Notes: a model not told the origin generated them from the letters alone. A DNA stretch of 64,000 nucleotides from Deltaproteobacteria bacterium (GCA_019309565.1 JAFDFZ010000012.1:1-64000), one strand, 5' to 3'. Counted from the first letter of the stretch, positions 1-64,000 are shown. Numbers and translations are program-made.

Positions 1-98
1 GTTACCTGCCCCGAGATGTGGCATCACTACGTATCCGACACGAGCAACTGATACGGCTGGACTTTCACCAGCTGGATTGCAGCCTTGCCGGCTGCTCC

Positions 99-956
99 GA
101 CGCCCCACATATTTACAGTTTCCAATATAACATTCGAATGCCATATGGATGTGATGCCACGAAAATCCCGAATAGATGCTCCCGGAGCACTTCATCACAT
201 CATCATTCGAACAATCGAGCGGGGAAAACTCTTTAATCGATGATACTGATCGTAACAACTTTTTAGATAGAATCTGCGGTATCATTACCGAAACAAATAC
301 AAGCTGCTATGCATAGACACTGATACCCAACCATGCTCATCTGTTGTTGAAAACCCGACGGGTTCCCATCGCAACCGTTATGAGACGCTTGTTGACCGGA
401 CATGCGGGTTATTTCAACAAACGACACCGCCGCACCGGGCATCTTTTTCAGAATCGATATAAATCCATTTTGTGCCAGGAAGACACCTACTTATGGGAAA
501 ATATCCATATTCCGCTCATAGCGCTTTGATGGGCAGGATTAAAAGAGAATGGCAAGAGGATATTGCATGGGTATTGAAGCTGCTTGATGAGCGGATTCTT
601 GGGGATGGAGATTTTGTTAAACACGTGTTGTCAGTGGTCGAAGAGCGGATGGAACGAATAGATCTATTGCGATCTGAGGGATACAATCTTGAAAAGATCG
701 TACAGCGGGTCTGTTCGGTGATGGAGCTTGAACCATCGGAGATATTAAAACCAGGAAAAACCCGCAGCCGTGTAGCTGCGTGAAGTTTGCTCTGCTTTTG
801 GGCCGCCAGAGAACCTGGCATCAACATGACCGAGCTTTCAAGAAGGTTGAACCTTTCATTAACCGGTGTAAGTCTTAAGGTTACCCGAAGTGAGAAAATA
901 GCAGAAAGCAACGGTTTTAAGCTTTTGGACTGAAAACTGTAAATATGTTGAGCGTC
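99..956. mobile_element. Remnant of a REP-associated tyrosine transposase element with terminal inverted repeats
   Basis: A decayed transposase gene (153-933) is bracketed by imperfect inverted repeats at 99-121 and 934-956. The two 23-base arms agree at 21 positions and share the core ACATATTTACAGTTT. The right arm begins directly after the ancestral stop codon. This arrangement, an IS200-like HUH transposase gene flanked by short palindromic or inverted repeats, is typical of RAYT/REP systems. No target duplication can be claimed. The element is not autonomous because the gene is broken. Confidence 0.6.
153..933 (+). pseudogene. REP-associated tyrosine transposase (Y1_Tnp/IS200-like), degenerate
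   Basis: The original start is the ATG at 153, which opens MPRKSRIDAPGALHHII, the hallmark N-terminus of this HUH transposase family. The frame stops at 241. It continues one frame over with the HUH region, reading IPNHAHLLLKT after an in-frame TAG where the family has Trp. The RHRRTGHLFQNRYKSI block (about 344-529) follows. The segment that normally reads like VRYIHLNPLRAGLV is missing, and a third frame from about 472 carries the C-terminal part. A TGA at 781 interrupts that part, but the same frame carries on through a helix-turn-helix-like tail with MTELSRRLNLS to a stop at 931-933. One frameshift, two nonsense codons and one internal deletion mean it is dead. About 260 codons remain of a roughly 320-codon family. 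Confidence 0.85.
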
Positions 957-1203
957 TCGCATCCACAACCCAGAAAGCGTATACAATGATACCACGTTGT
1001 TGTATGAATTGATTTGACAATACGCCATCGTTATGGCAATCGAAACATGATATATGTTTATCGAATCTTTGGCAGATTCGGTGGCAGATTCGGTTACCTT
1101 CCCAAAAGAAAACAGAAAATTAAAACAGTGATGTTCTTCAGACCACAGGGGCGCTTTGCGCTTATGTTCGATAACCTTTACTATCCAATAAAGGAGGGAT
1201 GAG

Positions 1204-2478
1204 ATGAAAGCAAAAGGTTTAAAAGCCATGGTCGTTCTGTTTACGACAATATTTCTGATGCTGGCTGGCGATCATGCGCTGGCCGAAAAACCCATTACCC
1301 TCGGATGCCCGCTGGCAACAGCCTTTCTCTATGGCTGGGATGCGGAAAGAGCGATCAAGCTGGCCGTTGAAGAGATCAATGCAGCCGGGGGGGTGAACGT
1401 GGGCGGAATAAAACGCCCGTTTAAGGTGGAGGTGATCGATACAAGGGATCTTGAACCGGGAGTTCCTGTAAGCGAGGCCTTGCTTGCCGTTGAGAAGCTT
1501 ATTCTGGAAAAAAATGCGGATTTCATTATCGGAGGGCCCATTCGATCCGAGGCTGCGCTGGCTGCCATGGATCTGCTGTCCAAGTACAAAAAAATATCGA
1601 TACTTACCACCGGGGTTCTGACGCCGAAATATCATGCGCGGGTTGCTGAAAATTACGAAAAGTATAAGTATCTTTTCAGAATTACAGGCGAGGCCAAATG
1701 GATGGTGGGCGGTGAGATTATTCCGTCTCTTGTGAAACTTGGCAAGAAATACAATCTCAACCGGCTGTTCATAATGATACAGGATGTGGCACATGCCAGG
1801 GCAGGGGGAGGAATCATCGCAAAGGTGATGGCAAAGAAGGGGTGGACCGTCATTGGAAAGCCGGAGATATATCCCACGGGCGCCACCGATTTTTCCATGG
1901 GACTGCTTAAGGCCAGAAGGGAAAAAGCCCAGGTGATTGTAATATGGATGGATATGCCGGAAACCTCGATACTCTTAAAGCAATGGCATGACTTGAAGGT
2001 ACCGGCTCTGCCGTTCGGTTCCATTATCGCTGCTGCCGAACAGCCCGGATTCTGGAAGGCAACCGAAGGAAAAGGTGAATACACTCTGGCAAATGTGGTA
2101 AATGCCGGAAATGCACCATCCAATGCAACGCCATGGACCATGAAGTTTGTAAAGGCATACGAAAAACGATGGGGCATCGAACCGGAGGGATATGGAACAT
2201 CAAGCAGCTACATGACCCCTTACGTGTTGAAGGATGCCATCGAGCGGGCAGGCTCGATCCAACCCGATGCGGTTGTTGAAGCACTTGAAAAGACCGATAT
2301 GATGGGAGTTTATGGTCGCATCAGGTTTGATCCCAAAAGCCATCAGGTAATACCCAGCCTGGATCCGGAAAAGGGGGTTGTGGGAACCATCTTTCAATGG
2401 CAGGCCGGAAAGCGGGTGGTTGTCTTCCCGGAGAAAATCGCAATGGGAGAAATTAAGTTGCCTCCCTGGATGAAGTAG
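1204..2478 (+). CDS. livK: ABC transporter periplasmic substrate-binding protein (branched-chain amino acid / carboxylate type)
   Basis: A 424-residue protein of the periplasmic binding-protein type 1 fold (Peripla_BP_6, LivK-like). A signal peptide with hydrophobic core and ALA-E cleavage site covers about residues 1-27, and the mature protein begins EKPITLGCPL. An AAGGAGGG ribosome-binding site lies just upstream of the ATG. It is the first gene of a five-gene importer operon with both permeases and both ATPases. Members of this family bind leucine/isoleucine/valine but also amides, urea, aromatic acids and other carboxylates, so the ligand is not fixed by sequence. The adjacent acyl-CoA ligase favours an organic acid as an alternative to amino acids. 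The symbol indicates family only. Confidence 0.85.
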   Translation: MKAKGLKAMVVLFTTIFLMLAGDHALAEKPITLGCPLATAFLYGWDAERAIKLAVEEINAAGGVNVGGIKRPFKVEVIDTRDLEPGVPVSEALLAVEKLILEKNADFIIGGPIRSEAALAAMDLLSKYKKISILTTGVLTPKYHARVAENYEKYKYLFRITGEAKWMVGGEIIPSLVKLGKKYNLNRLFIMIQDVAHARAGGGIIAKVMAKKGWTVIGKPEIYPTGATDFSMGLLKARREKAQVIVIWMDMPETSILLKQWHDLKVPALPFGSIIAAAEQPGFWKATEGKGEYTLANVVNAGNAPSNATPWTMKFVKAYEKRWGIEPEGYGTSSSYMTPYVLKDAIERAGSIQPDAVVEALEKTDMMGVYGRIRFDPKSHQVIPSLDPEKGVVGTIFQWQAGKRVVVFPEKIAMGEIKLPPWMK

Positions 2479-2522
2479 CATCTTATTTAAGCACAAGCCA
2501 AAAAATCACAACCGGCCGTATT

Positions 2523-2555
2523 GGAACATCCCTGCCCACGGAGCAGGGATGTTCC
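2523..2555 (+). promoter_or_regulatory. Intercistronic hairpin between binding-protein and permease genes
   Basis: A perfect 13-bp stem (GGAACATCCCTGC with its complement) closes a 7-nt loop, 45 nt after the livK-like stop and 47 nt before the livH-like start. No T-run follows, so it is not a classic intrinsic terminator. Such hairpins commonly stabilise the 3' end of the binding-protein message or partly terminate transcription, giving more binding protein than permease. That role is inferred from position. Confidence 0.6.
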
Positions 2556-2602
2556 ACGTGTCGACCGGTGGCTGAAGAATTTCCTGCAGATAGGCGCTTT
2601 TC

Positions 2603-3469
2603 ATGGAAATCATAATTTACGGTACCATCAATAGCATCAGTCTTGCGCTGATAGCACTGGGGTTTGCCCTGGTTTACGGAATCAGCCGGATTCCCAATTT
2701 CGCGCATGGAGCGCTTTATGTGGTAAGTGGTTTCATCACCTGGAGCCTGCTTCGGACACTGGATCTCAATTATCTATTAAGTATTCTGCTGTCTATGATC
2801 ATCACGGGAAGTATCGGTGCTCTCATCTACCAACTGGTGTTGATTAGAATCCGGGGAATGGCGATCTCCGAGATTATCGCCTCTTATGCGATCGGTTTGG
2901 CCATCTTAGAGGGTTTGCGCTGGAAAGGGTTTAAGGGGATGACCTACACATTGCCTGTATTTGTTCGGGGCAGTATATTTATTGCAGATGTCCCGGTAGA
3001 TCTTCACCGGGTACTGGTGGTTCTTATCGGATGTGCCGTTGTAATTTTTTTGTGGCTTTTTACCCATCACACCCGAATTGGGCTGGCCTTAAGGGGTGTG
3101 GCTCAAGATGAGCGCGCCGCCATGATGCTTGGAATCGATTCGGATCGAATGGCCGTTGTGGCAATGGCATTCGGCTCCATGCTTGCGGCGCTTGCAGCGG
3201 TTATGTTGCTTCCCCTTGGCAATATCATTGTCGAGTCAGGTTACAACGTGCTGGTGCAAGCGGTTGCGGTCTGTATTGTCGGTGGGCTGGGAAGCTGGGT
3301 GGGGGCTGTGCTTGCAGCGTTTCTGATCGGGTTTGCTCAGATTCTCACGGTTGTGTATCTGGGAACCCATTTTCAGATGGTGGTTGCATTGCTGGCCATT
3401 ATCATTACGTTGATCCTTAGACCATCAGGACTTTTTGGTCTTCAAAAAGAGCTGGAAGAAAGAGTTTGA
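2603..3469 (+). CDS. livH: Branched-chain amino acid-type ABC transporter permease LivH
   Basis: A 288-residue polytopic inner-membrane protein of the LivH family, with about eight hydrophobic segments. The LivH-typical stretch ALVYGISRIPNFAHGALY occurs near the N-terminus, and the conserved coupling region reads GLALRGVAQDERAAMMLGID. It forms the translocation channel with the next gene product. An AGGCG site lies 8 nt upstream of the ATG. The stop is followed after 3 nt by the start of the second permease, so the two are co-translated. Length is normal for the family. Confidence 0.9.
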   Translation: MEIIIYGTINSISLALIALGFALVYGISRIPNFAHGALYVVSGFITWSLLRTLDLNYLLSILLSMIITGSIGALIYQLVLIRIRGMAISEIIASYAIGLAILEGLRWKGFKGMTYTLPVFVRGSIFIADVPVDLHRVLVVLIGCAVVIFLWLFTHHTRIGLALRGVAQDERAAMMLGIDSDRMAVVAMAFGSMLAALAAVMLLPLGNIIVESGYNVLVQAVAVCIVGGLGSWVGAVLAAFLIGFAQILTVVYLGTHFQMVVALLAIIITLILRPSGLFGLQKELEERV

Positions 3470-3472
3470 TCA

Positions 3473-4486
3473 ATGCATGAGCAACCACGTCGCAAGGAAC
3501 GGCTGGATCGCGGCATAAAGGCTAGAACCGATGGGATCTATGCCCTTATGTCCTGGCGGGAGATCGCTTATCTTATAGCACCCCGCCTGGTGTTGATTGC
3601 TGGCATGCTGGCTTTACCGGTTTTCGCACCCGGCATGTACTGGCAGCGTGTTGTTTCCATTGTTTGCATATATGCATTGCTGGCATTGAGTTTCGACTTT
3701 CTGGCCCATTATGTCGGCCTGGTTTCTCTTGGAGGTGCCTTTTTTATCGGAACCGGCGGCTATCTTGCCGCGATTCTTAACACTGCGGGAGGAATTCCGC
3801 CCCTGTTTTCCATACTCATCAGCACGATACTGGGTGCTGCCTTCTGTACGTTGTTCCTGCTTCCCTGTTTGCCCCTGCGTGGTGTTTATTTTGCCATTGT
3901 AACGCTGATGTATCCGCTGTTGCTGGCAAGGGTATTCGAGGCGCTTGATATTCTGGGCGGTACAGACGGCATCGTTGGAATCGACAGCTTTAAAAACCGG
4001 TGGGTCGAGCAGTATTTCGTCATAATCGCACTGTTATTGTTGTTCTTCGGGCTGCGGCGGCTCGTTAACACTGACGTGGGACTGGTTTTAAGAGCGGTTA
4101 AAGACAACGATCAGGCCGTCAGGGCATCCGGAATGAGTGTCACGTTTTATAAGGCTCTTGCGGTTTTTATCGCTTCGGGCATGGGATGTTTGGGCGGTGC
4201 GTATCTGGTACACCTGTACATGTGGGCGGGTATTTCCATGTTTGCACTTGATTTCTCCATTCTTCCCATTGCCGCAACAGTCATCGGGGGAAGCGGCACT
4301 CTTACGGGGCCGGTGATCGGGGCGTTCATTCTGGTGCCTGTTTCCGAATTGTTGCGGGCATTTGGAACATTGCGAATCGTTTTTTATGCAGTCATTCTTA
4401 TTGCATTCATCATTCTTCGCAGCGAAGGCATCATGGTCTACGCCCAGCGCAAGTATCATCAGTTTGAAAAGTGGGTCAAGGTATGA
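3473..4486 (+). CDS. livM: Branched-chain amino acid-type ABC transporter permease LivM
   Basis: A 337-residue multi-spanning permease of the LivM family. About 35 cytoplasmic N-terminal residues rich in Arg/Lys precede the first membrane segment. It contains LivM signatures such as LALSFDFLAHYVGLVSLGG and the EAA-like coupling region LVLRAVKDNDQAVRASGMS. It pairs with LivH to form the membrane pore. Its stop codon overlaps the ATG of the first ATPase gene (ATGA at 4483-4486), indicating translational coupling. Confidence 0.9.
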   Translation: MHEQPRRKERLDRGIKARTDGIYALMSWREIAYLIAPRLVLIAGMLALPVFAPGMYWQRVVSIVCIYALLALSFDFLAHYVGLVSLGGAFFIGTGGYLAAILNTAGGIPPLFSILISTILGAAFCTLFLLPCLPLRGVYFAIVTLMYPLLLARVFEALDILGGTDGIVGIDSFKNRWVEQYFVIIALLLLFFGLRRLVNTDVGLVLRAVKDNDQAVRASGMSVTFYKALAVFIASGMGCLGGAYLVHLYMWAGISMFALDFSILPIAATVIGGSGTLTGPVIGAFILVPVSELLRAFGTLRIVFYAVILIAFIILRSEGIMVYAQRKYHQFEKWVKV

Positions 4487-5274
4487 ACACAGGCCATCCC
4501 ATCTTGCAGGTACAAGGTCTTTCCAGAGCCTTTGGAGGTATTTTGGCTTTAAACAATGTTACCTTCGATGTTCAAGAAGGTGAAATTCTCGGCATTATCG
4601 GTCCCAATGGTTCTGGGAAAACAACCCTTATCAACTGCATAACCGGATTTGTCAAAAAGACATCCGGACAGGTGTTTTTCAAAGGAAAGGATATCTCCGG
4701 CAAGCCTCCTCATAAAATAGCAGATATGGGAATTACCCGCACGTTTCAGATCATGCGCCCCTATTACAGCCTTCCAGCTTACAAAAACCTGGTCATTCCT
4801 CTTTTCTCCCCGCGGGCCAAACGCACCGGTGGCTGGAGAGGAGGCGGCAGGCTGGGCGACCGGAACACGGTGGGAATCGACATTTTGGAGGAAATGGGAT
4901 TTGAGCGGGATTCTTTCGTTCCTTACAAGATGGCCTCGAACCTGCCGACCGGGTACTTGAAGCGTCTGGAGCTGGCACGGTGCCTTGCGCTTAAACCGGA
5001 GATCATTTTATGCGACGAAGTATTCTCGGGCCTTAGCATGAGCGAGATCGCCAGCATGGTACCGCTTATCGAACGGTTGCAGATGGATGGGATTACTCTC
5101 ATTATGATCGAACATCGGCTGCGGGAACTTTTTCTGGTGACCGATCGCGTCATGGTGCTGAATTTTGGAGAAAAGCTTATGGAGGGCAGTGCCGAAGCCG
5201 TAATGACGGATGATAAAGTAAAGGAGGCATACTTCGGATCTGAAAAAATCGAGGAGATCTTGGGGGATGCTTGA
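4483..5274 (+). CDS. livG: Branched-chain amino acid-type ABC transporter ATP-binding protein LivG
   Basis: A cytoplasmic ATPase of the importer, about 263 residues from the ATG at 4483, chosen because it overlaps the upstream stop as ATGA. An in-frame GTG at 4471 is the alternative. Walker A reads GPNGSGKTT, Walker B is IILCDEVFSG and the switch His is in MIEHRL. The ABC signature is degenerate: where the family has LSGGQ or LPYGDQRRLE, this protein has LPTGYLKRLELAR. A stretch rich in Gly/Arg lies in the helical domain (near 4810-4860). The C-terminus matches the LivG/UrtD class. It probably forms a heterodimer with LivF. Confidence 0.85.
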   Translation: MNTGHPILQVQGLSRAFGGILALNNVTFDVQEGEILGIIGPNGSGKTTLINCITGFVKKTSGQVFFKGKDISGKPPHKIADMGITRTFQIMRPYYSLPAYKNLVIPLFSPRAKRTGGWRGGGRLGDRNTVGIDILEEMGFERDSFVPYKMASNLPTGYLKRLELARCLALKPEIILCDEVFSGLSMSEIASMVPLIERLQMDGITLIMIEHRLRELFLVTDRVMVLNFGEKLMEGSAEAVMTDDKVKEAYFGSEKIEEILGDA

Positions 5275-6013
5275 AGCAGATGGCCTGATGGTATTTTATG
5301 AAAATATGCTTGCGCTTAACAACGTGAGCATACGATGTGAGCGCCACCAGATCGTGGGTGTTTTTGGTGCAAACAGTGCCGGAAAATCAACCCTCATGTA
5401 TACGCTTTCCGGTATCGTGAAAGATATCCAGAAAAAAGAGGAAATGTCCGGTGGAGAGCGGATAAGCGTGTTGGGAAGCATACGTTATATGGGCATGGAC
5501 ATCATGCAGGACAAAGCAAGCCAGCGCGCAAGAAAAGGGATCGTGCTTTGCCCGGAACGGCGCAGGATCTTTAGCGAAAGCAGTGTGTTGGAAAATTTGC
5601 GCATCGGCGGATATATGGCTTCCAGCTCCCAGGCAAGGGATATGCTGGCATATGTTTTCAAAATCTTTCCGGCACTGGAACCCATTAAAAAGCGCATCGG
5701 CGGGTTTTTAAGCGGGGGAGAACAACAAATGCTTGCCATCGGCCGTGCATTGATGGCTCAACCCAAGCTGCTGTTGCTGGATGAACCCTTGCTGGGTCTA
5801 AGCCCCCTGGTGCAGGCAACGCTGGTGAAAGCGATAAAAGAGATTCGAGACGAAAAAGGGATTTCTATTATTGTAACAGAGCAATATGCTCGGCCCATTT
5901 TTCCAATTATCGATTATGGGTTTATTCTAGAAAATGGGGCAACGGTACTGGAAGGAACGCGTGAGGAGTTGATGAACAACCCGGATGTGCGATCGGCCTA
6001 TTTCGGCATATGA
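5267..6013 (+). CDS. livF: Branched-chain amino acid-type ABC transporter ATP-binding protein LivF
   Basis: The second ATPase of the importer, 248 residues. Its ATG lies 8 nt inside the upstream gene, another coupled start. Walker A reads GANSAGKST (Ser in place of the usual Gly after Asn), the signature is LSGGEQQMLAIGRALM, and Walker B is LLLLDEPLLGLSP. Compared with usual LivF, an extra segment of about 20 residues (around 5432-5500, including MSGGERISVLGS) separates Walker A from the Q-loop region. The C-terminus GTREELMNNPDVRSAYFG is typical. It completes the KHMGF gene set. Confidence 0.88.
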   Translation: MLEADGLMVFYENMLALNNVSIRCERHQIVGVFGANSAGKSTLMYTLSGIVKDIQKKEEMSGGERISVLGSIRYMGMDIMQDKASQRARKGIVLCPERRRIFSESSVLENLRIGGYMASSSQARDMLAYVFKIFPALEPIKKRIGGFLSGGEQQMLAIGRALMAQPKLLLLDEPLLGLSPLVQATLVKAIKEIRDEKGISIIVTEQYARPIFPIIDYGFILENGATVLEGTREELMNNPDVRSAYFGI

Positions 6014-6051
6014 AGGTTGCATGATTTAAGAGAACCTCAACGGTAGCTGGT

Positions 6052-7713
6052 ATGAGTATCAAAACTGATTTGGAACATGAATTGACCTTTACCCGGTTTG
6101 ATCTGATGAGCGAAAAATATCCAGATCGAACCGCAATCATATATTTGGGAAAACGGTTTACTTTCTCTCATTTAAAAGATTTAAGCGAGCGATTTGCCGC
6201 TTCTTTGATCGACATGGGAATTCAAAAAGGCGACCGTGTTTTGCTCTACATCCCCAACAGCCCGCAGTGGGTCATCTCATTTCTTGGCATACAAAAAATC
6301 GGAGCCGTCCTGGTTCCCGTATCCCCCATTTACACGGCATATGAACTTGAATACATGATTAAGGATTCCGGAGCGGAAACCGTCATTTGCCAGGACACCA
6401 ATTTTTGCTATGCCCAGGAAGTGTTTGCCGCCACAGGGCTGAAACGGATCATAGTAACCAATCTTGCGGATCTGTTGCCGTTCTGGAAACGGTGTGTAGG
6501 TTTTCTTTTTGACAAGATCCCTTCCGGTAAGTGCACAAAAAAGGGCAATATTTTTCCGTTTCGCTCTCTATTACATCGCGATCCCTTGCGCTTGCCGGTG
6601 CCGCTGGACCCCTTAAAGGATCTTTCCTACATTCTTTATACCGGCGGCACAACCGGTTTTCCAAAGGGAGTTCCAGGCAATCACGCGGGGATGACATCTT
6701 ATGTAAACGATGTTACCGAAGATGTGGCAGGCAGCCATCTCAAAGAAGGCGAGGATGTCTATATAGCCATAAATCCCCTGTTTCATATCATGGCGCTGGG
6801 TCTTTTCATGTCTTTGGGATTGAACAAGGGCAACTGCACCGTGCTGATGCCGGTACCTCAGGTGGATGCCATACTGGAAAGCATTCAGCGCTACAGGGTC
6901 CGCTGGTTTCTGGGGGTGCCGGCGCTTTACCGAATGATTCTGGAAAACGACAGGCTTGACCGGTACGATCTTAATTCGTTAACGTACTGTTTTTCCGGAG
7001 GAGACGTTCTGCCGCTTGAGGTTTTCAAGCGGTGGAAAAACCGGTTTAAGATTCCCATCTACCAGGTCTATGGTTCTACCGAAGCCGGGCATGTAACCTA
7101 CAGCCGGCTCGGTAAGGAGCCTAATCCGGAATCCATCGGACGGCCTTTAAAAAGCAGGGAGTGCATTGTGGTAAACCCGGCTACGCTTCGGCCTGTCGGC
7201 ACCGAAGAGACGGGGGAGTTGCTGGTTACATCACCATATACGCTGAAGCAGTACTGGAAAAAGCCTCAGGAAACAGAGCGATCCTATGTTACGCTTAATG
7301 GAAAACTGTACTACCGCATGGGCGATTTTGTCCGCCAGGACGAAAATGGAGAACTGGTGTATGTGGAACGATCCGCGGACATCATCAAGCATAAGGGATA
7401 TCGTGTGGCCGCCTCTGAGGTGGAGGCGGTACTTCAGGATCATCCCACCGTAATCGGGGCCTGTGTTGTGGGGATTCCGGATCCAAGAGCGGGTGAGCGG
7501 ATTAAAGCCATTGTGGTTTTAAAAGAAGATGCCAGAGGAGTAACTGGAGGGGAGCTGATCAAATGGTGTCGTGAGCGCCTTGCTCCTTACAAGGTACCAG
7601 GTTATATCGAGTTTCGAGATATGCTTCCCAAATCTAAAGTCGGAAAACTGCTCCGCCGGGAGATTCGAGATGAAGAACGCCGGCGCATTCAAAAAGAAAG
7701 GAAGGCTATCTAA
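6052..7713 (+). CDS. AMP-forming acyl-CoA synthetase (fatty/aromatic acid-CoA ligase family)
   Basis: A 553-residue ANL-superfamily enzyme that activates a carboxylate with ATP and CoA. The P-loop motif reads ILYTGGTTGFPKGV, the A5-like motif is YQVYGSTEAGHV, the hinge/adenylate motif is YYRMGDFVRQDENG, and the catalytic lysine is expected near the C-terminus in PKSKVGKLLRRE. A cytoplasmic enzyme of normal length. It starts 38 nt after the last transporter gene on the same strand and is probably the final gene of that operon. This suggests import followed by CoA activation of the same or a related acid. The sequence alone does not distinguish medium/long-chain fatty acid from aromatic acid ligase. 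Confidence 0.85.
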   Translation: MSIKTDLEHELTFTRFDLMSEKYPDRTAIIYLGKRFTFSHLKDLSERFAASLIDMGIQKGDRVLLYIPNSPQWVISFLGIQKIGAVLVPVSPIYTAYELEYMIKDSGAETVICQDTNFCYAQEVFAATGLKRIIVTNLADLLPFWKRCVGFLFDKIPSGKCTKKGNIFPFRSLLHRDPLRLPVPLDPLKDLSYILYTGGTTGFPKGVPGNHAGMTSYVNDVTEDVAGSHLKEGEDVYIAINPLFHIMALGLFMSLGLNKGNCTVLMPVPQVDAILESIQRYRVRWFLGVPALYRMILENDRLDRYDLNSLTYCFSGGDVLPLEVFKRWKNRFKIPIYQVYGSTEAGHVTYSRLGKEPNPESIGRPLKSRECIVVNPATLRPVGTEETGELLVTSPYTLKQYWKKPQETERSYVTLNGKLYYRMGDFVRQDENGELVYVERSADIIKHKGYRVAASEVEAVLQDHPTVIGACVVGIPDPRAGERIKAIVVLKEDARGVTGGELIKWCRERLAPYKVPGYIEFRDMLPKSKVGKLLRREIRDEERRRIQKERKAI

Positions 7714-7784
7714 CTCACAGACCCACTCGCTGTGTCGAGCCGATGGGCGTTAAAGAATGGGTTTTGAGACCCTCAGGGTTGACT

Positions 7785-8357
7785 CTATTTCGAATATTGT
7801 TCGCGATGAACACTGGGATCTTTGCGAGGGGGTGCTTTGGCGGCTTCCCTCGGTTTGCCCATAGGAATCACGGCAGCTATTTCAAGATGTTTCGGAATGC
7901 TCAGCACCGATTTTAATTTTTCCGGCTGGAAAAAGGTGAACCAGAGGGTTTCAAAACCCTGATCTGATGCTGCCAGCATCATGTTTTGAACGCATGCCGA
8001 GGCGGCCTGGATAGCACCTGTTCTTTGTCCGAAGAAATCTCCCAGCCCCCCTTTAGAAAGATCCACCGTCACCACTACCAAAACGGGGGCCTGCTGTAAA
8101 AACTGCATTTCATATTTTTTCACCCAGCCCGGTCCGTTTTTATCGATGACTTCCTGTCTGGCCTCTTCTGCAACCTCTTTTATTCTGGTCTTGATTGTAG
8201 GGTCGGTGATGATGATAAACTCCCACGGTTGAAGGTTCAAGGGGCTTGGCGCCCATTGGCCCGCTTTTAAGATCGCCTGGAGGTGTTCTTCCGGGATAGG
8301 TGTTTCATCAAAGGATCGGCAGCTTCTTCGTGATTTTACCAGTTCAGAGAATTCCAT
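7785..8357 (-). CDS. Nitroreductase family protein (FMN-dependent)
   Basis: An FMN-binding oxidoreductase of the nitroreductase fold, 190 residues from the ATG at 8357. That start is chosen because AAGGAGG sits 8 nt upstream; a longer frame to 8402 lacks such a site. The N-terminal FMN motif RRSCRSFDETPIPEEHL and the segment APSPLNLQPWEFIIITD are diagnostic. The C-terminal region with VIPMGKPREAAKAPPRK resembles the usual GYP.E...P.R tail. Members reduce nitro compounds, quinones or flavins with NAD(P)H. It is convergent with the ligase gene and stands alone. Confidence 0.85.
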   Translation of the reverse strand: MEFSELVKSRRSCRSFDETPIPEEHLQAILKAGQWAPSPLNLQPWEFIIITDPTIKTRIKEVAEEARQEVIDKNGPGWVKKYEMQFLQQAPVLVVVTVDLSKGGLGDFFGQRTGAIQAASACVQNMMLAASDQGFETLWFTFFQPEKLKSVLSIPKHLEIAAVIPMGKPREAAKAPPRKDPSVHREQYSK

Positions 8358-8547
8358 AGTATAAACCTCCTTGGTCATTTGGCATACCTTAAATTCATAC
8401 ATGCTGGCTTAAACGCTGTCAACTTATCTTCATTTGCAGCCAGCAATTTTCGGTGAATGTAAAAAGAATTATAATTCGCCGAATTAACCACATTTCTCGG
8501 TCAATCTGCCAAAAATCAAAGCGCGATTCAATATATAGTATTTATGA

Positions 8548-8576
8548 TTGACACTAGATACTACAGATTGTATAAG
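8548..8576 (+). promoter_or_regulatory. Sigma-70 promoter upstream of mltA
   Basis: A perfect -35 box TTGACA (8548-8553) is followed after exactly 17 nt by TATAAG (8571-8576), five of six bases of the -10 consensus. Transcription would begin near 8583, about 35 nt before the mltA start. Confidence 0.65.
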
Positions 8577-8616
8577 GGAATGAATTTCTATCACAGCTTC
8601 ATTACCGAATCTAAGG

Positions 8617-9825
8617 ATGATACTGCGCGGAAAAAAGGCAATTCTATGCATTACGTTGGCCCTTCAGATTCTCGTTCTGTTCAATTTCCACCCTGCCCGC
8701 TGCCAGGCAAACCAGCCCCACATCCAGGCGCTTGAACCGATTCAGGTAGGGTTTCCGAAATTTCGAGACGATCTGGGCTTTAAGCTTTTGGCGCTGGCTA
8801 TCCGGCGAAATTTATCGTATCTTGAGCGACTCGACCCGGATCATGTGTTTTTCTACGGGCCTGATCAAATTGCCTGCCACAGAGTAATTGATACCCAGAT
8901 GCTGTTTCTTAAAATACTGTCAAGCCGACAGCCCTTGGAGCAATTGAACAAAGAGATCCGCAGACGGTTTAAAATTTACCGCGCAGCAGGCACCGGCAGC
9001 GACAGAAAGGTTCTTTTCACAGGCTACTACGAACCGGTTTATGATGCGGCGTTGAAGCCTAACGATATCTATAAGTATCCGATTTACCGAAAGCCCCGTG
9101 ACCTGGTAAGAGTGGATCTTTCGCTTTTCGATGCAAAATATGGAAATGAAAGCATTGTTGCCAGGATCAAGAACAATCAGGTCCTGCCGTACTATACACG
9201 ATTTGAGATCGAAATCGAAAAAGTACTTGAAGGGAAGAATCTGGAGATCGCCTGGTTGAAGGATCCAATGGATGTCTACCTGCTTCATATTGAAGGGGCC
9301 GGTCGTTTGAAACTTCCCGGGGGTCAAACGATTCTTGTAAGCTACGATACCTCAAACGGCCGTCCTTACCGGAGCTTCGGAAAATATTTGCTGGAAAACG
9401 GTCTTCTTACTCGTTCCGAATTATCCATCAAGAGAATTCGCCAGTACCTGTCCAGGCATCCGGCTGCTCTCACCGCCATACTGCGCCACAATGATTCCTA
9501 TGTGTTTTTCAAGCAGGTCAGGGAAGGACCTCTTGGAAGCATTGATGTGCCGTTGACAGGCGGCAGATCCCTTGCTCTTGATGCAGCCCTGTTTCCGAAA
9601 GGGGCTCTGGCCTTCATGAGTTCAAAGAAACCGGTTGTCAACCGGCAAGGCGAGATCGCCGGGTGGTCTAAATTTTCCAGGTTTGTGCTGAACCAGGACA
9701 CCGGCTATAGCATAAAAGGCCCGGGAAGAGCCGATCTTTTCTGGGGAAATGACCACAAAGCAGAGACCATAGCATGGCGTTTCACGCAACAAGGGGATCT
9801 TTATATACTTATCAAAAAGCCTTGA
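8617..9825 (+). CDS. mltA: Membrane-bound lytic murein transglycosylase A
   Basis: A 402-residue enzyme that cleaves the MurNAc-GlcNAc bond of peptidoglycan, forming 1,6-anhydro ends. The N-terminus has a signal sequence ending in PARC-Q, a poor lipobox, so outer-membrane lipidation is possible but not assured. The MltA core contains FTGYYEPVYDAAL and VYLLHIEGAGRLKL. The C-terminal 3D domain carries the catalytic Asp in GPGRADLFWG. AAGG lies immediately before the ATG, unusually close, but no better in-frame start exists. It is transcribed from a strong promoter of its own. Confidence 0.88.
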   Translation: MILRGKKAILCITLALQILVLFNFHPARCQANQPHIQALEPIQVGFPKFRDDLGFKLLALAIRRNLSYLERLDPDHVFFYGPDQIACHRVIDTQMLFLKILSSRQPLEQLNKEIRRRFKIYRAAGTGSDRKVLFTGYYEPVYDAALKPNDIYKYPIYRKPRDLVRVDLSLFDAKYGNESIVARIKNNQVLPYYTRFEIEIEKVLEGKNLEIAWLKDPMDVYLLHIEGAGRLKLPGGQTILVSYDTSNGRPYRSFGKYLLENGLLTRSELSIKRIRQYLSRHPAALTAILRHNDSYVFFKQVREGPLGSIDVPLTGGRSLALDAALFPKGALAFMSSKKPVVNRQGEIAGWSKFSRFVLNQDTGYSIKGPGRADLFWGNDHKAETIAWRFTQQGDLYILIKKP

Positions 9826-9999
9826 ATCTATTATAAGGAGAGCATCCGCACGCTAGAGGTGCTGGAGAAATCATTGGAGAAACACTTGCCGGAGGCAGAG
9901 CGCCGGTGGCCCGCTGAACGCTGAACACTCGAATAACCTGCGGCCACGAAAAAGTAAGCAACGTGATTCACGGTTGAAACAAATTTCAAATATTTTTGG

Positions 10000-11493
10000 C
10001 TAGATTTTAAGATGCTCCCCTATGAACTGGATCTTGGGGTTCGGGGAAAAAAGGTGGGGATTGAAGATATTGCAGGGATCATATTTCTGTTTTAGCTGGC
10101 TTAATTCCTCTCTTCTTTGTGCATCAGACAGTTTGAACAATTCTAAGCCCAGACCATGTTCTTTGCGTTTGATGGTACAATATTCTTTGTTGTTAAGGAT
10201 CTCTTCGGTCAGTTTCTGGTTTAACTCCCATGCTTTCAGGTACTCTTCCCTGGTAACCAGCGCTTGAGGCCTGTAATGGATGACGATACCGTCGATATAC
10301 TGGTGTCCGATGGGGCGTCCAGGAAGGTTTCCTTCGCAAAGTTCAAATATCTTCCTTAAGACCATTCCCAGCTTTGAAGGCTTGGTTACATAAATATCCT
10401 CAAAACCCGGAATTGCCACTCTGCCCGTGGATTTACCGGTGGCAGCCTTTCTCACTCCAAGCATGATATTCATGTTTTCATTCGAAATGCTTCTGTATCT
10501 TACGCCCTGGTATTTTTTGACGATGCTTTCAAGATGACGCATCCCTTTTTTTTCTCCCTGGTACAAGAGCAGCATCTTTCGGCTGCCCTCTTTGACCCGG
10601 AGCAAATCGGCCAGTTCCTTGTTTTCCCATAAAGCGTCATCTTCGTTTAAAAGCAAAGGATCAATGAACAGAAACTCGGCATTTAAAAAGGAGCAGTTTT
10701 TCTGCGTATCTTCGATAAGCGTCCCCATTTTTTCTCCGATTTCAGATATGTCATCCGATTCATAAGACAGCACCACGTTTTCCGTTTCAGAAGGTTTCAG
10801 AATGGGAACGATGAGCACACCGATTTCCAGTATCACTCCCAGAGTGCCCTGAAATCCACCCATCTTTTCAATTTCTGCTCTATCCTTGATTTCTATGGTT
10901 TTAACTCCCTGTTCATCGGCCACCACCATCTTAAGATATCCCACGATATCCTTGAATGTTCCGTATTTAGGGGTTCCGTTTCCCCCGGCGTTGGTGGCGA
11001 AATTACCGGCAATGCTCGACCAGCCCGAGGAGGGCACAACGGCTGTATGGTAATTCATTTTTTTCAGGTACCTGTCCAGCTCATCGGTTGAAAGACCACC
11101 TCCGACGATGGCGTATAACCGCCTGTCGTCGTTTTCTCTGATTTCCGTTGGTTTAAGCTCTGTATCAACAATCGTTACTTTCGGCTTTCTTTGCCGCACG
11201 CCCCACTGATCGCAAACCCCAAGTCGATCCACTACCATCAGTATGGCGTGCCCATCGGCCAGTGCCGCTCCTGCCGTGCTGGAGCCCATGGCGCGAGGTG
11301 TGACGGCCAGCCGGTGCTCTAATGCATAGGTGATGATTTTTTTTACCTCTGCCTCGTTTTTGGGGAACACAACGGCAAATGGATCGCCCAGCGTAAGGAA
11401 AGAGGCATCGCTGCAGTAATGCCGGTCATGCTTGTCGGTAAACAGAATATTTTCTTTGCGACAATATTCCAGGAATTGTTTTTTTAAGTTCAT
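10000..11493 (-). CDS. FAD-linked oxidase, GlcD / D-lactate dehydrogenase type
   Basis: A 497-residue flavoprotein of the VAO/PCMH fold with a FAD-linked oxidase C-terminal domain. FAD-binding stretches are RAMGSSTAGAALADG and GWSSIAGNFATNAGGNG. The C-terminal EHGLG corresponds to the EHGIG active-site His motif of GlcD/D-2-hydroxyacid dehydrogenases, and YDPCNIFNPHLF is the usual ending. It would oxidise a 2-hydroxy acid such as D-lactate, glycolate or 2-hydroxyglutarate to the oxo acid. It is the last gene of the Hdr operon, 11 nt after the Fe-S partner, so electrons probably go to Hdr proteins rather than to quinone. The substrate is unknown. Confidence 0.85.
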   Translation of the reverse strand: MNLKKQFLEYCRKENILFTDKHDRHYCSDASFLTLGDPFAVVFPKNEAEVKKIITYALEHRLAVTPRAMGSSTAGAALADGHAILMVVDRLGVCDQWGVRQRKPKVTIVDTELKPTEIRENDDRRLYAIVGGGLSTDELDRYLKKMNYHTAVVPSSGWSSIAGNFATNAGGNGTPKYGTFKDIVGYLKMVVADEQGVKTIEIKDRAEIEKMGGFQGTLGVILEIGVLIVPILKPSETENVVLSYESDDISEIGEKMGTLIEDTQKNCSFLNAEFLFIDPLLLNEDDALWENKELADLLRVKEGSRKMLLLYQGEKKGMRHLESIVKKYQGVRYRSISNENMNIMLGVRKAATGKSTGRVAIPGFEDIYVTKPSKLGMVLRKIFELCEGNLPGRPIGHQYIDGIVIHYRPQALVTREEYLKAWELNQKLTEEILNNKEYCTIKRKEHGLGLELFKLSDAQRREELSQLKQKYDPCNIFNPHLFSPNPKIQFIGEHLKI

Positions 11494-11504
11494 AAATATT
11501 CTTT

Positions 11505-12620
11505 CTAGAGTGCTTTAGCCATGATTTCCGTAATATCTGTAATTTTCAACGAGGGCAGCTTACCGATGGGATTGCCGTCCAGGTAACAGTTGAAATGGAT
11601 CCGGCACTTGGGACATGCGGTGACCACATGCCCTGCCCCGGTTTCCGCTGCTTCTTCCAGCCGATCGTTCTGCAAAAACTTGATGTATTTGTCACAATTT
11701 GAGAAACCACCCACCCCGCAGCAGCGTGAGTTTTCCCGGACAAATTCCATCTCCGTAAAGTCGAGTGCATCGATATTTTTTAGAATGTATCGGGGCTCAT
11801 CGCAAACGTGACTGATTCTGCCCAATCTGCAGGGATCGTGATAGGTCACCTTCTCCTCTACCGGTGTATTCAGTTTCAGAGAGGAGTTCCGAAGCGCCTC
11901 TGCGACAAACTCCGTTATGTGTTGCACCTGCCATTCTACGGCCTCGATGGCAGGGTATTCTTCTTTAAGGGTCACCAGGCATTCGGCACAGCTTGTGATG
12001 ATTTTCTTGATTCCAAGCTTCTTGAAAAGCTTCAGATTCGAGGCTGCCAGTTTTTGAAAGGCATCGGTTTCTCCATTCCACAACAAATCGTAACCACAGC
12101 ATTTTTCGTCATTGGAAACCACCGGCTTGATGCCGGCTGCGTTCAATATTTTAAGCGTGTTGTGTGCCGTGCTCATGCTGCTTGTATGGGGGAAAACATA
12201 ATCGAATATAGGCAGGCAGCCTACAAAATAGAGTATCTCTCCCCGGTCTGCAAAGGTGCCGGAATTTAAATGAACAAGCCGGTTCTGGGAAACACTCAAC
12301 TGTGCCTGAAACTGCTGAATGGTGCGAAGAATAACACCGTGCTTGCATTCATCCATGCGACCCTTTTGGCGCGCCTTCTGCCGCGCTTTCCTGACGGTCT
12401 CGATGAATTTTGTCCTCGAAGGACAAGCTTCTTTGCATTGAAAACATGTAAGACAGCGAAAAAGATCCCTGTCTTCTGTAAATTCTTCGTCCCCTTCAAG
12501 GAGCAATTGCAACGTGTAACCCCTGGGTGAGTAAGTGGGATCCACCCGATTCAAGGGACAGACAAGTTGACATTTGCTGCACTGTATGCATTCAAGTTCA
12601 CTTGCGTTCGGTTTTTCCAT
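11505..12620 (-). CDS. Fe-S oxidoreductase with CCG domains (GlcF / HdrD-like)
   Basis: 371 residues. Two N-terminal 4Fe-4S motifs are CIQCSKCQLVCP and CLTCFQCKEACP. Two C-terminal cysteine-rich CCG domains follow, with CCGYDLLWNGE and CCGVGGFSNCDKY, the signature shared by HdrB, HdrD, GlcF and LutA. It is the expected electron-transfer partner of the adjacent FAD oxidase, passing hydride-derived electrons as single electrons through its clusters. It lies 141 nt downstream of mvhD on the same strand. A catalytic noncubane cluster as in HdrB is possible because both CCG motifs are intact. Cytoplasmic; no membrane segment is seen. Confidence 0.85.
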   Translation of the reverse strand: MEKPNASELECIQCSKCQLVCPLNRVDPTYSPRGYTLQLLLEGDEEFTEDRDLFRCLTCFQCKEACPSRTKFIETVRKARQKARQKGRMDECKHGVILRTIQQFQAQLSVSQNRLVHLNSGTFADRGEILYFVGCLPIFDYVFPHTSSMSTAHNTLKILNAAGIKPVVSNDEKCCGYDLLWNGETDAFQKLAASNLKLFKKLGIKKIITSCAECLVTLKEEYPAIEAVEWQVQHITEFVAEALRNSSLKLNTPVEEKVTYHDPCRLGRISHVCDEPRYILKNIDALDFTEMEFVRENSRCCGVGGFSNCDKYIKFLQNDRLEEAAETGAGHVVTACPKCRIHFNCYLDGNPIGKLPSLKITDITEIMAKAL

Positions 12621-12761
12621 CGCTTGGAAACCTATTTCTCAAGTTTTTTACACCCCTGGTCCTTTGAAAAACTTTATATTCAGGCGGCGAATGAAATCTC
12701 TAAAGGAAAAATACATTAATACAACCTAAGAGTTTCTGTCGTTATTTGTAATCAAAGAAAA

Positions 12762-13190
12762 TCAGCAAGCGGCGGCGTTTACGGCTTCAGACAGGGGGCT
12801 CGGTCCAAGGGCCTTTAGTTCTTCGATAAATTCCGTGACTACTTTCACAAACAATGGGCCCTCGCCTCCAGATACCTCTTCGATCCTCAACCTCTCAGGT
12901 TCGATGCCAAGCAGGTGCAAGATGTTTTTTAATCGTTCCACCACAAGAACAGCGTTTTTGTTGCCGGATATATAGTGACAGTCGCCTATATGACAGCCGA
13001 TGAGCATCACTCCGTCGAATCCTTTGCGAAAGGCTTCCAGCACCAGCCTCATATCCACCCGGCCAAGGCACATGACCCTTGCCAGCTTAATGTTCGCCGG
13101 ATACTGCAGCTTGCTCATGCCGGCCTGGTCCGCACCTGCATAACCACACCAGTTGCAGGCAAAACCAAGCACATCGGGCTCAAAGCTCAT
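12762..13190 (-). CDS. mvhD: MvhD-type [2Fe-2S] electron-transfer subunit (hydrogenase iron-sulfur subunit family)
   Basis: A 142-residue protein of the MvhD/DUF family that links electron-input modules to HdrA. Conserved features are the Cys-containing blocks FACNWCGYAGAD, RVMCLGRVD and GCHIGDCHYISGN, which provide the five cysteines of the [2Fe-2S] site. The ATG lies just after a GGAGG overlapping the 3' end of hdrA, and the genes are separated by 1 nt, so they are tightly coupled. In methanogens MvhD feeds electrons from hydrogenase to HdrA. Here no hydrogenase is present, and the GlcD/GlcF pair or NAD(P)H is the likely donor. Confidence 0.9.
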   Translation of the reverse strand: MSFEPDVLGFACNWCGYAGADQAGMSKLQYPANIKLARVMCLGRVDMRLVLEAFRKGFDGVMLIGCHIGDCHYISGNKNAVLVVERLKNILHLLGIEPERLRIEEVSGGEGPLFVKVVTEFIEELKALGPSPLSEAVNAAAC

Positions 13191-13191
13191 T

Positions 13192-16100
13192 TCATGCCTC
13201 CAGTTTTAAGCCATCTATCAATGCCTCTATCTGCTCGTCGGTTGCCGAGCAGACGCTTGCGGCACCGGTTGGGCATATAACAGCACACTTGCCGCAACCC
13301 TCGCACACAGCAGGCTCCACGCGGGCACACAGAGTGGTGGCATCGATTTTTATTGCATCGAATTCACAGTTCTCTTCACATCTTCCACACGCACGGCATA
13401 GGGTTTCATCAACGGTGGCAATCATCGGATTCAACCAGATATAACCATCCCCCAGGTATGAAACCACGCTGGCGGCCGCGCTGCCCGCCTGGGCGATGGT
13501 ATCGGGTATGTCCTTTGGTCCCTGGGCAGCGCCGCAGACAAAAACGTTTTTAACCATGGTGTCCGTGGGACGTATTTTTTGATGAAACTCTTTGATAAAA
13601 CCGCTTTCATCCCTGGCGATGTTCAGCTTTGTCATGAGCTGTGAATTTTCAGCAGGCTCCGTGGCGCTGGATAGAACCACCAGGTCTGCTTCGATTTCAA
13701 GCAGCGTGGAGGTATTTGAATCCTCCACCGTTACCACCAGCTTTCCGGTTTCTTTGTCCTTAAGTACGCTGCCGGGCAGTCCCTTGATAAATTTCACCCC
13801 TGTGCCCTTGACCGCTTCAAAATACTCCTCATACCCTTTTCCAAAAGCCCTGATGTCAATGTAACAGATGTATATCTTGGCCTTCGGGTTGCAATATTTT
13901 TTTACCAGCCCGGCATGTTTCAAAGCAGCCATACAGCAAACCCTGGAGCAATACCGGTGTCCTGCCTCAACTCCCTGTTCATCGGAGCGAGACCCTACAC
14001 ACTGGATCATAACGATTGTATCGGCAGGCTCCTTGTTGCTCATCCTCAGTACGGCCCCGTCAGTGGGCCCCATCGGATCCAGCATCCTGGCAAACTGAAG
14101 CTGGGTTACAACGTCCGGATATTTTCCATATCCATAATGAAGACCGGAAGGGTCGAATTCTTTATATCCCGTGGCTACGATCACCGCGCCTACTTCAATA
14201 TTCTCCGTGGTGTCCTTCTGAAAGTGATCAATCGCATCGGCCTCGCATGCAAGCTCACAGACGCGACAATCCGAACAATCACCGCACTGGATACATCTAT
14301 TGGCCTCAGCCACCGCCATTTCTTCGGAGAATCCGCTTTCAACCTCGGTAAAATCTTTTCTCTCAGTTAAAGGTCTTTCAGGCATTTGGGCCCTGGGGGC
14401 GGATTCGTATAATCCCTTTTTTGCCTTGATGATCTCTTGCCTGTCATATTCGGCTGACCGGTAAGGTTGCGCATTTTCCTGAAAGCTCATACCGTTCAAA
14501 TAACAGTCGATCTCATGAGCCGCCAGCCTTCCTTTGGCTATGCACTGGATGACCGTGGAAGGCCCAGTGGTAATATCCCCACCGGCAAAAACCTTTTCAA
14601 GTCCGGTAAAGGTGCTGTCTCCTTTGGTTTCTATTAAGCCCTTACGGTTTATTCCCAGCTTATCGGTGCCCTCCACAAACCCCAGGTCCGGTTCCTGGCC
14701 GATGGCTGCAATCAGCATATCCAGTTCCATTCGGGTCTCGGTGCCCTCGAGAGGCACCGGCCGCCGCCTGCCGCTGCTGTCGGGCTCGCCCAGTTTCATG
14801 CGGATATATTCCAGGTGAGTTAAGCGGTTTTCCGATTCTGACAGGATTCTAACCGGTGCCGCCAGGAAGTGAAATTTTACACCTTCCCGTTCCGCTGCAT
14901 CGATTTCAGATTCGATTGCTGGCATCTCCTTGCGGGTTCTTCGATAAATAATGAAAACCTCGTGCGCTCCCAGTCGGATCAGGGTTCTGGCACAGTCTAT
15001 GGCCGTATTCCCCCCGCCGATAACGGCACACCTGCGACCAACCGGAACCGATTCTCCAAGGTTGATCCTGGATAAAAAATCAATACCGGTGTAACAGCCC
15101 GCAAGATCCTGGCCTTCCACTCCAAGTGAAACGTCCTTCCATGCACCGAGGGCAAGGAAGACCGCATCGTATTTTCCGGATAAAAGGAAGTTTAGATCAA
15201 TATCTCTTCCCAGCCTTGTGTTTGCCCGTACACTTACCCCAAGATCCAGGATGCCCTGAATATCCCACTGTAAGATCTTTTTGGGAAGACGGTATTCGGG
15301 AATTCCGTACCGCAACATTCCGCCAAGCTCCGGCATCGCCTCGAATATGGTAACCTCATAGCCAAGGCGGCGGAGAAAATAGGCACAGCTCAGCCCTGCT
15401 GGACCGCTTCCGATAACCGCAACGTGTTTTTTGTTTTCGGCATTCTCGTCTGTTTTCCGAACAGCCGCAGGCCTAATACCATGCTGTCTGGCATAATCGG
15501 CAAGGAAACGCTTGATGCCCCGGATTGCGATAGGATCGTCGATTTCATTTCGGGTGCACTCGCTCTCGCAGGCATGATCACAGACCCGGCCGCAGACAGA
15601 GGGCAGGGGATTATCCCGCAAGACCACGTCAAAGGCCTCTTTAAACCGTTTTTTTGCCACCAGGGCAAGGTATCCCTGGGCTGACTGATTAACCGCACAG
15701 GCCGCCTTACAGGGCGACATCTGTCTTTTCTGTATGGTATACAGATTCGGCACTGCAGCGGCAAAAGGCCTGTACACGGCTGTTTTGGTGGAGAACAATC
15801 CCTGATCATACTCGTTAAATACATCTACCGGGCAGACCTCGGCACATTTACCGCAGCCGGTGCACTTTTCTTCATCCACATACCGCGCTTTTTTAAGGAT
15901 CTTAAGCCGCATGCCCTCAGGCGTTTTCTCAACATCCTGCACTTCCGAATATGTAAACAGTTTGATATTCTTGTTTTTTGCCACTTCATCCAGTTTGGGA
16001 GACAGGGTGCACATGGCACAATCATCGGTGGGAAAGGTCTTGACCAGTTTGGCCATGTTGCCGCCGATGGTTGGTTCCTTTTCGATAAGGTAAACCTGAT

Positions 16101-16602
16101 GCCCCATCTTTGCCAGCAAAAGCGATGCATGAACACCGGCAATGCCTCCACCGATGACGGCCACATCCCTGTTGACCCGGACCTTCTCTGTTTTCAAGGG
16201 CTTTAAGAGACGAACTTTATCGATGGCGGCCTTAAGCAGTTTGATTCCCTTTTGAGTGGCTTTTTCCGGTTCAAAATGGTGGGGATAGGAACACTGCTCC
16301 CGCAGGTTGACCATCTCAAGCAGATAGGGATTGAGCCCGCTTTCCTTAAGACATTCCCGGTACAGCTCCTCGTATTGCTTCGGCGTACAGCAGCCTATGA
16401 CTACTGAGTCCAGCTTTTGTTCTCTGATGGCCTTTTGGATGACGCCCTGTCCCTCGCTTGAGCAGGTAAAGGACTGATAATCTGCAAAAACGACATCCGG
16501 CTGCTGCAAGGCGAAATCTTTCAGGCGATCAAGATCGACCACCTCGGAAATGTTGCCCCCGCAACGGCATAAGAAAACCCCAATCTTCTTTCTGTTTCCC
16601 AT
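13192..16602 (-). CDS. hdrA: Large HdrA-like flavoprotein with inserted NfnB/GltD-type NAD(P)H module (HdrL-like)
   Basis: 1136 residues. The N-terminal HdrA domain has CRCGG at about 12-16 and FAD motif IGGGIAG at about 150-156. A ferredoxin motif CTGCGKCAEVCP lies at about 247-258. Inserted at roughly 285-765 is a complete GltD/NfnB-like module: Cys motifs C298/C302 and C337/C341, FAD motif IGSGPAG (about 397-403), nucleotide motif IGGGNTA (about 528-534) followed by YRRTRKEMPA, and AGGDITTGPSTV. A Cys-rich segment CIQCGDCSDCRVC (770-782) precedes the second half of HdrA. Two C-terminal ferredoxin motifs lie at about 1069-1080 and 1100-1110. Canonical HdrA is about 650 residues. HdrA is the bifurcating flavin subunit, and the insertion should add NAD(P)H binding. 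No good ribosome-binding site is seen. Confidence 0.9.
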   Translation of the reverse strand: MGNRKKIGVFLCRCGGNISEVVDLDRLKDFALQQPDVVFADYQSFTCSSEGQGVIQKAIREQKLDSVVIGCCTPKQYEELYRECLKESGLNPYLLEMVNLREQCSYPHHFEPEKATQKGIKLLKAAIDKVRLLKPLKTEKVRVNRDVAVIGGGIAGVHASLLLAKMGHQVYLIEKEPTIGGNMAKLVKTFPTDDCAMCTLSPKLDEVAKNKNIKLFTYSEVQDVEKTPEGMRLKILKKARYVDEEKCTGCGKCAEVCPVDVFNEYDQGLFSTKTAVYRPFAAAVPNLYTIQKRQMSPCKAACAVNQSAQGYLALVAKKRFKEAFDVVLRDNPLPSVCGRVCDHACESECTRNEIDDPIAIRGIKRFLADYARQHGIRPAAVRKTDENAENKKHVAVIGSGPAGLSCAYFLRRLGYEVTIFEAMPELGGMLRYGIPEYRLPKKILQWDIQGILDLGVSVRANTRLGRDIDLNFLLSGKYDAVFLALGAWKDVSLGVEGQDLAGCYTGIDFLSRINLGESVPVGRRCAVIGGGNTAIDCARTLIRLGAHEVFIIYRRTRKEMPAIESEIDAAEREGVKFHFLAAPVRILSESENRLTHLEYIRMKLGEPDSSGRRRPVPLEGTETRMELDMLIAAIGQEPDLGFVEGTDKLGINRKGLIETKGDSTFTGLEKVFAGGDITTGPSTVIQCIAKGRLAAHEIDCYLNGMSFQENAQPYRSAEYDRQEIIKAKKGLYESAPRAQMPERPLTERKDFTEVESGFSEEMAVAEANRCIQCGDCSDCRVCELACEADAIDHFQKDTTENIEVGAVIVATGYKEFDPSGLHYGYGKYPDVVTQLQFARMLDPMGPTDGAVLRMSNKEPADTIVMIQCVGSRSDEQGVEAGHRYCSRVCCMAALKHAGLVKKYCNPKAKIYICYIDIRAFGKGYEEYFEAVKGTGVKFIKGLPGSVLKDKETGKLVVTVEDSNTSTLLEIEADLVVLSSATEPAENSQLMTKLNIARDESGFIKEFHQKIRPTDTMVKNVFVCGAAQGPKDIPDTIAQAGSAAASVVSYLGDGYIWLNPMIATVDETLCRACGRCEENCEFDAIKIDATTLCARVEPAVCEGCGKCAVICPTGAASVCSATDEQIEALIDGLKLEA

Positions 16603-16765
16603 TTTTTATCAAGCGTTATTTTTCTTTGTGCTTCTATTTTTCTGCCGAAGCCTGGCTTCCACTTCGGCTTTTGTTTTATATTGTTATTCAAAAATTTTAT
16701 TTGACTTGGAACAATTCACCATTTTACGAGATAATACTATATAATTGGATGCCAAACTTGAGCAG

Positions 16766-17623
16766 TTAACCCCGCGGAATGTACTTTTCCATGCCAACCA
16801 TGTTCTTATCCACACCCAATTTCTTTGGTGCAATCCCCAATGCCAGCCCCAGCATTTGAGCCAAATGCAAAACCGGGATTTGCAGCCGCCGAGATCCGGA
16901 TGCCGGTTTTTGATAGCCGTCAAGGCTGAGATGACACAGGGTACAGGGGGTGACCAGCATGTCGGCCTCAGCCTTTCTTGCATGAGACAGGCATCTTTCG
17001 GTCATTTTCAACGCTGTGGCTTGATCGTTTAGCAGAATGTGAAAACCGCAGCAGTTGTACTTATCCTCGTAATCGGCCTCTTTGGCGCCGCAAATTTCGA
17101 TCAATCGACTCAAGAAATCGGGTTCTTTATCGTCGCCGATAACCTCAGAGGGCCGAATGATATGGCAACCGTAAAATGGTGCTATTCTCACGTTGCTGAT
17201 AGGAACCTTAATCAATTCTTTCAACCTGTCAAGCCCGATATCATCACGCAGAAGCCACAGCAGATGTTTTATGTTAACCTCACCCCTGTATTCGAGGCCG
17301 ATCTTCTTTAAGTCGGCGTTTATCTGCCGGTACAGCAATTGGTTTTCCGCAAGGGTCTTTTTGGCTTTCAGCATTGTCAGCAGGCAGGTATTGCAGATTA
17401 CCACGATCTGCCGCTGCTGCTTTTCTGCCAAGGCGAAATTTCTGGCATTAAGCGTGTATTCAAATTCAGGATCTTCTTCTTCAACAACACCCGCGCCACA
17501 GCATGAGTATGCGTTGTTTTCGGTAATATCCATTCCCAAAAACTTAAGAACACTTCTGGTAGCAAGCAGCGCTTCCTTGGCTGTAGCTTCACCGGCGCAT
17601 CCAGGGTAAAGGGAGTATTTCAT
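16766..17623 (-). CDS. hdrB: Heterodisulfide reductase subunit B-like protein
   Basis: 285 residues with two CCG domains: the first with YPGC near the N-terminus and SCCGAGV, the second with FYGCHIIRP and NCCGFHIL. These supply ligands for two noncubane [4Fe-4S] clusters, the site of disulfide (or disulfide-like) reduction in HdrB. The start overlaps the hdrC stop by ATGA. A gap of about 160 nt separates it from hdrA. There is no coenzyme M/B in bacteria, so the physiological acceptor or donor is unknown; DsrC-type trisulfides are one proposal for related proteins. Confidence 0.9.
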   Translation of the reverse strand: MKYSLYPGCAGEATAKEALLATRSVLKFLGMDITENNAYSCCGAGVVEEEDPEFEYTLNARNFALAEKQQRQIVVICNTCLLTMLKAKKTLAENQLLYRQINADLKKIGLEYRGEVNIKHLLWLLRDDIGLDRLKELIKVPISNVRIAPFYGCHIIRPSEVIGDDKEPDFLSRLIEICGAKEADYEDKYNCCGFHILLNDQATALKMTERCLSHARKAEADMLVTPCTLCHLSLDGYQKPASGSRRLQIPVLHLAQMLGLALGIAPKKLGVDKNMVGMEKYIPRG

Positions 17624-18183
17624 CGTCGCTTCGCTCTTCTGTTTTCGATCATTTGATTCAGTGCTTTAAGCTCGTTTATTCGTTGAATCCTTTTGGGGAG
17701 CAAAGGAGGCAGCTTCCCCTTAAGCAGCATTCTAATCGATTGGGGAATCTGCGAGACAACACCCAACCGCAATGTATGAAGGGGAAGCATCATCTCGTTG
17801 ATCTTGCCCGTGCTTAAAATGCTCTTCTTAAAAAACAGCGCATGCCTCACGCCCCTGTAATTAACGATCCCTTCCTTCAGGGCTATGTGTCTTAGAGCAA
17901 TGATGATATCGCCGGGTTTGATTCCTTTCGGGCATTTTTCCAGACAACTGTTGCATCTGGCACAAATCCAGATCATTTCCGATTTCAGCACTTCGTCCCG
18001 CAAACCCAGAACCGCTTTTTGAATCAGTTTCCTTGGGTTGTACTCAGAGTTGACCGAAAACACCTGGCAGGTCGACGAGCAGGTGCCACAGCTCAAACAC
18101 TTGGTAATCCCCTGTCCTTTCGGTTGCCTGGATATCTCTTTATAAAAATAGTAATCTATTCCATGGCTCTTAACCGTTTTCAT
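17620..18183 (-). CDS. hdrC: Heterodisulfide reductase subunit C-like protein
   Basis: About 187 residues from the ATG at 18183, chosen because AAGGTGG lies 6 nt upstream; a GTG nine bases earlier is the alternative. Two 4Fe-4S binding motifs, CLSCGTCSSTCQ and CARCNSCLEKCPKG, carry electrons between HdrA and HdrB. The C-terminal half is basic with a short hydrophobic patch but no clear membrane helix. It is the first gene of the operon hdrC-hdrB-hdrA-mvhD-glcF-like-glcD-like. Confidence 0.88.
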   Translation of the reverse strand: MKTVKSHGIDYYFYKEISRQPKGQGITKCLSCGTCSSTCQVFSVNSEYNPRKLIQKAVLGLRDEVLKSEMIWICARCNSCLEKCPKGIKPGDIIIALRHIALKEGIVNYRGVRHALFFKKSILSTGKINEMMLPLHTLRLGVVSQIPQSIRMLLKGKLPPLLPKRIQRINELKALNQMIENRRAKRR

Positions 18184-18253
18184 CCTATCCACCTTTTATA
18201 AGTCGATTTGCTGACGGCTGACTCTATGCGCCGCGGATGAAATGATAAGATGA

Positions 18254-18395
18254 TATGGAACTTGAATCGAGGGCCACACTCTTAGTAAATGGACCTATAT
18301 ACCATTTAAAAGGCCAGCAGGGTTGTGAAGCGAACATGCTGTATCCTCAAAACCCTTTATCCGGTGTAACCTGCTCTATTGGTTATAGTTCCATA
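18254..18395. other. Structured intergenic region upstream of the hdr operon
   Basis: The 240-nt gap before hdrC holds a set of nested inverted repeats. Outer 9-mers TATGGAACT (18254) and AGTTCCATA (18387) are complementary. An inner palindrome-like stretch TAAATGG...CCATTTA is centred near 18296, and CAGCAGGGTT pairs imperfectly with AACCTGCTC. It may be an mRNA leader structure, a decayed insertion element, or coincidence. On the minus strand TTGACA lies at the cyclase stop with a T-rich -10 candidate 17 nt on. Confidence 0.3.
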
Positions 18396-18423
18396 AAAAA
18401 AATACAGGAAGCGGGAGGAATTG

Positions 18424-20208
18424 TCAATCTGCTGTTTTCTCCAAAACAGGCCGCTCCTGCATCCTTGCAAGTCTGAGCACTTTATGGGCCGTTGTTTCTC
18501 CCAGGCCGGAAATGGTGATTTTCTCGGGTTTTGAAATGATCCGGTTTTTTACCAGGCGATAGGTTTCACCATCGATAAGCATGCATTCATCGCTGGCATG
18601 GCTTTCGAGTTTTGAGGCTAAATTGACGGAATTTCCCAAATATGTGAACTCGGTTTTGATATAATTTCCAAGCAACATGGCATAGATCTCACCCGTGCTT
18701 AAACCGATACGCACGCGGATGTTCCTGTCAACTCCATAGGCCTTTTTCAATTTTCGGTTTTTATGCTTAAGGGCGCGATGAATATCCATGCCTGATTTGA
18801 CGGCGCGAAACGTTTTATCCGATGATAGGGTATGGCCATGTTCAAAGATGGCCATAAATCCATCTCCAAGAAACTTATCGATGTATCCGTCGTACTGGTA
18901 GATAATGAGATACATTCGATCGATTAACTCATCAATCATGCCAAGGGTCAAGCTCTCATCAGAGCGTCTCATCATTCTGCTGAAATCTACAATATCGACG
19001 AACAGGGTGGAGGCAAACAGCTTTGATTTCACTCTGGATGCTCTAAACGGACTGATTCTTCTACCAAAACGGTTTTTTACAAATGCGGCATCTTCATAAA
19101 CGAGATCCGAGGTGAGCAGATCTCTGGCCTTGTACTTATCAATCAACCGGGCAGCATGAAAAGCCCGTATTATGATATCCTTTATGCCGAGCACCATTCC
19201 TATCTTGGCCGATTCCCTGAAGTGGGCATAGGCCTTGGTTTCTTCATTGATATCGTAATAGACAGCTCCCAGCTCATATTGTGCATCCGCCATTAGCTGG
19301 TTGTTTTCGAGTTGATATTGCTTTGCAAGCCTGATGAGTCCATTAAGTTTCCTTTCTGCCTCTTCGAAATCAAGAATCTTCCGGTAAATTTTTGCACACA
19401 GAAGTCCAATCTGGATGCTTTCTTTGAGCATCTTTTTTTGCTGAAAGACCTGTTCAAGGTTCAGGGCGGTTTCCAGGGAGCTGTCCACGCGGTTGATCAG
19501 GAACTGGAACTCGGCTTTTTCCAAACGGGACAACAACTGGCCTTTTTCATTATTACAGTGGCTGAAGATGCGAATGGCCTCATTTAGATGTTCCAGGATT
19601 TGATGATCCACAAGCCCGACCAGGCGGTTTGTTCGGCTATAATTGACCAATGCGTAGGCATAAATGCTGGACAAGGATTTATCAGAAGGGTTGGCAATGT
19701 GATTTTGATAGCACACTTCTTTTTCCAGCGCTGTATATTGTTTGGCCTTGTGGTGATTGCCAAGAGCTCGATTCACCCTGCCCAGCAGCGAGTATATCTC
19801 TCCTAGATACTTTGTGAATGCGGTCTCTGAACTGGCTAAAGCCAGTGCTTCTTTCAAATAAGATTCTGCATCAGAATAATTCCACTGGGCCTTGTGCACA
19901 TATCCCAAGGAGATATAGACTTTTATTTTCCACCGCTTGAATACTTGTTCTGTCAGCCCCCCTAAGACATCAATTGCTTCATCCAGCAGTTGCTCAGCCC
20001 GAGGAAACAACGATATTTTCTGTAGAAAAAGGCTCTTATGCCATTTGATGATGGCCGCTAAGGGAGGAGATTTCATGAATGGGGCCGTTTTATGTTCAAA
20101 CCGAACCAGGAAATCGAGAATGTGTTCTTTTGTATCCGCAAGATCGAAAGAGTGGAATATATCTCTTATTTCATTGATATTTCTTTCAGTTTGTGAGGTA
20201 TCAGGCAT
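18424..20208 (-). CDS. TPR-repeat class III adenylate/guanylate cyclase
   Basis: 594 residues, predicted cytoplasmic. Residues from about 35 to 380 form tetratricopeptide-like helical repeats, a sensor or scaffold region. The last 200 residues are a class III nucleotidyl cyclase catalytic domain: LFVDIVDFSRMM gives the first metal Asp, DKFLGDGFMAIF the second, and RIGLSTGEI the beta-strand region. The block that usually reads VNxAARLE is VNLASKLES here, with Lys in place of the transition-state Arg. This may lower activity or change specificity. It makes cAMP or, less probably, cGMP. It is upstream of and co-directional with the hdr operon but separated by 240 nt. Confidence 0.85.
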   Translation of the reverse strand: MPDTSQTERNINEIRDIFHSFDLADTKEHILDFLVRFEHKTAPFMKSPPLAAIIKWHKSLFLQKISLFPRAEQLLDEAIDVLGGLTEQVFKRWKIKVYISLGYVHKAQWNYSDAESYLKEALALASSETAFTKYLGEIYSLLGRVNRALGNHHKAKQYTALEKEVCYQNHIANPSDKSLSSIYAYALVNYSRTNRLVGLVDHQILEHLNEAIRIFSHCNNEKGQLLSRLEKAEFQFLINRVDSSLETALNLEQVFQQKKMLKESIQIGLLCAKIYRKILDFEEAERKLNGLIRLAKQYQLENNQLMADAQYELGAVYYDINEETKAYAHFRESAKIGMVLGIKDIIIRAFHAARLIDKYKARDLLTSDLVYEDAAFVKNRFGRRISPFRASRVKSKLFASTLFVDIVDFSRMMRRSDESLTLGMIDELIDRMYLIIYQYDGYIDKFLGDGFMAIFEHGHTLSSDKTFRAVKSGMDIHRALKHKNRKLKKAYGVDRNIRVRIGLSTGEIYAMLLGNYIKTEFTYLGNSVNLASKLESHASDECMLIDGETYRLVKNRIISKPEKITISGLGETTAHKVLRLARMQERPVLEKTAD

Positions 20209-20335
20209 CGGTTGTCTCTTGCATCATCGACAAAATATTGGCGATAATATGTTTATAAGCGGATACTGGTCTTTATGATCCAGATGTCGCGGGAATAATA
20301 TGCAAAAAACATACCCAAAACCAGAGTCTTTCATT

Positions 20336-20692
20336 TTATATCAGGACCCATTCTCTTTCGATTCGCGCCAAATCCTCCAACAATTTTTGTTTAAAAGCAT
20401 TTTTGTCTTCCTCCGACTCCCCGGGGGGTTGGTCTTTCTCAACAGCTTCAATTACCAACTGATACAGATGGGGGCGTAACTTTGCGTACACTTCGGTTTC
20501 CCGGAAGGTTTTTCTATCAATATCAGTTGTAAGCAGCATTCTACAGGAATCGATAAGCTCCCTTCGCTTCGCCTGGCGGCTTCGGCGCTTTTCAATACCC
20601 CAGTGAACCCACGGAGCGATGAGAGAGCCGACAACACCCCCAAGCAGACCCATGACCGCGGGAACAACCAATTTAAGAATTGTTTCTTGCAT
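20336..20692 (-). CDS. Small single-pass membrane protein of unknown function
   Basis: 118 residues. One N-terminal transmembrane helix (about 7-30, rich in Val/Gly/Leu) is followed by a strongly basic stretch EKRRSRQAKRRE, so the rest is expected in the cytoplasm. The soluble part is charged and helical, with acidic EKDQPPGESEEDKN. No family is recognised. It stands alone between the cyclase and a lytic transglycosylase, all on the minus strand. Confidence 0.5.
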   Translation of the reverse strand: MQETILKLVVPAVMGLLGGVVGSLIAPWVHWGIEKRRSRQAKRRELIDSCRMLLTTDIDRKTFRETEVYAKLRPHLYQLVIEAVEKDQPPGESEEDKNAFKQKLLEDLARIEREWVLI

Positions 20693-21032
20693 TTTTAAAT
20701 CCCTTTCTATTTTCCTTCCCCGATGATTTCAGTCTAGCTCTTCGCTTAAAGCTCATCCTCAATGACATGGGGTTGGTTGAAGAATAATACCAGTAAAATC
20801 CATGTAACTTAATGAACAATAACATAAGCAGCTTTGGAGCAAATTTAAAAGTAGTTTTTTTGAAACTCAAACCATGATTGCCCTAATTCGAATACAATAC
20901 GAGATTCGTCTTAAGCTTGTAGAAGCGATTGGGCTTCGCCATCGGCTACGGACCAACACAACAAGGGCGAAGATCTCTCTTAAGCGGGGCTGCAGGGCCT
21001 TCAAAGTTGCGGAGGGATCAAATTTGCAGGGT
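20693..21032. other. Intergenic region with a dispersed short repeat
   Basis: 340 nt without a convincing gene. It contains AGATCTCTCTTAAGCGGGGC at about 20971-20990, which matches AGATCCCCCTTAAGCGGGGC at about 55608-55627 at all but two positions, including the core CTTAAGCGGGGCTGC. No promoter or terminator is evident. Confidence 0.4.
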
Positions 21033-21845
21033 TTAACCGTTCAGCTCTTCATCATAGATCTTACGATACTTTAGAACTTTTCTAATGTATCTTCTGGTGG
21101 TCTTAAACGGTGGAATACCTTTATATTTTCTGACTTTTCTGCTTCCAGCATTATACGCTGCCAGGGCAAGCCTCACATCGCCGTTAAAGCGGATTAGAAG
21201 TTGTTTAAAGTACCGGACACCGGCATTAATATTTTGTTCTGGATTGAAAATATCATTCACCCCAAGAGCCTTAGCAGTGGTCGGCATCAATTGCATCAAC
21301 CCCATGGCACCTCTATGGGAAACTGCCCTGGGATTGTAGTTTGATTCTGCCATGATAATGGCTTTTATTATGGCGGGGTCCACGCCGTGGCGGCTTGCAG
21401 CCTCAAGAATAATCGGAATAAAAGGATCTTCGGGATTTTCTTTTTGATCTGTTGTAACACCGGTGTCTATCTCTATTTTTTGACGCACTTCAGGAAGACT
21501 GACAATGGAATAATCTGAAACATGATCGATGGTGATGCTGTAAGCAAGATAAGCATCAGCCGGAGGGCTTAAAATGATGGGTTGTTTTTCGATCCAGGAT
21601 TCGGGTGAAATTTCAGTTAATGTAGTTTCCGCAAGCAAATCTTCGGTGACGGTCCCACCTGCTGAAGCGGCAAGATGTGGGCCTGCCAGAAGGCTTACCG
21701 GAATTTCAACTGCAGATAGATTATATGCACGGGTTAGGGTAAACAAAAAAAACAGCAGTGCCATCAGTCCGACAAACATATATAAGCAGCGCAAACGGAT
21801 TCCGGTTATCAAGCATGTAGGCATGGTTCTGTGTACCATATCCAT
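21033..21845 (-). CDS. Membrane-anchored lytic transglycosylase (SLT domain)
   Basis: About 270 residues from the ATG at 21845, which has GAGG 5 nt upstream; an ATG at 21887 adds 14 residues but lacks such a site. A hydrophobic anchor (MFVGLMALLFFLFTL) is near the N-terminus. The C-terminal 120 residues are a goose-type/SLT lysozyme-like domain: catalytic Glu in IMAESNYNPRA, then GAMGLMQLMP, NINAGVRYF and ALAAYNAG. It cleaves peptidoglycan non-hydrolytically in the periplasm. The central segment is low-complexity linker. It probably acts in wall remodelling with the SPOR protein upstream. Confidence 0.85.
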   Translation of the reverse strand: MDMVHRTMPTCLITGIRLRCLYMFVGLMALLFFLFTLTRAYNLSAVEIPVSLLAGPHLAASAGGTVTEDLLAETTLTEISPESWIEKQPIILSPPADAYLAYSITIDHVSDYSIVSLPEVRQKIEIDTGVTTDQKENPEDPFIPIILEAASRHGVDPAIIKAIIMAESNYNPRAVSHRGAMGLMQLMPTTAKALGVNDIFNPEQNINAGVRYFKQLLIRFNGDVRLALAAYNAGSRKVRKYKGIPPFKTTRRYIRKVLKYRKIYDEELNG

Positions 21846-22173
21846 GGAAACCTCACGGTCAGTTTTTTTAGGGTCTGTGTCCATCATTAAAATGCCTAAC
21901 CGTTAATGCCCCGAACGGTGCCGGTTATCCCAAAGTGGTTAAATGAATCATAGGTACGAAAAGAGTTTCAATAACCGGATTGCTAAATATACTCTCGAAT
22001 ATTGGGATTGAAAGCAATACGTCAAATGTATGGTTTTCATTCGTATTTTTTGAAAAGCTCTTCTAAGAAAAGACTAAGCAAATCGTATGAAACGTGCAGA
22101 TAAAATAATACTTTTGTATTAAGGAAGATTTCTTAATGGGAACCCTGACTGTCAAAAATATTAGGAAAAACAG

Positions 22174-22929
22174 CTAATTATTTTTCTTTTTCAACCGGGG
22201 GGGCATCAGTGAATTCCAGTGAACGATCACCGCCGGATAGTCGGATCGACGGGCATACCGGGATAAAGCCTGGTTAGCTTCCTCAAAGGTTTCATATTTC
22301 CCTATGCGAACGGTATACCAGATGCGGTTTTTTTGGTCTGCTGCACTGAAAATATACGGTTCATAACCCAAGGCCCTGAGTCGTTCGATGCGAACAACGG
22401 CATTTTCTTTAATCAGAAAGGCGCCCACTTGAATTTCAAAAAGATATTTTTTGTCCGGCAACACCCCAATCTGGTTTTTGATAACCGAAGCAACACCCTT
22501 ATCAATGTCTGTTGCTTCTTTATCTTTCTGCTCGGTTTTGGCCTGTAATGGTTGAGGTTCGGTTTTGTTTGACTCACTAAAAGGCGATGGTTTTTGAGGT
22601 TGTTTTTCACCCGGGGTCTGATCGGTACCGATCTGTTGTTCAGGTTTATCTATTTCTGTTTCCGGAACTGATGCAGAGGTACTGAAGGGTGAAGGCATTT
22701 GGATGGTTGTAGTGTCAACAGGCGGCTTCGGAACGCTTTTTGTAATAACCGCAAAAGAAGAGGAGGTTTGTTGGCCTTCGGACTGGTTTTCAGTGCCAGT
22801 GATCCGGTTGATTCCCATTGACAAATCCATCATGTGCATTGCAAGCCAACCCGCAATGCCGATAAGAATCACCAATCCTAATAGACCGCCCGCAATGAAT
22901 AGAACTTTCCCCTTTTTGGGTTTCTGCAT
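22174..22929 (-). CDS. SPOR-domain membrane protein
   Basis: 251 residues: a short basic cytoplasmic N-terminus, one transmembrane helix (about 9-31), and a long Pro/Gln/Glu/Lys-rich periplasmic linker. A C-terminal SPOR domain (about 160-240) follows, with FEIQVGAFLIKENA, LGYEPYIF, WYTVRIGKYETFEEAN and VIVHW. SPOR domains bind denuded glycan strands at division sites, the products made by amidases. It resembles FtsN/DamX-like accessory proteins; the specific role cannot be assigned. Confidence 0.85.
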   Translation of the reverse strand: MQKPKKGKVLFIAGGLLGLVILIGIAGWLAMHMMDLSMGINRITGTENQSEGQQTSSSFAVITKSVPKPPVDTTTIQMPSPFSTSASVPETEIDKPEQQIGTDQTPGEKQPQKPSPFSESNKTEPQPLQAKTEQKDKEATDIDKGVASVIKNQIGVLPDKKYLFEIQVGAFLIKENAVVRIERLRALGYEPYIFSAADQKNRIWYTVRIGKYETFEEANQALSRYARRSDYPAVIVHWNSLMPPRLKKKNN

Positions 22930-23240
22930 GGCATTATCCCATTTGGCAAAGTAAAATACTTTCCGCGATCACACCGAGAATTTTTAAAACCTCCTCTCCC
23001 CACGCCTTGGGCATCTACGGTAAAGCGATATTAAGCAGTCCTTTAACGCGCATAGCCGACAGCAGCGGTCGGAATAACACAAACCAATATCTTATCTCAA
23101 CCGTAAGGCCCGTTTTTTGGTGAAATATATCAGATTATTACGGTATTCGCCAGCGCTAAGCCCGCAGTTGCGTAAAACAATGACGTAAATCAACCATTTT
23201 GTAATGGACTATCCTAATTTTTCAGTGTTATTTCTATCAT
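22930..23240. other. Intergenic region, no gene seen
   Basis: 311 nt between two minus-strand genes. It contains CCCGCAGTTGCGTAAAACA near 23161, closely related to CCCGTAGTTGCATAAAACA near 27810, another intergenic stretch. Nothing else stands out. Confidence 0.35.
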
Positions 23241-24203
23241 TCACCTTTTTTCTTTTGCCTGTTTTTCCAGGAATTCCAAAAGGCGCTGATAGTCTTTGTC
23301 TTCCGGATTCAGGGCAAGGGCCTTTCTTGCGTCTGCAATGGCTTTTTGCAGGGCCCCTGTTTGATAGAAGGCACGTGCGCGGTTGAAATAGGTTTCATCA
23401 AACCGTGGGTTGATGGTAAGCACTTGGGTATAGTCTGAAATAGCCCTGTCTAATTCATTTTTCCCATCCCATGCACGGCCCCGGTTATAGTAGGCTTCAA
23501 CAAATTTCGGATTAATCTTAAGAGCTTCCGAGTAATCGGCAATGGCTTTATCGTACTCACTCTTTCGTACCCATAAATTGCCTCTGTTGTGATAAAAAAT
23601 TGCGTTTTCAGGATCAAGCTCAATTGCTTTCGTATAATCCTCGATTGCTGCATCTAAATTTCCCTGCATTGCCAGAGCATTTCCTCGATTGTAATAAAAA
23701 TCCGCATTTTGGCCGTCAATTTCTATAGCCATTGTGTAGTCTTTAATCGCCAGATCCAGTTTACCCAGTTTAACCAGGGCAATTCCCCGGCTTTGATAGC
23801 TTTCAGCATCGTTGGGGTTCAGTTGAAGACTTTTTGTAAAGTCCTGCACTGCTAATGCATATTTGCCTTTATAGCTTAAAGCGATTCCCCGGTTGTAATA
23901 GCCATCTGCAAATTGCGGGTTTATTTCAAGTGCTTTCGTATAATCAATAATGGCACGATCATATTCGCCTTTTCTGCTCCATGCATTTCCCCTATTGATA
24001 TATGCCCTGGCGAAACGAACGCTTAACTCCAGTGTTTTGCTGAAAGCTTCAATGGCCTTTTCATACTGCTTTGACTCGAAATATGACATACCCTTTCGAT
24101 ACCATTCCTCGGCGCTGATATCTTTTTGAGAAATACCGTAGACTGCATGACACATTAGCATGATCAGGGTAAACACAGTTAAAAAGGATATTTGGTTTCT
24201 CAT
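23241..24203 (-). CDS. Exported tetratricopeptide-repeat protein
   Basis: 320 residues. An N-terminal signal peptide (about 1-23, ending near AVYG) is followed by eight near-regular 34-residue TPR units of the pattern A...RG.A...G....AI.DY.KA..L.P.. . Units such as YYNRGIALSYKGKYALAVQDF and FYHNRGNLWVRKSEYDKAI show the consensus. The protein is a periplasmic or outer-membrane-facing scaffold with no catalytic motif. AAAGGAGGG precedes the ATG. No partner is evident from its neighbours. Confidence 0.8.
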   Translation of the reverse strand: MRNQISFLTVFTLIMLMCHAVYGISQKDISAEEWYRKGMSYFESKQYEKAIEAFSKTLELSVRFARAYINRGNAWSRKGEYDRAIIDYTKALEINPQFADGYYNRGIALSYKGKYALAVQDFTKSLQLNPNDAESYQSRGIALVKLGKLDLAIKDYTMAIEIDGQNADFYYNRGNALAMQGNLDAAIEDYTKAIELDPENAIFYHNRGNLWVRKSEYDKAIADYSEALKINPKFVEAYYNRGRAWDGKNELDRAISDYTQVLTINPRFDETYFNRARAFYQTGALQKAIADARKALALNPEDKDYQRLLEFLEKQAKEKR

Positions 24204-24904
24204 GGCCTATAGCCCTCCTTTCTTAAGTAACTTGATCTATTGTAACAGTTTAAAAACCCTTTGATGAAAGACCGCATTTTTTTAAGCGGTTAAATTGATA
24301 CTATCTATTTATAAAAAAATGAAAGAGCAGAACGACATCTAAACTTTAGTCACTTTAGATCACCTAAAACTGAGTCTTTATTTCAACTGCCCAAAAGGGG
24401 CCGCTTTTTCCCAATCTAAGTCTCGGAAAGGGCGTAGTACCTTATTTGTTATCTTGATTATTCAGCAATATGAAGCAAAATAATCGGGGTGTAGGGAAGT
24501 TTTTCTTCCTAAGCCATTAAAATTACACAGTGAATTATCAGCAGCCCGATCGCTACAATGTCCCTGATGATCCATGGAGCGATCAATTTTGAACCGAAAC
24601 AGCGAGCGCATTCTCCGCCCACTCAAATAACAATAAAATTGACAGAACGATAGAATAGACAGTCACTGAGGGTAATATCTTGATCAACCGATAAGTTTTT
24701 GTCCCTTTTTTTTCGTTTTGTCAAGCCTTTTGATCTACTGCATCGGGACGTAGCCGCATACGAATGGAATCCTTAGAAATCTCCAACGACTGCTCTGTCC
24801 GGGATCACATAGATATTGTATTGAATTCTCATTTCAGGTATTGGAATACATGCTCGCAAAACCAGCCAAACCCTGGTGAAAATTCCAACAAAAGGAGGAT
24901 CAAG
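24204..24904. other. Long AT-rich intergenic region between divergent genes
   Basis: About 700 nt separating the TPR gene (-) from the aminotransferase gene (+). An open frame from 24764 is an in-frame extension of the aminotransferase but has no family-like residues and lies upstream of a perfect ribosome-binding site, so it is excluded. Both promoters must lie here, but no pair of -35/-10 boxes with 17-nt spacing is convincing. No RNA gene is recognised. Confidence 0.35.
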
Positions 24905-26239
24905 ATGAGTAACAACGGAAACCTGATGGATGAAACCTCCCATTTGGTTCTGCACCGAACTCCCAGAAGCGAGTTGCAAAAAGGTATTACTGTCATTTCC
25001 AAAGCAAAGGGCGCTTATGTATTTGACAGAGCCGGTAACCGCTACCTCGATCTTAATGCAGGGGCTACCAGACCGGTCCATGTGGGCTACGGTCGAGAAG
25101 AAATCGCGCAAGCCGTATACGATCAATGTTGTGAACTATCTTATTATACACCCTGTATGTTTGCGAACGAACCGGCCATAAAACTTGCAGAGCTGCTTTC
25201 TGAAATCGCCCCTCCGCCCATTGACCGATTCACATTTGAATGTGATGGTTCCGAGGCGGTGGAATCGGCCATGAAACTTGCAAAACATCACCACTATTAC
25301 AATGGAAATAAAGGCCGCTATAAAATCATCTCAAGGGTTGGTGCATATCATGGCGTAAACGGTATAGGCGTAAGGGCCCTGGGAGTTGTATTACCGATGC
25401 GTCAGATGATGGAACCTATCGCACCTGGGGGTGTTTTTGCTCAGTCCCCATACTGCTATCGGTGCCCGTACAATTTGAGCTACCCCAACTGCGATATTGC
25501 ATGCGCACGCGCGGTTGAGAAGGTGATTGAATTTGAAGATCCGGATCTTGTATCTGCTTTTATCGGAGAGCCCATTCAACAGGGATTTGGTGCATACAGA
25601 CCCCCCAGAGAGTATTGGAGCATCATCCGAGAAGTATGTGACAAGTATGGCATTCTGCTGATCATTGACGAGGTGATCTGCGGGTTTGGAAGAACGGGAA
25701 AAATGTTTGGAATTCAGCATTTTGATATCAAACCCGATCTGCTCACGATGGCAAAGGGGCTTACCAGTGGGTATGTACCTCTGGGAGCCGTTGGATGCAG
25801 CAATAAAGTGATAGAGCCGATCGAAACGTTTATGCATATTCATACTTATGGAAACCATCCTGTCTCCTGTGCCGCTGGGATAAAGAATCTGCAGATTCTG
25901 AAGGAAGAAAAACTTGTTGAGAATTCAGAAAAGATGGGGGCTTATTTTCTGGAAAAATTACAAGAATTCACCTCGCATCCCACGGTTGGAGAGGTGAGGG
26001 GAACGGGACTTTGGCTTGCGGTGGATTTTACAACGGATAAAAAGACGCGTGCCCCATTTCCGGCCGAACGGTTAAATAACATTATCACGCGGGCCAGGCG
26101 AAAAGGGCTGCTCACACGATTTATGGGGCCGGCACTTGAGTTTGCCCCTCCGTTGATTATTCAAAAAGACGAAATCGATGAGGCCGTTCGAATTCTCAAT
26201 GAAAGTATTTCAGAAGAAGAAAAAGATATGGGCCTGTAA
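24905..26239 (+). CDS. Class III (omega) PLP-dependent aminotransferase
   Basis: 444 residues from the ATG at 24905, which follows AAAGGAGG at good spacing. Fold-type I features: substrate/PLP stretch ECDGSEAVESAMKLAK, the PLP-pyridine Asp255 in LIIDEVICGFGRTG, and the Schiff-base Lys284 in MAKGLTSGYVPLG. A Cys-rich loop CYRCPYNLSYPNCDIAC (184-200) is typical of a subset of these enzymes. Family members use taurine, beta-alanine, 4-aminobutyrate, putrescine or similar amines with pyruvate or 2-oxoglutarate; substrate cannot be chosen here. The next gene, 18 nt on, is an MFS transporter, so import and transamination of one compound is likely. Confidence 0.85.
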   Translation: MSNNGNLMDETSHLVLHRTPRSELQKGITVISKAKGAYVFDRAGNRYLDLNAGATRPVHVGYGREEIAQAVYDQCCELSYYTPCMFANEPAIKLAELLSEIAPPPIDRFTFECDGSEAVESAMKLAKHHHYYNGNKGRYKIISRVGAYHGVNGIGVRALGVVLPMRQMMEPIAPGGVFAQSPYCYRCPYNLSYPNCDIACARAVEKVIEFEDPDLVSAFIGEPIQQGFGAYRPPREYWSIIREVCDKYGILLIIDEVICGFGRTGKMFGIQHFDIKPDLLTMAKGLTSGYVPLGAVGCSNKVIEPIETFMHIHTYGNHPVSCAAGIKNLQILKEEKLVENSEKMGAYFLEKLQEFTSHPTVGEVRGTGLWLAVDFTTDKKTRAPFPAERLNNIITRARRKGLLTRFMGPALEFAPPLIIQKDEIDEAVRILNESISEEEKDMGL

Positions 26240-26257
26240 TTTTCCCAAAGGCGGGCA

Positions 26258-27508
26258 TTGCAGAAAGGGATCAGCATAATACATAAAGCATCCAAATTCG
26301 ACTGGTGGCTGACAGGCTTTTGCCTTTCTCGAACGTTAAATGCTCTGGTATTCATGACCTATGCGGCCGCCCTGCCAATCCTGCAGAAACAGTGGTCGAT
26401 GTCCGCAGCGGCAGCCGGATTGATCTCCAGCGGTTTTCAGTTCGGCTATGCAGCCTCTCTGGTGCTGTGTTCAGCCTTGGCGGACAGGATGGGTCCTAAA
26501 CCTTTGTTTTTAGGATCAATGACATCAGGGACCGTCTTTTCCTTGGGGTTCGCGCTGCTTGCACGAGATTATCTCTCGGCCCTGTGCTTCTACACGCTTG
26601 TGGGAGTTTCCCTGGGAGGAACATATACCACGGGTATTATGATCCTGGCCGATCAGTACCCACAGCACAGACGGGGGATGGCTATCGGTTTTTTCATTGC
26701 CAGCGCCTCCCTGGGCTACGGGCTGTCGCTTATCATCAGCGGGTTTGCCATACCGGTGGGTGGTTTTAAATTGTCTTTTTTATTGACCTGTATAGGCCCA
26801 TTGTTGGGATGTGTGGTAGCCTGGATCACCGTTTGGGGAACCCGTATTCACCTTGTAAAACGGCAGAGGAAAGAAAAATATTTTCGGGATCTGCTTACCA
26901 ATCGGCCCGCAATGCTATATATCGGTGGATACGCCTTTCATTGCTGGGAGCTGCTTGGAATGTGGGCGTGGACCCCTGCTTTTATGACAAGCTATTTGAT
27001 GTTATCCGGCGTTTATGGAGAAAGAGCAACAGGCATCGGCTCTTATATCACAGCTTCTTTTCATGGCATTGGGTTGCTGGCGTCTTTCACCATGGGAACC
27101 TTGTCGGACCGCATCGGACGAGCCCGTGTTATTCTGGCTCTTTCAAGTATAAGTGTCCTGTGCTCCTTTTTATTTGGCTGGACCATTCAGTGGCCATTGA
27201 CCGCTGCTATCGGAGTCGGGCTGCTTTATGCATTCTCTTCCCTGGGGGATTCGCCGGTTCTGTCGGCTGGCCTTACGGAATCAGCCGAATCCAGGTACAT
27301 GGGCTCTGCCTTCGGCCTTCGATCTTTACTTGGATATGGTGCCGGTGCTGTGTCGCCGATTGCTTTCGGTGCTATATTGGATTGGAGCAATTCTGCTGCT
27401 TACGGTTACACAACCTGGGGCTGGGCGTTCAGCGTGTTCGGGATGGGTGGAATGGGTACCATCTGGGTGGCGCATCTGCTTAGAAAGCAGTCGGCAGGTT
27501 GCTCGTAA
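26258..27508 (+). CDS. Major facilitator superfamily transporter
   Basis: 416 residues and about twelve hydrophobic helices. The MFS loop 2-3 motif appears as ALADRMGPKPLFLGS and its repeat in the second half as TLSDRIGRARVILAL. The annotated start is a TTG at 26258, and no ATG gives a complete first helix, so the exact start is uncertain. It is in an apparent operon with the aminotransferase. The substrate is likely an amine, amino acid or organic acid, by context only. Confidence 0.8.
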   Translation: MQKGISIIHKASKFDWWLTGFCLSRTLNALVFMTYAAALPILQKQWSMSAAAAGLISSGFQFGYAASLVLCSALADRMGPKPLFLGSMTSGTVFSLGFALLARDYLSALCFYTLVGVSLGGTYTTGIMILADQYPQHRRGMAIGFFIASASLGYGLSLIISGFAIPVGGFKLSFLLTCIGPLLGCVVAWITVWGTRIHLVKRQRKEKYFRDLLTNRPAMLYIGGYAFHCWELLGMWAWTPAFMTSYLMLSGVYGERATGIGSYITASFHGIGLLASFTMGTLSDRIGRARVILALSSISVLCSFLFGWTIQWPLTAAIGVGLLYAFSSLGDSPVLSAGLTESAESRYMGSAFGLRSLLGYGAGAVSPIAFGAILDWSNSAAYGYTTWGWAFSVFGMGGMGTIWVAHLLRKQSAGCS

Positions 27509-27779
27509 TATTAAAGAGGTGCTTCAGCTGTTTTTGAAGCTCCTTTAAATTCGCCTCCATCATGATCCCAAGTACCGCCATTCGGTTTTCGAAACTTCCC
27601 GCGCATTTAAGACGCCAGTCGATTTCTTTTTGAAATGCTCTGAGTTCGGGACGCTCTTTCAGAAGGGCGTCCCGCTCCTTGCTGGCTGTTTCGCCAAGCT
27701 CACGAAGCTGCTGTTCATCGAGTTGGACATCCTTTTTAAGGAAGTAAATGCGATTTCCCATAATATTCATCGTCCCCAT
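27480..27779 (-). CDS. Small charged helical protein of unknown function
   Basis: 99 residues, helical and rich in Glu/Lys/Leu (LDEQQLRELGETASKERDALLKERPELRAF). It has no membrane segment or cysteine cluster. Its 3' end overlaps the convergent transporter gene by 29 nt, which is unusual but possible. In-frame ATGs at 27779, 27770 and 27761 are all candidate starts; GGGG lies 10 nt before the last. It faintly resembles DUF3135-type proteins, but this is not secure. Confidence 0.45.
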   Translation of the reverse strand: MGTMNIMGNRIYFLKKDVQLDEQQLRELGETASKERDALLKERPELRAFQKEIDWRLKCAGSFENRMAVLGIMMEANLKELQKQLKHLFNITSNLPTAF

Positions 27780-28036
27780 CGGGGAATGTGAGAAAAGCCC
27801 TTGCCTTTACCCCGTAGTTGCATAAAACACATGGCAAAATGCCGCTAATACACAATCAAACCCAACTTACAGGTTTCAGACAAGAGTTGTTCTTCAACAA
27901 CGGGGTTTGGCGAAGACTTCAGTTTAATTGTTAGTATTCCAAAAGCTACCGATTTGAAGCCCTTATGTAGTCTATTTATTACACCATGATTGATGGCCGC
28001 GTCAAGTGCATGCTCACAATCCACTCCGTAAGCCTT

Positions 28037-28588
28037 TTATTTGTTTTCTATTTTTAAATCCTTAAGAGCCGCAAACTTACTGTTGAAGGTTGAGCGCCTG
28101 CACCCACAGTTCCCTTCGTTAAGATCGGCACCACATTGAGGGCAGAGCCCTTTGCAAAGATCATTACATAAAGGTCTTTGAGGAAACATCATCACCACTT
28201 GCTGTTGGATGGCTTCTCTAAAATCGATTGTGTCGCCCTCAAACAGAATTAAGCCCATGTCTTCAGCACGAAGCTCGATTTCCGTTGTATTCGGTTTTTC
28301 CAGTGAATCGGGTAACTTTCGGGTGTATGTGAAACTAAACCTATCCGTCAGGGGTGCTCTGAATTTTTTAAGGCAACGGCTGCATGTCAAACGCACTTCT
28401 GTTTCAACAATCCCTTCAACTTCAATAAGTTCTCCAGCTTTATGGAGGATGGCTCTGGTTTTTACAGGTGAAAAAAAATCGCATTCACCGCTTTCAGCCA
28501 TTTCAAGAAGAACAGGAAATCCCTTGGCGGATTCTTCGAAATGAACCGTCAATCCCTCGGCGGTTATGTTTTTTATCTTTATCAGCAT
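28037..28588 (-). CDS. yceD: DUF177 family protein YceD
   Basis: About 183 residues from the ATG at 28588, preceded by GAGGGGG. YceD/DUF177 features are CSRCLKKFRAPLTDRFSFTYTR in the centre and the C-terminal Cys cluster CNDLCKGLCPQCGADLNEGNCGC. In most bacteria yceD is immediately followed by rpmF (ribosomal protein L32) and participates in 23S rRNA processing. Here the next gene downstream is not rpmF; 260 nt of non-coding sequence follow. It lies just downstream of mreB on the same strand. Confidence 0.85.
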   Translation of the reverse strand: MLIKIKNITAEGLTVHFEESAKGFPVLLEMAESGECDFFSPVKTRAILHKAGELIEVEGIVETEVRLTCSRCLKKFRAPLTDRFSFTYTRKLPDSLEKPNTTEIELRAEDMGLILFEGDTIDFREAIQQQVVMMFPQRPLCNDLCKGLCPQCGADLNEGNCGCRRSTFNSKFAALKDLKIENK

Positions 28589-28630
28589 TGGCCCCCTCAC
28601 TGGTTTCTGCCAATAGATTGAATAGCTCTA

Positions 28631-30132
<1,502 letters not shown>

Positions 30133-30885
30133 ATGACGGTTGAGATTCGATACTTAGGGTGGACGGCATTTGAGCTTACCACCGAGCAGGGTACCCGTAT
30201 TTTACTTGATCCATTGCTTGAGGGCAGATCCCATGATGGAATCCCCCCTTCGCCAGTACGGGCAGAGGAGTTATACCATGTTAATTTTGTGCTGATAACC
30301 CATGGGGCAGAGGATCATGTGGGACAAGCTTTTAAGATCGTAAAGCACTCCAATGCCATACTGGTGTGCGATGCGTCAACAGCTTTTTGCGCGGAAAAAG
30401 AGGGCGGAATCGCTCCTGAGAGGATTTATCGGATGGTTTCCGGAGTTCAGTTCGCATTTGATGAGGTCACCATTAAAGCCCTTCCGGCAAAACACCTGTC
30501 GCTGAGGAAAACAGGCGATGGTTTCATCAGCGCTCAGCCATTGAGCTATCTTATTGGTATATCATCAAAAGAGCAGATAGAGCAGCGGATCTTTTTTGGA
30601 GGCGACACATCCATTCACAGCGACCTTAAGCTTTATGGAGAGTTATATGAGCCGCAGCTTGCAATGTTGGGCGTGGGAGGTGTGGATGTGCATGGGCAGT
30701 CACTTACCGAGCTTTATCCCAACGAAGCGGCATTGGCTGCGAAATGGTTGGGTGTTCGGGTTGCGATTCCAATGCATTATCGGTTCGGCGAAGGGAAAGA
30801 ATTTATCGAAGAATTGAAAAAACAGCAACCCGATATCAAGGGTCTTCTGCTGGAACCAGGTGAACGATACATATTCGCTCTATGA
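30133..30885 (+). CDS. Metallo-beta-lactamase-fold hydrolase (UlaG / UPF0173-like)
   Basis: 250 residues. MBL metal-binding motif LITHGAEDHVG (the UlaG/RNase Z-like HxxxDH), later GGDTSIHSD and PMHYRFGEG provide further ligands. Family members include L-ascorbate-6-phosphate lactonase and many uncharacterised metal-dependent hydrolases. CAGGAGAG is placed well upstream of the ATG. It is monocistronic. The true substrate is unknown. Confidence 0.8.
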   Translation: MTVEIRYLGWTAFELTTEQGTRILLDPLLEGRSHDGIPPSPVRAEELYHVNFVLITHGAEDHVGQAFKIVKHSNAILVCDASTAFCAEKEGGIAPERIYRMVSGVQFAFDEVTIKALPAKHLSLRKTGDGFISAQPLSYLIGISSKEQIEQRIFFGGDTSIHSDLKLYGELYEPQLAMLGVGGVDVHGQSLTELYPNEAALAAKWLGVRVAIPMHYRFGEGKEFIEELKKQQPDIKGLLLEPGERYIFAL

Positions 30886-30956
30886 TTCGGAAATTGCAAC
30901 TTCTCTGAACCACCCGAGAAGTGTTTGATGCAAAATGCCCTTAAACCATATGTGGC

Positions 30957-31625
30957 TCAATCGGTGATTCGCACGTACTTCGTTGTGCTGCGGCGAATAA
31001 ACTCCGGCCAGATATCAGACGCATCTTTATCAAAGATAGTTTCCGGATCGGCTTGAAAAATATGCCAGTCTCCCCGGTTTACTTCCTGGTCAAGCTGCCC
31101 TGGTGACCATCCAGCATAACCCGCATACACCCGAAACCTTTCCTTTACATTCCCTCGCTCGATTATCTGCTCAATCACCTTGAGGCTTGAACAAACGAAT
31201 ACATCGTCAAACACTTTAAACGAAGCCTCAGGCTGTTGGCTGCTGCTGCGGACAAGCAGTATCATTTGGTTTCCTGCAACAGGCCCTCCTATATAAACGG
31301 TTTCGGTTCTTTGCTTAAGACCTTTTATTTCCGGTAAAATCTTTGACAGCTTTACATCCGATGGCCGATTGATCACGACTCCCATGGCACCGCTTAAGAC
31401 ATATTCCAGTAAAAGAACCACCGTTTGGGAAAAGTTCGGATCAACAAGATTCTGACTGGCTACAAGGAATTTTCCCTTATCGAGTCGGGATATCGAAATA
31501 TCTGGCGGCAGCGGCATGGATGTTGGATCTGTGCGTTGTCCTGAAATCGCAGGCGCTGCCGGAGGTATGCACAACACCACCGCAAGCATTGTACATAAGA
31601 TGAAACTGTGCTTTTTATCATTCAT
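30957..31625 (-). CDS. YqgE/AlgH family protein with signal peptide
   Basis: 222 residues. The N-terminal 28 residues form a signal sequence (SFILCTMLAVVLCIPPAAPA), so this member is exported. The rest is a DUF179 domain: KFLVASQNLVDPNFSQTVVLLLEY, GAMGVVINRPSD, VYIGGPV and RVYAGYAGWSPGQLDQEV. Ordinary YqgE/AlgH proteins are cytoplasmic and unsecreted, as is the second copy at 53466-54050. GCGAGG precedes the ATG. It lies 28 nt downstream of a lipase-like gene on the same strand. Confidence 0.85.
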   Translation of the reverse strand: MNDKKHSFILCTMLAVVLCIPPAAPAISGQRTDPTSMPLPPDISISRLDKGKFLVASQNLVDPNFSQTVVLLLEYVLSGAMGVVINRPSDVKLSKILPEIKGLKQRTETVYIGGPVAGNQMILLVRSSSQQPEASFKVFDDVFVCSSLKVIEQIIERGNVKERFRVYAGYAGWSPGQLDQEVNRGDWHIFQADPETIFDKDASDIWPEFIRRSTTKYVRITD

Positions 31626-31653
31626 CGGAACCTCGCCTGTTTTGTTCCTCTAT

Positions 31654-32955
31654 TCATTCTTTTTGTTCAAGGCCGGAGATGGGTGGGTCCCACATGACAC
31701 CCTGAGGCAGGTCCGGAGCGGGCCGTCCCCAGGTTCCACGTCTTGTTCTGCCGGTAAAATGACTGACGATCAACCTGTGGATGAGATTCATCTTGGGAAG
31801 AAGCCCGTGTAATCCGGATTGGCCTTCAATCAGCCGATCTCCAATCTCCCAATATCCAAAATCGTCATCAAGAACGCATATGATTTTGGCAGTCGGTATA
31901 AAATTACAGCGAGCCCCAGGATAGGCAACCGTTCCATCGCCTGTATATATACGTTTTTCAGGCTCGTTTGAATTCCAGAAATTTTGCCGATCCACTGAAC
32001 GCAGCTTGAATTCAGGTTTACCGCGGACCCTGTCGATTTGAAGACGAATCCTGGTCTCTTCCCCCACGCCCACAATACAAAGCCAGTCGTTTTCATCCAA
32101 TCCTGCTTCTTCAAGGCGAAACGATTCCAAACGATTGCGGTGTTCTTTGGCCTCCTTGAGGATGCTGTCGAATATGGCTCGTGCTTGGGCCTTGACACCT
32201 GTTTTCTTAAGCCCATAGAAGCGAACGTATTGTGCGATGGTATCAAGCACGCTCGGTTGCCATGCGGTTACATCATAAAGATCGTTTGAAAGTCCTTGCA
32301 CAGCCTGCACTGCTGATTCAAAGCTTGGCAACAGGTGATAAAGAGCCGGAGTCAGCCGGGCAGCCTCCCGCTCGCGGGAACTTGAAGGTCCTGTTCCAAG
32401 ATCCGCTGTTCCTGTGACCATCTTTACAGCGGCTTCCAGCGATCCTCTAAATGGACTTCCGAGGCTGACCACCTTGCCTACCCTCGCTGAGCGATTCTGA
32501 CGTTGCAAGTACCCTGCAATGATAAGACCGCCCATGGAATGGCCGATCAAGTTCACTTTAGGGTCTTCTGCATAGCCCGATTTATGATAATGCGGTAAGA
32601 GTTTGGTGCGTTCGATTACCTCGTTTATAAAACATTCTAATACCGTTTCTGTGTCTTTTAAAGGTTGTCTCCAATCATAAGCAAACGGATATACCGGCAC
32701 AGGTTCCTTTTCGGACGGCCTTAAGTTGTATCGAATTTCCTCAATCAATTCCCTGTAAGGAATTCCCAGAAGCTTATCCGGCATGACCCTTGCCGGCTCG
32801 ATGCGCTCATAACGCAAATTATCCGGGTGAAGAGCAATACGTTCATAAAGTTTTCCAAACAGCTCAAAGACAGTCTCTGGATCTAATTTATAGGTATCTC
32901 GTAGTTCCGAAGCGGTAATACCAGGGATTACGATCACTGGATCTGGAAGCGCCAT
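31654..32955 (-). CDS. LCAT-like alpha/beta hydrolase (lipase/acyltransferase family)
   Basis: 433 residues. The N-terminal PVIVIPGITASELRD resembles the oxyanion region of lecithin:cholesterol acyltransferase-like proteins, and the nucleophile elbow is GHSMGGLI with Ser as nucleophile. There is no signal peptide, so the protein may be cytoplasmic. AGGAGATATC precedes the ATG. It is upstream of the exported YqgE-like gene, and the pair may be an operon. Natural substrates are not predictable; hydrolysis or transacylation of lipids is likely. Confidence 0.75.
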   Translation of the reverse strand: MALPDPVIVIPGITASELRDTYKLDPETVFELFGKLYERIALHPDNLRYERIEPARVMPDKLLGIPYRELIEEIRYNLRPSEKEPVPVYPFAYDWRQPLKDTETVLECFINEVIERTKLLPHYHKSGYAEDPKVNLIGHSMGGLIIAGYLQRQNRSARVGKVVSLGSPFRGSLEAAVKMVTGTADLGTGPSSSREREAARLTPALYHLLPSFESAVQAVQGLSNDLYDVTAWQPSVLDTIAQYVRFYGLKKTGVKAQARAIFDSILKEAKEHRNRLESFRLEEAGLDENDWLCIVGVGEETRIRLQIDRVRGKPEFKLRSVDRQNFWNSNEPEKRIYTGDGTVAYPGARCNFIPTAKIICVLDDDFGYWEIGDRLIEGQSGLHGLLPKMNLIHRLIVSHFTGRTRRGTWGRPAPDLPQGVMWDPPISGLEQKE

Positions 32956-33088
32956 AGCTGATATCTCCTGTTTTCAAAGGAATGCCTGCTCTTTCTTTAC
33001 GAGTCCTTATGCATGAGTTTTCATCTCGCAATAAAGCGGCACTGGCGATTAAAGAAGCGATGAATTTCTGAAAATACTATCCCATCGG

Positions 33089-33388
33089 TTAAGTAAGCAG
33101 ATCAAGCAACCCGGGTATGCGCTTTGCGATCGCCATACCGACCTGTCCCAGTTCCATTATGCGGCTTCTCAACTCAGCCTGAGACACATTGGCAGCAGAG
33201 GCTTCTTTGACAACTGTTATCAGTTGATCATAAACTTCAAGATCCGTTGTACCGGGGGTGATCTTGTCGATCTCTTGCCGGGACAGCCCAAGAAGGCCCT
33301 CTATTTCTTTCTTGTAAATCCCGTTGAACGCCTTTCTGTTCGCTTCGGCTCGCTCTTTCAGCTTTTTTCGAAACGCATCGATATCCAT
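33089..33388 (-). CDS. Small soluble helical protein of unknown function
   Basis: 99 residues, entirely helical and charged, beginning MDIDAFRKKLKERAEANRKAF, with no signal, membrane segment or cysteines. An excellent AAGGAGG lies 8 nt before the ATG, which supports a real gene. It is 33 nt downstream of the lipoprotein gene on the same strand, so both are probably one operon. No family is recognised. Confidence 0.6.
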   Translation of the reverse strand: MDIDAFRKKLKERAEANRKAFNGIYKKEIEGLLGLSRQEIDKITPGTTDLEVYDQLITVVKEASAANVSQAELRSRIMELGQVGMAIAKRIPGLLDLLT

Positions 33389-33421
33389 TTGACTTCCTCC
33401 TTGAGGAATTTTATTTTCAGA

Positions 33422-34201
33422 CTATTTTTCCGGTGTTTTGAGGTCTTTTATGATCTTGTCCAGCTCCCTGGTGAATTTATCAATATATACTTCCATTTTC
33501 GCTGATTTGACATCGATTTTTTTCGCCTCTTCCACCAACATTGCCACCTTTTCTGATGTCCTGGCAAGTGTCTGCCCAATTTGAGGGCGCAAGCCTTCCA
33601 TGCCAAACTCCTGTAACAACTTTTCTTGTGCATCGTAAACCTTTACAACGGAAGCCAGATGACCGGCGACGATGGAGTTGGCATAATGTACCTGAGTGTA
33701 AGAGCGATCAATGGCCGCAAGCAGCGCCTTTTCTTGATCCACCACGGGTTTAAGCCGCTGCTCGCGGTAGAATTCCACTTCCGCCCGTATCTCCTCAACG
33801 AATACTGCCATGGCATCAAGCGCATCGCTCTGTAAATCTGCACGTTCGGGATGCTTGACAGCCTGGTCCAGCGCATAAAACAATGAAACTGGATTGCCCG
33901 ATTTGAAATCCCTGTAGTCTGCCTGCAGCAGATTGCTTATTTGGTATGGTGCATAAACTTCATCTACAAACCGATTCACGTCCTTTTTGATGCGATCATA
34001 CAGAATGACCGCCAAATCACGATGCGAGGTGTGCAGTCGTGAAATATCCCTGCCTACGGTTGTAGACAGTTCCACCGACTCTTTCGGTACCTGAGCACAT
34101 GCAACCCAGAGAAGAAAAACGGTAAGGATTGAGAGAATGCCGTAGCAGGGTATGCCATTTATCGTTCTTATAAAAGGCCTGACGCTCCATACATTTTTCA
34201 T
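33422..34201 (-). CDS. Putative lipoprotein with long helical domain
   Basis: About 259 residues from the ATG at 34201, chosen because AGGAGG lies 4 nt upstream; the longer frame starts at 34228. The N-terminal hydrophobic stretch ends in LLWVACAQ, a lipobox-like site giving a lipidated Cys. The mature protein is mostly alpha-helical and rich in Glu/Lys/Ala, without catalytic motifs. It probably sits in the periplasm anchored to a membrane. Neighbours are a small helical protein downstream and RlmD divergently upstream. No function is recognised. Confidence 0.6.
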   Translation of the reverse strand: MKNVWSVRPFIRTINGIPCYGILSILTVFLLWVACAQVPKESVELSTTVGRDISRLHTSHRDLAVILYDRIKKDVNRFVDEVYAPYQISNLLQADYRDFKSGNPVSLFYALDQAVKHPERADLQSDALDAMAVFVEEIRAEVEFYREQRLKPVVDQEKALLAAIDRSYTQVHYANSIVAGHLASVVKVYDAQEKLLQEFGMEGLRPQIGQTLARTSEKVAMLVEEAKKIDVKSAKMEVYIDKFTRELDKIIKDLKTPEK

Positions 34202-34351
34202 TTTTCCTCCTAAAGGATTTCCAATCATGACTATATGGGTTGAAAAATGTGCTCATCTGAGTTGGTATTTATCTGGATGGTATCTTCCCTTTGATTTTTA
34301 TGATAGGTTTAATTAAATAGCAACGAGAAAATCCAGATTTTACCGAGAGCA

Positions 34352-35737
34352 ATGACAGTCAGAAAAGGACAGTGCTTAGAGTTGAAAATATCGGATATCG
34401 CCTATGGCGGCAGCGGGGTGGCAAAATTAGATGGATTCACTGTATTTGTTGACAAGACCATCCCGCAGGATCGCATCATTGCCCGAATCATCAAAAAAAA
34501 GAAAAACTTCGCCCAAGCCCGTATCTTAAAAATCCTTGAACCTTCAGCCGATAGGATAACTGCTCCCTGTCGTTACAGCGGTATCTGCGGGGGTTGCACC
34601 TGGCAGTTTCTCAAATACGAAAAACAGCTTCAATACAAAAAAAAACATGTGATCGATTGCATAGAACATATCGGGTTGGTAAAGGCGGCGGTCAACGACA
34701 CCACCGCCTCGCCGCTGACCTTTGGATATCGAAACAAGATGGAATTTTCCTGCTCTGATAGAAGGTGGCTTACCGAAGAACAGATGGGCCAGAAGGATAT
34801 TGACAGGACTTTTGCCCTTGGGCTTCATGTGCCGGGAACCTTTTATAAAGTTCTTGATACAAAGGCCTGCCTGCTTCAGCCATCTTGTGGCAACCGGATT
34901 CTTGAAGATGTTAGAAGTTTTATGAAAGAATCCAGCATGCCGGTTTACGGACTTAAAAGCCACCAAGGGTTTTGGCGTTTTTTGGTTTTAAGACATTCTG
35001 TAGCATATGATCAGTGGATGATAAATATTGTAACGGCTTCGCAGAACAAAGAGGCGGTTTTGCCTTTAGCCGAACTCCTTATGAACAAGTATCCGTCGAT
35101 CGTTTCAGTGGTGAACAATATCACGGCTCGGAAATCCGGAGTTGCCATCGGTGAGAAGGAAATTCAGCTTTTAGGTTTTCGGTTCTTGAAAGATAAGATC
35201 GGGCCCTTCGTTTTCGAGATATCCGCAAACTCTTTTTTCCAGACAAACACTCTTGGTGCCGGGCGATTGTATGAAATTGTCAAAGCATATGCAGGTCTGA
35301 CAGGCACTGAAACGGTCATCGATCTTTACAGCGGTGCGGGAACCATTCCTGTTTTTCTATCGGGCTCTGCCGAAGAGATTATCGGCATGGAGATTTCCCA
35401 GGGTGCAGTGGCAGATGCGGTTCGGAATTGCAAAAGAAACGGGGTGACTAATTGTAGATTTATTACTGGAGATATCAGAGAAAGTCTTTCTGAAATCTCG
35501 GTAAGCCCCGATGTAATGATTATCGATCCTCCCCGGGTCGGGATGCACAAAGATGTTGTGCAGCAGGTCTTGGGATTGGCGCCCGAGCGCGTGGTCTACG
35601 TTTCGTGTAATCCTGCAACACTGGCAAGAGATCTGGCCATGATGAAAGAAAAATATAAGTTGATTGAAGTGCAGCCGGTGGATATGTTTCCCCATACGTT
35701 TCACGTTGAGTCAGTTGCAAAGTTGGTAAGAAAATAA
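34352..35737 (+). CDS. rlmD: 23S rRNA (uracil-5-)-methyltransferase RlmD family
   Basis: 461 residues. An N-terminal TRAM RNA-binding domain (about 1-58) is followed by the RumA/RlmD [4Fe-4S] site CRYSGICGGCTWQ and the SAM-dependent methyltransferase domain with DLYSGAGTIPVFL. The active-site block is YVSCNPATLARD with the nucleophilic Cys. It methylates C5 of a uridine in 23S rRNA (U1939 in E. coli) or another RNA such as tRNA in related enzymes. The stop codon TAA overlaps the ATG at 35737 of a following broken gene (TAATG). Confidence 0.85.
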   Translation: MTVRKGQCLELKISDIAYGGSGVAKLDGFTVFVDKTIPQDRIIARIIKKKKNFAQARILKILEPSADRITAPCRYSGICGGCTWQFLKYEKQLQYKKKHVIDCIEHIGLVKAAVNDTTASPLTFGYRNKMEFSCSDRRWLTEEQMGQKDIDRTFALGLHVPGTFYKVLDTKACLLQPSCGNRILEDVRSFMKESSMPVYGLKSHQGFWRFLVLRHSVAYDQWMINIVTASQNKEAVLPLAELLMNKYPSIVSVVNNITARKSGVAIGEKEIQLLGFRFLKDKIGPFVFEISANSFFQTNTLGAGRLYEIVKAYAGLTGTETVIDLYSGAGTIPVFLSGSAEEIIGMEISQGAVADAVRNCKRNGVTNCRFITGDIRESLSEISVSPDVMIIDPPRVGMHKDVVQQVLGLAPERVVYVSCNPATLARDLAMMKEKYKLIEVQPVDMFPHTFHVESVAKLVRK

Positions 35738-35756
35738 TGGATTGTTCTGATACTGA

Positions 35757-36656
35757 AAGAAGCTTGCAGATGTTTTTATCGAGGCCTATCGCAAGGTGGG
35801 GCAGGATCTGCTGTGGACAGGGGCGGGATTGCTGAACTATCCTGTTCACTTCCTGGGCTGTCCTATTGAAGACAATACTACTGATTCACCTCGGCTGGTT
35901 GGAACGGTTGTTCGGGGTCTTGATTCCGTAAGTGATCTCGATATGGATAAGGTGGTCGATCATCCTACGATGCAGGCCATCCTTCTCTCTCACCATCTGG
36001 TGGCCGATGGTATCGGGAAAGAAACGCTAATCATGTCAACCCAGTGGGGGCCGTTTACCGTTGCGTCTCGAATTGTGGGTATCAAAGCGCTGATGATGGC
36101 AGCGGTGGAGATGCCAGATAAACTTTTCGATCTAATGGCTTTTACCACCGAACTGGTTTGGAGAATCGGGGAGCAAACACTTAACCATCCGGATATCCTG
36201 GGTATGAATGTATCAGAACCCGTTGCATCGGGGGATATGATTTCCCCGGCTCTTTTCCGTAAGTTCGTCGCCCCCTTTCTAAAGGATCTTGTAAATAAAA
36301 TAAAAAGCAAGGGCAAATTTGCCGGCATTCACATCTGCGGAGATTCAACTCCGATTCTTCAGGACATTCTTGAGCTTGCGCCTACCTGTTTCAGTCTTGA
36401 ATCGAAAGTGGATCTTCGAGCGGCAAGGCAAAAACTTGGAGGTAAAGTTTGTGTGCTGGGAAATGTTTCACCCACCGGAAAATTATTGTCAGGATCGCCC
36501 CGGGAAGTGAAAGAAGAAGCGATAAAGTGTGTTAAGGCCTGGGGAGATACACAGGGTTATATACTTACAGTGGGATGTGATTTTCCGAAGCAGGTACCAC
36601 TGGAAAATGTGACGGCGCTGATGGAGCTGAAATCATTCCGCAACTTTGCCCCGTAG
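35757..36656 (+). pseudogene. N-terminally truncated uroporphyrinogen decarboxylase-family methyltransferase
   Basis: The open segment reads through the UroD/MtaA-like TIM barrel from within its first third, including PVASGDMISPALFRKFVAPF, GIHICGDSTPILQDI and CVLGNVSPTG, but the N-terminal 50-70 residues are absent. An in-frame TGA lies at 35754. An ATG at 35737 that overlaps the rlmD stop opens a different frame which ends quickly, so a frameshift or deletion has removed the natural start. A GTG at 35796 could initiate a shorter protein of 286 residues. Members act in cobalamin-dependent methyl transfer. Likely inactive. Confidence 0.65.
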
Positions 36657-37083
36657 TTGGATTAATAAAGCTGTTCCACCTGACCGCCAATCCGCTGTGC
36701 CCTTTGCCCTTGCTCCATAGCGGCAGGCGAGCAAAACCGTTCTATAAAATTGATGTAAGGCTGCCGATCTCACTAGATTTAAAGATCAAGATTCTGCTTG
36801 GGACTTGGACTTGCCAAGCGAAGCACATATGACAATCCAAAGAGCCATAGAGTCGGTTCTGCCAGTACAATTTAAAGTGCATGACCTTTCAGCACGGTCA
36901 CTGCTTGTCGATAGAAAAGAGTTTGAAAAAACTGACTTATTCTGCTCAACATCATATTTGACTTTCCTTGCAATCATGGTATCTTTACCCCGTTAGAGAA
37001 AGCCACCGACTCCTGTCGTATGTATAGATAATTCCTTATAGATGGTGGTTTACTTTAAAATTTTGCAAGCAATACGGTTAACA
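36657..37083. other. Intergenic region, no supported gene
   Basis: 427 nt. An open frame of 63 codons (36805-36996) has no start signal or family resemblance and is not called. No RNA, repeat or terminator is recognised. Confidence 0.35.
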
Positions 37084-37572
37084 ATGAAACGTGTTCCCAT
37101 AATCGGTGTGATGGGCGGGGGATCTGTCTGTGCTGAAGATGCCGACAATGCATATCGGCTGGGTCGTCTTATCGCCAAAGAAGGTTGGATACTGCTTAAC
37201 GGCGGCAGAAAGGCCGGCATCATGGATGCCTCGGCAAAGGGGGCCAAAGATCATGGGGGGCTTACCATAGGCATTTTACCTGATGATACCTGCCACGGTG
37301 CTTCCGATTATATTGATATTCCCATTATCACAGGCATGGGCAATGCCAGGAACTGCATCAATACGCTTACCAGCGATGTGGTGGTGGCATGCCCGGGCGG
37401 TGCAGGCACACTGTCTGAAATCGCACTGGCACTGAAAAACAACAAGCCGGTGATACTTTTGAATTTTCCTTTGAATACTGCCTTTGAGAGGTACCGCCAA
37501 CAGGGGCTGCTGTTTTTTTCACCAACACCCGAAGATTGCATCGAAAAAATCAAAGCAATCTTAAGCCAATAA
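37084..37572 (+). CDS. TIGR00725 / LOG-like nucleotide-binding family protein
   Basis: About 162 residues from the ATG at 37084; an upstream ATG at 37042 adds 14 residues with no family match. Rossmann-like motifs are IIGVMGGGSVC and GWILLNGGRKAGIMDA, and the family-specific PGGAGTLSEIALAL is at the end of the core. PGGxGT is the signature of the LOG / lysine-decarboxylase-like superfamily, but the exact catalytic role of TIGR00725 members is not established. Its 3' end overlaps the convergent ispD by 12 nt. Confidence 0.75.
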   Translation: MKRVPIIGVMGGGSVCAEDADNAYRLGRLIAKEGWILLNGGRKAGIMDASAKGAKDHGGLTIGILPDDTCHGASDYIDIPIITGMGNARNCINTLTSDVVVACPGGAGTLSEIALALKNNKPVILLNFPLNTAFERYRQQGLLFFSPTPEDCIEKIKAILSQ

Positions 37573-38265
37573 TGATTTTTTTGATCTAGTCTGAAGAATT
37601 GCAGAAGCAATGACAAGATCCTCGGCAGTGGTTATTTTCAGGTTGTACCGATCACCCCGAACAATCTTAACCTTATGACCAAGCCGCTCCACTAACAGCG
37701 CATCGTCCGTCGCCCGGTAGCCATCTCTTCTCGCTGCATCATGGGCCTCTTTGATGATTCTGTACTGAAAGGCCTGTGGTGTCTGCGCCAACCACATGGT
37801 TTCCCTGTCTAAGGTCCCGTCGATAAAACCGGAGGAGGAAACATTTTTTATTGTATCCGAAGCAGGGATCCCCAGAATGCAGGCACCGAATCTCTTTGCA
37901 TTTTCAACACAGTCAACCAACGACTGTTGTTGAATGAAGGGCCGCACACCGTCATGGATGACCACGATGTCATCGCTTTCTTCTACGGCTAAAAGTCCAC
38001 TGTAAACGGAATCCTGGCGCTCTGGCCCTCCTGCAACCAGTGTGGTCTTCTTTTCCAGCCCGCTTACGGGCAGAATGTGCCTGCGGCAATAATCAAAATC
38101 CTCTTCTGGAACCACCAGAACAATTTCATCGATAATATTACAGCCACCTATGGCCTCAAGTGTGTGACATAGAATCGGCTGTCCTTCCAGATTTAGATAC
38201 TGTTTTCGGACAGTCCGGTTCATCCGAACACCCTTTCCGGCTGCAACAATAATTCCCGATATCAT
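37561..38265 (-). CDS. ispD: 2-C-methyl-D-erythritol 4-phosphate cytidylyltransferase
   Basis: 234 residues. The CTP-binding motif IIVAAGKGVRMN is at the N-terminus, with VVIHDGVRPF and RDGYRATDDALLVERLG further on. IspD couples CTP and MEP to form CDP-ME in the non-mevalonate isoprenoid pathway; the enzyme is cytoplasmic. It follows the HPr-domain gene by 14 nt on the same strand. No ispF is adjacent on the left. Length and motifs are normal. Confidence 0.92.
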   Translation of the reverse strand: MISGIIVAAGKGVRMNRTVRKQYLNLEGQPILCHTLEAIGGCNIIDEIVLVVPEEDFDYCRRHILPVSGLEKKTTLVAGGPERQDSVYSGLLAVEESDDIVVIHDGVRPFIQQQSLVDCVENAKRFGACILGIPASDTIKNVSSSGFIDGTLDRETMWLAQTPQAFQYRIIKEAHDAARRDGYRATDDALLVERLGHKVKIVRGDRYNLKITTAEDLVIASAILQTRSKKSLLA

Positions 38266-38279
38266 ATGAGTGATTGGAT

Positions 38280-39590
38280 TTATTTTAAATATTTCAGTTC
38301 CCTGGGCAGGGGAACTCCCTTGCCCATCGTGTCTTCTCCATAATTTACACTTGCAAGGATCTTAATATCCTCTAAAGCACGGATGTCCCCTTCAAAGGTG
38401 ACTTGCTGGATATTTTCTTTCTGAATTTTCCCACCTGCCCATTGAATATCCAGCACGCTGCTGGCATCGAACCGGTCATTGCCGATACAAAGCTCCACCT
38501 GTCCTCCGTGGTGCTGGACGATTTTAGCCACCAGAAGACTGGGGCGGCTGTGAAACCCGAGTTTCACAGGCACACCAACCGTTATAGTCCCTCTTTCGAT
38601 GTTTTCGTTAAGGATCTTCCTCGCCAGCTCCCTGCCGGATGACATGAAGTGGCACACATAAAACAGCCCGTAGTTAATGGTTCGATCCAGAAGTGTTTCA
38701 GGATTGATCATTTTTGAAAGGCGACCTTGGACGGTTTTGTAAATGTTTTTATACCCCGCCTCATGAAGATGCCGCTCGTAAAAATGCAGAAATCTTCCCA
38801 CTATTTGGAGCAAATGAAACACTATTGAAAAGTAACTTCGAAGCTGCTTCAGTTCTCGATTTCCAAACCTGTAACCTCCATGGATCACATAGGTATCGAA
38901 GGAAGACTGCAGATTGTGCACAAGCATTTCGAATCTTCGAATCTCAACTTCGTTTATGGTCTCAGGAACGATCGATAGAATGTGCTTTATGTCGTATGGC
39001 TCGTAGAATCTGTATTGATCAAAGGTGGTGGCGATTCTTAAGAATTCACTTGCGATCTTAACGATATTCTGTTTTTGTTCATCCTTGTTTTCGTCGTCGA
39101 TATCTCCCTCAAGAATTTCACTTGTTGCGATGCCTGGAAAATCCGAATCATCAAAGCTTTCCTCCGGGACCTGAATATGCAACCTTCTCGCCTCTTCGAT
39201 GATGACCGGAGCGAGCTTCATGAGTGAGTTTTTTAAAAAATCGTGTGTTGCAACTCCCTCCTTTTCAAATCGGCTATTCTCACCAAAATCATAGAAAACA
39301 AATCGATCCTGAATATGACGCTGAGAGTACCCTCCTAGGCTTAGATGCCGTACCGCTGCTGAAAGTTCTCTATAAAAATACCAGTTTTTATTATTTTTTG
39401 CTCCGTGAAAATCAAGAAAATCTTCAAGAAGCTGGGACGAAGATATAAGTGTGGAATATAACTTCTTGGAGAAAATATGCTCTGAAGACTGGGATCTTGA
39501 GATATACTGACAGCATTTTAGGTAGTCCTGGGAGAAGATCCTGGCTTTTTCGGCAAACGGAATATCGCACACCGATTTTAAGACGTCCAT
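38280..39590 (-). CDS. HPr-domain protein with large helical N-terminal region
   Basis: 436 residues from the ATG at 39590. The frame stays open upstream to 39812, but that longer version would include the 3' end of the RNase P RNA, so the extension is rejected. Residues 1-320 are helical with no recognised domain. The C-terminal 90 residues resemble HPr of the phosphotransferase system: VGVPVKLGFHSRPSLLVAKI with His about residue 347 at the phosphorylation position. The regulatory Ser46 region is not conserved. It may accept phosphate from an EI-type kinase or be a non-PTS relative. The GGAG site is 13 nt from the ATG, rather far. Confidence 0.7.
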   Translation of the reverse strand: MDVLKSVCDIPFAEKARIFSQDYLKCCQYISRSQSSEHIFSKKLYSTLISSSQLLEDFLDFHGAKNNKNWYFYRELSAAVRHLSLGGYSQRHIQDRFVFYDFGENSRFEKEGVATHDFLKNSLMKLAPVIIEEARRLHIQVPEESFDDSDFPGIATSEILEGDIDDENKDEQKQNIVKIASEFLRIATTFDQYRFYEPYDIKHILSIVPETINEVEIRRFEMLVHNLQSSFDTYVIHGGYRFGNRELKQLRSYFSIVFHLLQIVGRFLHFYERHLHEAGYKNIYKTVQGRLSKMINPETLLDRTINYGLFYVCHFMSSGRELARKILNENIERGTITVGVPVKLGFHSRPSLLVAKIVQHHGGQVELCIGNDRFDASSVLDIQWAGGKIQKENIQQVTFEGDIRALEDIKILASVNYGEDTMGKGVPLPRELKYLK

Positions 39591-39744
39591 ACTAAAAATT
39601 ATCTCCTCTTCCGGCCCGGCCGGAAGTAAACTACGCACTGACTTCAAGCCGGCAGCTTTAGAGGCTAAATGGAAGAAATCAAACTGAAGTCTTCGCCTAA
39701 AAGGCGAGTCTTTTTCTGCCGAGCCCGAATAAGGCAATAAATAG

Positions 39745-40144
39745 GGCCAGAGCCGCCCATAAGCCGAATTCTGTACCCCGCTGCAAGCAGTTTCACAGCG
39801 GGCAACGATCATTCATCTCAGGGCAACGGTTACCCGTTGCCTCTTGCGACCTACCCTGGAGCTCGGACGGGCCGCCCTCAAGTGCTCCTCTATTTGGTCT
39901 TGCACCGGGTGGGGTTTGCCAAGCTTCTCCGGTCACCCGGAGAACTGGTGCGCTCTTACCGCACCTTTTCACCCTTACCCTGGAGAACATCCCCTTAACA
40001 GAGAGTCATCCAAGGCGGTATGCTTTCTGTTGCACTTTCCTTCGCGTCACCGCGACTCCATGTTATGGAGCACCCTGCCCTTCGGTGTTCGGACTTTCCT
40101 CCAGATGAATTCCTCATCCAGCGATCGTTCGGACGACTCTGGCC
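39745..40144 (-). ncRNA. rnpB: RNase P RNA (class A)
   Basis: Bacterial RNase P ribozyme that matures tRNA 5' ends. On the minus strand the 5' end reads GGCCAGAGTCGTCC and the 3' end GGGCGGCTCTGGCC, forming a 14-bp P1 stem. Conserved segments include GGAGGAAAGTCCGAAC near 5', the GAAGGAAAGTGCAACAGA core, GGGTAAGGGTGAAAAGGTGC, and near the 3' end CAGAATTCGGCTTAT. The roughly 400-nt length is normal. It begins 30 nt after the zinc-ribbon gene stop, on the same strand. Confidence 0.95.
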
Positions 40145-40173
40145 GAATGCCATTTCAAATGACGGATAATCGG

Positions 40174-40890
40174 TTAAGAGGCTTTCCAGTATATTATTCG
40201 CTGGCAATGCGGGCAAAATCTCAAGCTATCACAGCGCTGCAATTCATTGTACATCTGCGGTGGAATATTGAGATGGCATCCGCGGCAGACTGAATCATTC
40301 ACTGCAGCAACGGCTGTTCCCCTCTTGTCTCTTATGTTCAGATAGGTTTTCAGTAATCCCGGTTCGACCTGCTTGGAAATTTTGTCCCATTCGGTATTAA
40401 GCTCCATAAGCCTCTTCTTGCCTCGTTCGTATTCCTCCTGGATAGAAGCTTTCTCGCTTTTTACATGTTCTTTGAGTTCCTCGAATTCGTCTTTTCTAGA
40501 AAGCAAAAAATTTTCCACTGCTTCCATTTGCTCAAGATATTCAATCATCTCGTCTTCGATTTTGCTGTTAATAGCTTCAATATCATCAATTTCCTTTAAT
40601 ATGGATTGATACTCCTTATTATTCTTTACGGATCTCAATTTTTCCTGACTTTTCTTGATTCGACCCCGGTTCATCTCCACATCCATCTCGCGCTGACGAT
40701 ATTTCTTCTTCAGCTCATCCAGCCTGGTTTGCTCCTCTGTGAAACGCTGTTCAAAAGTTTTTAGTTTTGTATCCAACGCCTGAAGCTTTTGCGGCACACC
40801 GCTTAGCATGGAATTGAGCCCATTTCGTTCTATTTCGATAGATTGAAGTTTTAAAAGAGTATCAATCTGAACTTGAGTGGTCGAGCGCAT
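40174..40890 (-). CDS. C4-type zinc ribbon coiled-coil protein (zf-RING_7, DUF164)
   Basis: 238 residues. Residues about 1-180 form a long coiled coil rich in Glu/Lys/Leu. The C-terminus carries two CxxC pairs, CRGC and CPHC, spaced about 20 residues apart, making the zinc ribbon. This family is common in anaerobes and Gram-negatives; the biological role is poorly defined. It sits immediately downstream of the Nif3-like gene and upstream of rnpB, a neighbourhood found in Desulfobacterota. Confidence 0.88.
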   Translation of the reverse strand: MRSTTQVQIDTLLKLQSIEIERNGLNSMLSGVPQKLQALDTKLKTFEQRFTEEQTRLDELKKKYRQREMDVEMNRGRIKKSQEKLRSVKNNKEYQSILKEIDDIEAINSKIEDEMIEYLEQMEAVENFLLSRKDEFEELKEHVKSEKASIQEEYERGKKRLMELNTEWDKISKQVEPGLLKTYLNIRDKRGTAVAAVNDSVCRGCHLNIPPQMYNELQRCDSLRFCPHCQRIIYWKAS

Positions 40891-40937
40891 TTGAATTGCC
40901 CTGATTCTAATTTAAAATTACCAAATATTTCAAGTTA

Positions 40938-42047
40938 TTATATAATCATAAACGGATCTTTTTCAAGCCCGCACGCCTCAACCTCCACCGTAGCACCCAG
41001 TTGCTGGAGACGATGGTGGAGAAGATCGGCAAGTACCCCAACCATTAAGTGCTCTGACTTAAAGTGTCCGATATCGATCAAACCACGACCTGCAGCCTCT
41101 ACTGTCCGAGCATCATGATATCGCAAATCCCCGCTGAGAAACACCTGAGCCCCGCAATCAAGAAATGCATCCAAAAGACTCGATCCACTGCCGGCACAAA
41201 CCGCCACCCTGTACACTGCAATATCGGCATTACCCGCAACTTTAACCGACACAAGATCTAACTTTCGCTTGACCAATCGGATAAAACCCGAAAAATCCAT
41301 CCCGCTATCAAGATCCCCTACCCGGCCCAGACCTTCCTGTTCATCTGACGGTAATAGAGGATATAGATCGCAGGAAGAATTTACAAGTTCCCTGTCTTTT
41401 CTTATTTCACCCAGAATACGTCCGATACCGTCTTTGACTGCGGTAACTTCAATCCGTAACTGGATATCGCCGGTTGCGCGCAGGGCTTGGTTCGAATCTT
41501 TTGATGAGACCTGCAACACCTTGATTTTATCCATTCGAAATGATCCGCCGGCCGCCACCTCAACGGGTTCACGGGTCAGCTCTAAAAGAAGATCCAATAG
41601 CTTCTTTTCTAACCTTACAGGAACGTGCATAACCAGTTTCACCATATCGCGATTCAGGGTGCCGGACAAAACTTTAATATTTTTCAGTCCGATACGCTCC
41701 GCAAGCACGTCATTTACTCCGCCCCTTGTGATGTCCAGATTGGTGTGTGCGGTATAAATGGCCATTTTGTGTTCGACAGCCTTCCTTAAGATGTATCCTA
41801 TGGGTGTATCAAAATCCAGTGCGTGCAGCGGTTTGAAAATAAGTGGATGATGGGTGATTAGAAGATCAATATCGTGTTTGCAGGCATCTGCTACCACCTC
41901 TGGCAGAGGATCCAGCGCCACACGAACAGAGCGAACCGGCCAATCCCGTTTCCCAATTTGCAAACCAACATTATCCCATCTCTCTGCAAGCGCAACAGGG
42001 GCTATCGCATCTAAAATTTCGGCTATATCAGCAACCGTCACCTTCAT
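40938..42047 (-). CDS. Nif3-like dinuclear metal centre protein
   Basis: About 369 residues from the ATG at 42047; a GTG at 42059 lies upstream. The N-terminal half has the NIF3 motif LAERWDNVGLQIG and LLITHHPLIFKPL with metal-binding His. An inserted PII/CutA-like domain (about residues 130-240) separates it from the C-terminal half with GDLRYHDARTVEAAGRGLIDIGH. The long form is usual in many bacteria. Members have been linked to GTP cyclohydrolase-like or RNA-related activity, but function is unsettled. Confidence 0.85.
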   Translation of the reverse strand: MKVTVADIAEILDAIAPVALAERWDNVGLQIGKRDWPVRSVRVALDPLPEVVADACKHDIDLLITHHPLIFKPLHALDFDTPIGYILRKAVEHKMAIYTAHTNLDITRGGVNDVLAERIGLKNIKVLSGTLNRDMVKLVMHVPVRLEKKLLDLLLELTREPVEVAAGGSFRMDKIKVLQVSSKDSNQALRATGDIQLRIEVTAVKDGIGRILGEIRKDRELVNSSCDLYPLLPSDEQEGLGRVGDLDSGMDFSGFIRLVKRKLDLVSVKVAGNADIAVYRVAVCAGSGSSLLDAFLDCGAQVFLSGDLRYHDARTVEAAGRGLIDIGHFKSEHLMVGVLADLLHHRLQQLGATVEVEACGLEKDPFMII

Positions 42048-42201
42048 AATGAAACGCACTTGAATTTATACAACATACTGAAATTATTTAGTTATCATGC
42101 GCATATCGAAATCCGCTTCAAATAAAATTCCTTTCCACCCGCCACAAAACCACCAACTTTACACGCCCCTCCTATTTCAATGATACGTCTTATTAGCACA
42201 T

Positions 42202-42243
42202 ATGAGAAAGGCGTGGAGGCTGAATTCTCCACGCCTTTCTCAT
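42202..42243. terminator. Strong palindromic hairpin downstream of tRNA
   Basis: A perfect 17-bp stem, with arms ATGAGAAAGGCGTGGAG and its complement, encloses an 8-nt loop. It lies 120 nt beyond the tRNA 3' end and before the Nif3-like gene. No long T-run follows in either direction, so it may be a weak intrinsic or rho-assisted terminator of the rpoD-tRNA unit, or an RNA-processing stem. Confidence 0.55.
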
Positions 42244-42364
42244 TCCAACGAATTGGTCGCATCAATTGACCCGTGGTATCATTCAATTGTATTTGGTCAT
42301 CCTCCCTGAAACCGGCTGGACATTCTGTAAAGCCCGGATGCTTTTCACGGTTTTGTTCCGCGTA

Positions 42365-42437
42365 TGGGCCCACCTGGATTCGAACCAGGGACCGACCGGT
42401 TATGAGCCGGTGGCTCTGCCAACTGAGCTATGGGCCC
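42365..42437 (-). tRNA. tRNA with CAU anticodon (elongator Met or Ile2)
   Basis: A full 73-nt cloverleaf: 7-bp acceptor stem GGGCCCA/TGGGCCC, D-arm GCTC-loop-GAGC, anticodon stem ACCGG/CCGGT with loop CTCATAA, and T-arm CCTGG with TTCGAAT loop. The CCA end is not encoded. A CAU anticodon in this context can be elongator methionine or, with lysidine-modified C34, isoleucine reading AUA. The sequence does not separate the two. Confidence 0.9.
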
Positions 42438-42461
42438 GCAAATTGATTACCATTTCCAGTT

Positions 42462-42490
42462 TCTCTAACCTCCACGCGGGGATTTGTCAA
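42462..42490 (-). promoter_or_regulatory. Promoter for the CAU tRNA
   Basis: On the minus strand a perfect TTGACA (42490-42485) lies immediately after the rpoD stop, 17 nt from TAGAGA (42467-42462). The start of transcription would fall near 42455, leaving a leader of about 18 nt. The -10 box matches only moderately. Confidence 0.45.
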
Positions 42491-42493
42491 GCG

Positions 42494-44266
42494 TTACATT
42501 TCGATGAAACTTTTCAGCTTACGGCTTCTGGTCGGATGTCTTAACTTTCTTAAGGCTTTGGCTTCGATCTGGCGAATCCGCTCGCGGGTCACCGCAAAAT
42601 CCTGGCCCACTTCCTCTAATGTATGATCCGCCTTTTCCCCGATTCCAAACCGCATCCGCAACACCTTTTCTTCTCTTGGGGTCAGGGTGGCCAGTACTTT
42701 TCGTGTCTGTTCGGCCAGGTTTAAATTTACGGCAGCCTCCGATGGAAGCATAAACTTCTTGTCTTCGATGAAGTCTCCCAGGTGACTGTCTTCCTCTTCG
42801 CCAATAGGAGTTTCAAGAGAAATTGGCTCTCTTGCGATCTTTAACACCTTTCGAACCTTCTCCACAGGGATTTCCATTTTCTGCGCAATCTCTTCAGGAG
42901 TGGGTTCCCGTCCTAATTCCTGAACCAGATATCTTGAGGTGCGGATCAACTTGTTGATCGTCTCAATCATGTGTACCGGGATACGAATGGTTCTTGCCTG
43001 ATCCGCTATGGCACGGGTGATGGCCTGGCGAATCCACCACGTTGCATACGTGCTGAACTTGTAACCCCTGCGATACTCAAATTTATCGACGGCCTTCATC
43101 AATCCGATATTTCCTTCCTGTATCAGATCCAGAAATTGCAGCCCACGATTCGTATATTTCTTTGCAATGCTGACAACCAGGCGAAGATTGGCCTTGACAA
43201 GTTCGCTTTTCGCTTCTTTCGCTTTTAACCTTCCTTCATCTGCCAAAGCGACAATACGTTTCAGAGTACGCGGGCTTGCCTTGATTTCATTCTCCTTGTC
43301 AGCAATTTGTTTCTGGATTTTTTTCACTTCGGAATACAGAATTTGAAGATCAGGCTTCTCCAAATCACAGCGACCCTTGGCCCACCTGATAAATTTGCTC
43401 TCGGATGCAACGTTGGTCAACAGATCCGATACTGATGCATGGACCGTATCGGCGCACATCCCAAGCATCCGATTCATGGATTCGAACCACTGGATGTGGT
43501 CGCGAATGACTTTCTCGATCCTGTCGATGATATTTCCCTCTAGACGCCACTCTCTTAGGAGTTGAAATATTTTCCTGTTCCTGCGTGCAATGGATCTTCG
43601 AACCCGGCGCCGTTCATCAGGTGTCAGGTTCGAGAAAAACAATTTGTCTCGAAGTTGCTGATTTTCTTCTTCAATTTCTCTAATAGATCGTATTGTTGCC
43701 AAGAATCTGTCGATCTGTGCCGTCTCATCTACATATGTATCTCCCTCGTCAACATCCCGTAAAACATGTTTGGGTCTAAGAGTACCGTTTTCAATCTGCT
43801 GGCCGAGCTCTAGAATGCTCTCGATACCGATGGTCGTCTCCAACAGCGCCCTCAACACTTCTTGTTCCCCGGCCTCTATCTTTTTGGCGATTTCAATCTC
43901 ACCCTCTCTGCTCAACAGCGTAACAAGCCCCATTTCACGCAGATACATCTTGACCGGATCGGTTACGGTTCCAAAATCAGAAATACCGCCAGCGCTTATG
44001 CGCTCTTTTTTTTCGGCAACTATCTTTTCTTCCTCTTTCGGAACGAGTTTTCGTTTTTCCTCGGATAGAATATCGATATCCAGTTCATCGAACATCATGA
44101 GAGTATCATCAATTTGCTCAGATGAAAGCAGATCGTCGGGTAACACCTCATTGATTTCATCGTAAGTCAGATACCCCTGCTTTCGCCCCTTTTTGATCAG
44201 ATCGTTTAAAACTTTTTTGTCTATTTTTTTTGAACTCTTCCGCTTTGAATCGGACTTTTTTACCAT
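42494..44266 (-). CDS. rpoD: RNA polymerase primary sigma factor RpoD
   Basis: 590 residues. Region 1.1-like N-terminus, region 2 with [20 protein letters not shown] and [20 protein letters not shown], region 3, and region 4.2 with [22 protein letters not shown]. It directs polymerase to housekeeping promoters of the TTGACA/TATAAT type. AGGAGG is placed 9 nt before the ATG. It follows dnaG on the same strand (25 nt between), the classic macromolecular-synthesis arrangement, here without rpsU in the window. Confidence 0.96.
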
Positions 44267-44290
44267 TTGAGCAAGCCTCCTGAAACGTTG

Positions 44291-46063
44291 CTAACGGGAA
44301 GTAACCTCCACCTGCTTCTGTTTCAATAACTTCAAAAGCAGTACATCATCTTTGCTGCTTTCTGCCTGCTTGATTTTCTCTAACAAGTCATCCTCTTGCC
44401 GTTTTCTGCTTTTCTCAAACTGATCCATCAGCTTAATGCACCCTTCACGATTCCAAACCTCCTCTCCCATAGCCAGACCAGCCGAAATACTTTGCAAACG
44501 TTTATCCTCCATCAAATCGATTATTTCCGATACGGATTTTTGTTGATGTGTTATAATCATCTGTCCGATGGTTTTCAAGGTTGCGTCTGTAAAATAGTTC
44601 AGCAGATTCCGTTCTTCCACTTCCTGTATCATTTCCGGAAACTGTAACATCATGGCTACTATATGCCGTTCAAACCGAATTTCACCAGGTTGCTTCTGTC
44701 CTCCAGGTTGAAAGATTGTCTGTCGGTCAGTTTCTCGAAGCGAACCGAAAGTCTTGCCCCGGGATTGAGCCGTCACTTGCCTGGCTTTTTCCATGATTGC
44801 TGATTCATTCACACCGATTCGTTCCGAAAGCATTTTTATGTACAGCGATCTGGCAACACTGTCTCTTATGGCCATTATCGGTTGTATAATATCATTGGTT
44901 ATTCGAATCTTACCTTCCACCGAAAGGCCATGATCTTTCACTGCGGATTCTATGAGAAAAGGAATGATTCCAAGCGCCTTTTCCGATGACTCTTTAAATT
45001 GCTCAAGGCCGTGTTGTAATAAAAATGAATCCGGATCATGACCGGAGGGTAGCACCAGAACTTGGGCTTCCATCTCCTGTTTCATGAAAATGTCGATGCT
45101 CCTTCGGGCGGCCCGAAGACCGGCGGCATCTGAGTCAAAAACCAGAATGACTCTTTGTGCATATCCTTTCAGTAGACGGACGTGCTCTTCTGTCAAAGCC
45201 GTTCCCAGGGTGGCAACCGAGTTTTCGACACCGAACTGGTGTAACCTTAGCAGATCGAAATAGCCTTCGACGATATACACCGTGCCCGTGTTCCTGCAAG
45301 GTTGCCTTGCCAGGTGCAGCCCGTAAAGGGATCGGCTTTTATTGTAAATAGGTGATTCCGGCGAATTAAGATATTTTGGCGTCCCATCATCCATCACACG
45401 CCCGCCGAAACCGATGACCTGCATATTCAAATTCAAAATCGGGAACATGATGCGATTTCTGAATCGATCGTAATAACCGCTGCTATTTTTTCGGGGCACG
45501 ATCAGTCCGGTCTTTTCCACCAGGCTCGGTGATAGCCGTTTTTGAAAAAAATATCGAGCAAGGTTATCCCATCCTTCAGGTGCGAACCCAAGACGAAAGT
45601 CCTGGATCGCTTGATCCGATATCTGCCGGTCCCTGAGATAATCCAATGCCTTTCTACCGGCTTTATCATGGAGAAGTGTGTGGTGAAAAAATTCCATTGC
45701 CGTGCGGTTGATGGAAAAGAGCTCCTCCCGCTCGTTAAGTCTTCGTTTCTGCTCGGATGATAAAGACACAGTTGGAATTTGAACTCCATATCGCCTGGCA
45801 AGCCTGCGCACCGCCTCCGGAAAGGACAGGCCCTCTATCTTCATGAGAAAGCTGAACACATTTCCCCCGGTACCACATCCAAAGCAGTAAAAGATCTGCT
45901 TTTCTGAACTTACCGTAAAGGATGGGGTTTTCTCTGAATGAAAGGGACAGAGCCCAATGAAGTTTCTGCCGACACCCTTCACCTGAACAAACTCAGAGAC
46001 AACATCAACAATATCGGCTCGATTCTTTATTTCTAAAATTTTGTCTTCCGGAATGAACGACAT
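44291..46063 (-). CDS. dnaG: DNA primase DnaG
   Basis: 590 residues from the ATG at 46063 (MSFIPEDKILEIKNR, the usual DnaG N-terminus); the open frame continues upstream to 46204 without family match. CHC2 zinc-binding motif CPFHSEKTPSF...CFGCGTGGN, the TOPRIM Glu in YIVEGYFDLLRL and Asp motif VFDSDAAG are intact. It synthesises RNA primers at the replication fork. AGGAGG lies 13 nt before this ATG, longer than usual. It is upstream of rpoD. Confidence 0.93.
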   Translation of the reverse strand: MSFIPEDKILEIKNRADIVDVVSEFVQVKGVGRNFIGLCPFHSEKTPSFTVSSEKQIFYCFGCGTGGNVFSFLMKIEGLSFPEAVRRLARRYGVQIPTVSLSSEQKRRLNEREELFSINRTAMEFFHHTLLHDKAGRKALDYLRDRQISDQAIQDFRLGFAPEGWDNLARYFFQKRLSPSLVEKTGLIVPRKNSSGYYDRFRNRIMFPILNLNMQVIGFGGRVMDDGTPKYLNSPESPIYNKSRSLYGLHLARQPCRNTGTVYIVEGYFDLLRLHQFGVENSVATLGTALTEEHVRLLKGYAQRVILVFDSDAAGLRAARRSIDIFMKQEMEAQVLVLPSGHDPDSFLLQHGLEQFKESSEKALGIIPFLIESAVKDHGLSVEGKIRITNDIIQPIMAIRDSVARSLYIKMLSERIGVNESAIMEKARQVTAQSRGKTFGSLRETDRQTIFQPGGQKQPGEIRFERHIVAMMLQFPEMIQEVEERNLLNYFTDATLKTIGQMIITHQQKSVSEIIDLMEDKRLQSISAGLAMGEEVWNREGCIKLMDQFEKSRKRQEDDLLEKIKQAESSKDDVLLLKLLKQKQVEVTSR

Positions 46064-46268
46064 CAAATTCGGAAAACCTCCTGTTTCCAATCGGAAAATA
46101 GAAAAAGTACAGTGCCTCGAAAAAAGTCCCTCAGTTAAATATGTGTGACCAGATGAGCCGGAACATTTTTCAAAACCATCGCTCCATGAGTCCAAACAAT
46201 ACACGCTTCAACTGTTGATGGTTCATCTTGCAATTCTATAAGCTTTGAAAAAACGCCTTGAGCTGTCA

Positions 46269-47015
46269 TTAAACGTCATTGGTCACATCATGTTGTCGGA
46301 CGAACTTAATAACCGCCGAAAGATCTAACTTTCCAGTGTATAATGCCCTTCCAATGATTATCCCCTCAACACCAATTGCCTTTAGAGACATCAAATTCTT
46401 GATATCCTCCATTTTAGAAACGCCACCGGAAGCCACCACCGGTATATCGATGGCTTCTGCAAGGCGCCGGGTTTGTTCAATGTTTGGACCGGTTTGCATC
46501 CCGTCTCGATGAATGTCCGTAAAGTTAACGGCAGCCACCCCGACATCTTCAAACCGTTTCGCCAGTTCAATTACATCCACTGGCGAGGTGTGCGTCCAGC
46601 CGTCAATAGCAACATACCCGTCTCGTGCATCAATTCCGACAACGATTCGACCCGGATAGGTTTTCGCCGCTTCCCTCACAAGTTTCGGATTTCGAATGGC
46701 TTCGGTTCCGATCACCACCCGCCTTACACCAAGTTTCAGATACATGTCGATGGTTTCCCGGTTGCGGATTCCCCCACCTACTTGCACCTCGGCAGACACA
46801 GTTGCGAGTATCCTCCGAATGGCCTCTGTGTTATGCGGCTGTTTATTAACAGCACCTTCCAGGTCCACCACATGAATGAGCTTAGCTCCAGCAAGCTCCC
46901 ATCTTCTGGCCATCGTTGCAGGGTCATTTGAATATACGGTCTCAGTATCCAATCGCCCCTGCAAGAGCCTGACACATCTGCCATTCTTAATGTCCACTGC
47001 CGGTATTATCTTCAT
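46269..47015 (-). CDS. hisA: Phosphoribosylformimino-5-aminoimidazole carboxamide ribotide isomerase
   Basis: About 248 residues from the ATG at 47015; a TTG at 47033 is an in-frame alternative. The TIM-barrel HisA motif IPAVDIKNGRCVRLLQG and catalytic Asp in VGIDARDGYVAIDGW are present, with GGIRNRETI and GVEGIIIGRALY phosphate sites. It isomerises ProFAR to PRFAR in histidine synthesis. It overlaps the preceding lipoprotein gene by 29 nt. The HisB gene lies just beyond that lipoprotein. Confidence 0.93.
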   Translation of the reverse strand: MKIIPAVDIKNGRCVRLLQGRLDTETVYSNDPATMARRWELAGAKLIHVVDLEGAVNKQPHNTEAIRRILATVSAEVQVGGGIRNRETIDMYLKLGVRRVVIGTEAIRNPKLVREAAKTYPGRIVVGIDARDGYVAIDGWTHTSPVDVIELAKRFEDVGVAAVNFTDIHRDGMQTGPNIEQTRRLAEAIDIPVVASGGVSKMEDIKNLMSLKAIGVEGIIIGRALYTGKLDLSAVIKFVRQHDVTNDV

Positions 47016-47703
47016 GTACAGGAAATTCCTCAAATATCTTCTTCAAACCTTCCAATGCCAAGGCTTCGGCGGTAATCCACTTTCCTTCTCTTTTGAAAAA
47101 ACTGTTCAATTTAAAAATGTTTTCAAACAACGACTGCTGGGTTTCGTCATAATGGCCGGTCCACATAATGCGACCATCCGATACCCGAAGCAGCGTTAAG
47201 TCAAACGCAACGGATGCCGGAGAATTTGTGGAATAATCCGTCCCATTACGCTCAACAAATCGATAGACTTTCCCGGTTAAAATGGCATCGGCATTAAGCT
47301 GGCGGCCTATCTTCACCAGAAGCTCACGCTCGGAAAGTTCCTGTTGAGAGCCAAGCAGTATATCCGACATAGCTCCTTTGGCCTGGCTGATGGGAACAAG
47401 TTCAAAGTCTTTTCTTCTTTCCTTAAGCAAGGCCTGCACATGATGAGTTAAAAAGGCATCGGCACCTTCAGTTACTCGGCCCGTAGTGAACATGTTCCCG
47501 CACAATTGGCATTGAATCGTTTTGTTTTCCCCGTAAATTCGAGCCATATCCTGAATTGGAAGAAAAATTAGTCGACTGAACTTGAATGGCTCGGCAGGTT
47601 GCTCGGGCACCACTTTTTTTAGACCGCACGAGATGTAAACTAAAACAACCATCATTGCGGCAGCCCAAAGACTTATCATGAAAATTGGTCTGTTTCTATA
47701 CAT
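46987..47703 (-). CDS. Putative lipoprotein (LpoB/CsgG-like fold)
   Basis: About 238 residues from the ATG at 47703, with GAGG 5 nt upstream; the frame opens at 47739. An N-terminal signal ends in VLVYISCG, a lipobox. The mature region resembles the CsgG/LpoB-type beta-sandwich in outline: FKFSRLIFLPIQDMARIYG, then ADAILTGKVYRF and SDGRIMWTGHY. There is a CxxC pair (QCQLCGNMF) near residue 75. It is inserted between hisB and hisA in the same operon, which has no obvious metabolic logic. Confidence 0.65.
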   Translation of the reverse strand: MYRNRPIFMISLWAAAMMVVLVYISCGLKKVVPEQPAEPFKFSRLIFLPIQDMARIYGENKTIQCQLCGNMFTTGRVTEGADAFLTHHVQALLKERRKDFELVPISQAKGAMSDILLGSQQELSERELLVKIGRQLNADAILTGKVYRFVERNGTDYSTNSPASVAFDLTLLRVSDGRIMWTGHYDETQQSLFENIFKLNSFFKREGKWITAEALALEGLKKIFEEFPVHEDNTGSGH

Positions 47704-47749
47704 GTTGGCCTCGGCAGGAAGGAATCTGTATTGTATCAAGTTTATAGAA

Positions 47750-48340
47750 TTAGAGCGTCCCTTTGCTGGAGCGCACAGAAGTTATCCGTTTGTCGATTGC
47801 GGTGGCCTGATCCAGCGAACGAGCGGTGGCTTTGAAAATCGATTCAATGATATGGTGTTCATTTTGACCGTATAACAGGTTGATATGAAGATTCATCCCA
47901 CCTCTGGTGGCGAATGCTCTGAAAAACTCTTGGGCAAGCCCGATATTAAAAGCAGCTGCGGTGTTTACCGGGCACGAAACATTGTACACCAGAAATGGCC
48001 TGTTCGACAGATCGATGGTAACCGCAGCCAATGCATCGTCCATAGGGATCTCAGCGTGGCCGAAACGGACGATTTTCTTTCGGCCGTTCAATGCCTCACT
48101 CAGCGCATCGCCAAGCACAAGCCCAACATCCTCAACGGTGTGATGCCAATCGACTTCGAGATCCCCACTGGCATTGATGAAAAGGTCAAAAAAGCCATGG
48201 ACCGCCAAAAGCGTAAGCATATGATCAAAAAACGGCACGCCTGTTGAGATGTCATGCGTGCCGTTTCCGTCAATATGAAGCTTCACGCTAATGGATGTCT
48301 CTTTTGTTTTTCGTTCGACCGCAGCAGAGCGCTTTAACAT
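47750..48340 (-). CDS. hisB: Imidazoleglycerol-phosphate dehydratase
   Basis: 196 residues, monofunctional HisB. Manganese-binding His motifs are FFDHML and WHHTVEDVGLVLG in the first half, and the repeat NEHHIIESIFKATARSLDQA in the second. It dehydrates IGP to imidazole-acetol phosphate in histidine biosynthesis. TTAAAGG precedes the ATG. Next downstream are a lipoprotein gene and hisA. Confidence 0.95.
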   Translation of the reverse strand: MLKRSAAVERKTKETSISVKLHIDGNGTHDISTGVPFFDHMLTLLAVHGFFDLFINASGDLEVDWHHTVEDVGLVLGDALSEALNGRKKIVRFGHAEIPMDDALAAVTIDLSNRPFLVYNVSCPVNTAAAFNIGLAQEFFRAFATRGGMNLHINLLYGQNEHHIIESIFKATARSLDQATAIDKRITSVRSSKGTL

Positions 48341-48714
48341 CCTTTAAACCTTAATTCAGCTCATCGAACCCTTATATGCCATATACCGCATTTGCTTTTT
48401 TGCAACCCACACTGCGAAAATATTTTTTATGTAACTTGTTGAATTTATTAAGCCTGAAAAAATTGATTAAATTAGTCTTTTACACTCTTTTTTTTGAATA
48501 ATCAAGAAAAAAAACATAACATAATAAAAAATAAAGCATAGATCGGCGGCGTCAATATAAAAAGTGTTAATATTTGATTATCCAGAAAACCCTGGTTCAA
48601 CAGATTCGGCGCTTATGACAACATGACTTATTAGACGACAAGATAATATCAACTTTCCATTTGGGCTCTAACATTGCAGGGTATGAATAGCGGCGATTTT
48701 ACAGATATGGAATT
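48341..48714. other. AT-rich intergenic region upstream of hisB
   Basis: 374 nt between the tRNA-Ala and hisB, very AT-rich with long A-runs around 48500-48530. The hisB promoter should lie here. No RNA gene, repeat or mobile remnant is recognised. Confidence 0.35.
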
Positions 48715-48790
48715 TGGTGGAGATGAGGGGGATCGAACCCCTGACCTCGGCATTGCGAACGCCGCGCTCTCCCGGCTGAGCTACATCCCC
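48715..48790 (-). tRNA. tRNA-Ala (CGC)
   Basis: A complete 76-nt cloverleaf including the encoded CCA. Acceptor GGGGATG pairs with CATCTCC and includes the G3:U70 wobble that defines alanine identity. The anticodon loop is TTCGCAA, giving anticodon CGC for GCG codons. The D-arm GCTC...GAGC and T-arm GGGG-TTCGATC are regular. Confidence 0.95.
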
Positions 48791-48801
48791 AGTTAATAAT
48801 T

Positions 48802-48830
48802 TTTTTATCAAATCTTTTTTAAATGGTCAA
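48802..48830 (-). promoter_or_regulatory. Promoter of tRNA-Ala
   Basis: On the minus strand TTGACC (48830-48825) is followed after 17 nt by TAAAAA (48807-48802). The -10 box ends 11 nt before the tRNA 5' end, leaving a leader of only a few bases. The -35 matches five of six consensus bases. Confidence 0.5.
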
Positions 48831-48944
48831 TTCAAAAAATCAAGGTTTACTTTTTCCATCATTATCGTCTATTATTTTATATGACACATCGTGGGGTTTT
48901 TATTAAAAATCCTTGAACACATACTCATTTACAGGGAAGTGACC

Positions 48945-50687
48945 GTGAACTCACGTCGAATTATTTTAAGAGATGCTTATAAAACATTCACCTTGGACCA
49001 GGACAAGGTACTGCCACCTGAGCAGACCGTAAAAAAGTTCAAAGAAAAGCTAAAAAAGCTTGATTCAAATATACTTGAAAGAACGGTTCGAATCGACAAC
49101 GGCCGTTTGGGCATTCCCGTCTATGTCAGCATCTGTGGTGCTGATGCCAAGGCAGTGACAGGTACGGCAAAACAAATGGGAAAAGGGGCGACCCCCGAGC
49201 AGGCGGAAGCCAGTGCTGTCATGGAACTCGCCGAGAGATATAGCTTTTTCTGTTTTCGTATGAACCAGGACAATTTTTTTGTGGACACCTTTCAAAATGT
49301 TAAAGACAAAGCCATTTCCTTTGAGCTGATTGCCCAATCCGTCCATGATGAGTCTGAGTCGCTTTCTATAACAAGAACCATTTTCGAGCGGCTCCCCTTG
49401 AAATGGACAGCAGCATTTAATCTGACGCGTCAAGAACCGGTACTGATACCCTTTGACTGGTTTTTCACCATAAACCAATTCAACGGTCCATCGGCTGGAA
49501 ACTGCCGGGAAGAGGCTTTAATTCAAGGAATATGTGAAGTGATCGAGCGTCACGTCTCATCACTCATCAGTGAAAACCGAATTTCGGTTCCTTCAATCCG
49601 AGCCGAATCTGCTACCGACCCGATGGTCATAGAGATGCTTCAAAAATACAAGAATACAAACATAAAGCTATATCTATCCGATTTCACAATGAATATGGGT
49701 ATTCCATCGGTAGGAGCGCTGGCTTACGACCCATCGACATTCCCTGGAAAAAGCGAAATCGTCTGGACGGCAGGCACCACTCCCAGCCCTCAAAAAGCCT
49801 TAAGTCGCGCATTGACGGAGGTTGCACAATTGGCAGGGGACTTTAACACAGGATCGAATTATGTAGCCAGCGGACTTCCGAAACTCAAAACCCTGAAAGC
49901 GGCAGAGTATATCATTCGTTCCGCAGGCAACAAAGACATTGCCGATCTACCGGATCTGTCAGACACGAACATCAAGACGGAAATCGAGCGATGCGTGGCA
50001 GTGCTGTCAGAAAGAGGTCTTGAGGTGATTGTGGTTGACACCACGCACCCTTTGCTTCAGATTCCTGCTTTTTATACAATCATACCGGGCGCCCATTTTC
50101 GCGAACGCGCCTCAGCAACGAGCGTGGGATTGTTTTCAGCTAAGCTGATAGCTGAAAACCAAAATCCCCAGGCGGCTATCGAAAATCTTGAGGCTTTTGA
50201 TAGAACCCTGCCGGGCCAATACTATACTATGTTCTATTTGGGTACCTGTCACATTGCTGCAGGGAATCTAGAAAAGGCACTGAGCTGCCTTCAAAAGGCG
50301 ATAGCGCTTGATCCGGCTGAACAGGATATCCCCAGTATCTATTCATATATGGGGGTGTGCTTGAAAGAAATGGGTAAATACCGTAAAGCCATTGAAATAC
50401 TCAAGCAGGGGGCGGCATATGACACCGAGAGGACTGACATCTATAATTTGATGGGGTTTTGCTATTTTAAACTGAAGAAGCATATGGAAGCCATTGAATG
50501 TTTCAAAAAGGTGATCGCTTTAGATTCCGGCTCTGCAATTGATTATGCCAATATCGGGTCAAATTATCGAGAGATGGGAGAAACAGAAAAGGCAATCCAA
50601 TACTACGAGCTGGCGTTGGGCATGGATCCATCCATCGATTTTGCCTGGAAAAATCTCCAAAAACTAAAGCCCAAGATTTCCATATAA
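48945..50687 (+). CDS. YcaO-domain protein with C-terminal TPR repeats
   Basis: About 580 residues from the GTG at 48945 (AGGGAAG 7 nt upstream); a GTG at 48891 would add 18 residues. Residues about 60-400 form the ATP-dependent YcaO cyclodehydratase-like domain with the ATP/Mg motifs ASAVMELAERYSFF, GICEVIERH and ALSRALTEVAQLAG. The C-terminal 170 residues hold four TPR units. YcaO enzymes activate an amide carbonyl with ATP to form thiazoles, thioamides or similar. E. coli YcaO-TPR is linked to RimO-dependent S12 methylthiolation. No TfuA, dehydrogenase or precursor-peptide gene is nearby, so a housekeeping modification is more likely than a TOMM natural product. Confidence 0.8.
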   Translation: MNSRRIILRDAYKTFTLDQDKVLPPEQTVKKFKEKLKKLDSNILERTVRIDNGRLGIPVYVSICGADAKAVTGTAKQMGKGATPEQAEASAVMELAERYSFFCFRMNQDNFFVDTFQNVKDKAISFELIAQSVHDESESLSITRTIFERLPLKWTAAFNLTRQEPVLIPFDWFFTINQFNGPSAGNCREEALIQGICEVIERHVSSLISENRISVPSIRAESATDPMVIEMLQKYKNTNIKLYLSDFTMNMGIPSVGALAYDPSTFPGKSEIVWTAGTTPSPQKALSRALTEVAQLAGDFNTGSNYVASGLPKLKTLKAAEYIIRSAGNKDIADLPDLSDTNIKTEIERCVAVLSERGLEVIVVDTTHPLLQIPAFYTIIPGAHFRERASATSVGLFSAKLIAENQNPQAAIENLEAFDRTLPGQYYTMFYLGTCHIAAGNLEKALSCLQKAIALDPAEQDIPSIYSYMGVCLKEMGKYRKAIEILKQGAAYDTERTDIYNLMGFCYFKLKKHMEAIECFKKVIALDSGSAIDYANIGSNYREMGETEKAIQYYELALGMDPSIDFAWKNLQKLKPKISI

Positions 50688-50835
50688 ACGAAGGTGGTAA
50701 GCTCGGCCGGAACATTTGTTCCTACCACAGGATAGACGGCTGAAGGCTTTTTCGGTAAAGCAATCAGCTGTGAAATTCAGGCTTCAGGCCCCTGGTTGCA
50801 TTTTGAAGCAGGCGGCTGTTTGAGCCAATCAGCAA

Positions 50836-53088
50836 TCAATTTCGTTTTGTTCGCCACAAATTCAACTGGTGTTGCAGATCCTGAATGTCCTTTTCAATTT
50901 TACGGGCGGTGTTTATCATGGAATTAAGAGTTTTCAACACCTGTCGCCGATCAATCTGTTGAGTATTAACCAGTTCCACCATTTTAGACAAATCGGTATC
51001 CGAGGCCTGAAACTGGTCATTAAGCACTTTATATAGTGCATCCGATACCGCATCTACCAGACGGAAAAAGTATTGAAATTTCAGATTTTCTCTATAATTT
51101 TTGAAATGGGATACAATAGAAGTTTGCGTTTGCTTTTTCATCCGCTCAATTCCATACCGTAACGCGAGGACGGCTTCTTCCATTTGGTTTTGAACCGGCT
51201 TCTTAAGAAGACGCTTCAATATTTTTGTTGCAGAATAGAACCCAAGGCGCAAGGTTGCCTCGGTTCGAATTCTTATCGAATAATTCATGACCGCACCGGG
51301 AGGTGGCACAGACAGGCCCGCCATCGTTTTTATTGCATCCAAGCTTGGAAGTTCGATTTGCCCAGTGTTTTCAGGATCGATGGAAATGCCGAACTTAACC
51401 ATGTTGCTGTTGTACTCTAGCAATGCTTCTCTTGCCATTCCGGCAAAGGGGGCTCCTATGGATTCAAGATATTCACGGATTCGGTTTTCTACCCCCAGGG
51501 TGAATCGAGCGATTCTCGGGGCAATGGTTTCAGATATGTGGGTGTCGACAACCTGCTTAAAATCCCTAAAGACCAGATAAAGTGTATTCGAAAAACCACT
51601 GGTTTCAATCCTCTCCTTGTGCTCGGCGGTGGAACCTTTGAAATTTCTAATCACTTCAATGAGATCTACCATGATCTCTCCATACCGGATATCGAAAAAC
51701 TGATTGATATCTGCCTTCAATTCAGCTTTGATTTTTTGGGTCGCGCCATCAAGGGTGCTCCGGATCATGGTCCTTATGCTGTCCATCCGTATCCGGTGCT
51801 GCTGGATCTTATGAAGAATCTCCGCAGCACTGTTGGAATCTCGAGTAAATATCTCCTCCTGAAGTCTCGTCCAGTGAGTCATCGCTGAAATCATTACGCC
51901 CAGCCGCTCTATGTTGTTAATAAAAAAAAGCGCTGTTCTATCTTGGGTGACTTTTTTCCGAAATTCCGTTTCAAACCAAACCGTATTGCGATCAGAGACT
52001 TCCACCAACTCGGTTTCTTTTTCCCATTGCTCAAATCTCCTCTGATCCTTAACAGGCAGGTTATCATTGTGGGTCTTAAACAGGTTGTATAAAGCGGATA
52101 TCGTATAAATTTCCGGGTTTGGCCTGATTGACGAGAGCTCCTCTCTGAGCTGAGCGATCAAACGATTCAGCTCCTCAAGCGACTCGTGCTCGCTGAGGTC
52201 ACAGTTGAGAATAAACAGCGTATTATCCAGTATTCTCATTTTCTTGATCATGGCCAAAAACTTTATGTCCCCCTGTCGTAAACCCGTTCTGCTGCTTATG
52301 ACATAAACAAGGAGATGGGCTCGCAACAAATAATCCTGGATCATGGTAATATGAAGCGGGTTGGATGAATCACTTCCCTGGCAGTCTGCTATCTCGATAT
52401 TGAAATCCAGGGCGCCGGTAGGAATCTCCAGTTCAATGTCTTTTAGATAAACGGCCAAACTGTCATTTCCCACAAACTTCCTGTGCTCTGAAAAGGTTTC
52501 ATTTGAATACCGCAGCGTCTTCGTATTGCTTCCGATTATCTCTTTCACTGTTTCATACCCTTTGAGATAGCACGTCAACAAAACGCTGTTAATATTCCGG
52601 GTATCATTGGTAATCCACTCGTCTGTCGTCAGAGCAGACAGTGTTTTTTGTAAGGCCATTCGTTGTTGACTGTTTCGAATATCGAACCGATCATTATTAA
52701 AGCCACCGCCTGCGGCCGGGAACAGGACCAGGGCATTTACAATTTCTTCGTTGATCTCATCCCAGGACTTGAAGTAAAGCGTGGCATTCAGGCGTGGGCC
52801 GGTGCGTATTCTGGTTACGATAGATGTAATAACTCCTGCTCCCCGCATAAGATAGTCGCCCATGAGCAGTGAGTTCACAAATGTGCTTTTTCCGGATTTG
52901 ATGGCGCCGACAACGGCTACCCGTATAATTTCCGAGGATAACTGCCTTTCAACCTCCTGACAGGTTCTCCGCCACTGGCCCAGTGCTTCCATCGACACGC
53001 CGGGTAACAATCGGGCCTGTTCAATCCAATCAGACAGGGATCGGCAAATTGTAAGAAGTTCGTTTTTTGCCTGCTGATAATTTTCCAT
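50836..53088 (-). CDS. Dynamin-family GTPase (bacterial dynamin-like protein)
   Basis: About 750 residues from the ATG at 53088, which has AGGAG 12 nt upstream. The GTP-binding P-loop GAIKSGKST is at 61-69, G2 Thr in AGVITSIVTRIR, G3-like DCQGSDSSNP, and G4-like LNCDLSE replaces the usual N/TKxD. A helical stalk-like region rich in charged residues follows. No clear paddle or transmembrane segment is seen. Bacterial dynamins remodel membranes or act in stress and division; they often occur in pairs, but here only one gene is present. Confidence 0.75.
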   Translation of the reverse strand: MENYQQAKNELLTICRSLSDWIEQARLLPGVSMEALGQWRRTCQEVERQLSSEIIRVAVVGAIKSGKSTFVNSLLMGDYLMRGAGVITSIVTRIRTGPRLNATLYFKSWDEINEEIVNALVLFPAAGGGFNNDRFDIRNSQQRMALQKTLSALTTDEWITNDTRNINSVLLTCYLKGYETVKEIIGSNTKTLRYSNETFSEHRKFVGNDSLAVYLKDIELEIPTGALDFNIEIADCQGSDSSNPLHITMIQDYLLRAHLLVYVISSRTGLRQGDIKFLAMIKKMRILDNTLFILNCDLSEHESLEELNRLIAQLREELSSIRPNPEIYTISALYNLFKTHNDNLPVKDQRRFEQWEKETELVEVSDRNTVWFETEFRKKVTQDRTALFFINNIERLGVMISAMTHWTRLQEEIFTRDSNSAAEILHKIQQHRIRMDSIRTMIRSTLDGATQKIKAELKADINQFFDIRYGEIMVDLIEVIRNFKGSTAEHKERIETSGFSNTLYLVFRDFKQVVDTHISETIAPRIARFTLGVENRIREYLESIGAPFAGMAREALLEYNSNMVKFGISIDPENTGQIELPSLDAIKTMAGLSVPPPGAVMNYSIRIRTEATLRLGFYSATKILKRLLKKPVQNQMEEAVLALRYGIERMKKQTQTSIVSHFKNYRENLKFQYFFRLVDAVSDALYKVLNDQFQASDTDLSKMVELVNTQQIDRRQVLKTLNSMINTARKIEKDIQDLQHQLNLWRTKRN

Positions 53089-53261
53089 TCCTGGCAATAT
53101 CTCCTGTATTTTATGACATATTAATAAGATACAGTGCACATGATTTGAAAAAATCGTCAACGTATGATATTAAAGAAAAGCGAACCCGCAAAGCCCATGT
53201 ATAAAAAAACGCCGGTATTCATGTTTTGCGGGAACCAATTTCGGAAGGGAAAAATAGGTTT

Positions 53262-53402
53262 ATGTCAGAAAAACATCCTGAATGTCCGCTATATAATCCC
53301 TTAAACTGCAAGGAGTATTATAATCCCAAGCTTTGCGCATTTGTGAGGAAAGATAAAGTCTGCATGAAGAAAAAGAAACCCAAAACAACGACAAAAAAAT
53401 AG
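53262..53402 (+). CDS. 46-residue Cys-rich basic protein
   Basis: A very short gene: MSEKHPECPLYNPLNCKEYY opens it, with four cysteines at residues 8, 16, 25 and 34 spaced nearly evenly and a Lys-rich tail. The regular cysteine spacing suggests metal binding. A GGAAGGG stretch and TAGG sit upstream of the ATG. A stem (CCCGCAAA at 53185 with TTTGCGGG at 53225) lies just ahead. The family is not recognised with certainty, although coding character is supported by the evenly spaced Cys residues. Confidence 0.5.
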   Translation: MSEKHPECPLYNPLNCKEYYNPKLCAFVRKDKVCMKKKKPKTTTKK

Positions 53403-53465
53403 GCATCTGCACTTTAAAGTGACCGATACCTGCTTGAACCCTGCATCGGGCCGTTCGGGTATTTG

Positions 53466-54050
53466 TTACGCATGACCGGCAGTGTTCGACAGCAACGTCG
53501 GATCGATTCCCATTTTTTTTACGGCTGTCTGCCAACGCATCTCAACCGGTATGTCAAAAACAATCTCCTTTAGTAAAGCGCTTGTAAGCCAGGCATTTTG
53601 TTTTATCTCATCCTCCAGCTGGCCCGGCCCCCACCCGGCGCATCCCAGACTAATCAAGAAAGATTTCGGGCCGCTTCCGGAAGATAGGGCTGACAGAATA
53701 TCAATGGTATTGCTCATGGCTATTGATGGACCCACCTGAAAACAACCCTCCCATTCAAAGGGAGGACCATGCAACACAAAAATCTCATTGATACTCACCG
53801 GGCCACCAATATGAACGGGAATGGATTCCGCCCCCGGCCCCGCCTCCAGTTTCAGCTCCTCAAATATATCTTTTCCCGACAGCAAAGAATGGATACGGTT
53901 CAAAACGATCCCTATTGCTCCCTCTTTCGTATGCTCACAAATAAAGGTGACGGTTTGATGGAAATTCGGATCCGTCAGCCCTGGCATGGCGATCAACAGA
54001 TGTCCCTTGAGCGAACCCATTAACTGAGGGGTATTATGTTGTCCCGGCAT
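53466..54050 (-). CDS. YqgE/AlgH family protein
   Basis: About 194 residues from the ATG at 54050; an in-frame GTG at 54074 falls inside the inverted repeat of the adjacent element and is therefore disfavoured. DUF179 motifs: GHLLIAMPGLTDPNFHQTV, GAIGIVLNRIHS, PVHIGGPVS, and ISLGCAGWGPGQLEDEI. There is no signal peptide, unlike the relative at 30957-31625. The role of YqgE is unknown; AlgH affects alginate regulation in Pseudomonas. An insertion element begins 18 nt upstream of the start. Confidence 0.85.
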   Translation of the reverse strand: MPGQHNTPQLMGSLKGHLLIAMPGLTDPNFHQTVTFICEHTKEGAIGIVLNRIHSLLSGKDIFEELKLEAGPGAESIPVHIGGPVSINEIFVLHGPPFEWEGCFQVGPSIAMSNTIDILSALSSGSGPKSFLISLGCAGWGPGQLEDEIKQNAWLTSALLKEIVFDIPVEMRWQTAVKKMGIDPTLLSNTAGHA

Positions 54051-54067
54051 AGGAATCCCGCTTAAAA

Positions 54068-54378
54068 TTAACACTCAAGTTTCGCACCCTTAAATGCGTT
54101 GTAAAGCCTTATAATGATGGCGTCGAATGAAATTTTTGGAAGGCAGAATACACTTTATCATCCTTCGATGACGGCACAATGGAAGTCAACAAAGCGCTTA
54201 AACCAGAGGTATCAGGATCTTCCACTACTTAGCAACCTTTGCCTTGTGCCTTTGTTCGATGTTTCCGACTGGGTGCAGCCTAAGGGCTTCGGTGTAATTA
54301 TTTTGCCTTCCAAAATTTTATTCGACTTAAGATCTATTTACAATTTTACGGTAAAACAGGGTGCGAAACTTGAGTTAA
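54068..54378. mobile_element. MITE-like palindromic element with TTAA at both ends
   Basis: Terminal inverted repeats of 18 bp (ACTCAAGTTTCGCACCCT at 54073-54090 and its complement at 54358-54375) match perfectly. A second nested pair, about 26 bases, lies at 54122-54148 and 54301-54326 with the shared core CTGCCTTCCAAAA/TTTGGAAGGCA. TTAA lies immediately outside the TIRs on each side (54068-54071, 54375-54378). The interior encodes no transposase; a frame of 130 codons across it has no family resemblance. About 300 bp with full-length fold-back pairing fits a miniature inverted-repeat transposable element. Confidence 0.6.
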
Positions 54379-54476
54379 CATCCCGGAAATTCTACAAGTT
54401 TCCCAATGTATCCATTCGGAGCCAAACCCCTGAGCCCCTTTTTGTCTTTAAGCTTATATTTATTAGCAGGGACTTG

Positions 54477-54791
54477 TCAATATACGCTGTCGGCAATCCA
54501 GTCTAAAAAAGCCTGGTTTCCACCCGATACTGGAAGGCTTACGATACATGGACATTCATATGAATGGAGAGATTTCACCCTGTCTACTATCTGTGGAATC
54601 TTGGCCTCAACCGTCTTTGCGATCACGATCACTTCGTTATCTTGCTGCAACTTCCCTTGCCACATATAGATTGAGCTCATTTTATCGATAATGTTCACAC
54701 AAGCTGCAAGCTTTGATTCAACCAGAGCTTTTCCAATGACTTCAGCCTCCTGCATACTGCCGACTGTGATGTAAACAAAGTTAATCTTCAT
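54477..54791 (-). CDS. cutA: Divalent-cation tolerance protein CutA
   Basis: 104 residues, a small trimeric ferredoxin-like fold protein. CutA motifs: FVYITVGSMQEAEVIGKAL, KLAACVNIID and MSSIYMWQGKLQQDNEV. It was associated with copper tolerance in E. coli, but the function is indirect. GGAGG is placed well before the ATG. It is preceded by a separate HesB-like gene and followed by the palindromic element. Confidence 0.93.
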   Translation of the reverse strand: MKINFVYITVGSMQEAEVIGKALVESKLAACVNIIDKMSSIYMWQGKLQQDNEVIVIAKTVEAKIPQIVDRVKSLHSYECPCIVSLPVSGGNQAFLDWIADSVY

Positions 54792-54901
54792 ATTATCACC
54801 TCCAGAGCATAACGGCGTTATAAGTTGAGACCATGGATTTTAGCACCCCAGCATGCATGAAAGCCTTTGATCGTCTCTCTGGGGGCTAATCCACATCCCA
54901 C

Positions 54902-55204
54902 CTAGATTGGAACGGTGGCACCACTTAAACAAAGCCGTTTTTTGAAAATACCTTCGGTGGTGAGGGTAAGGGGATGATGAATCTTGATATTTCGGGAGAT
55001 AAAGATGTGGCGGCCTTCCGCCTGGAAATAACGATACCCGGAGGCGTTTTTGGGCGCCTCATATACCGTTTCAATCTCTTTGGCAATCCCCACACAACAT
55101 CCGCTGACAGTGATTTCAACTAGTTTGAATGTTACATCCTCAATTCCATTTTCATCAAAAAATCTTCTTGCCGATTTAGATATATGAATTTTCAAACCTT
55201 CCAT
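54902..55204 (-). CDS. HesB-like protein with CC motif (CC/Se motif family)
   Basis: 100 residues from the ATG at 55204, which has GTGAGG 6 nt upstream; a GTG at 55216 is the alternative. It begins MEGLKIHISKSARRFFDENG and carries VSGCCVGIAKEIE, two adjacent cysteines in a HesB/IscA-like scaffold. Family members in which one of these Cys is selenocysteine are known. Here both are plain Cys codons. Probable role in metal or sulfur handling; no partner is adjacent. Confidence 0.6.
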   Translation of the reverse strand: MEGLKIHISKSARRFFDENGIEDVTFKLVEITVSGCCVGIAKEIETVYEAPKNASGYRYFQAEGRHIFISRNIKIHHPLTLTTEGIFKKRLCLSGATVPI

Positions 55205-55216
55205 GTGATACCTCAC

Positions 55217-55677
55217 ATAACAAATTTCCCCATTTCATCATATAGATGCTTTTTACCAAAACCCAGATAAAATTTTCATATTATGTTTCAATATAATTCC
55301 CTTTGTTTTAAAACTCAACTGGGATGGTCGTTTGTCATCAATTCTCCTTTATCTTAATGGTAAAGATTTTCTTTTAATTTGACAAAACGGCACGGTAGTG
55401 GATATTTAATGGCATATATCATAAAAAGCCTGGTCTAAAGCGGGGCACAACAGGAATTCTCGGTTAATTTGCTGTGGAGCCGGGCGATCGGATTTTGGAG
55501 CGGTCAAACTGTTTGAAGCATAGAAGTTACCCTTAAACCGAGCCATACAAAGGCTTTAGTTGGCCCAAAACAGCGAGCGCCCCCCGCAGCGTGCCGAAGC
55601 GTAGCAAAGATCCCCCTTAAGCGGGGCTGCGAGGTTTACAATTTAGCTTCTGCACACGAATAGAAAGGAGAACGAAC
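55217..55677. other. Intergenic region with dispersed short repeats
   Basis: 461 nt. It includes ACAGGAATTCTCGGTTAATT near 55449, related to a repeat seen at three other places, and AGATCCCCCTTAAGCGGGGC at about 55608, also present near 20971. A good AAAGGAG site lies just before the glycerate kinase. No gene is seen. Confidence 0.4.
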
Positions 55678-57018
55678 ATGACATATGATCTTGAAAAAAT
55701 GCGCAAAGACGCAATCAAGATATTTCACAGAGGGCTTGAAGCCGTTGAGCCTGCCGCCGCTGTGAAAAGAAACTGCAGATTGACAGATGGCATGTTGCGA
55801 ATTGGAAAGTCAACATTTGATCTTTCAAAAATAGACAATATCTATGTTGTCGGAACCGGCAAAGCTTCTGCACCAATGGCAGCGGCCATCGAAGATATTC
55901 TGGGGGAGCGTATCGCGAAAGGCATCGTTAACGTCAAATACGGACATGTCGCACAATTGAAAACCGTTAAACTCATCGAGGCGGGCCACCCGATCCCGGA
56001 TGAAAACGGCCAGGCAGGAGCACAGTCCATTCTAAATCTGGTAAACGACGCCGGAAAAAATGATTTAGTAGTATGCCTTATATCCGGGGGCGGATCTGCA
56101 CTGCTCCCATTGCCCTTTCAGGGACTCACCTTAAAAGACAAACAGGATACAACAGATGTCCTGCTCGCCTGTGGGGCAACCATCCATGAAATAAACGCTA
56201 TCCGAAAACACCTTTCGGCTGTTAAGGGCGGTCGTCTAGCCAAAGCCGCATTCCCTGCCACCATCGTTTCACTGATGCTATCCGATGTGATTGGCGATAA
56301 TCTGGATGTAATCGCATCGGGGCCTACGGTCCCAGATTCTAGTACATTCAAAGATTGCATGAACATATTTTCCAAATACAGCATCATCAACAGGTTGCCC
56401 AGAGCTGTTGTTGATCATATCGAAGCAGGAATTTCGGGAACCATACCGGAAACCCCAAAGCCAGATGACCCGGTATTTGAAAAAACCCATAACCTGGTGA
56501 TCGGAAGCAATATAGACGCAATCAGAGCCGCGAAAAAAGAGGCAGAAGCACTTGGATATCGGACTCTGGTTCTTTCCTCTATGATCGAGGGAGAAACAAG
56601 AGAAGTCGCCCTGGTACATGGGGCGCTGGCAAGAGAGGTGCTTAGAACGGGAAATCCTCTTCCTGCTCCCGCCTGTATTCTTTCCGGAGGAGAAACAACC
56701 GTAACCCTAAAGGGCGACGGCCTCGGGGGGCGGAATCAGGAATTTGCCCTTGCTGCTGCTCTTGACATAGCAGGTCATGATAGGATCGTGGTTCTCAGTG
56801 GGGGAACGGATGGAAATGACGGCCCCACGGACGCAGCGGGTGCAATAGCAGACAACAACACTCTTAAACGGGCAGAAAAAATGAACCTCTCACCACATAT
56901 GTTTCTTGAGAAAAACGATTCCTATCACTTTTTTGAAAAATTAGGTGACCTGTTCAAAACCGGGCCCACCAACACCAACGTGATGGACCTGAGAATTATT
57001 CTGGTATCAAAACCATAG
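55678..57018 (+). CDS. Glycerate 2-kinase (GckA/TtuD/MOFRL family)
   Basis: 446 residues with an N-terminal DUF4147 domain and C-terminal MOFRL domain. Key stretches: VVGTGKASAPMAAAIEDIL, LVVCLISGGGSALLPLPF, INAIRKHLSAVKGGRLA, and SGGETTVTLKGDGLGGRNQE with DGNDGPTDAAGA in MOFRL. It phosphorylates D-glycerate to 2-phosphoglycerate; older databases call this family hydroxypyruvate reductase, which is not supported by motifs. A good AAAGGAG is upstream of the ATG. Confidence 0.88.
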   Translation: MTYDLEKMRKDAIKIFHRGLEAVEPAAAVKRNCRLTDGMLRIGKSTFDLSKIDNIYVVGTGKASAPMAAAIEDILGERIAKGIVNVKYGHVAQLKTVKLIEAGHPIPDENGQAGAQSILNLVNDAGKNDLVVCLISGGGSALLPLPFQGLTLKDKQDTTDVLLACGATIHEINAIRKHLSAVKGGRLAKAAFPATIVSLMLSDVIGDNLDVIASGPTVPDSSTFKDCMNIFSKYSIINRLPRAVVDHIEAGISGTIPETPKPDDPVFEKTHNLVIGSNIDAIRAAKKEAEALGYRTLVLSSMIEGETREVALVHGALAREVLRTGNPLPAPACILSGGETTVTLKGDGLGGRNQEFALAAALDIAGHDRIVVLSGGTDGNDGPTDAAGAIADNNTLKRAEKMNLSPHMFLEKNDSYHFFEKLGDLFKTGPTNTNVMDLRIILVSKP

Positions 57019-57144
57019 CGGTCGTTTAAAAGCTACTTATGAAACGCTGAAACTTCCTTGCAACAATTCTCGGTGAAATACGGGCCGCAGGCCGGAGAGT
57101 TGCATTTTGAGCCAAGTGGCTGAGAAAGCGCTCTCTTTTTTATT

Positions 57145-57357
57145 TCAAGGACTATAGGGAATTGGCTCTCCCCACCATCCCTGCTCAATTGTTTTCCGAT
57201 AGGTTTCCTCGGAGGGCTGTTTGTACCCCCATAGACTGAATTTCAAATGATCCCAATTTCTAAACAGGGTGTTATGTTCGGCAAATTGGGTTTCCTTTGC
57301 AACCGTACAGGAAGAGAGCAAAACCACGCAAGATAGGAGAAGCACTAGATTTCTCAT
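57145..57357 (-). CDS. Small lipoprotein of unknown function
   Basis: 70 residues from the ATG at 57357 (AAGG 3 nt upstream); a longer start at 57372 is possible. The signal ends in LLSSC, a clean lipobox, giving a mature lipoprotein of about 55 residues. The Trp-rich sequence includes NWDHLKFSLWGYKQP and QGWWGEPIPYSP. No family is recognised, but the lipobox and codon pattern support a real gene. Confidence 0.6.
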   Translation of the reverse strand: MRNLVLLLSCVVLLSSCTVAKETQFAEHNTLFRNWDHLKFSLWGYKQPSEETYRKTIEQGWWGEPIPYSP

Positions 57358-57861
57358 AAACCTTATCCCCATCGCCTTTTTCTGTTTTAATTTTGTACAC
57401 TTTTTTTCTCAAAAATTCAAGTACTTTTTGATTCATCTATTGCTTCTTTGTAATCAATATAATTCAGTATTTTCCCTCTTCTTACGATGAACGGATCGGC
57501 TAGTATCACAGGCTTATTCATTTTTATCTTTTCCCTTAACCGCAAACTTGTTATGTGATATGAAACAGTGTAGAGGGGAATCAGCAATTCTCGGTGAAAG
57601 GCGTAAATCCCGATCTTTCTGGAAACCAAAATACAAAGATCTTAAAATTTGCGTTTGCACCATAAGAGGCAAGATGCTGGATGCTGGTTTCTGGATACTG
57701 GACATTAAAAGGTAACAATCCTTATTTTACCCAGCATCCAGCATCATTCCAATAAGGAGATCACAACGTCTTCTTAAAATTTTTTGCCATAAAAAATACA
57801 ATATTTATATAAGAAGCTAACAATTGCAAGATAAGAACATCTTTTCGAAAGCCATGGCCTT
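57358..57861. other. Intergenic region with palindromic and dispersed repeats
   Basis: 504 nt. It contains CAATTCTCGGTGAAA at 57585-57599, a dispersed motif also seen at 57064 and, as a variant, at 8444. A 15-bp perfect inverted repeat built of GATGCTG units lies at 57673-57687 and 57731-57745 (43-nt loop). A 34-codon minus-strand frame (57417-57521) beginning MNKPVILADPFIV is open, with a distant AAGGGA, but is too short to call. Confidence 0.4.
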
Positions 57862-58302
57862 ATGCGCACAGTCGTTCAAAGGGTAAAGGAATGCTCTGTT
57901 TCGGTTGGAAATAAGGTGGTTGGGAGAATTGGACCGGGGCTTCTGGTGTTACTAGGAGTCGGTGCCGACGACACTTCATCGGATGCTGACTATCTATCAG
58001 AGAAGATCGTTAATCTTAGAATATTTAGTGATGAACACGGTAAAATGAACCGATCGTTAATTGAGACCGGAGCCGAGATGCTCGTTGTATCTCAATTCAC
58101 CTTGCTTGGAGATTGTCGAAAAGGAAGAAGGCCTTCCTTTATTAAAGCCGCAGACCCACAGAAAGGTAAGCGTCTTTATGAATATTTTGTAGACCGGGTT
58201 CGACAAAAAGGGGTGCCTGTTAAAACCGGCCGGTTCGGAGCCTTAATGGCGGTGTCACTGATAAACGATGGCCCGGTTACGCTGATATTAGAAAGTCAAT
58301 AA
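57862..58302 (+). CDS. dtd: D-aminoacyl-tRNA deacylase
   Basis: 146 residues, full length. The DTD motifs [17 protein letters not shown] (SQFTL active region) and [11 protein letters not shown] (the cis-Pro NxGP motif) are intact. It hydrolyses D-amino acids from mischarged tRNAs, as well as Gly-tRNA-Ala, in the cytoplasm. No nearby partner is needed. It is followed 13 nt on by dacB on the same strand. Confidence 0.95.
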
Positions 58303-58315
58303 TGGAAACAGCTAA

Positions 58316-59581
58316 ATGACTTTCAATAAGCGGTTTAAATATCACAACGGGAGTAACCAACCAACAAGAAAATTCCGCATATTCCTTTTAGGGCTTTCTT
58401 TTATCTTAATCTGGGCAAATCCATGGGGCCTAACACGGGCAGACACACCGCCCGCCGAAATGCTCCGAAAGCACATTACGCGCCATGATGCGGTGTTGAT
58501 TGCCAACCCTTCGGGCAAGATCATTTTCGCAGAAAATGCTGATACTCCCCTCATTCCGGCCTCTACACTGAAGATTTTCACCGCCTTTCTAGGATTCAAC
58601 ATCCTTGGTGATAAGTTTCGCTTCCCGACCCACTTCTATTTGGATGATAAAATGAATCTAAAAATCAAGGGATACGGCGATCCGCTGTTGGTGTCTGAAG
58701 TTGTGGCCGATATTGCCAGGCAATTGAGCCATCATCTGAAAACTTACAACGATCTTGTCGTTGATGATTCCTATTTTACGCGTCCATTGACAATACCCGG
58801 AATCACCTCATCTTTTGAGCCCTATGACGCCCCTAACGGCGCACTGTGTGTAAATTTCAATACCGTATATTTCATAAAAAAGAAATCGGGCAAATACGTC
58901 AGTGCGGAACCACAGACCCCGTTGCTGCCGTATGTGATAGACAAGATCAGGGCTTCTGGATTGGAAAAAGGCAGAATAATCTTCTCACAGCAAAGAAATG
59001 AGATTGTTCTGTATGCGGGACACCTGTTCCGGTACTTTCTTGAAACTGCCGGCGTACGGGGGGGCGGAAAGATACGAATCGGCAGAATCGATGTCAAAAG
59101 GGACCGCTTGGTCTATCGATACATATCCCGGTTTTCTCTCAAAGAGCTGGTGTCAAAATTAATGGAACATTCCAACAATTTTATGGCAAATCAGATACTC
59201 ATTGCAGCTGGAGCCAAAGTGAGGGGAGCCCCCGGCTCGCTGGACAAAGCGCTGAGCGTGGGTCGTTCCTTTGCAACTGAGGTGTTGAATATCAGGAATC
59301 TGAGAATTGTTGAGGGTTCGGGCATATCCAGATCCAACCGAATGTCCGCGCGCATGATGTTGAAAGTATTAAAAGCGTTTCGGCCCTACCATTACTTATT
59401 GCGCCATGAAGAAGGCGAGTTTTATAAAACAGGCACCCTGCAGGGGATCTCCACCCGTGCGGGCTATGTCGAAAGTGAAGGCGGAGGCCTGTTTCCCTAT
59501 GTTATCTTTTTAAACTCGAAGGGGAAAAGGGCAAAAAACCTTATGTCCTGGGTCCGACAAGTAATCGATCAGCTAAAATGA
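58316..59581 (+). CDS. dacB: D-alanyl-D-alanine carboxypeptidase (PBP4 / DacB family)
   Basis: 421 residues. A basic N-terminus and membrane segment (FLLGLSFILIWANPWG) serve as signal or anchor. Penicillin-binding motifs: nucleophile SxxK in PASTLKIFTAF, SxN in HSNNFMANQI, and KTG in FYKTGTLQG. It trims terminal D-Ala from peptidoglycan or acts as endopeptidase in the periplasm. It lies in the same unit as dtd and is convergent with folE2. Confidence 0.88.
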   Translation: MTFNKRFKYHNGSNQPTRKFRIFLLGLSFILIWANPWGLTRADTPPAEMLRKHITRHDAVLIANPSGKIIFAENADTPLIPASTLKIFTAFLGFNILGDKFRFPTHFYLDDKMNLKIKGYGDPLLVSEVVADIARQLSHHLKTYNDLVVDDSYFTRPLTIPGITSSFEPYDAPNGALCVNFNTVYFIKKKSGKYVSAEPQTPLLPYVIDKIRASGLEKGRIIFSQQRNEIVLYAGHLFRYFLETAGVRGGGKIRIGRIDVKRDRLVYRYISRFSLKELVSKLMEHSNNFMANQILIAAGAKVRGAPGSLDKALSVGRSFATEVLNIRNLRIVEGSGISRSNRMSARMMLKVLKAFRPYHYLLRHEEGEFYKTGTLQGISTRAGYVESEGGGLFPYVIFLNSKGKRAKNLMSWVRQVIDQLK

Positions 59582-60352
59582 CTAATCGCTTGTGATGCTG
59601 GCATACGCGCTATGGTTGTGAATTGATTCAAAATTTTCTGCACTTACCGAAAACCATGTAATGTTATCATCTGCTTGAAGCCTTTTGGCGATGTCTCTGA
59701 CAATATCTTCCACAAATTTTGGATTTGAAAACGCTCTTTCAGTAACGATCTTTTCATCCGAGCGTTTCAGTACCGAGTAAACCTCGCAGGAAGCCGCCTC
59801 TTCGACCAGTTCAATGGCATCCTCCATCCATATGAATTTTTGAAACCTTGTACTGAGACGAACCTCCCCTCGTTGATTGTGGGCACCGTATTTGCTGATC
59901 TCCTTTGAACAGGGGCAAACCGAGGTGATGGGCACGATGACTTCGGAGATGAGATCAACCTTGCCCTGAGCATCACTGGAGCCGATGATTCTACAGGTGT
60001 AATCCATCAGCCCTCTTGTTTTGCTGCTGGGAGCTTTCTTTTCAATGAAGTATGGAAATGTCACTTCAATATGTGCTGAAGCGGCATTCAAATGTGTTTT
60101 CATCTGCTCGAGAATGATTGAAAACCGCTTAAGCGAAACTTCTGGCTGGAGCAGATGAAGCATTTCAACGAACCGACTCATGTGGGTTCCCTTATATTTG
60201 TGAGGTAAATCGACATACATGTTAATGGTTGCAACAGTGTGTTGATAACCGTTTTTACGATCCAGTACCGTGATGGGGTATCTGAGGTTTTTAATTCCCA
60301 CCTTGTTGATGGGGATATTTCGATGGTCTTGCTGGTTTTGGACGTCTTTCAT
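59582..60352 (-). CDS. folE2: GTP cyclohydrolase FolE2 (type IB)
   Basis: 256 residues. FolE2 features: INKVGIKNLRYPITVLD and MSRFVEMLH near the N-terminus and CPCSKEISKYGAHNQRG with the metal-binding Cys and neighbouring residues. It converts GTP to dihydroneopterin triphosphate for folate, or for queuosine synthesis, and uses varied metals under zinc limitation. It overlaps ttcA (ATGA), making it the last gene of the greA-rpoZ-ttcA-folE2 cluster. Confidence 0.93.
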   Translation of the reverse strand: MKDVQNQQDHRNIPINKVGIKNLRYPITVLDRKNGYQHTVATINMYVDLPHKYKGTHMSRFVEMLHLLQPEVSLKRFSIILEQMKTHLNAASAHIEVTFPYFIEKKAPSSKTRGLMDYTCRIIGSSDAQGKVDLISEVIVPITSVCPCSKEISKYGAHNQRGEVRLSTRFQKFIWMEDAIELVEEAASCEVYSVLKRSDEKIVTERAFSNPKFVEDIVRDIAKRLQADDNITWFSVSAENFESIHNHSAYASITSD

Positions 60353-61083
60353 GGTTTTAACAGATATTCATATCTTACGTGGCTTAAGGCCCTGAAAATG
60401 TTGCCCTTTATTTTCCTATTGCTACTGTAAAGGCGGCTTAACAGATCTCTGATCTCCGAGCGCTTTGAAACACTGGCAGTGGGGCATGGATTGATAAACT
60501 CTGGAAACCGTCTCTCCGAGGCAAATCTCTGGATGACGCCCGCCTCTGCGTAGGCAAGCGGGCGAATAACCGTGAGCCTGTTTTGAAACATGCGCTGAGC
60601 AGGAACCATGGTGCTGATTTCTCCTGCATAACACATATTGATGAATAACGTCTCAATGATATCATCCTTGTTGTGCCCAAGTGCGATTTTGTTGCATCCA
60701 TACTCATCGGCCAATTGGAAAAGACGCTTTCTTCGAAGTCTTGAGCACAAAAAACAGGGATTTTCTTTATTTTCAGCCCCGTGCCCGATAAGACCATAGT
60801 CTGTGTATTCGACTTTTAAATCATAGCCCTTCTTTTCACAGTATGCTTCGAGGGGTTCGCTGAATCCCCCCTCAAAACCAAGGTCAATGTGCAGCGCAAT
60901 CACCTCGTAGCGGATCGGAACGTAGGCCCTTCGTTCACTCAAGATCTCCATCAAGGCAAGACTGTCCTTTCCGCCCGACAACCCCACTGCAATCCGATCT
61001 CCATCTGATATCATGTTGTACTTGTGAAGGGCCTTTCCGACCGCCCGGTTCAGCGCCTTGTATGTATAGCTGTGTTTCGGCAC
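60349..61083 (-). CDS. ttcA: tRNA 2-thiocytidine biosynthesis protein TtcA-like
   Basis: 244 residues. PP-loop motif GLSGGKDSLAL, the Fe-S ligand CFLCSRLRRK motif, and ALGHNKDDIIET are intact, with a further CxxC-like region FINPCPTAS near the C-terminus. The family thiolates C32 of tRNA or, in TtuA relatives, modifies U54, and carries a [4Fe-4S] cluster. It lies 6 nt after rpoZ. The exact target base is not certain from sequence. Confidence 0.85.
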   Translation of the reverse strand: MPKHSYTYKALNRAVGKALHKYNMISDGDRIAVGLSGGKDSLALMEILSERRAYVPIRYEVIALHIDLGFEGGFSEPLEAYCEKKGYDLKVEYTDYGLIGHGAENKENPCFLCSRLRRKRLFQLADEYGCNKIALGHNKDDIIETLFINMCYAGEISTMVPAQRMFQNRLTVIRPLAYAEAGVIQRFASERRFPEFINPCPTASVSKRSEIRDLLSRLYSSNRKIKGNIFRALSHVRYEYLLKP

Positions 61084-61089
61084 CAGGGG

Positions 61090-61323
61090 CTAAGTCTCTT
61101 TAATTTCCTTTTGTTTTTCTTCTTGTTTTTCTTCCTTTTTCTTAAGTATCACTTTGCCGGCAGCAATCTCTCTTAATGCAACAACAATATCTTCATTCTT
61201 AGGAGAACTTACAAGGTACTCAGATCCTTCACGAATCTGTCTAACCCTTTTTGCCGCCATATTTACCAGCAAGAAACGATTTGGTATTCTCTTCATACAA
61301 TCTTCAACGGTAATCCGTGCCAC
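61090..61323 (-). CDS. rpoZ: RNA polymerase omega subunit
   Basis: 77 residues starting at a GTG (61323) preceded by a perfect AGGAGG. Omega signature: ARITVEDCMKRIPNRFLLVNMAAKRVRQI, then VVALREIAAGKV. The C-terminus ends in a run of Lys/Glu. It assists polymerase assembly. Gene order with ttcA and folE2 supports co-transcription. Confidence 0.92.
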   Translation of the reverse strand: MARITVEDCMKRIPNRFLLVNMAAKRVRQIREGSEYLVSSPKNEDIVVALREIAAGKVILKKKEEKQEEKQKEIKET

Positions 61324-61499
61324 GATACCTCCTGTGATAATTGGATTTTTTGATTATTTTGGTCCATACCCCTTAAGCGGATCTATTTACCCAGACATTG
61401 CAAAGCAAACTCAAAAGGAGCGGTCATCAGGTACAGAAAAATCATGCATGCAGGCCATTTTGATATGTGATTTACGCAACTACGGTGTTTATCCTGTTT

Positions 61500-61979
61500 T
61501 CAGCAAATATCAACAAGTTCATATTCGCGTTTCCCACCGGGTGCCTTCAGAACAATCTCATCACCGGGTCTTTTCCCGAGCATTGCCTTGCCCAGGGGTG
61601 AGGAGATGGAAATTCGCCCTTTTGCGATATCCGATTCATCGGGCCCTACAAGCTGGTACTCAACTGTTTCACCCGTATCCAGATTTTCAAGCACGACCGT
61701 GGAGCCGAATGCCACATGATCCTTTGGCAGTGAATCGGTATCCACGATTTCCGCGTGGGCCAGTTTATACCCAAGCTCATTTAATCGGCTTTCAATGTAT
61801 GCCTGTCTTTCTTTGGCCGCATGGTATTCGGCGTTTTCAGAAAGATCCCCATGAGCCCGTGCCTGCTCAATGGCGCTGATAATCCGGGGTCTTTCAACGG
61901 ATTTCAATCGTTCAAGCTCTTTTCTAAGAGCTTCATAGCCCTGTCTTGTAATTGGTATTCTTTCAGCTCCCTGGTTCAT
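61500..61979 (-). CDS. greA: Transcription elongation factor GreA
   Basis: 159 residues. The N-terminal coiled coil ends with GDLSENAEYHAAKERQ, the diagnostic acidic tip that enters the polymerase secondary channel. The FKBP-like C-terminal domain has ISISSPLGKAMLGKRPGDE. It stimulates transcript cleavage in backtracked complexes. It lies in the window between asd and rpoZ, all on the minus strand. Confidence 0.95.
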   Translation of the reverse strand: MNQGAERIPITRQGYEALRKELERLKSVERPRIISAIEQARAHGDLSENAEYHAAKERQAYIESRLNELGYKLAHAEIVDTDSLPKDHVAFGSTVVLENLDTGETVEYQLVGPDESDIAKGRISISSPLGKAMLGKRPGDEIVLKAPGGKREYELVDIC

Positions 61980-62066
61980 TACTCTGTCGATTTATTCCCT
62001 GAAAAGCTCACTTTTAAAGCCACGCTTAAATTTCTTCGCCTTTTTCCTGCACGCTAAACATATGCC

Positions 62067-63022
62067 CTATAGGTATTTTCTTGCCAGAATCTCTGCAATC
62101 TGAACGGCATTGGTGGCTGCGCCCTTTCGAATATTGTCAGCCACCACCCACATGTTGATACCGTTTGTAATGGATTCGTCATCCCGGATTCTCCCATTAC
62201 CTTTACTGCAGGTTCCTTTTCCAGAAGACCTCTTACTTCCGCAGCGGAAACAGGCCGTTTGGTTTCTACATTGATCGCCTCTGAATGGCCATAAAACACC
62301 GGAACCCGCACCGTTGTAACCGTAACCCCAATCGTATCATCCTCAAAAATTTTTCTCGTCTCATTGACCATCTTCATCTCTTCTTTCGTGTAGCCGTTAT
62401 CCAGAAACACATCGATATGAGGAAGACAGTTGAAGGCTATCCGGTGCGGATAGACCCTGTTTTCCCAATTCAGAAAATTGATCATGGCGCGGGTTTGGTC
62501 AAACAGTTCATCGATTGCCTTTTTTCCCGTACCGGACACTGCCTGGTAGGTGGAAACCACGATTCGACGAATACCATAGTTCTTGTGAATCGGGTTCAAT
62601 GCGACCACCATCTGAATCGTAGAACAGTTTGGATTTGCAATGATTCCTTTCTTGGTGTACTGGGAAACAGCATGGGCGTTTACCTCTGGCACCACCAGCG
62701 GCACCTCAGGGTCCATCCGCCATTGGCTGGAGTTATCAATAACAACACATCCTTTTTCCGCTGCAGCAGGAGCGAAGTTTTTGCTTGTTGAACCACCTGC
62801 AGAAAAAAGTGCAATATCTACATCTTCAAAACACGACTCGTTGAGTTCCTCTACGGCAATCAGCTCTCCTTTAAATCGCAGTTGCCTTCCGGCGGATCGA
62901 TGAGACGCCAGAAATTTGATGCCTTTTACCGGAAATTCCCTCTCCGCAAGACAAGATATCATCTGGTTTCCCACAGCGCCAGTAGCTCCTACAACTGCAA
63001 CTGTAAATTGTTTTTCAGACAT
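62067..63022 (-). pseudogene. asd: Aspartate-semialdehyde dehydrogenase, disrupted by an out-of-frame deletion
   Basis: A normal Asd start and catalytic region are present: VAVVGATGAVGNQMI, IANPNCSTIQMV with the active-site Cys133, and YGHSEAINV. After residue 275 (PAVKV, about 62198) the family sequence that should lead to GR(I)RDDES is missing about 23 codons and the frame shifts. The remaining tail [12 protein letters not shown]...NMWVVADN is then intact in another frame, ending at a TAG (62067-62069). So the reading frame as sequenced gives a wrong C-terminus. It is either a real mutation or an assembly/sequencing error; because asd is needed for lysine and diaminopimelate, error is quite possible. 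AGAAGGAAGG precedes the ATG. Confidence 0.85.
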
Positions 63023-63094
63023 CGTAAACCTTCCTTCTCATATAACATTTTTTCAATTGAAACTGCTGTCTGAATCGACCGATTGAAATGTATC

Positions 63095-63880
63095 CTAAAT
63101 CGGACTTTTTCGATGCTCGTCTGTTTTTCGGGCATCGGCTTTCTTTCGCTTCAACTTCCTGTATCTCAACAGAAAATTGAAGGGACCCGATACAACATAG
63201 GAAAGACTTAAAAGAAAGAGTGCTATTGCCGGCTGTGCGGCAATAAAAATCAATATCAGCAGTACCGACACCAGAACATTGAAATTCATCTTTTTGAATA
63301 ATTCGGGCTTCTTGAAACTATTGTATTTTATGGAACTCACCATCAAGAACGAAAGGATGTAAAGTTCGATCAGTATATAGATCTTGTTTGCGGAACTTCC
63401 TAGACCCATACGGTGACACAGCAAAACCGTTGTTGCAACCATCCCGGCTGCCGCGGGAATGGGAAGCCCAACGAAGTGATCATTTGATACCGAGGCGGCC
63501 TGAGTATTGAACCGCGCCAGCCGCAGTGCACCGCATGCCATAAAAAGAAATGAAGCCAGCCAGCCAAGTCTGCCAAGGGGCTGCAAAACCCACAAATACA
63601 TCATCAACCCCGGGGCAAGGCCAAAGGAGACTAGATCGGCCAGCGAGTCGTATTCAACCCCGAAGCGGCTTGTAGTGTTGGTTGCGCGGGCAATTTTACC
63701 ATCCAGCGCATCGAAAAGAAAGGCTATCAACACCGCGATGGCCGCGGTCACAAAATTGCCGTTAATCGAAGAGATGACAGCATAAAATCCAAAAAAAATA
63801 TTCAACGATGTAAATAGATTCGGGAGTATGTATATACCCCTGGGTAGTCCGTCATGTTTCACTCTATAATTTTTTTTCAT
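63095..63880 (-). CDS. pssA: CDP-diacylglycerol-serine O-phosphatidyltransferase
   Basis: 261 residues, about seven or eight hydrophobic segments. The CDP-alcohol phosphotransferase motif [26 protein letters not shown] is intact (Asp-Gly...Ala-Arg...Gly...Asp...Asp). It makes phosphatidylserine from CDP-diacylglycerol and serine at the inner membrane. Its ATG overlaps the upstream psd stop by ATGA, so the two are coupled. Confidence 0.92.
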
Positions 63881-64000
63881 CTCAAGTATCCTAAAATAGA
63901 GGTTCCCGCTTTAACACGGCTGCCTACCGAGACATTAACATCGATATCCATCGGCAAATAGACATCGACACGAGATCCAAAACAGATCATTCCAAAGCGC
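63877..64000 (-). CDS. psd: Phosphatidylserine decarboxylase, C-terminal fragment
   Basis: Only the last 40 or so residues are in the window; the gene extends past the right edge. It reads [16 protein letters not shown], containing the Gly-Ser autocleavage site region (FGS), followed by a typical lipoyl-like ending [15 protein letters not shown]. It converts phosphatidylserine to phosphatidylethanolamine. The stop overlaps the pssA start. Confidence 0.8.

Follow-up and report, generated by a model that had tools for sequence, protein, structure and literature searches.

The window analysed here, a 64,000-nucleotide stretch of a deltaproteobacterial contig, contains six consecutive open reading frames that all lie on the minus strand and span positions 18192 to 10000. 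The host genome carries dsrA, which identifies the organism as a sulfate-reducing bacterium, and DsrC family genes are also found in it. Since the RpoD protein encoded on the contig is 75% identical to those of relatives in the order, the contig belongs to this organism. The operon shows an ordinary codon usage. The first gene, hdrC (17620–18183, minus strand), encodes a 4Fe-4S dicluster protein (Fer4_8/Fer4_17) that scores 87 bits with the HdrC model; its reading frame opens at a GTG (18192), but the true start is probably the alternative ATG at 18183, which is preceded by AAAGGTGG. The product of hdrB (16766–17623, minus strand) has two CCG domains, both with complete motifs, and matches solved HdrB with 173–174 bits, although it scores alike with the models of SdhE (215 bits) and HdrB (208 bits). 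These genes are followed by hdrL (13192–16602, minus strand), which encodes an HdrA of 1136 residues with an NfnB/GltD-like insert (type III HdrA), and by mvhD (12762–13190, minus strand), which encodes a [2Fe-2S] adaptor (FlpD, 167 bits). The last two genes encode a CCG protein of the HdrD/TfrB type, with two 4Fe-4S and two CCG domains (11505–12620, minus strand), and a divergent GlcD-like FAD protein of 497 residues with a FAD_binding_4 domain (10000–11493, minus strand).

Family searches thus bear out the initial annotation as to the six consecutive genes and the identities of hdrC, hdrB, hdrA(L) and mvhD. It had also described ATGA overlap or near-abutment at two junctions: hdrC and hdrB do overlap by 4 nt (ATGA), whereas hdrL and mvhD are separated by 1 nt and do not overlap. 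The remaining gaps, given as 11, 141 and about 160 nt, measure 11 nt (CCG/GlcD-like), 141 nt (mvhD/CCG) and 163 nt (hdrB/hdrL). As had been stated, no gene for a hydrogenase, a formate dehydrogenase (FdhA) or FloxAB lies within the six-gene cluster; neither is there an Etf-like gene among its open reading frames, and no segment is hydrophobic enough to suggest a membrane anchor. The operon yielded no Rfam match, and scans for promoters and terminators gave scores no better than those of shuffled sequences. HdrA, HdrB, HdrC and MvhD are all encoded in one cluster, as in bifurcating HdrABC–MvhD complexes, and the cofactor motifs are intact in these four proteins as well as in the CCG protein. 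Such a gene content and order is far beyond chance.

Residues 5–293 and 775–1132 of HdrL match solved methanogen HdrA (E about 1e-173), and residues 296–704 match NfnB/GltD structures, so that the NAD(P)H module previously proposed to be inserted in HdrA is real. In the structure alignment this insert comprises about residues 295–705 (14488–15720, minus strand) and lies in the ferredoxin domain of the HdrA core, which is the architecture of type III HdrA. Alignment to 5odc and 9sfi indicates that the FAD motif and the cysteine ligands of the clusters are kept (CTGCGKCAEVCP, CSDCRVCELAC, CRACGRCEENC and CEGCGKCAVIC), with cysteines retained in the N-terminal, ferredoxin-domain and C-terminal parts of the protein. 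The Rossmann motif of the insert, GGGNTA (15004–15021, minus strand), is of the GxGxxA form and is followed by YRRTR; by the published rule that takes GxGxxA as the mark of NADP(H) (PMC12054007), HdrL is predicted to use NADP(H). The NAD-type motif GxGxxG reported for archaeal type III HdrA (PMC12054007) is absent from HdrL, and GxGxxA is common to nearly all of 79 relatives. Judged by these motifs, HdrL differs from the archaeal proteins in its cofactor and not in its architecture.

The fusion itself represents an already known class, to which belong the HdrL of Desulfobacterium autotrophicum, likewise encoded beside mvhD (PMC2702500), type III HdrA (PMC12054007) and HdrA9–11 of ANME-1 (PMC9012536); the partner genes in these systems are different from those of the present operon. 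Type III HdrA is common in the order, with dozens of full-length matches of 39–45% identity. The HdrL of the window nevertheless sits alone on a long branch, none of the 59 other proteins in the tree being closely related to it, whereas a second HdrL copy in the same genome groups with the ordinary ones.

Comparison of 79 neighbourhoods of type III HdrA indicated that HdrL is followed by MvhD in 56 of them, by an FdhB-like protein in 59 and by Vhu-like subunits in 4, while HdrB is encoded just upstream in 10. Relatives repeat the order hdrC-hdrB-hdrL-mvhD, and the module 3′ of mvhD varies among them. A CCG protein together with GlcD follows mvhD in none of the 79 neighbourhoods; an apparent HdrL...GlcD-GlcE-GlcF cluster (G171, L324) was discarded because it spans a 100-N scaffold gap. 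Two of the Vhu-type loci (L230 and L312) also contain a tungsten-type aldehyde oxidoreductase. As far as can be judged from gene order, different modules occupy the slot after mvhD, and the way in which the operon fills it was seen nowhere else in our searches. The initial annotation had named a search for the same six-gene order across relatives as the check that could refute it, and this order turned out to be conserved in no relative examined. The lack of conservation may, however, reflect a rare assembly rather than an absence of function.

The CCG protein had been labelled glcF-like, which proved inaccurate: among curated models it scores best with TfrB (186 bits), followed by LdhH (137), GlpC (116) and GlcF (56), all below cut-off, and the cut-off for GlcF is 333 bits. 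In a tree whose rows were chosen by similarity to the CCG protein, it occupies a long branch and is separated (96/96) from the genome's three CCG proteins of the GlcF type. The closest relatives within the order reach 38–43% identity to it. We examined 17 loci encoding such relatives: other Hdr genes are present at 16 and GlcD genes at none, and three (L107, L108 and L111) show the arrangement hdrC-hdrB-hdrA-CCG. The kinship of the CCG protein with Hdr-cluster proteins therefore supports the operon in spite of the 141-nt gap, although this gap could contain a separate promoter. A possible identity of the CCG relatives as BamD was dropped, the cluster of the paralogue in the same genome containing a GAF histidine kinase and nothing marking Bam.

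The GlcD-like protein appears from these searches to be an orphan in the samples of its order, class and phylum, and relatives in other phyla are possible. At a threshold of 1e-40, the order (194 genomes) and the class (390 genomes; the samples overlap) gave no orthologue, and 395 genomes of the phylum, a sample overlapping both, yielded at 1e-8 only generic GlcD proteins, the best with 33% identity and 68 bits. A single-sequence scan of the wider genome contigs found none, and an alignment-based scan of them returned only generic GlcD among the matches listed. None of the 80 generic-GlcD loci listed pairs GlcD with HdrA. One locus taken up as possibly related (L175) has SdhABE-like genes nearby and is unrelated. 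Because RpoD matches the order, contamination of the contig was rejected as an explanation of the missing relatives. Elsewhere in the genome there are ordinary GlcD-like genes (C190), whose products are about 25% identical to the operon protein, which is therefore not the only candidate lactate/glycolate enzyme of the organism.

FAD_binding_4 (PF01565) is recognized in the GlcD-like protein with 81 bits, whereas FAD-oxidase_C remains below the Pfam cut-off (15.3–16.9 versus 21.2 bits). The metal loop is altered: the alignment places GHQYIDGIVIH (10276–10308, minus strand) in the position of GHxGDGNxH, so that the first histidine and the Asp-Gly pair are kept, while the loop is longer, the asparagine is lost and the second histidine is shifted. 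The invariant residues Arg348, His397, Gly402 and Glu-His-Gly (445–447) are kept. An AlphaFold model (pLDDT 76, pTM 0.78) was built with ordinary GlcD proteins as the input alignment, a choice that biases it towards their fold, and the same bias applies to its TM scores of 0.70–0.72 with D-lactate dehydrogenases (9qit) and with LctD of Ldh–EtfAB. In the fold search D-lactate dehydrogenases ranked first, followed with slightly worse E-values by AGPS, cytokinin oxidase and eugenol oxidase. The protein is thus predicted by the model to carry the D-lactate dehydrogenase fold.

Alternatively, the GlcD-like protein may be a flavoprotein of the VAO/PCMH superfamily that acts on another substrate and is not a 2-hydroxy acid dehydrogenase. 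The altered metal loop, the weak similarity to any GlcD and the closeness of the fold matches to AGPS, cytokinin oxidase and eugenol oxidase would all be consistent with this. In addition, the proposed benzene-activating flavoproteins, in which FAD-oxidases are likewise paired with an HdrC-like Fe-S protein, indicate that such use of the superfamily is under consideration (PMC13101534, PMC13416013). However, those proteins, which could be compared by description only, are heterotrimers with two flavin subunits, and the operon encodes one; moreover, the GlcD-like protein retains several residues of the GlcD site (the first histidine, Asp-Gly, Arg348 and Glu-His-Gly), and D-lactate dehydrogenases head the fold matches. 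We consider a different substrate unlikely, and a 2-hydroxy acid substrate, together with bifurcation, plausible.

The two wide gaps of the operon offer information of another kind, which the initial annotation had not noticed: each contains an end of a MITE. The family is about 300 bp long and is represented in the window by a full-length copy (54074–54374) whose 16-nt terminal repeats are perfect; several more full copies occur in the 481 kb of the genome that were read (a total that includes some overlap), several with target duplications of about 6 nt (e.g. TTAACA). With a profile built from full copies, nhmmer detected in these 481 kb an end corresponding to profile positions 1–91 in the mvhD–CCG gap (12638–12729, plus strand; E 1e-9) and one corresponding to positions 233–299 in the hdrB–hdrL gap (16687–16762, plus strand; E 4e-4). 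Each resembles its own end type more than the other (z 8.8 versus 4.7 for the former, 10.1 versus 3.7 for the latter). The hdrB–hdrL gap also folds better than shuffled sequences (z −2.6) with a long-range stem, which comparison within the genome traces to the MITE end located there. Two terminal inverted repeats of one family, about 20% decayed, thus bracket hdrL-mvhD in element orientation, collinear on one strand in the order 1–91 ... 233–299, and what they enclose looks like a single decayed MITE-derived element of 4125 bp. Its terminal repeats begin 3 nt past the stop codon of hdrB and finish 17 nt ahead of the start codon of the CCG gene; without the element, hdrB and the CCG gene would therefore be about 20 nt apart and hdrC-hdrB-CCG-glcD would form a tight four-gene set. 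The GC content of hdrL (0.515) and mvhD (0.529), as compared with 0.46–0.48 in the four flanking genes, lends weak support to a separate origin. We suggest that the operon was probably assembled stepwise, hdrL-mvhD lying inside the putative element within this otherwise tight set.

It may be argued instead that the two MITE-like stretches are independent, decayed insertions into six genes that had long been one operon. Solo ends of the family exist (about 4–6 in the 481 kb), hdrC-hdrB-hdrL-mvhD is an order found in relatives, and the outer flanks of the putative element do not form a clear 6-nt target duplication (TAACTG versus AAATAG, 3 of 6 nt alike). On the other hand, the two ends are of different types and lie on one strand in the order expected of a single element, an arrangement whose occurrence by chance in the sampled sequence we estimate roughly at a few per cent. 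Independent insertion thus appears somewhat unlikely.

The same element raises the question of whether the six products act together. The CCG and GlcD-like proteins, with or without HdrC and HdrB, might constitute a stand-alone dehydrogenase whose electrons go to quinone or to a soluble carrier; hdrL-mvhD would then be a passenger inserted by the MITE-derived element and serving other Hdr subunits. HdrB and the CCG protein may be partners of GlcD without HdrL. The bracketing MITE ends, the tight four-gene set that remains without them and the distinct GC content of hdrL-mvhD point in this direction. Yet a recognizable membrane anchor is lacking, hdrC-hdrB-hdrL-mvhD recurs as a unit in relatives, and the decay of the MITE ends implies a long coexistence of the two parts, so that a stand-alone dehydrogenase does not seem likely to us.

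At a little under even chances, we tentatively favour a reading in which the six products assemble into a single soluble Hdr complex, modular and NADP(H)-linked, whose flavoprotein module is new. Its core would consist of HdrC, HdrB, HdrL and MvhD, and the module of the CCG and GlcD-like proteins, which would take the place of MetV and MetF in the Moorella complex and of the FdhB-like or Vhu-like subunits in relatives. The earlier suggestion that a FAD protein and its CCG partner are coupled to the Hdr core and the NAD(P)H module thus gains from their co-encoding, from the intact Hdr and CCG cofactor motifs and from the lack of any other obvious input module, but finds no backing in conserved gene order. 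Electrons would pass between the substrate, the FAD of the GlcD-like protein, the CCG clusters, the [2Fe-2S] cluster of MvhD and the FAD of HdrA, where they might diverge to, or converge from, the NADP(H) site of the insert on one side and the HdrC–HdrB branch and/or ferredoxin on the other. The branch through HdrC and HdrB could end on a disulfide such as that of DsrC. The likeliest substrate would be a D-2-hydroxy acid or its oxo form, and the reaction might proceed in either direction. A lactate-like donor has a potential of about −190 mV, so that reduction of NADP+ would be uphill. Formation of NADPH from such a donor would consequently need either reduced ferredoxin as a co-donor (confurcation, as in Ldh–EtfAB; PMC9232219) or a high-potential disulfide as a second acceptor.

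The closest parallel is the MetFV–HdrABC–MvhD complex of Moorella thermoacetica (PMC5861303, PMC6085437), encoded under consecutive accessions in the order metF-metV-mvhD-hdrA-hdrB-hdrC (PMC6085437). Both layouts comprise six genes, with HdrC, HdrB, an HdrA bearing an additional flavin and MvhD followed by a partner subunit and, at the end, a flavoprotein, and the Moorella complex is NAD(P)H-linked, as is predicted here. The terminal proteins, however, are MetV and MetF in Moorella and the CCG and GlcD-like proteins in the operon, which has neither MetF nor MetV, and the Moorella HdrA is described as two fused HdrA units (PMC9012536) where ours contains an NfnB insert. Ldh–EtfAB (LctBCD) of Acetobacterium woodii (PMC9232219, PDB 7qh2) also joins a GlcD-type FAD dehydrogenase to a bifurcating or confurcating partner, but that partner is EtfAB instead of Hdr/NfnB, and the two flavoproteins are only about 18% identical in the fold alignment. 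Glycolate oxidase GlcDEF shares the GlcD fold and a CCG Fe-S protein; in contrast, the operon lacks GlcE, and its CCG protein is HdrD/TfrB-like and encoded with Hdr genes. FlxABCD–HdrABC (cited in PMC4759654) is a system of sulfate reducers for NAD(P)H bifurcation linked to Hdr, possibly with a connection to DsrC; the operon differs in having the NAD(P)H site fused into HdrA and no Flx proteins. As for the element, mobile insertion cassettes and cargo-bearing MITEs, such as the qnrS2 element (PMC5444012), likewise hold genes between two MITE-type ends without a transposase, but the cargo here would be metabolic (hdrL-mvhD) and the mobility of the element is putative.

New substrates are believed to become accessible to Hdr complexes when the module docked at MvhD is exchanged. 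The parts of the operon are known, whereas their combination appears to be new, and its assembly history is more interesting than the initial annotation had recognized. In the strongest form, which we regard as doubtful, this would be a new flavin-based electron-bifurcating or confurcating dehydrogenase in which an HdrD-type CCG protein and MvhD connect an orphan GlcD-family flavoprotein to an HdrA that binds NADP(H), and it would have arisen when a MITE-derived element brought hdrL-mvhD, a core travelling as mobile cargo, into an hdrC-hdrB-CCG-glcD operon. If the six proteins do form one complex, the list of modules docked at MvhD would grow by a flavoprotein of the hydroxy-acid type, served in a sulfate reducer by a route linked to NADP(H). 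The MITE ends, for their part, suggest a concrete way, open to testing, in which an operon already in place could acquire a bifurcating core by insertion.

A copy of the ~300-bp MITE family lies at 54074–54374, bounded by terminal repeats of 16 nt (CTCAAGTTTCGCACCC). The family was also found at loci L335, L344, L329, L346, L348 and L345, and the 481 kb of the same genome that were read, a total that includes some overlap, held several copies as well as fragments. Its target duplications are AT-rich and of ~6 nt, and short versions of ~99 bp are also present in the genome. Within the Hdr operon, a hairpin, GCCGAAG...CTTCGGC, occupies the hdrB–hdrL leader (16603–16686) and borders the MITE end there on its inner side; this hairpin could affect hdrL expression.

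The gene immediately preceding hdrC (18424–20208) has the same orientation and encodes a TPR protein that carries a class III adenylate cyclase domain; this cyclase domain is matched by the Pycsar-cyclase models of PADLOC. TPR repeats, as judged by eye, also follow a putative YcaO-type domain in a single protein at 48891–50687. An apparent branched-chain/aromatic-acid-type ABC transporter, named LivKHMGF-like by eye, is encoded at 1204–7713 together with an AMP-dependent acyl-CoA ligase-like gene; this set lies on the plus strand and is not co-directional with the Hdr operon.

At another locus of this genome (L115, C136:8000–26000), MvhD and a CCG protein accompany a further NfnB–HdrA protein; adjacent to them are an HdrA divided between two ORFs, perhaps by a selenocysteine TGA, and a GAF histidine kinase. 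In two relatives (L230 in G111 and L312 in G530), the genes after HdrL–MvhD encode a tungsten-type aldehyde ferredoxin oxidoreductase (AOR) as well as VhuG-like and VhuA-like subunits; in L230, HdrL–MvhD is preceded by hdrC–hdrB. Since the VhuA-like protein of L230 gave no Pfam hit, it may be a remnant linking AOR to Hdr.
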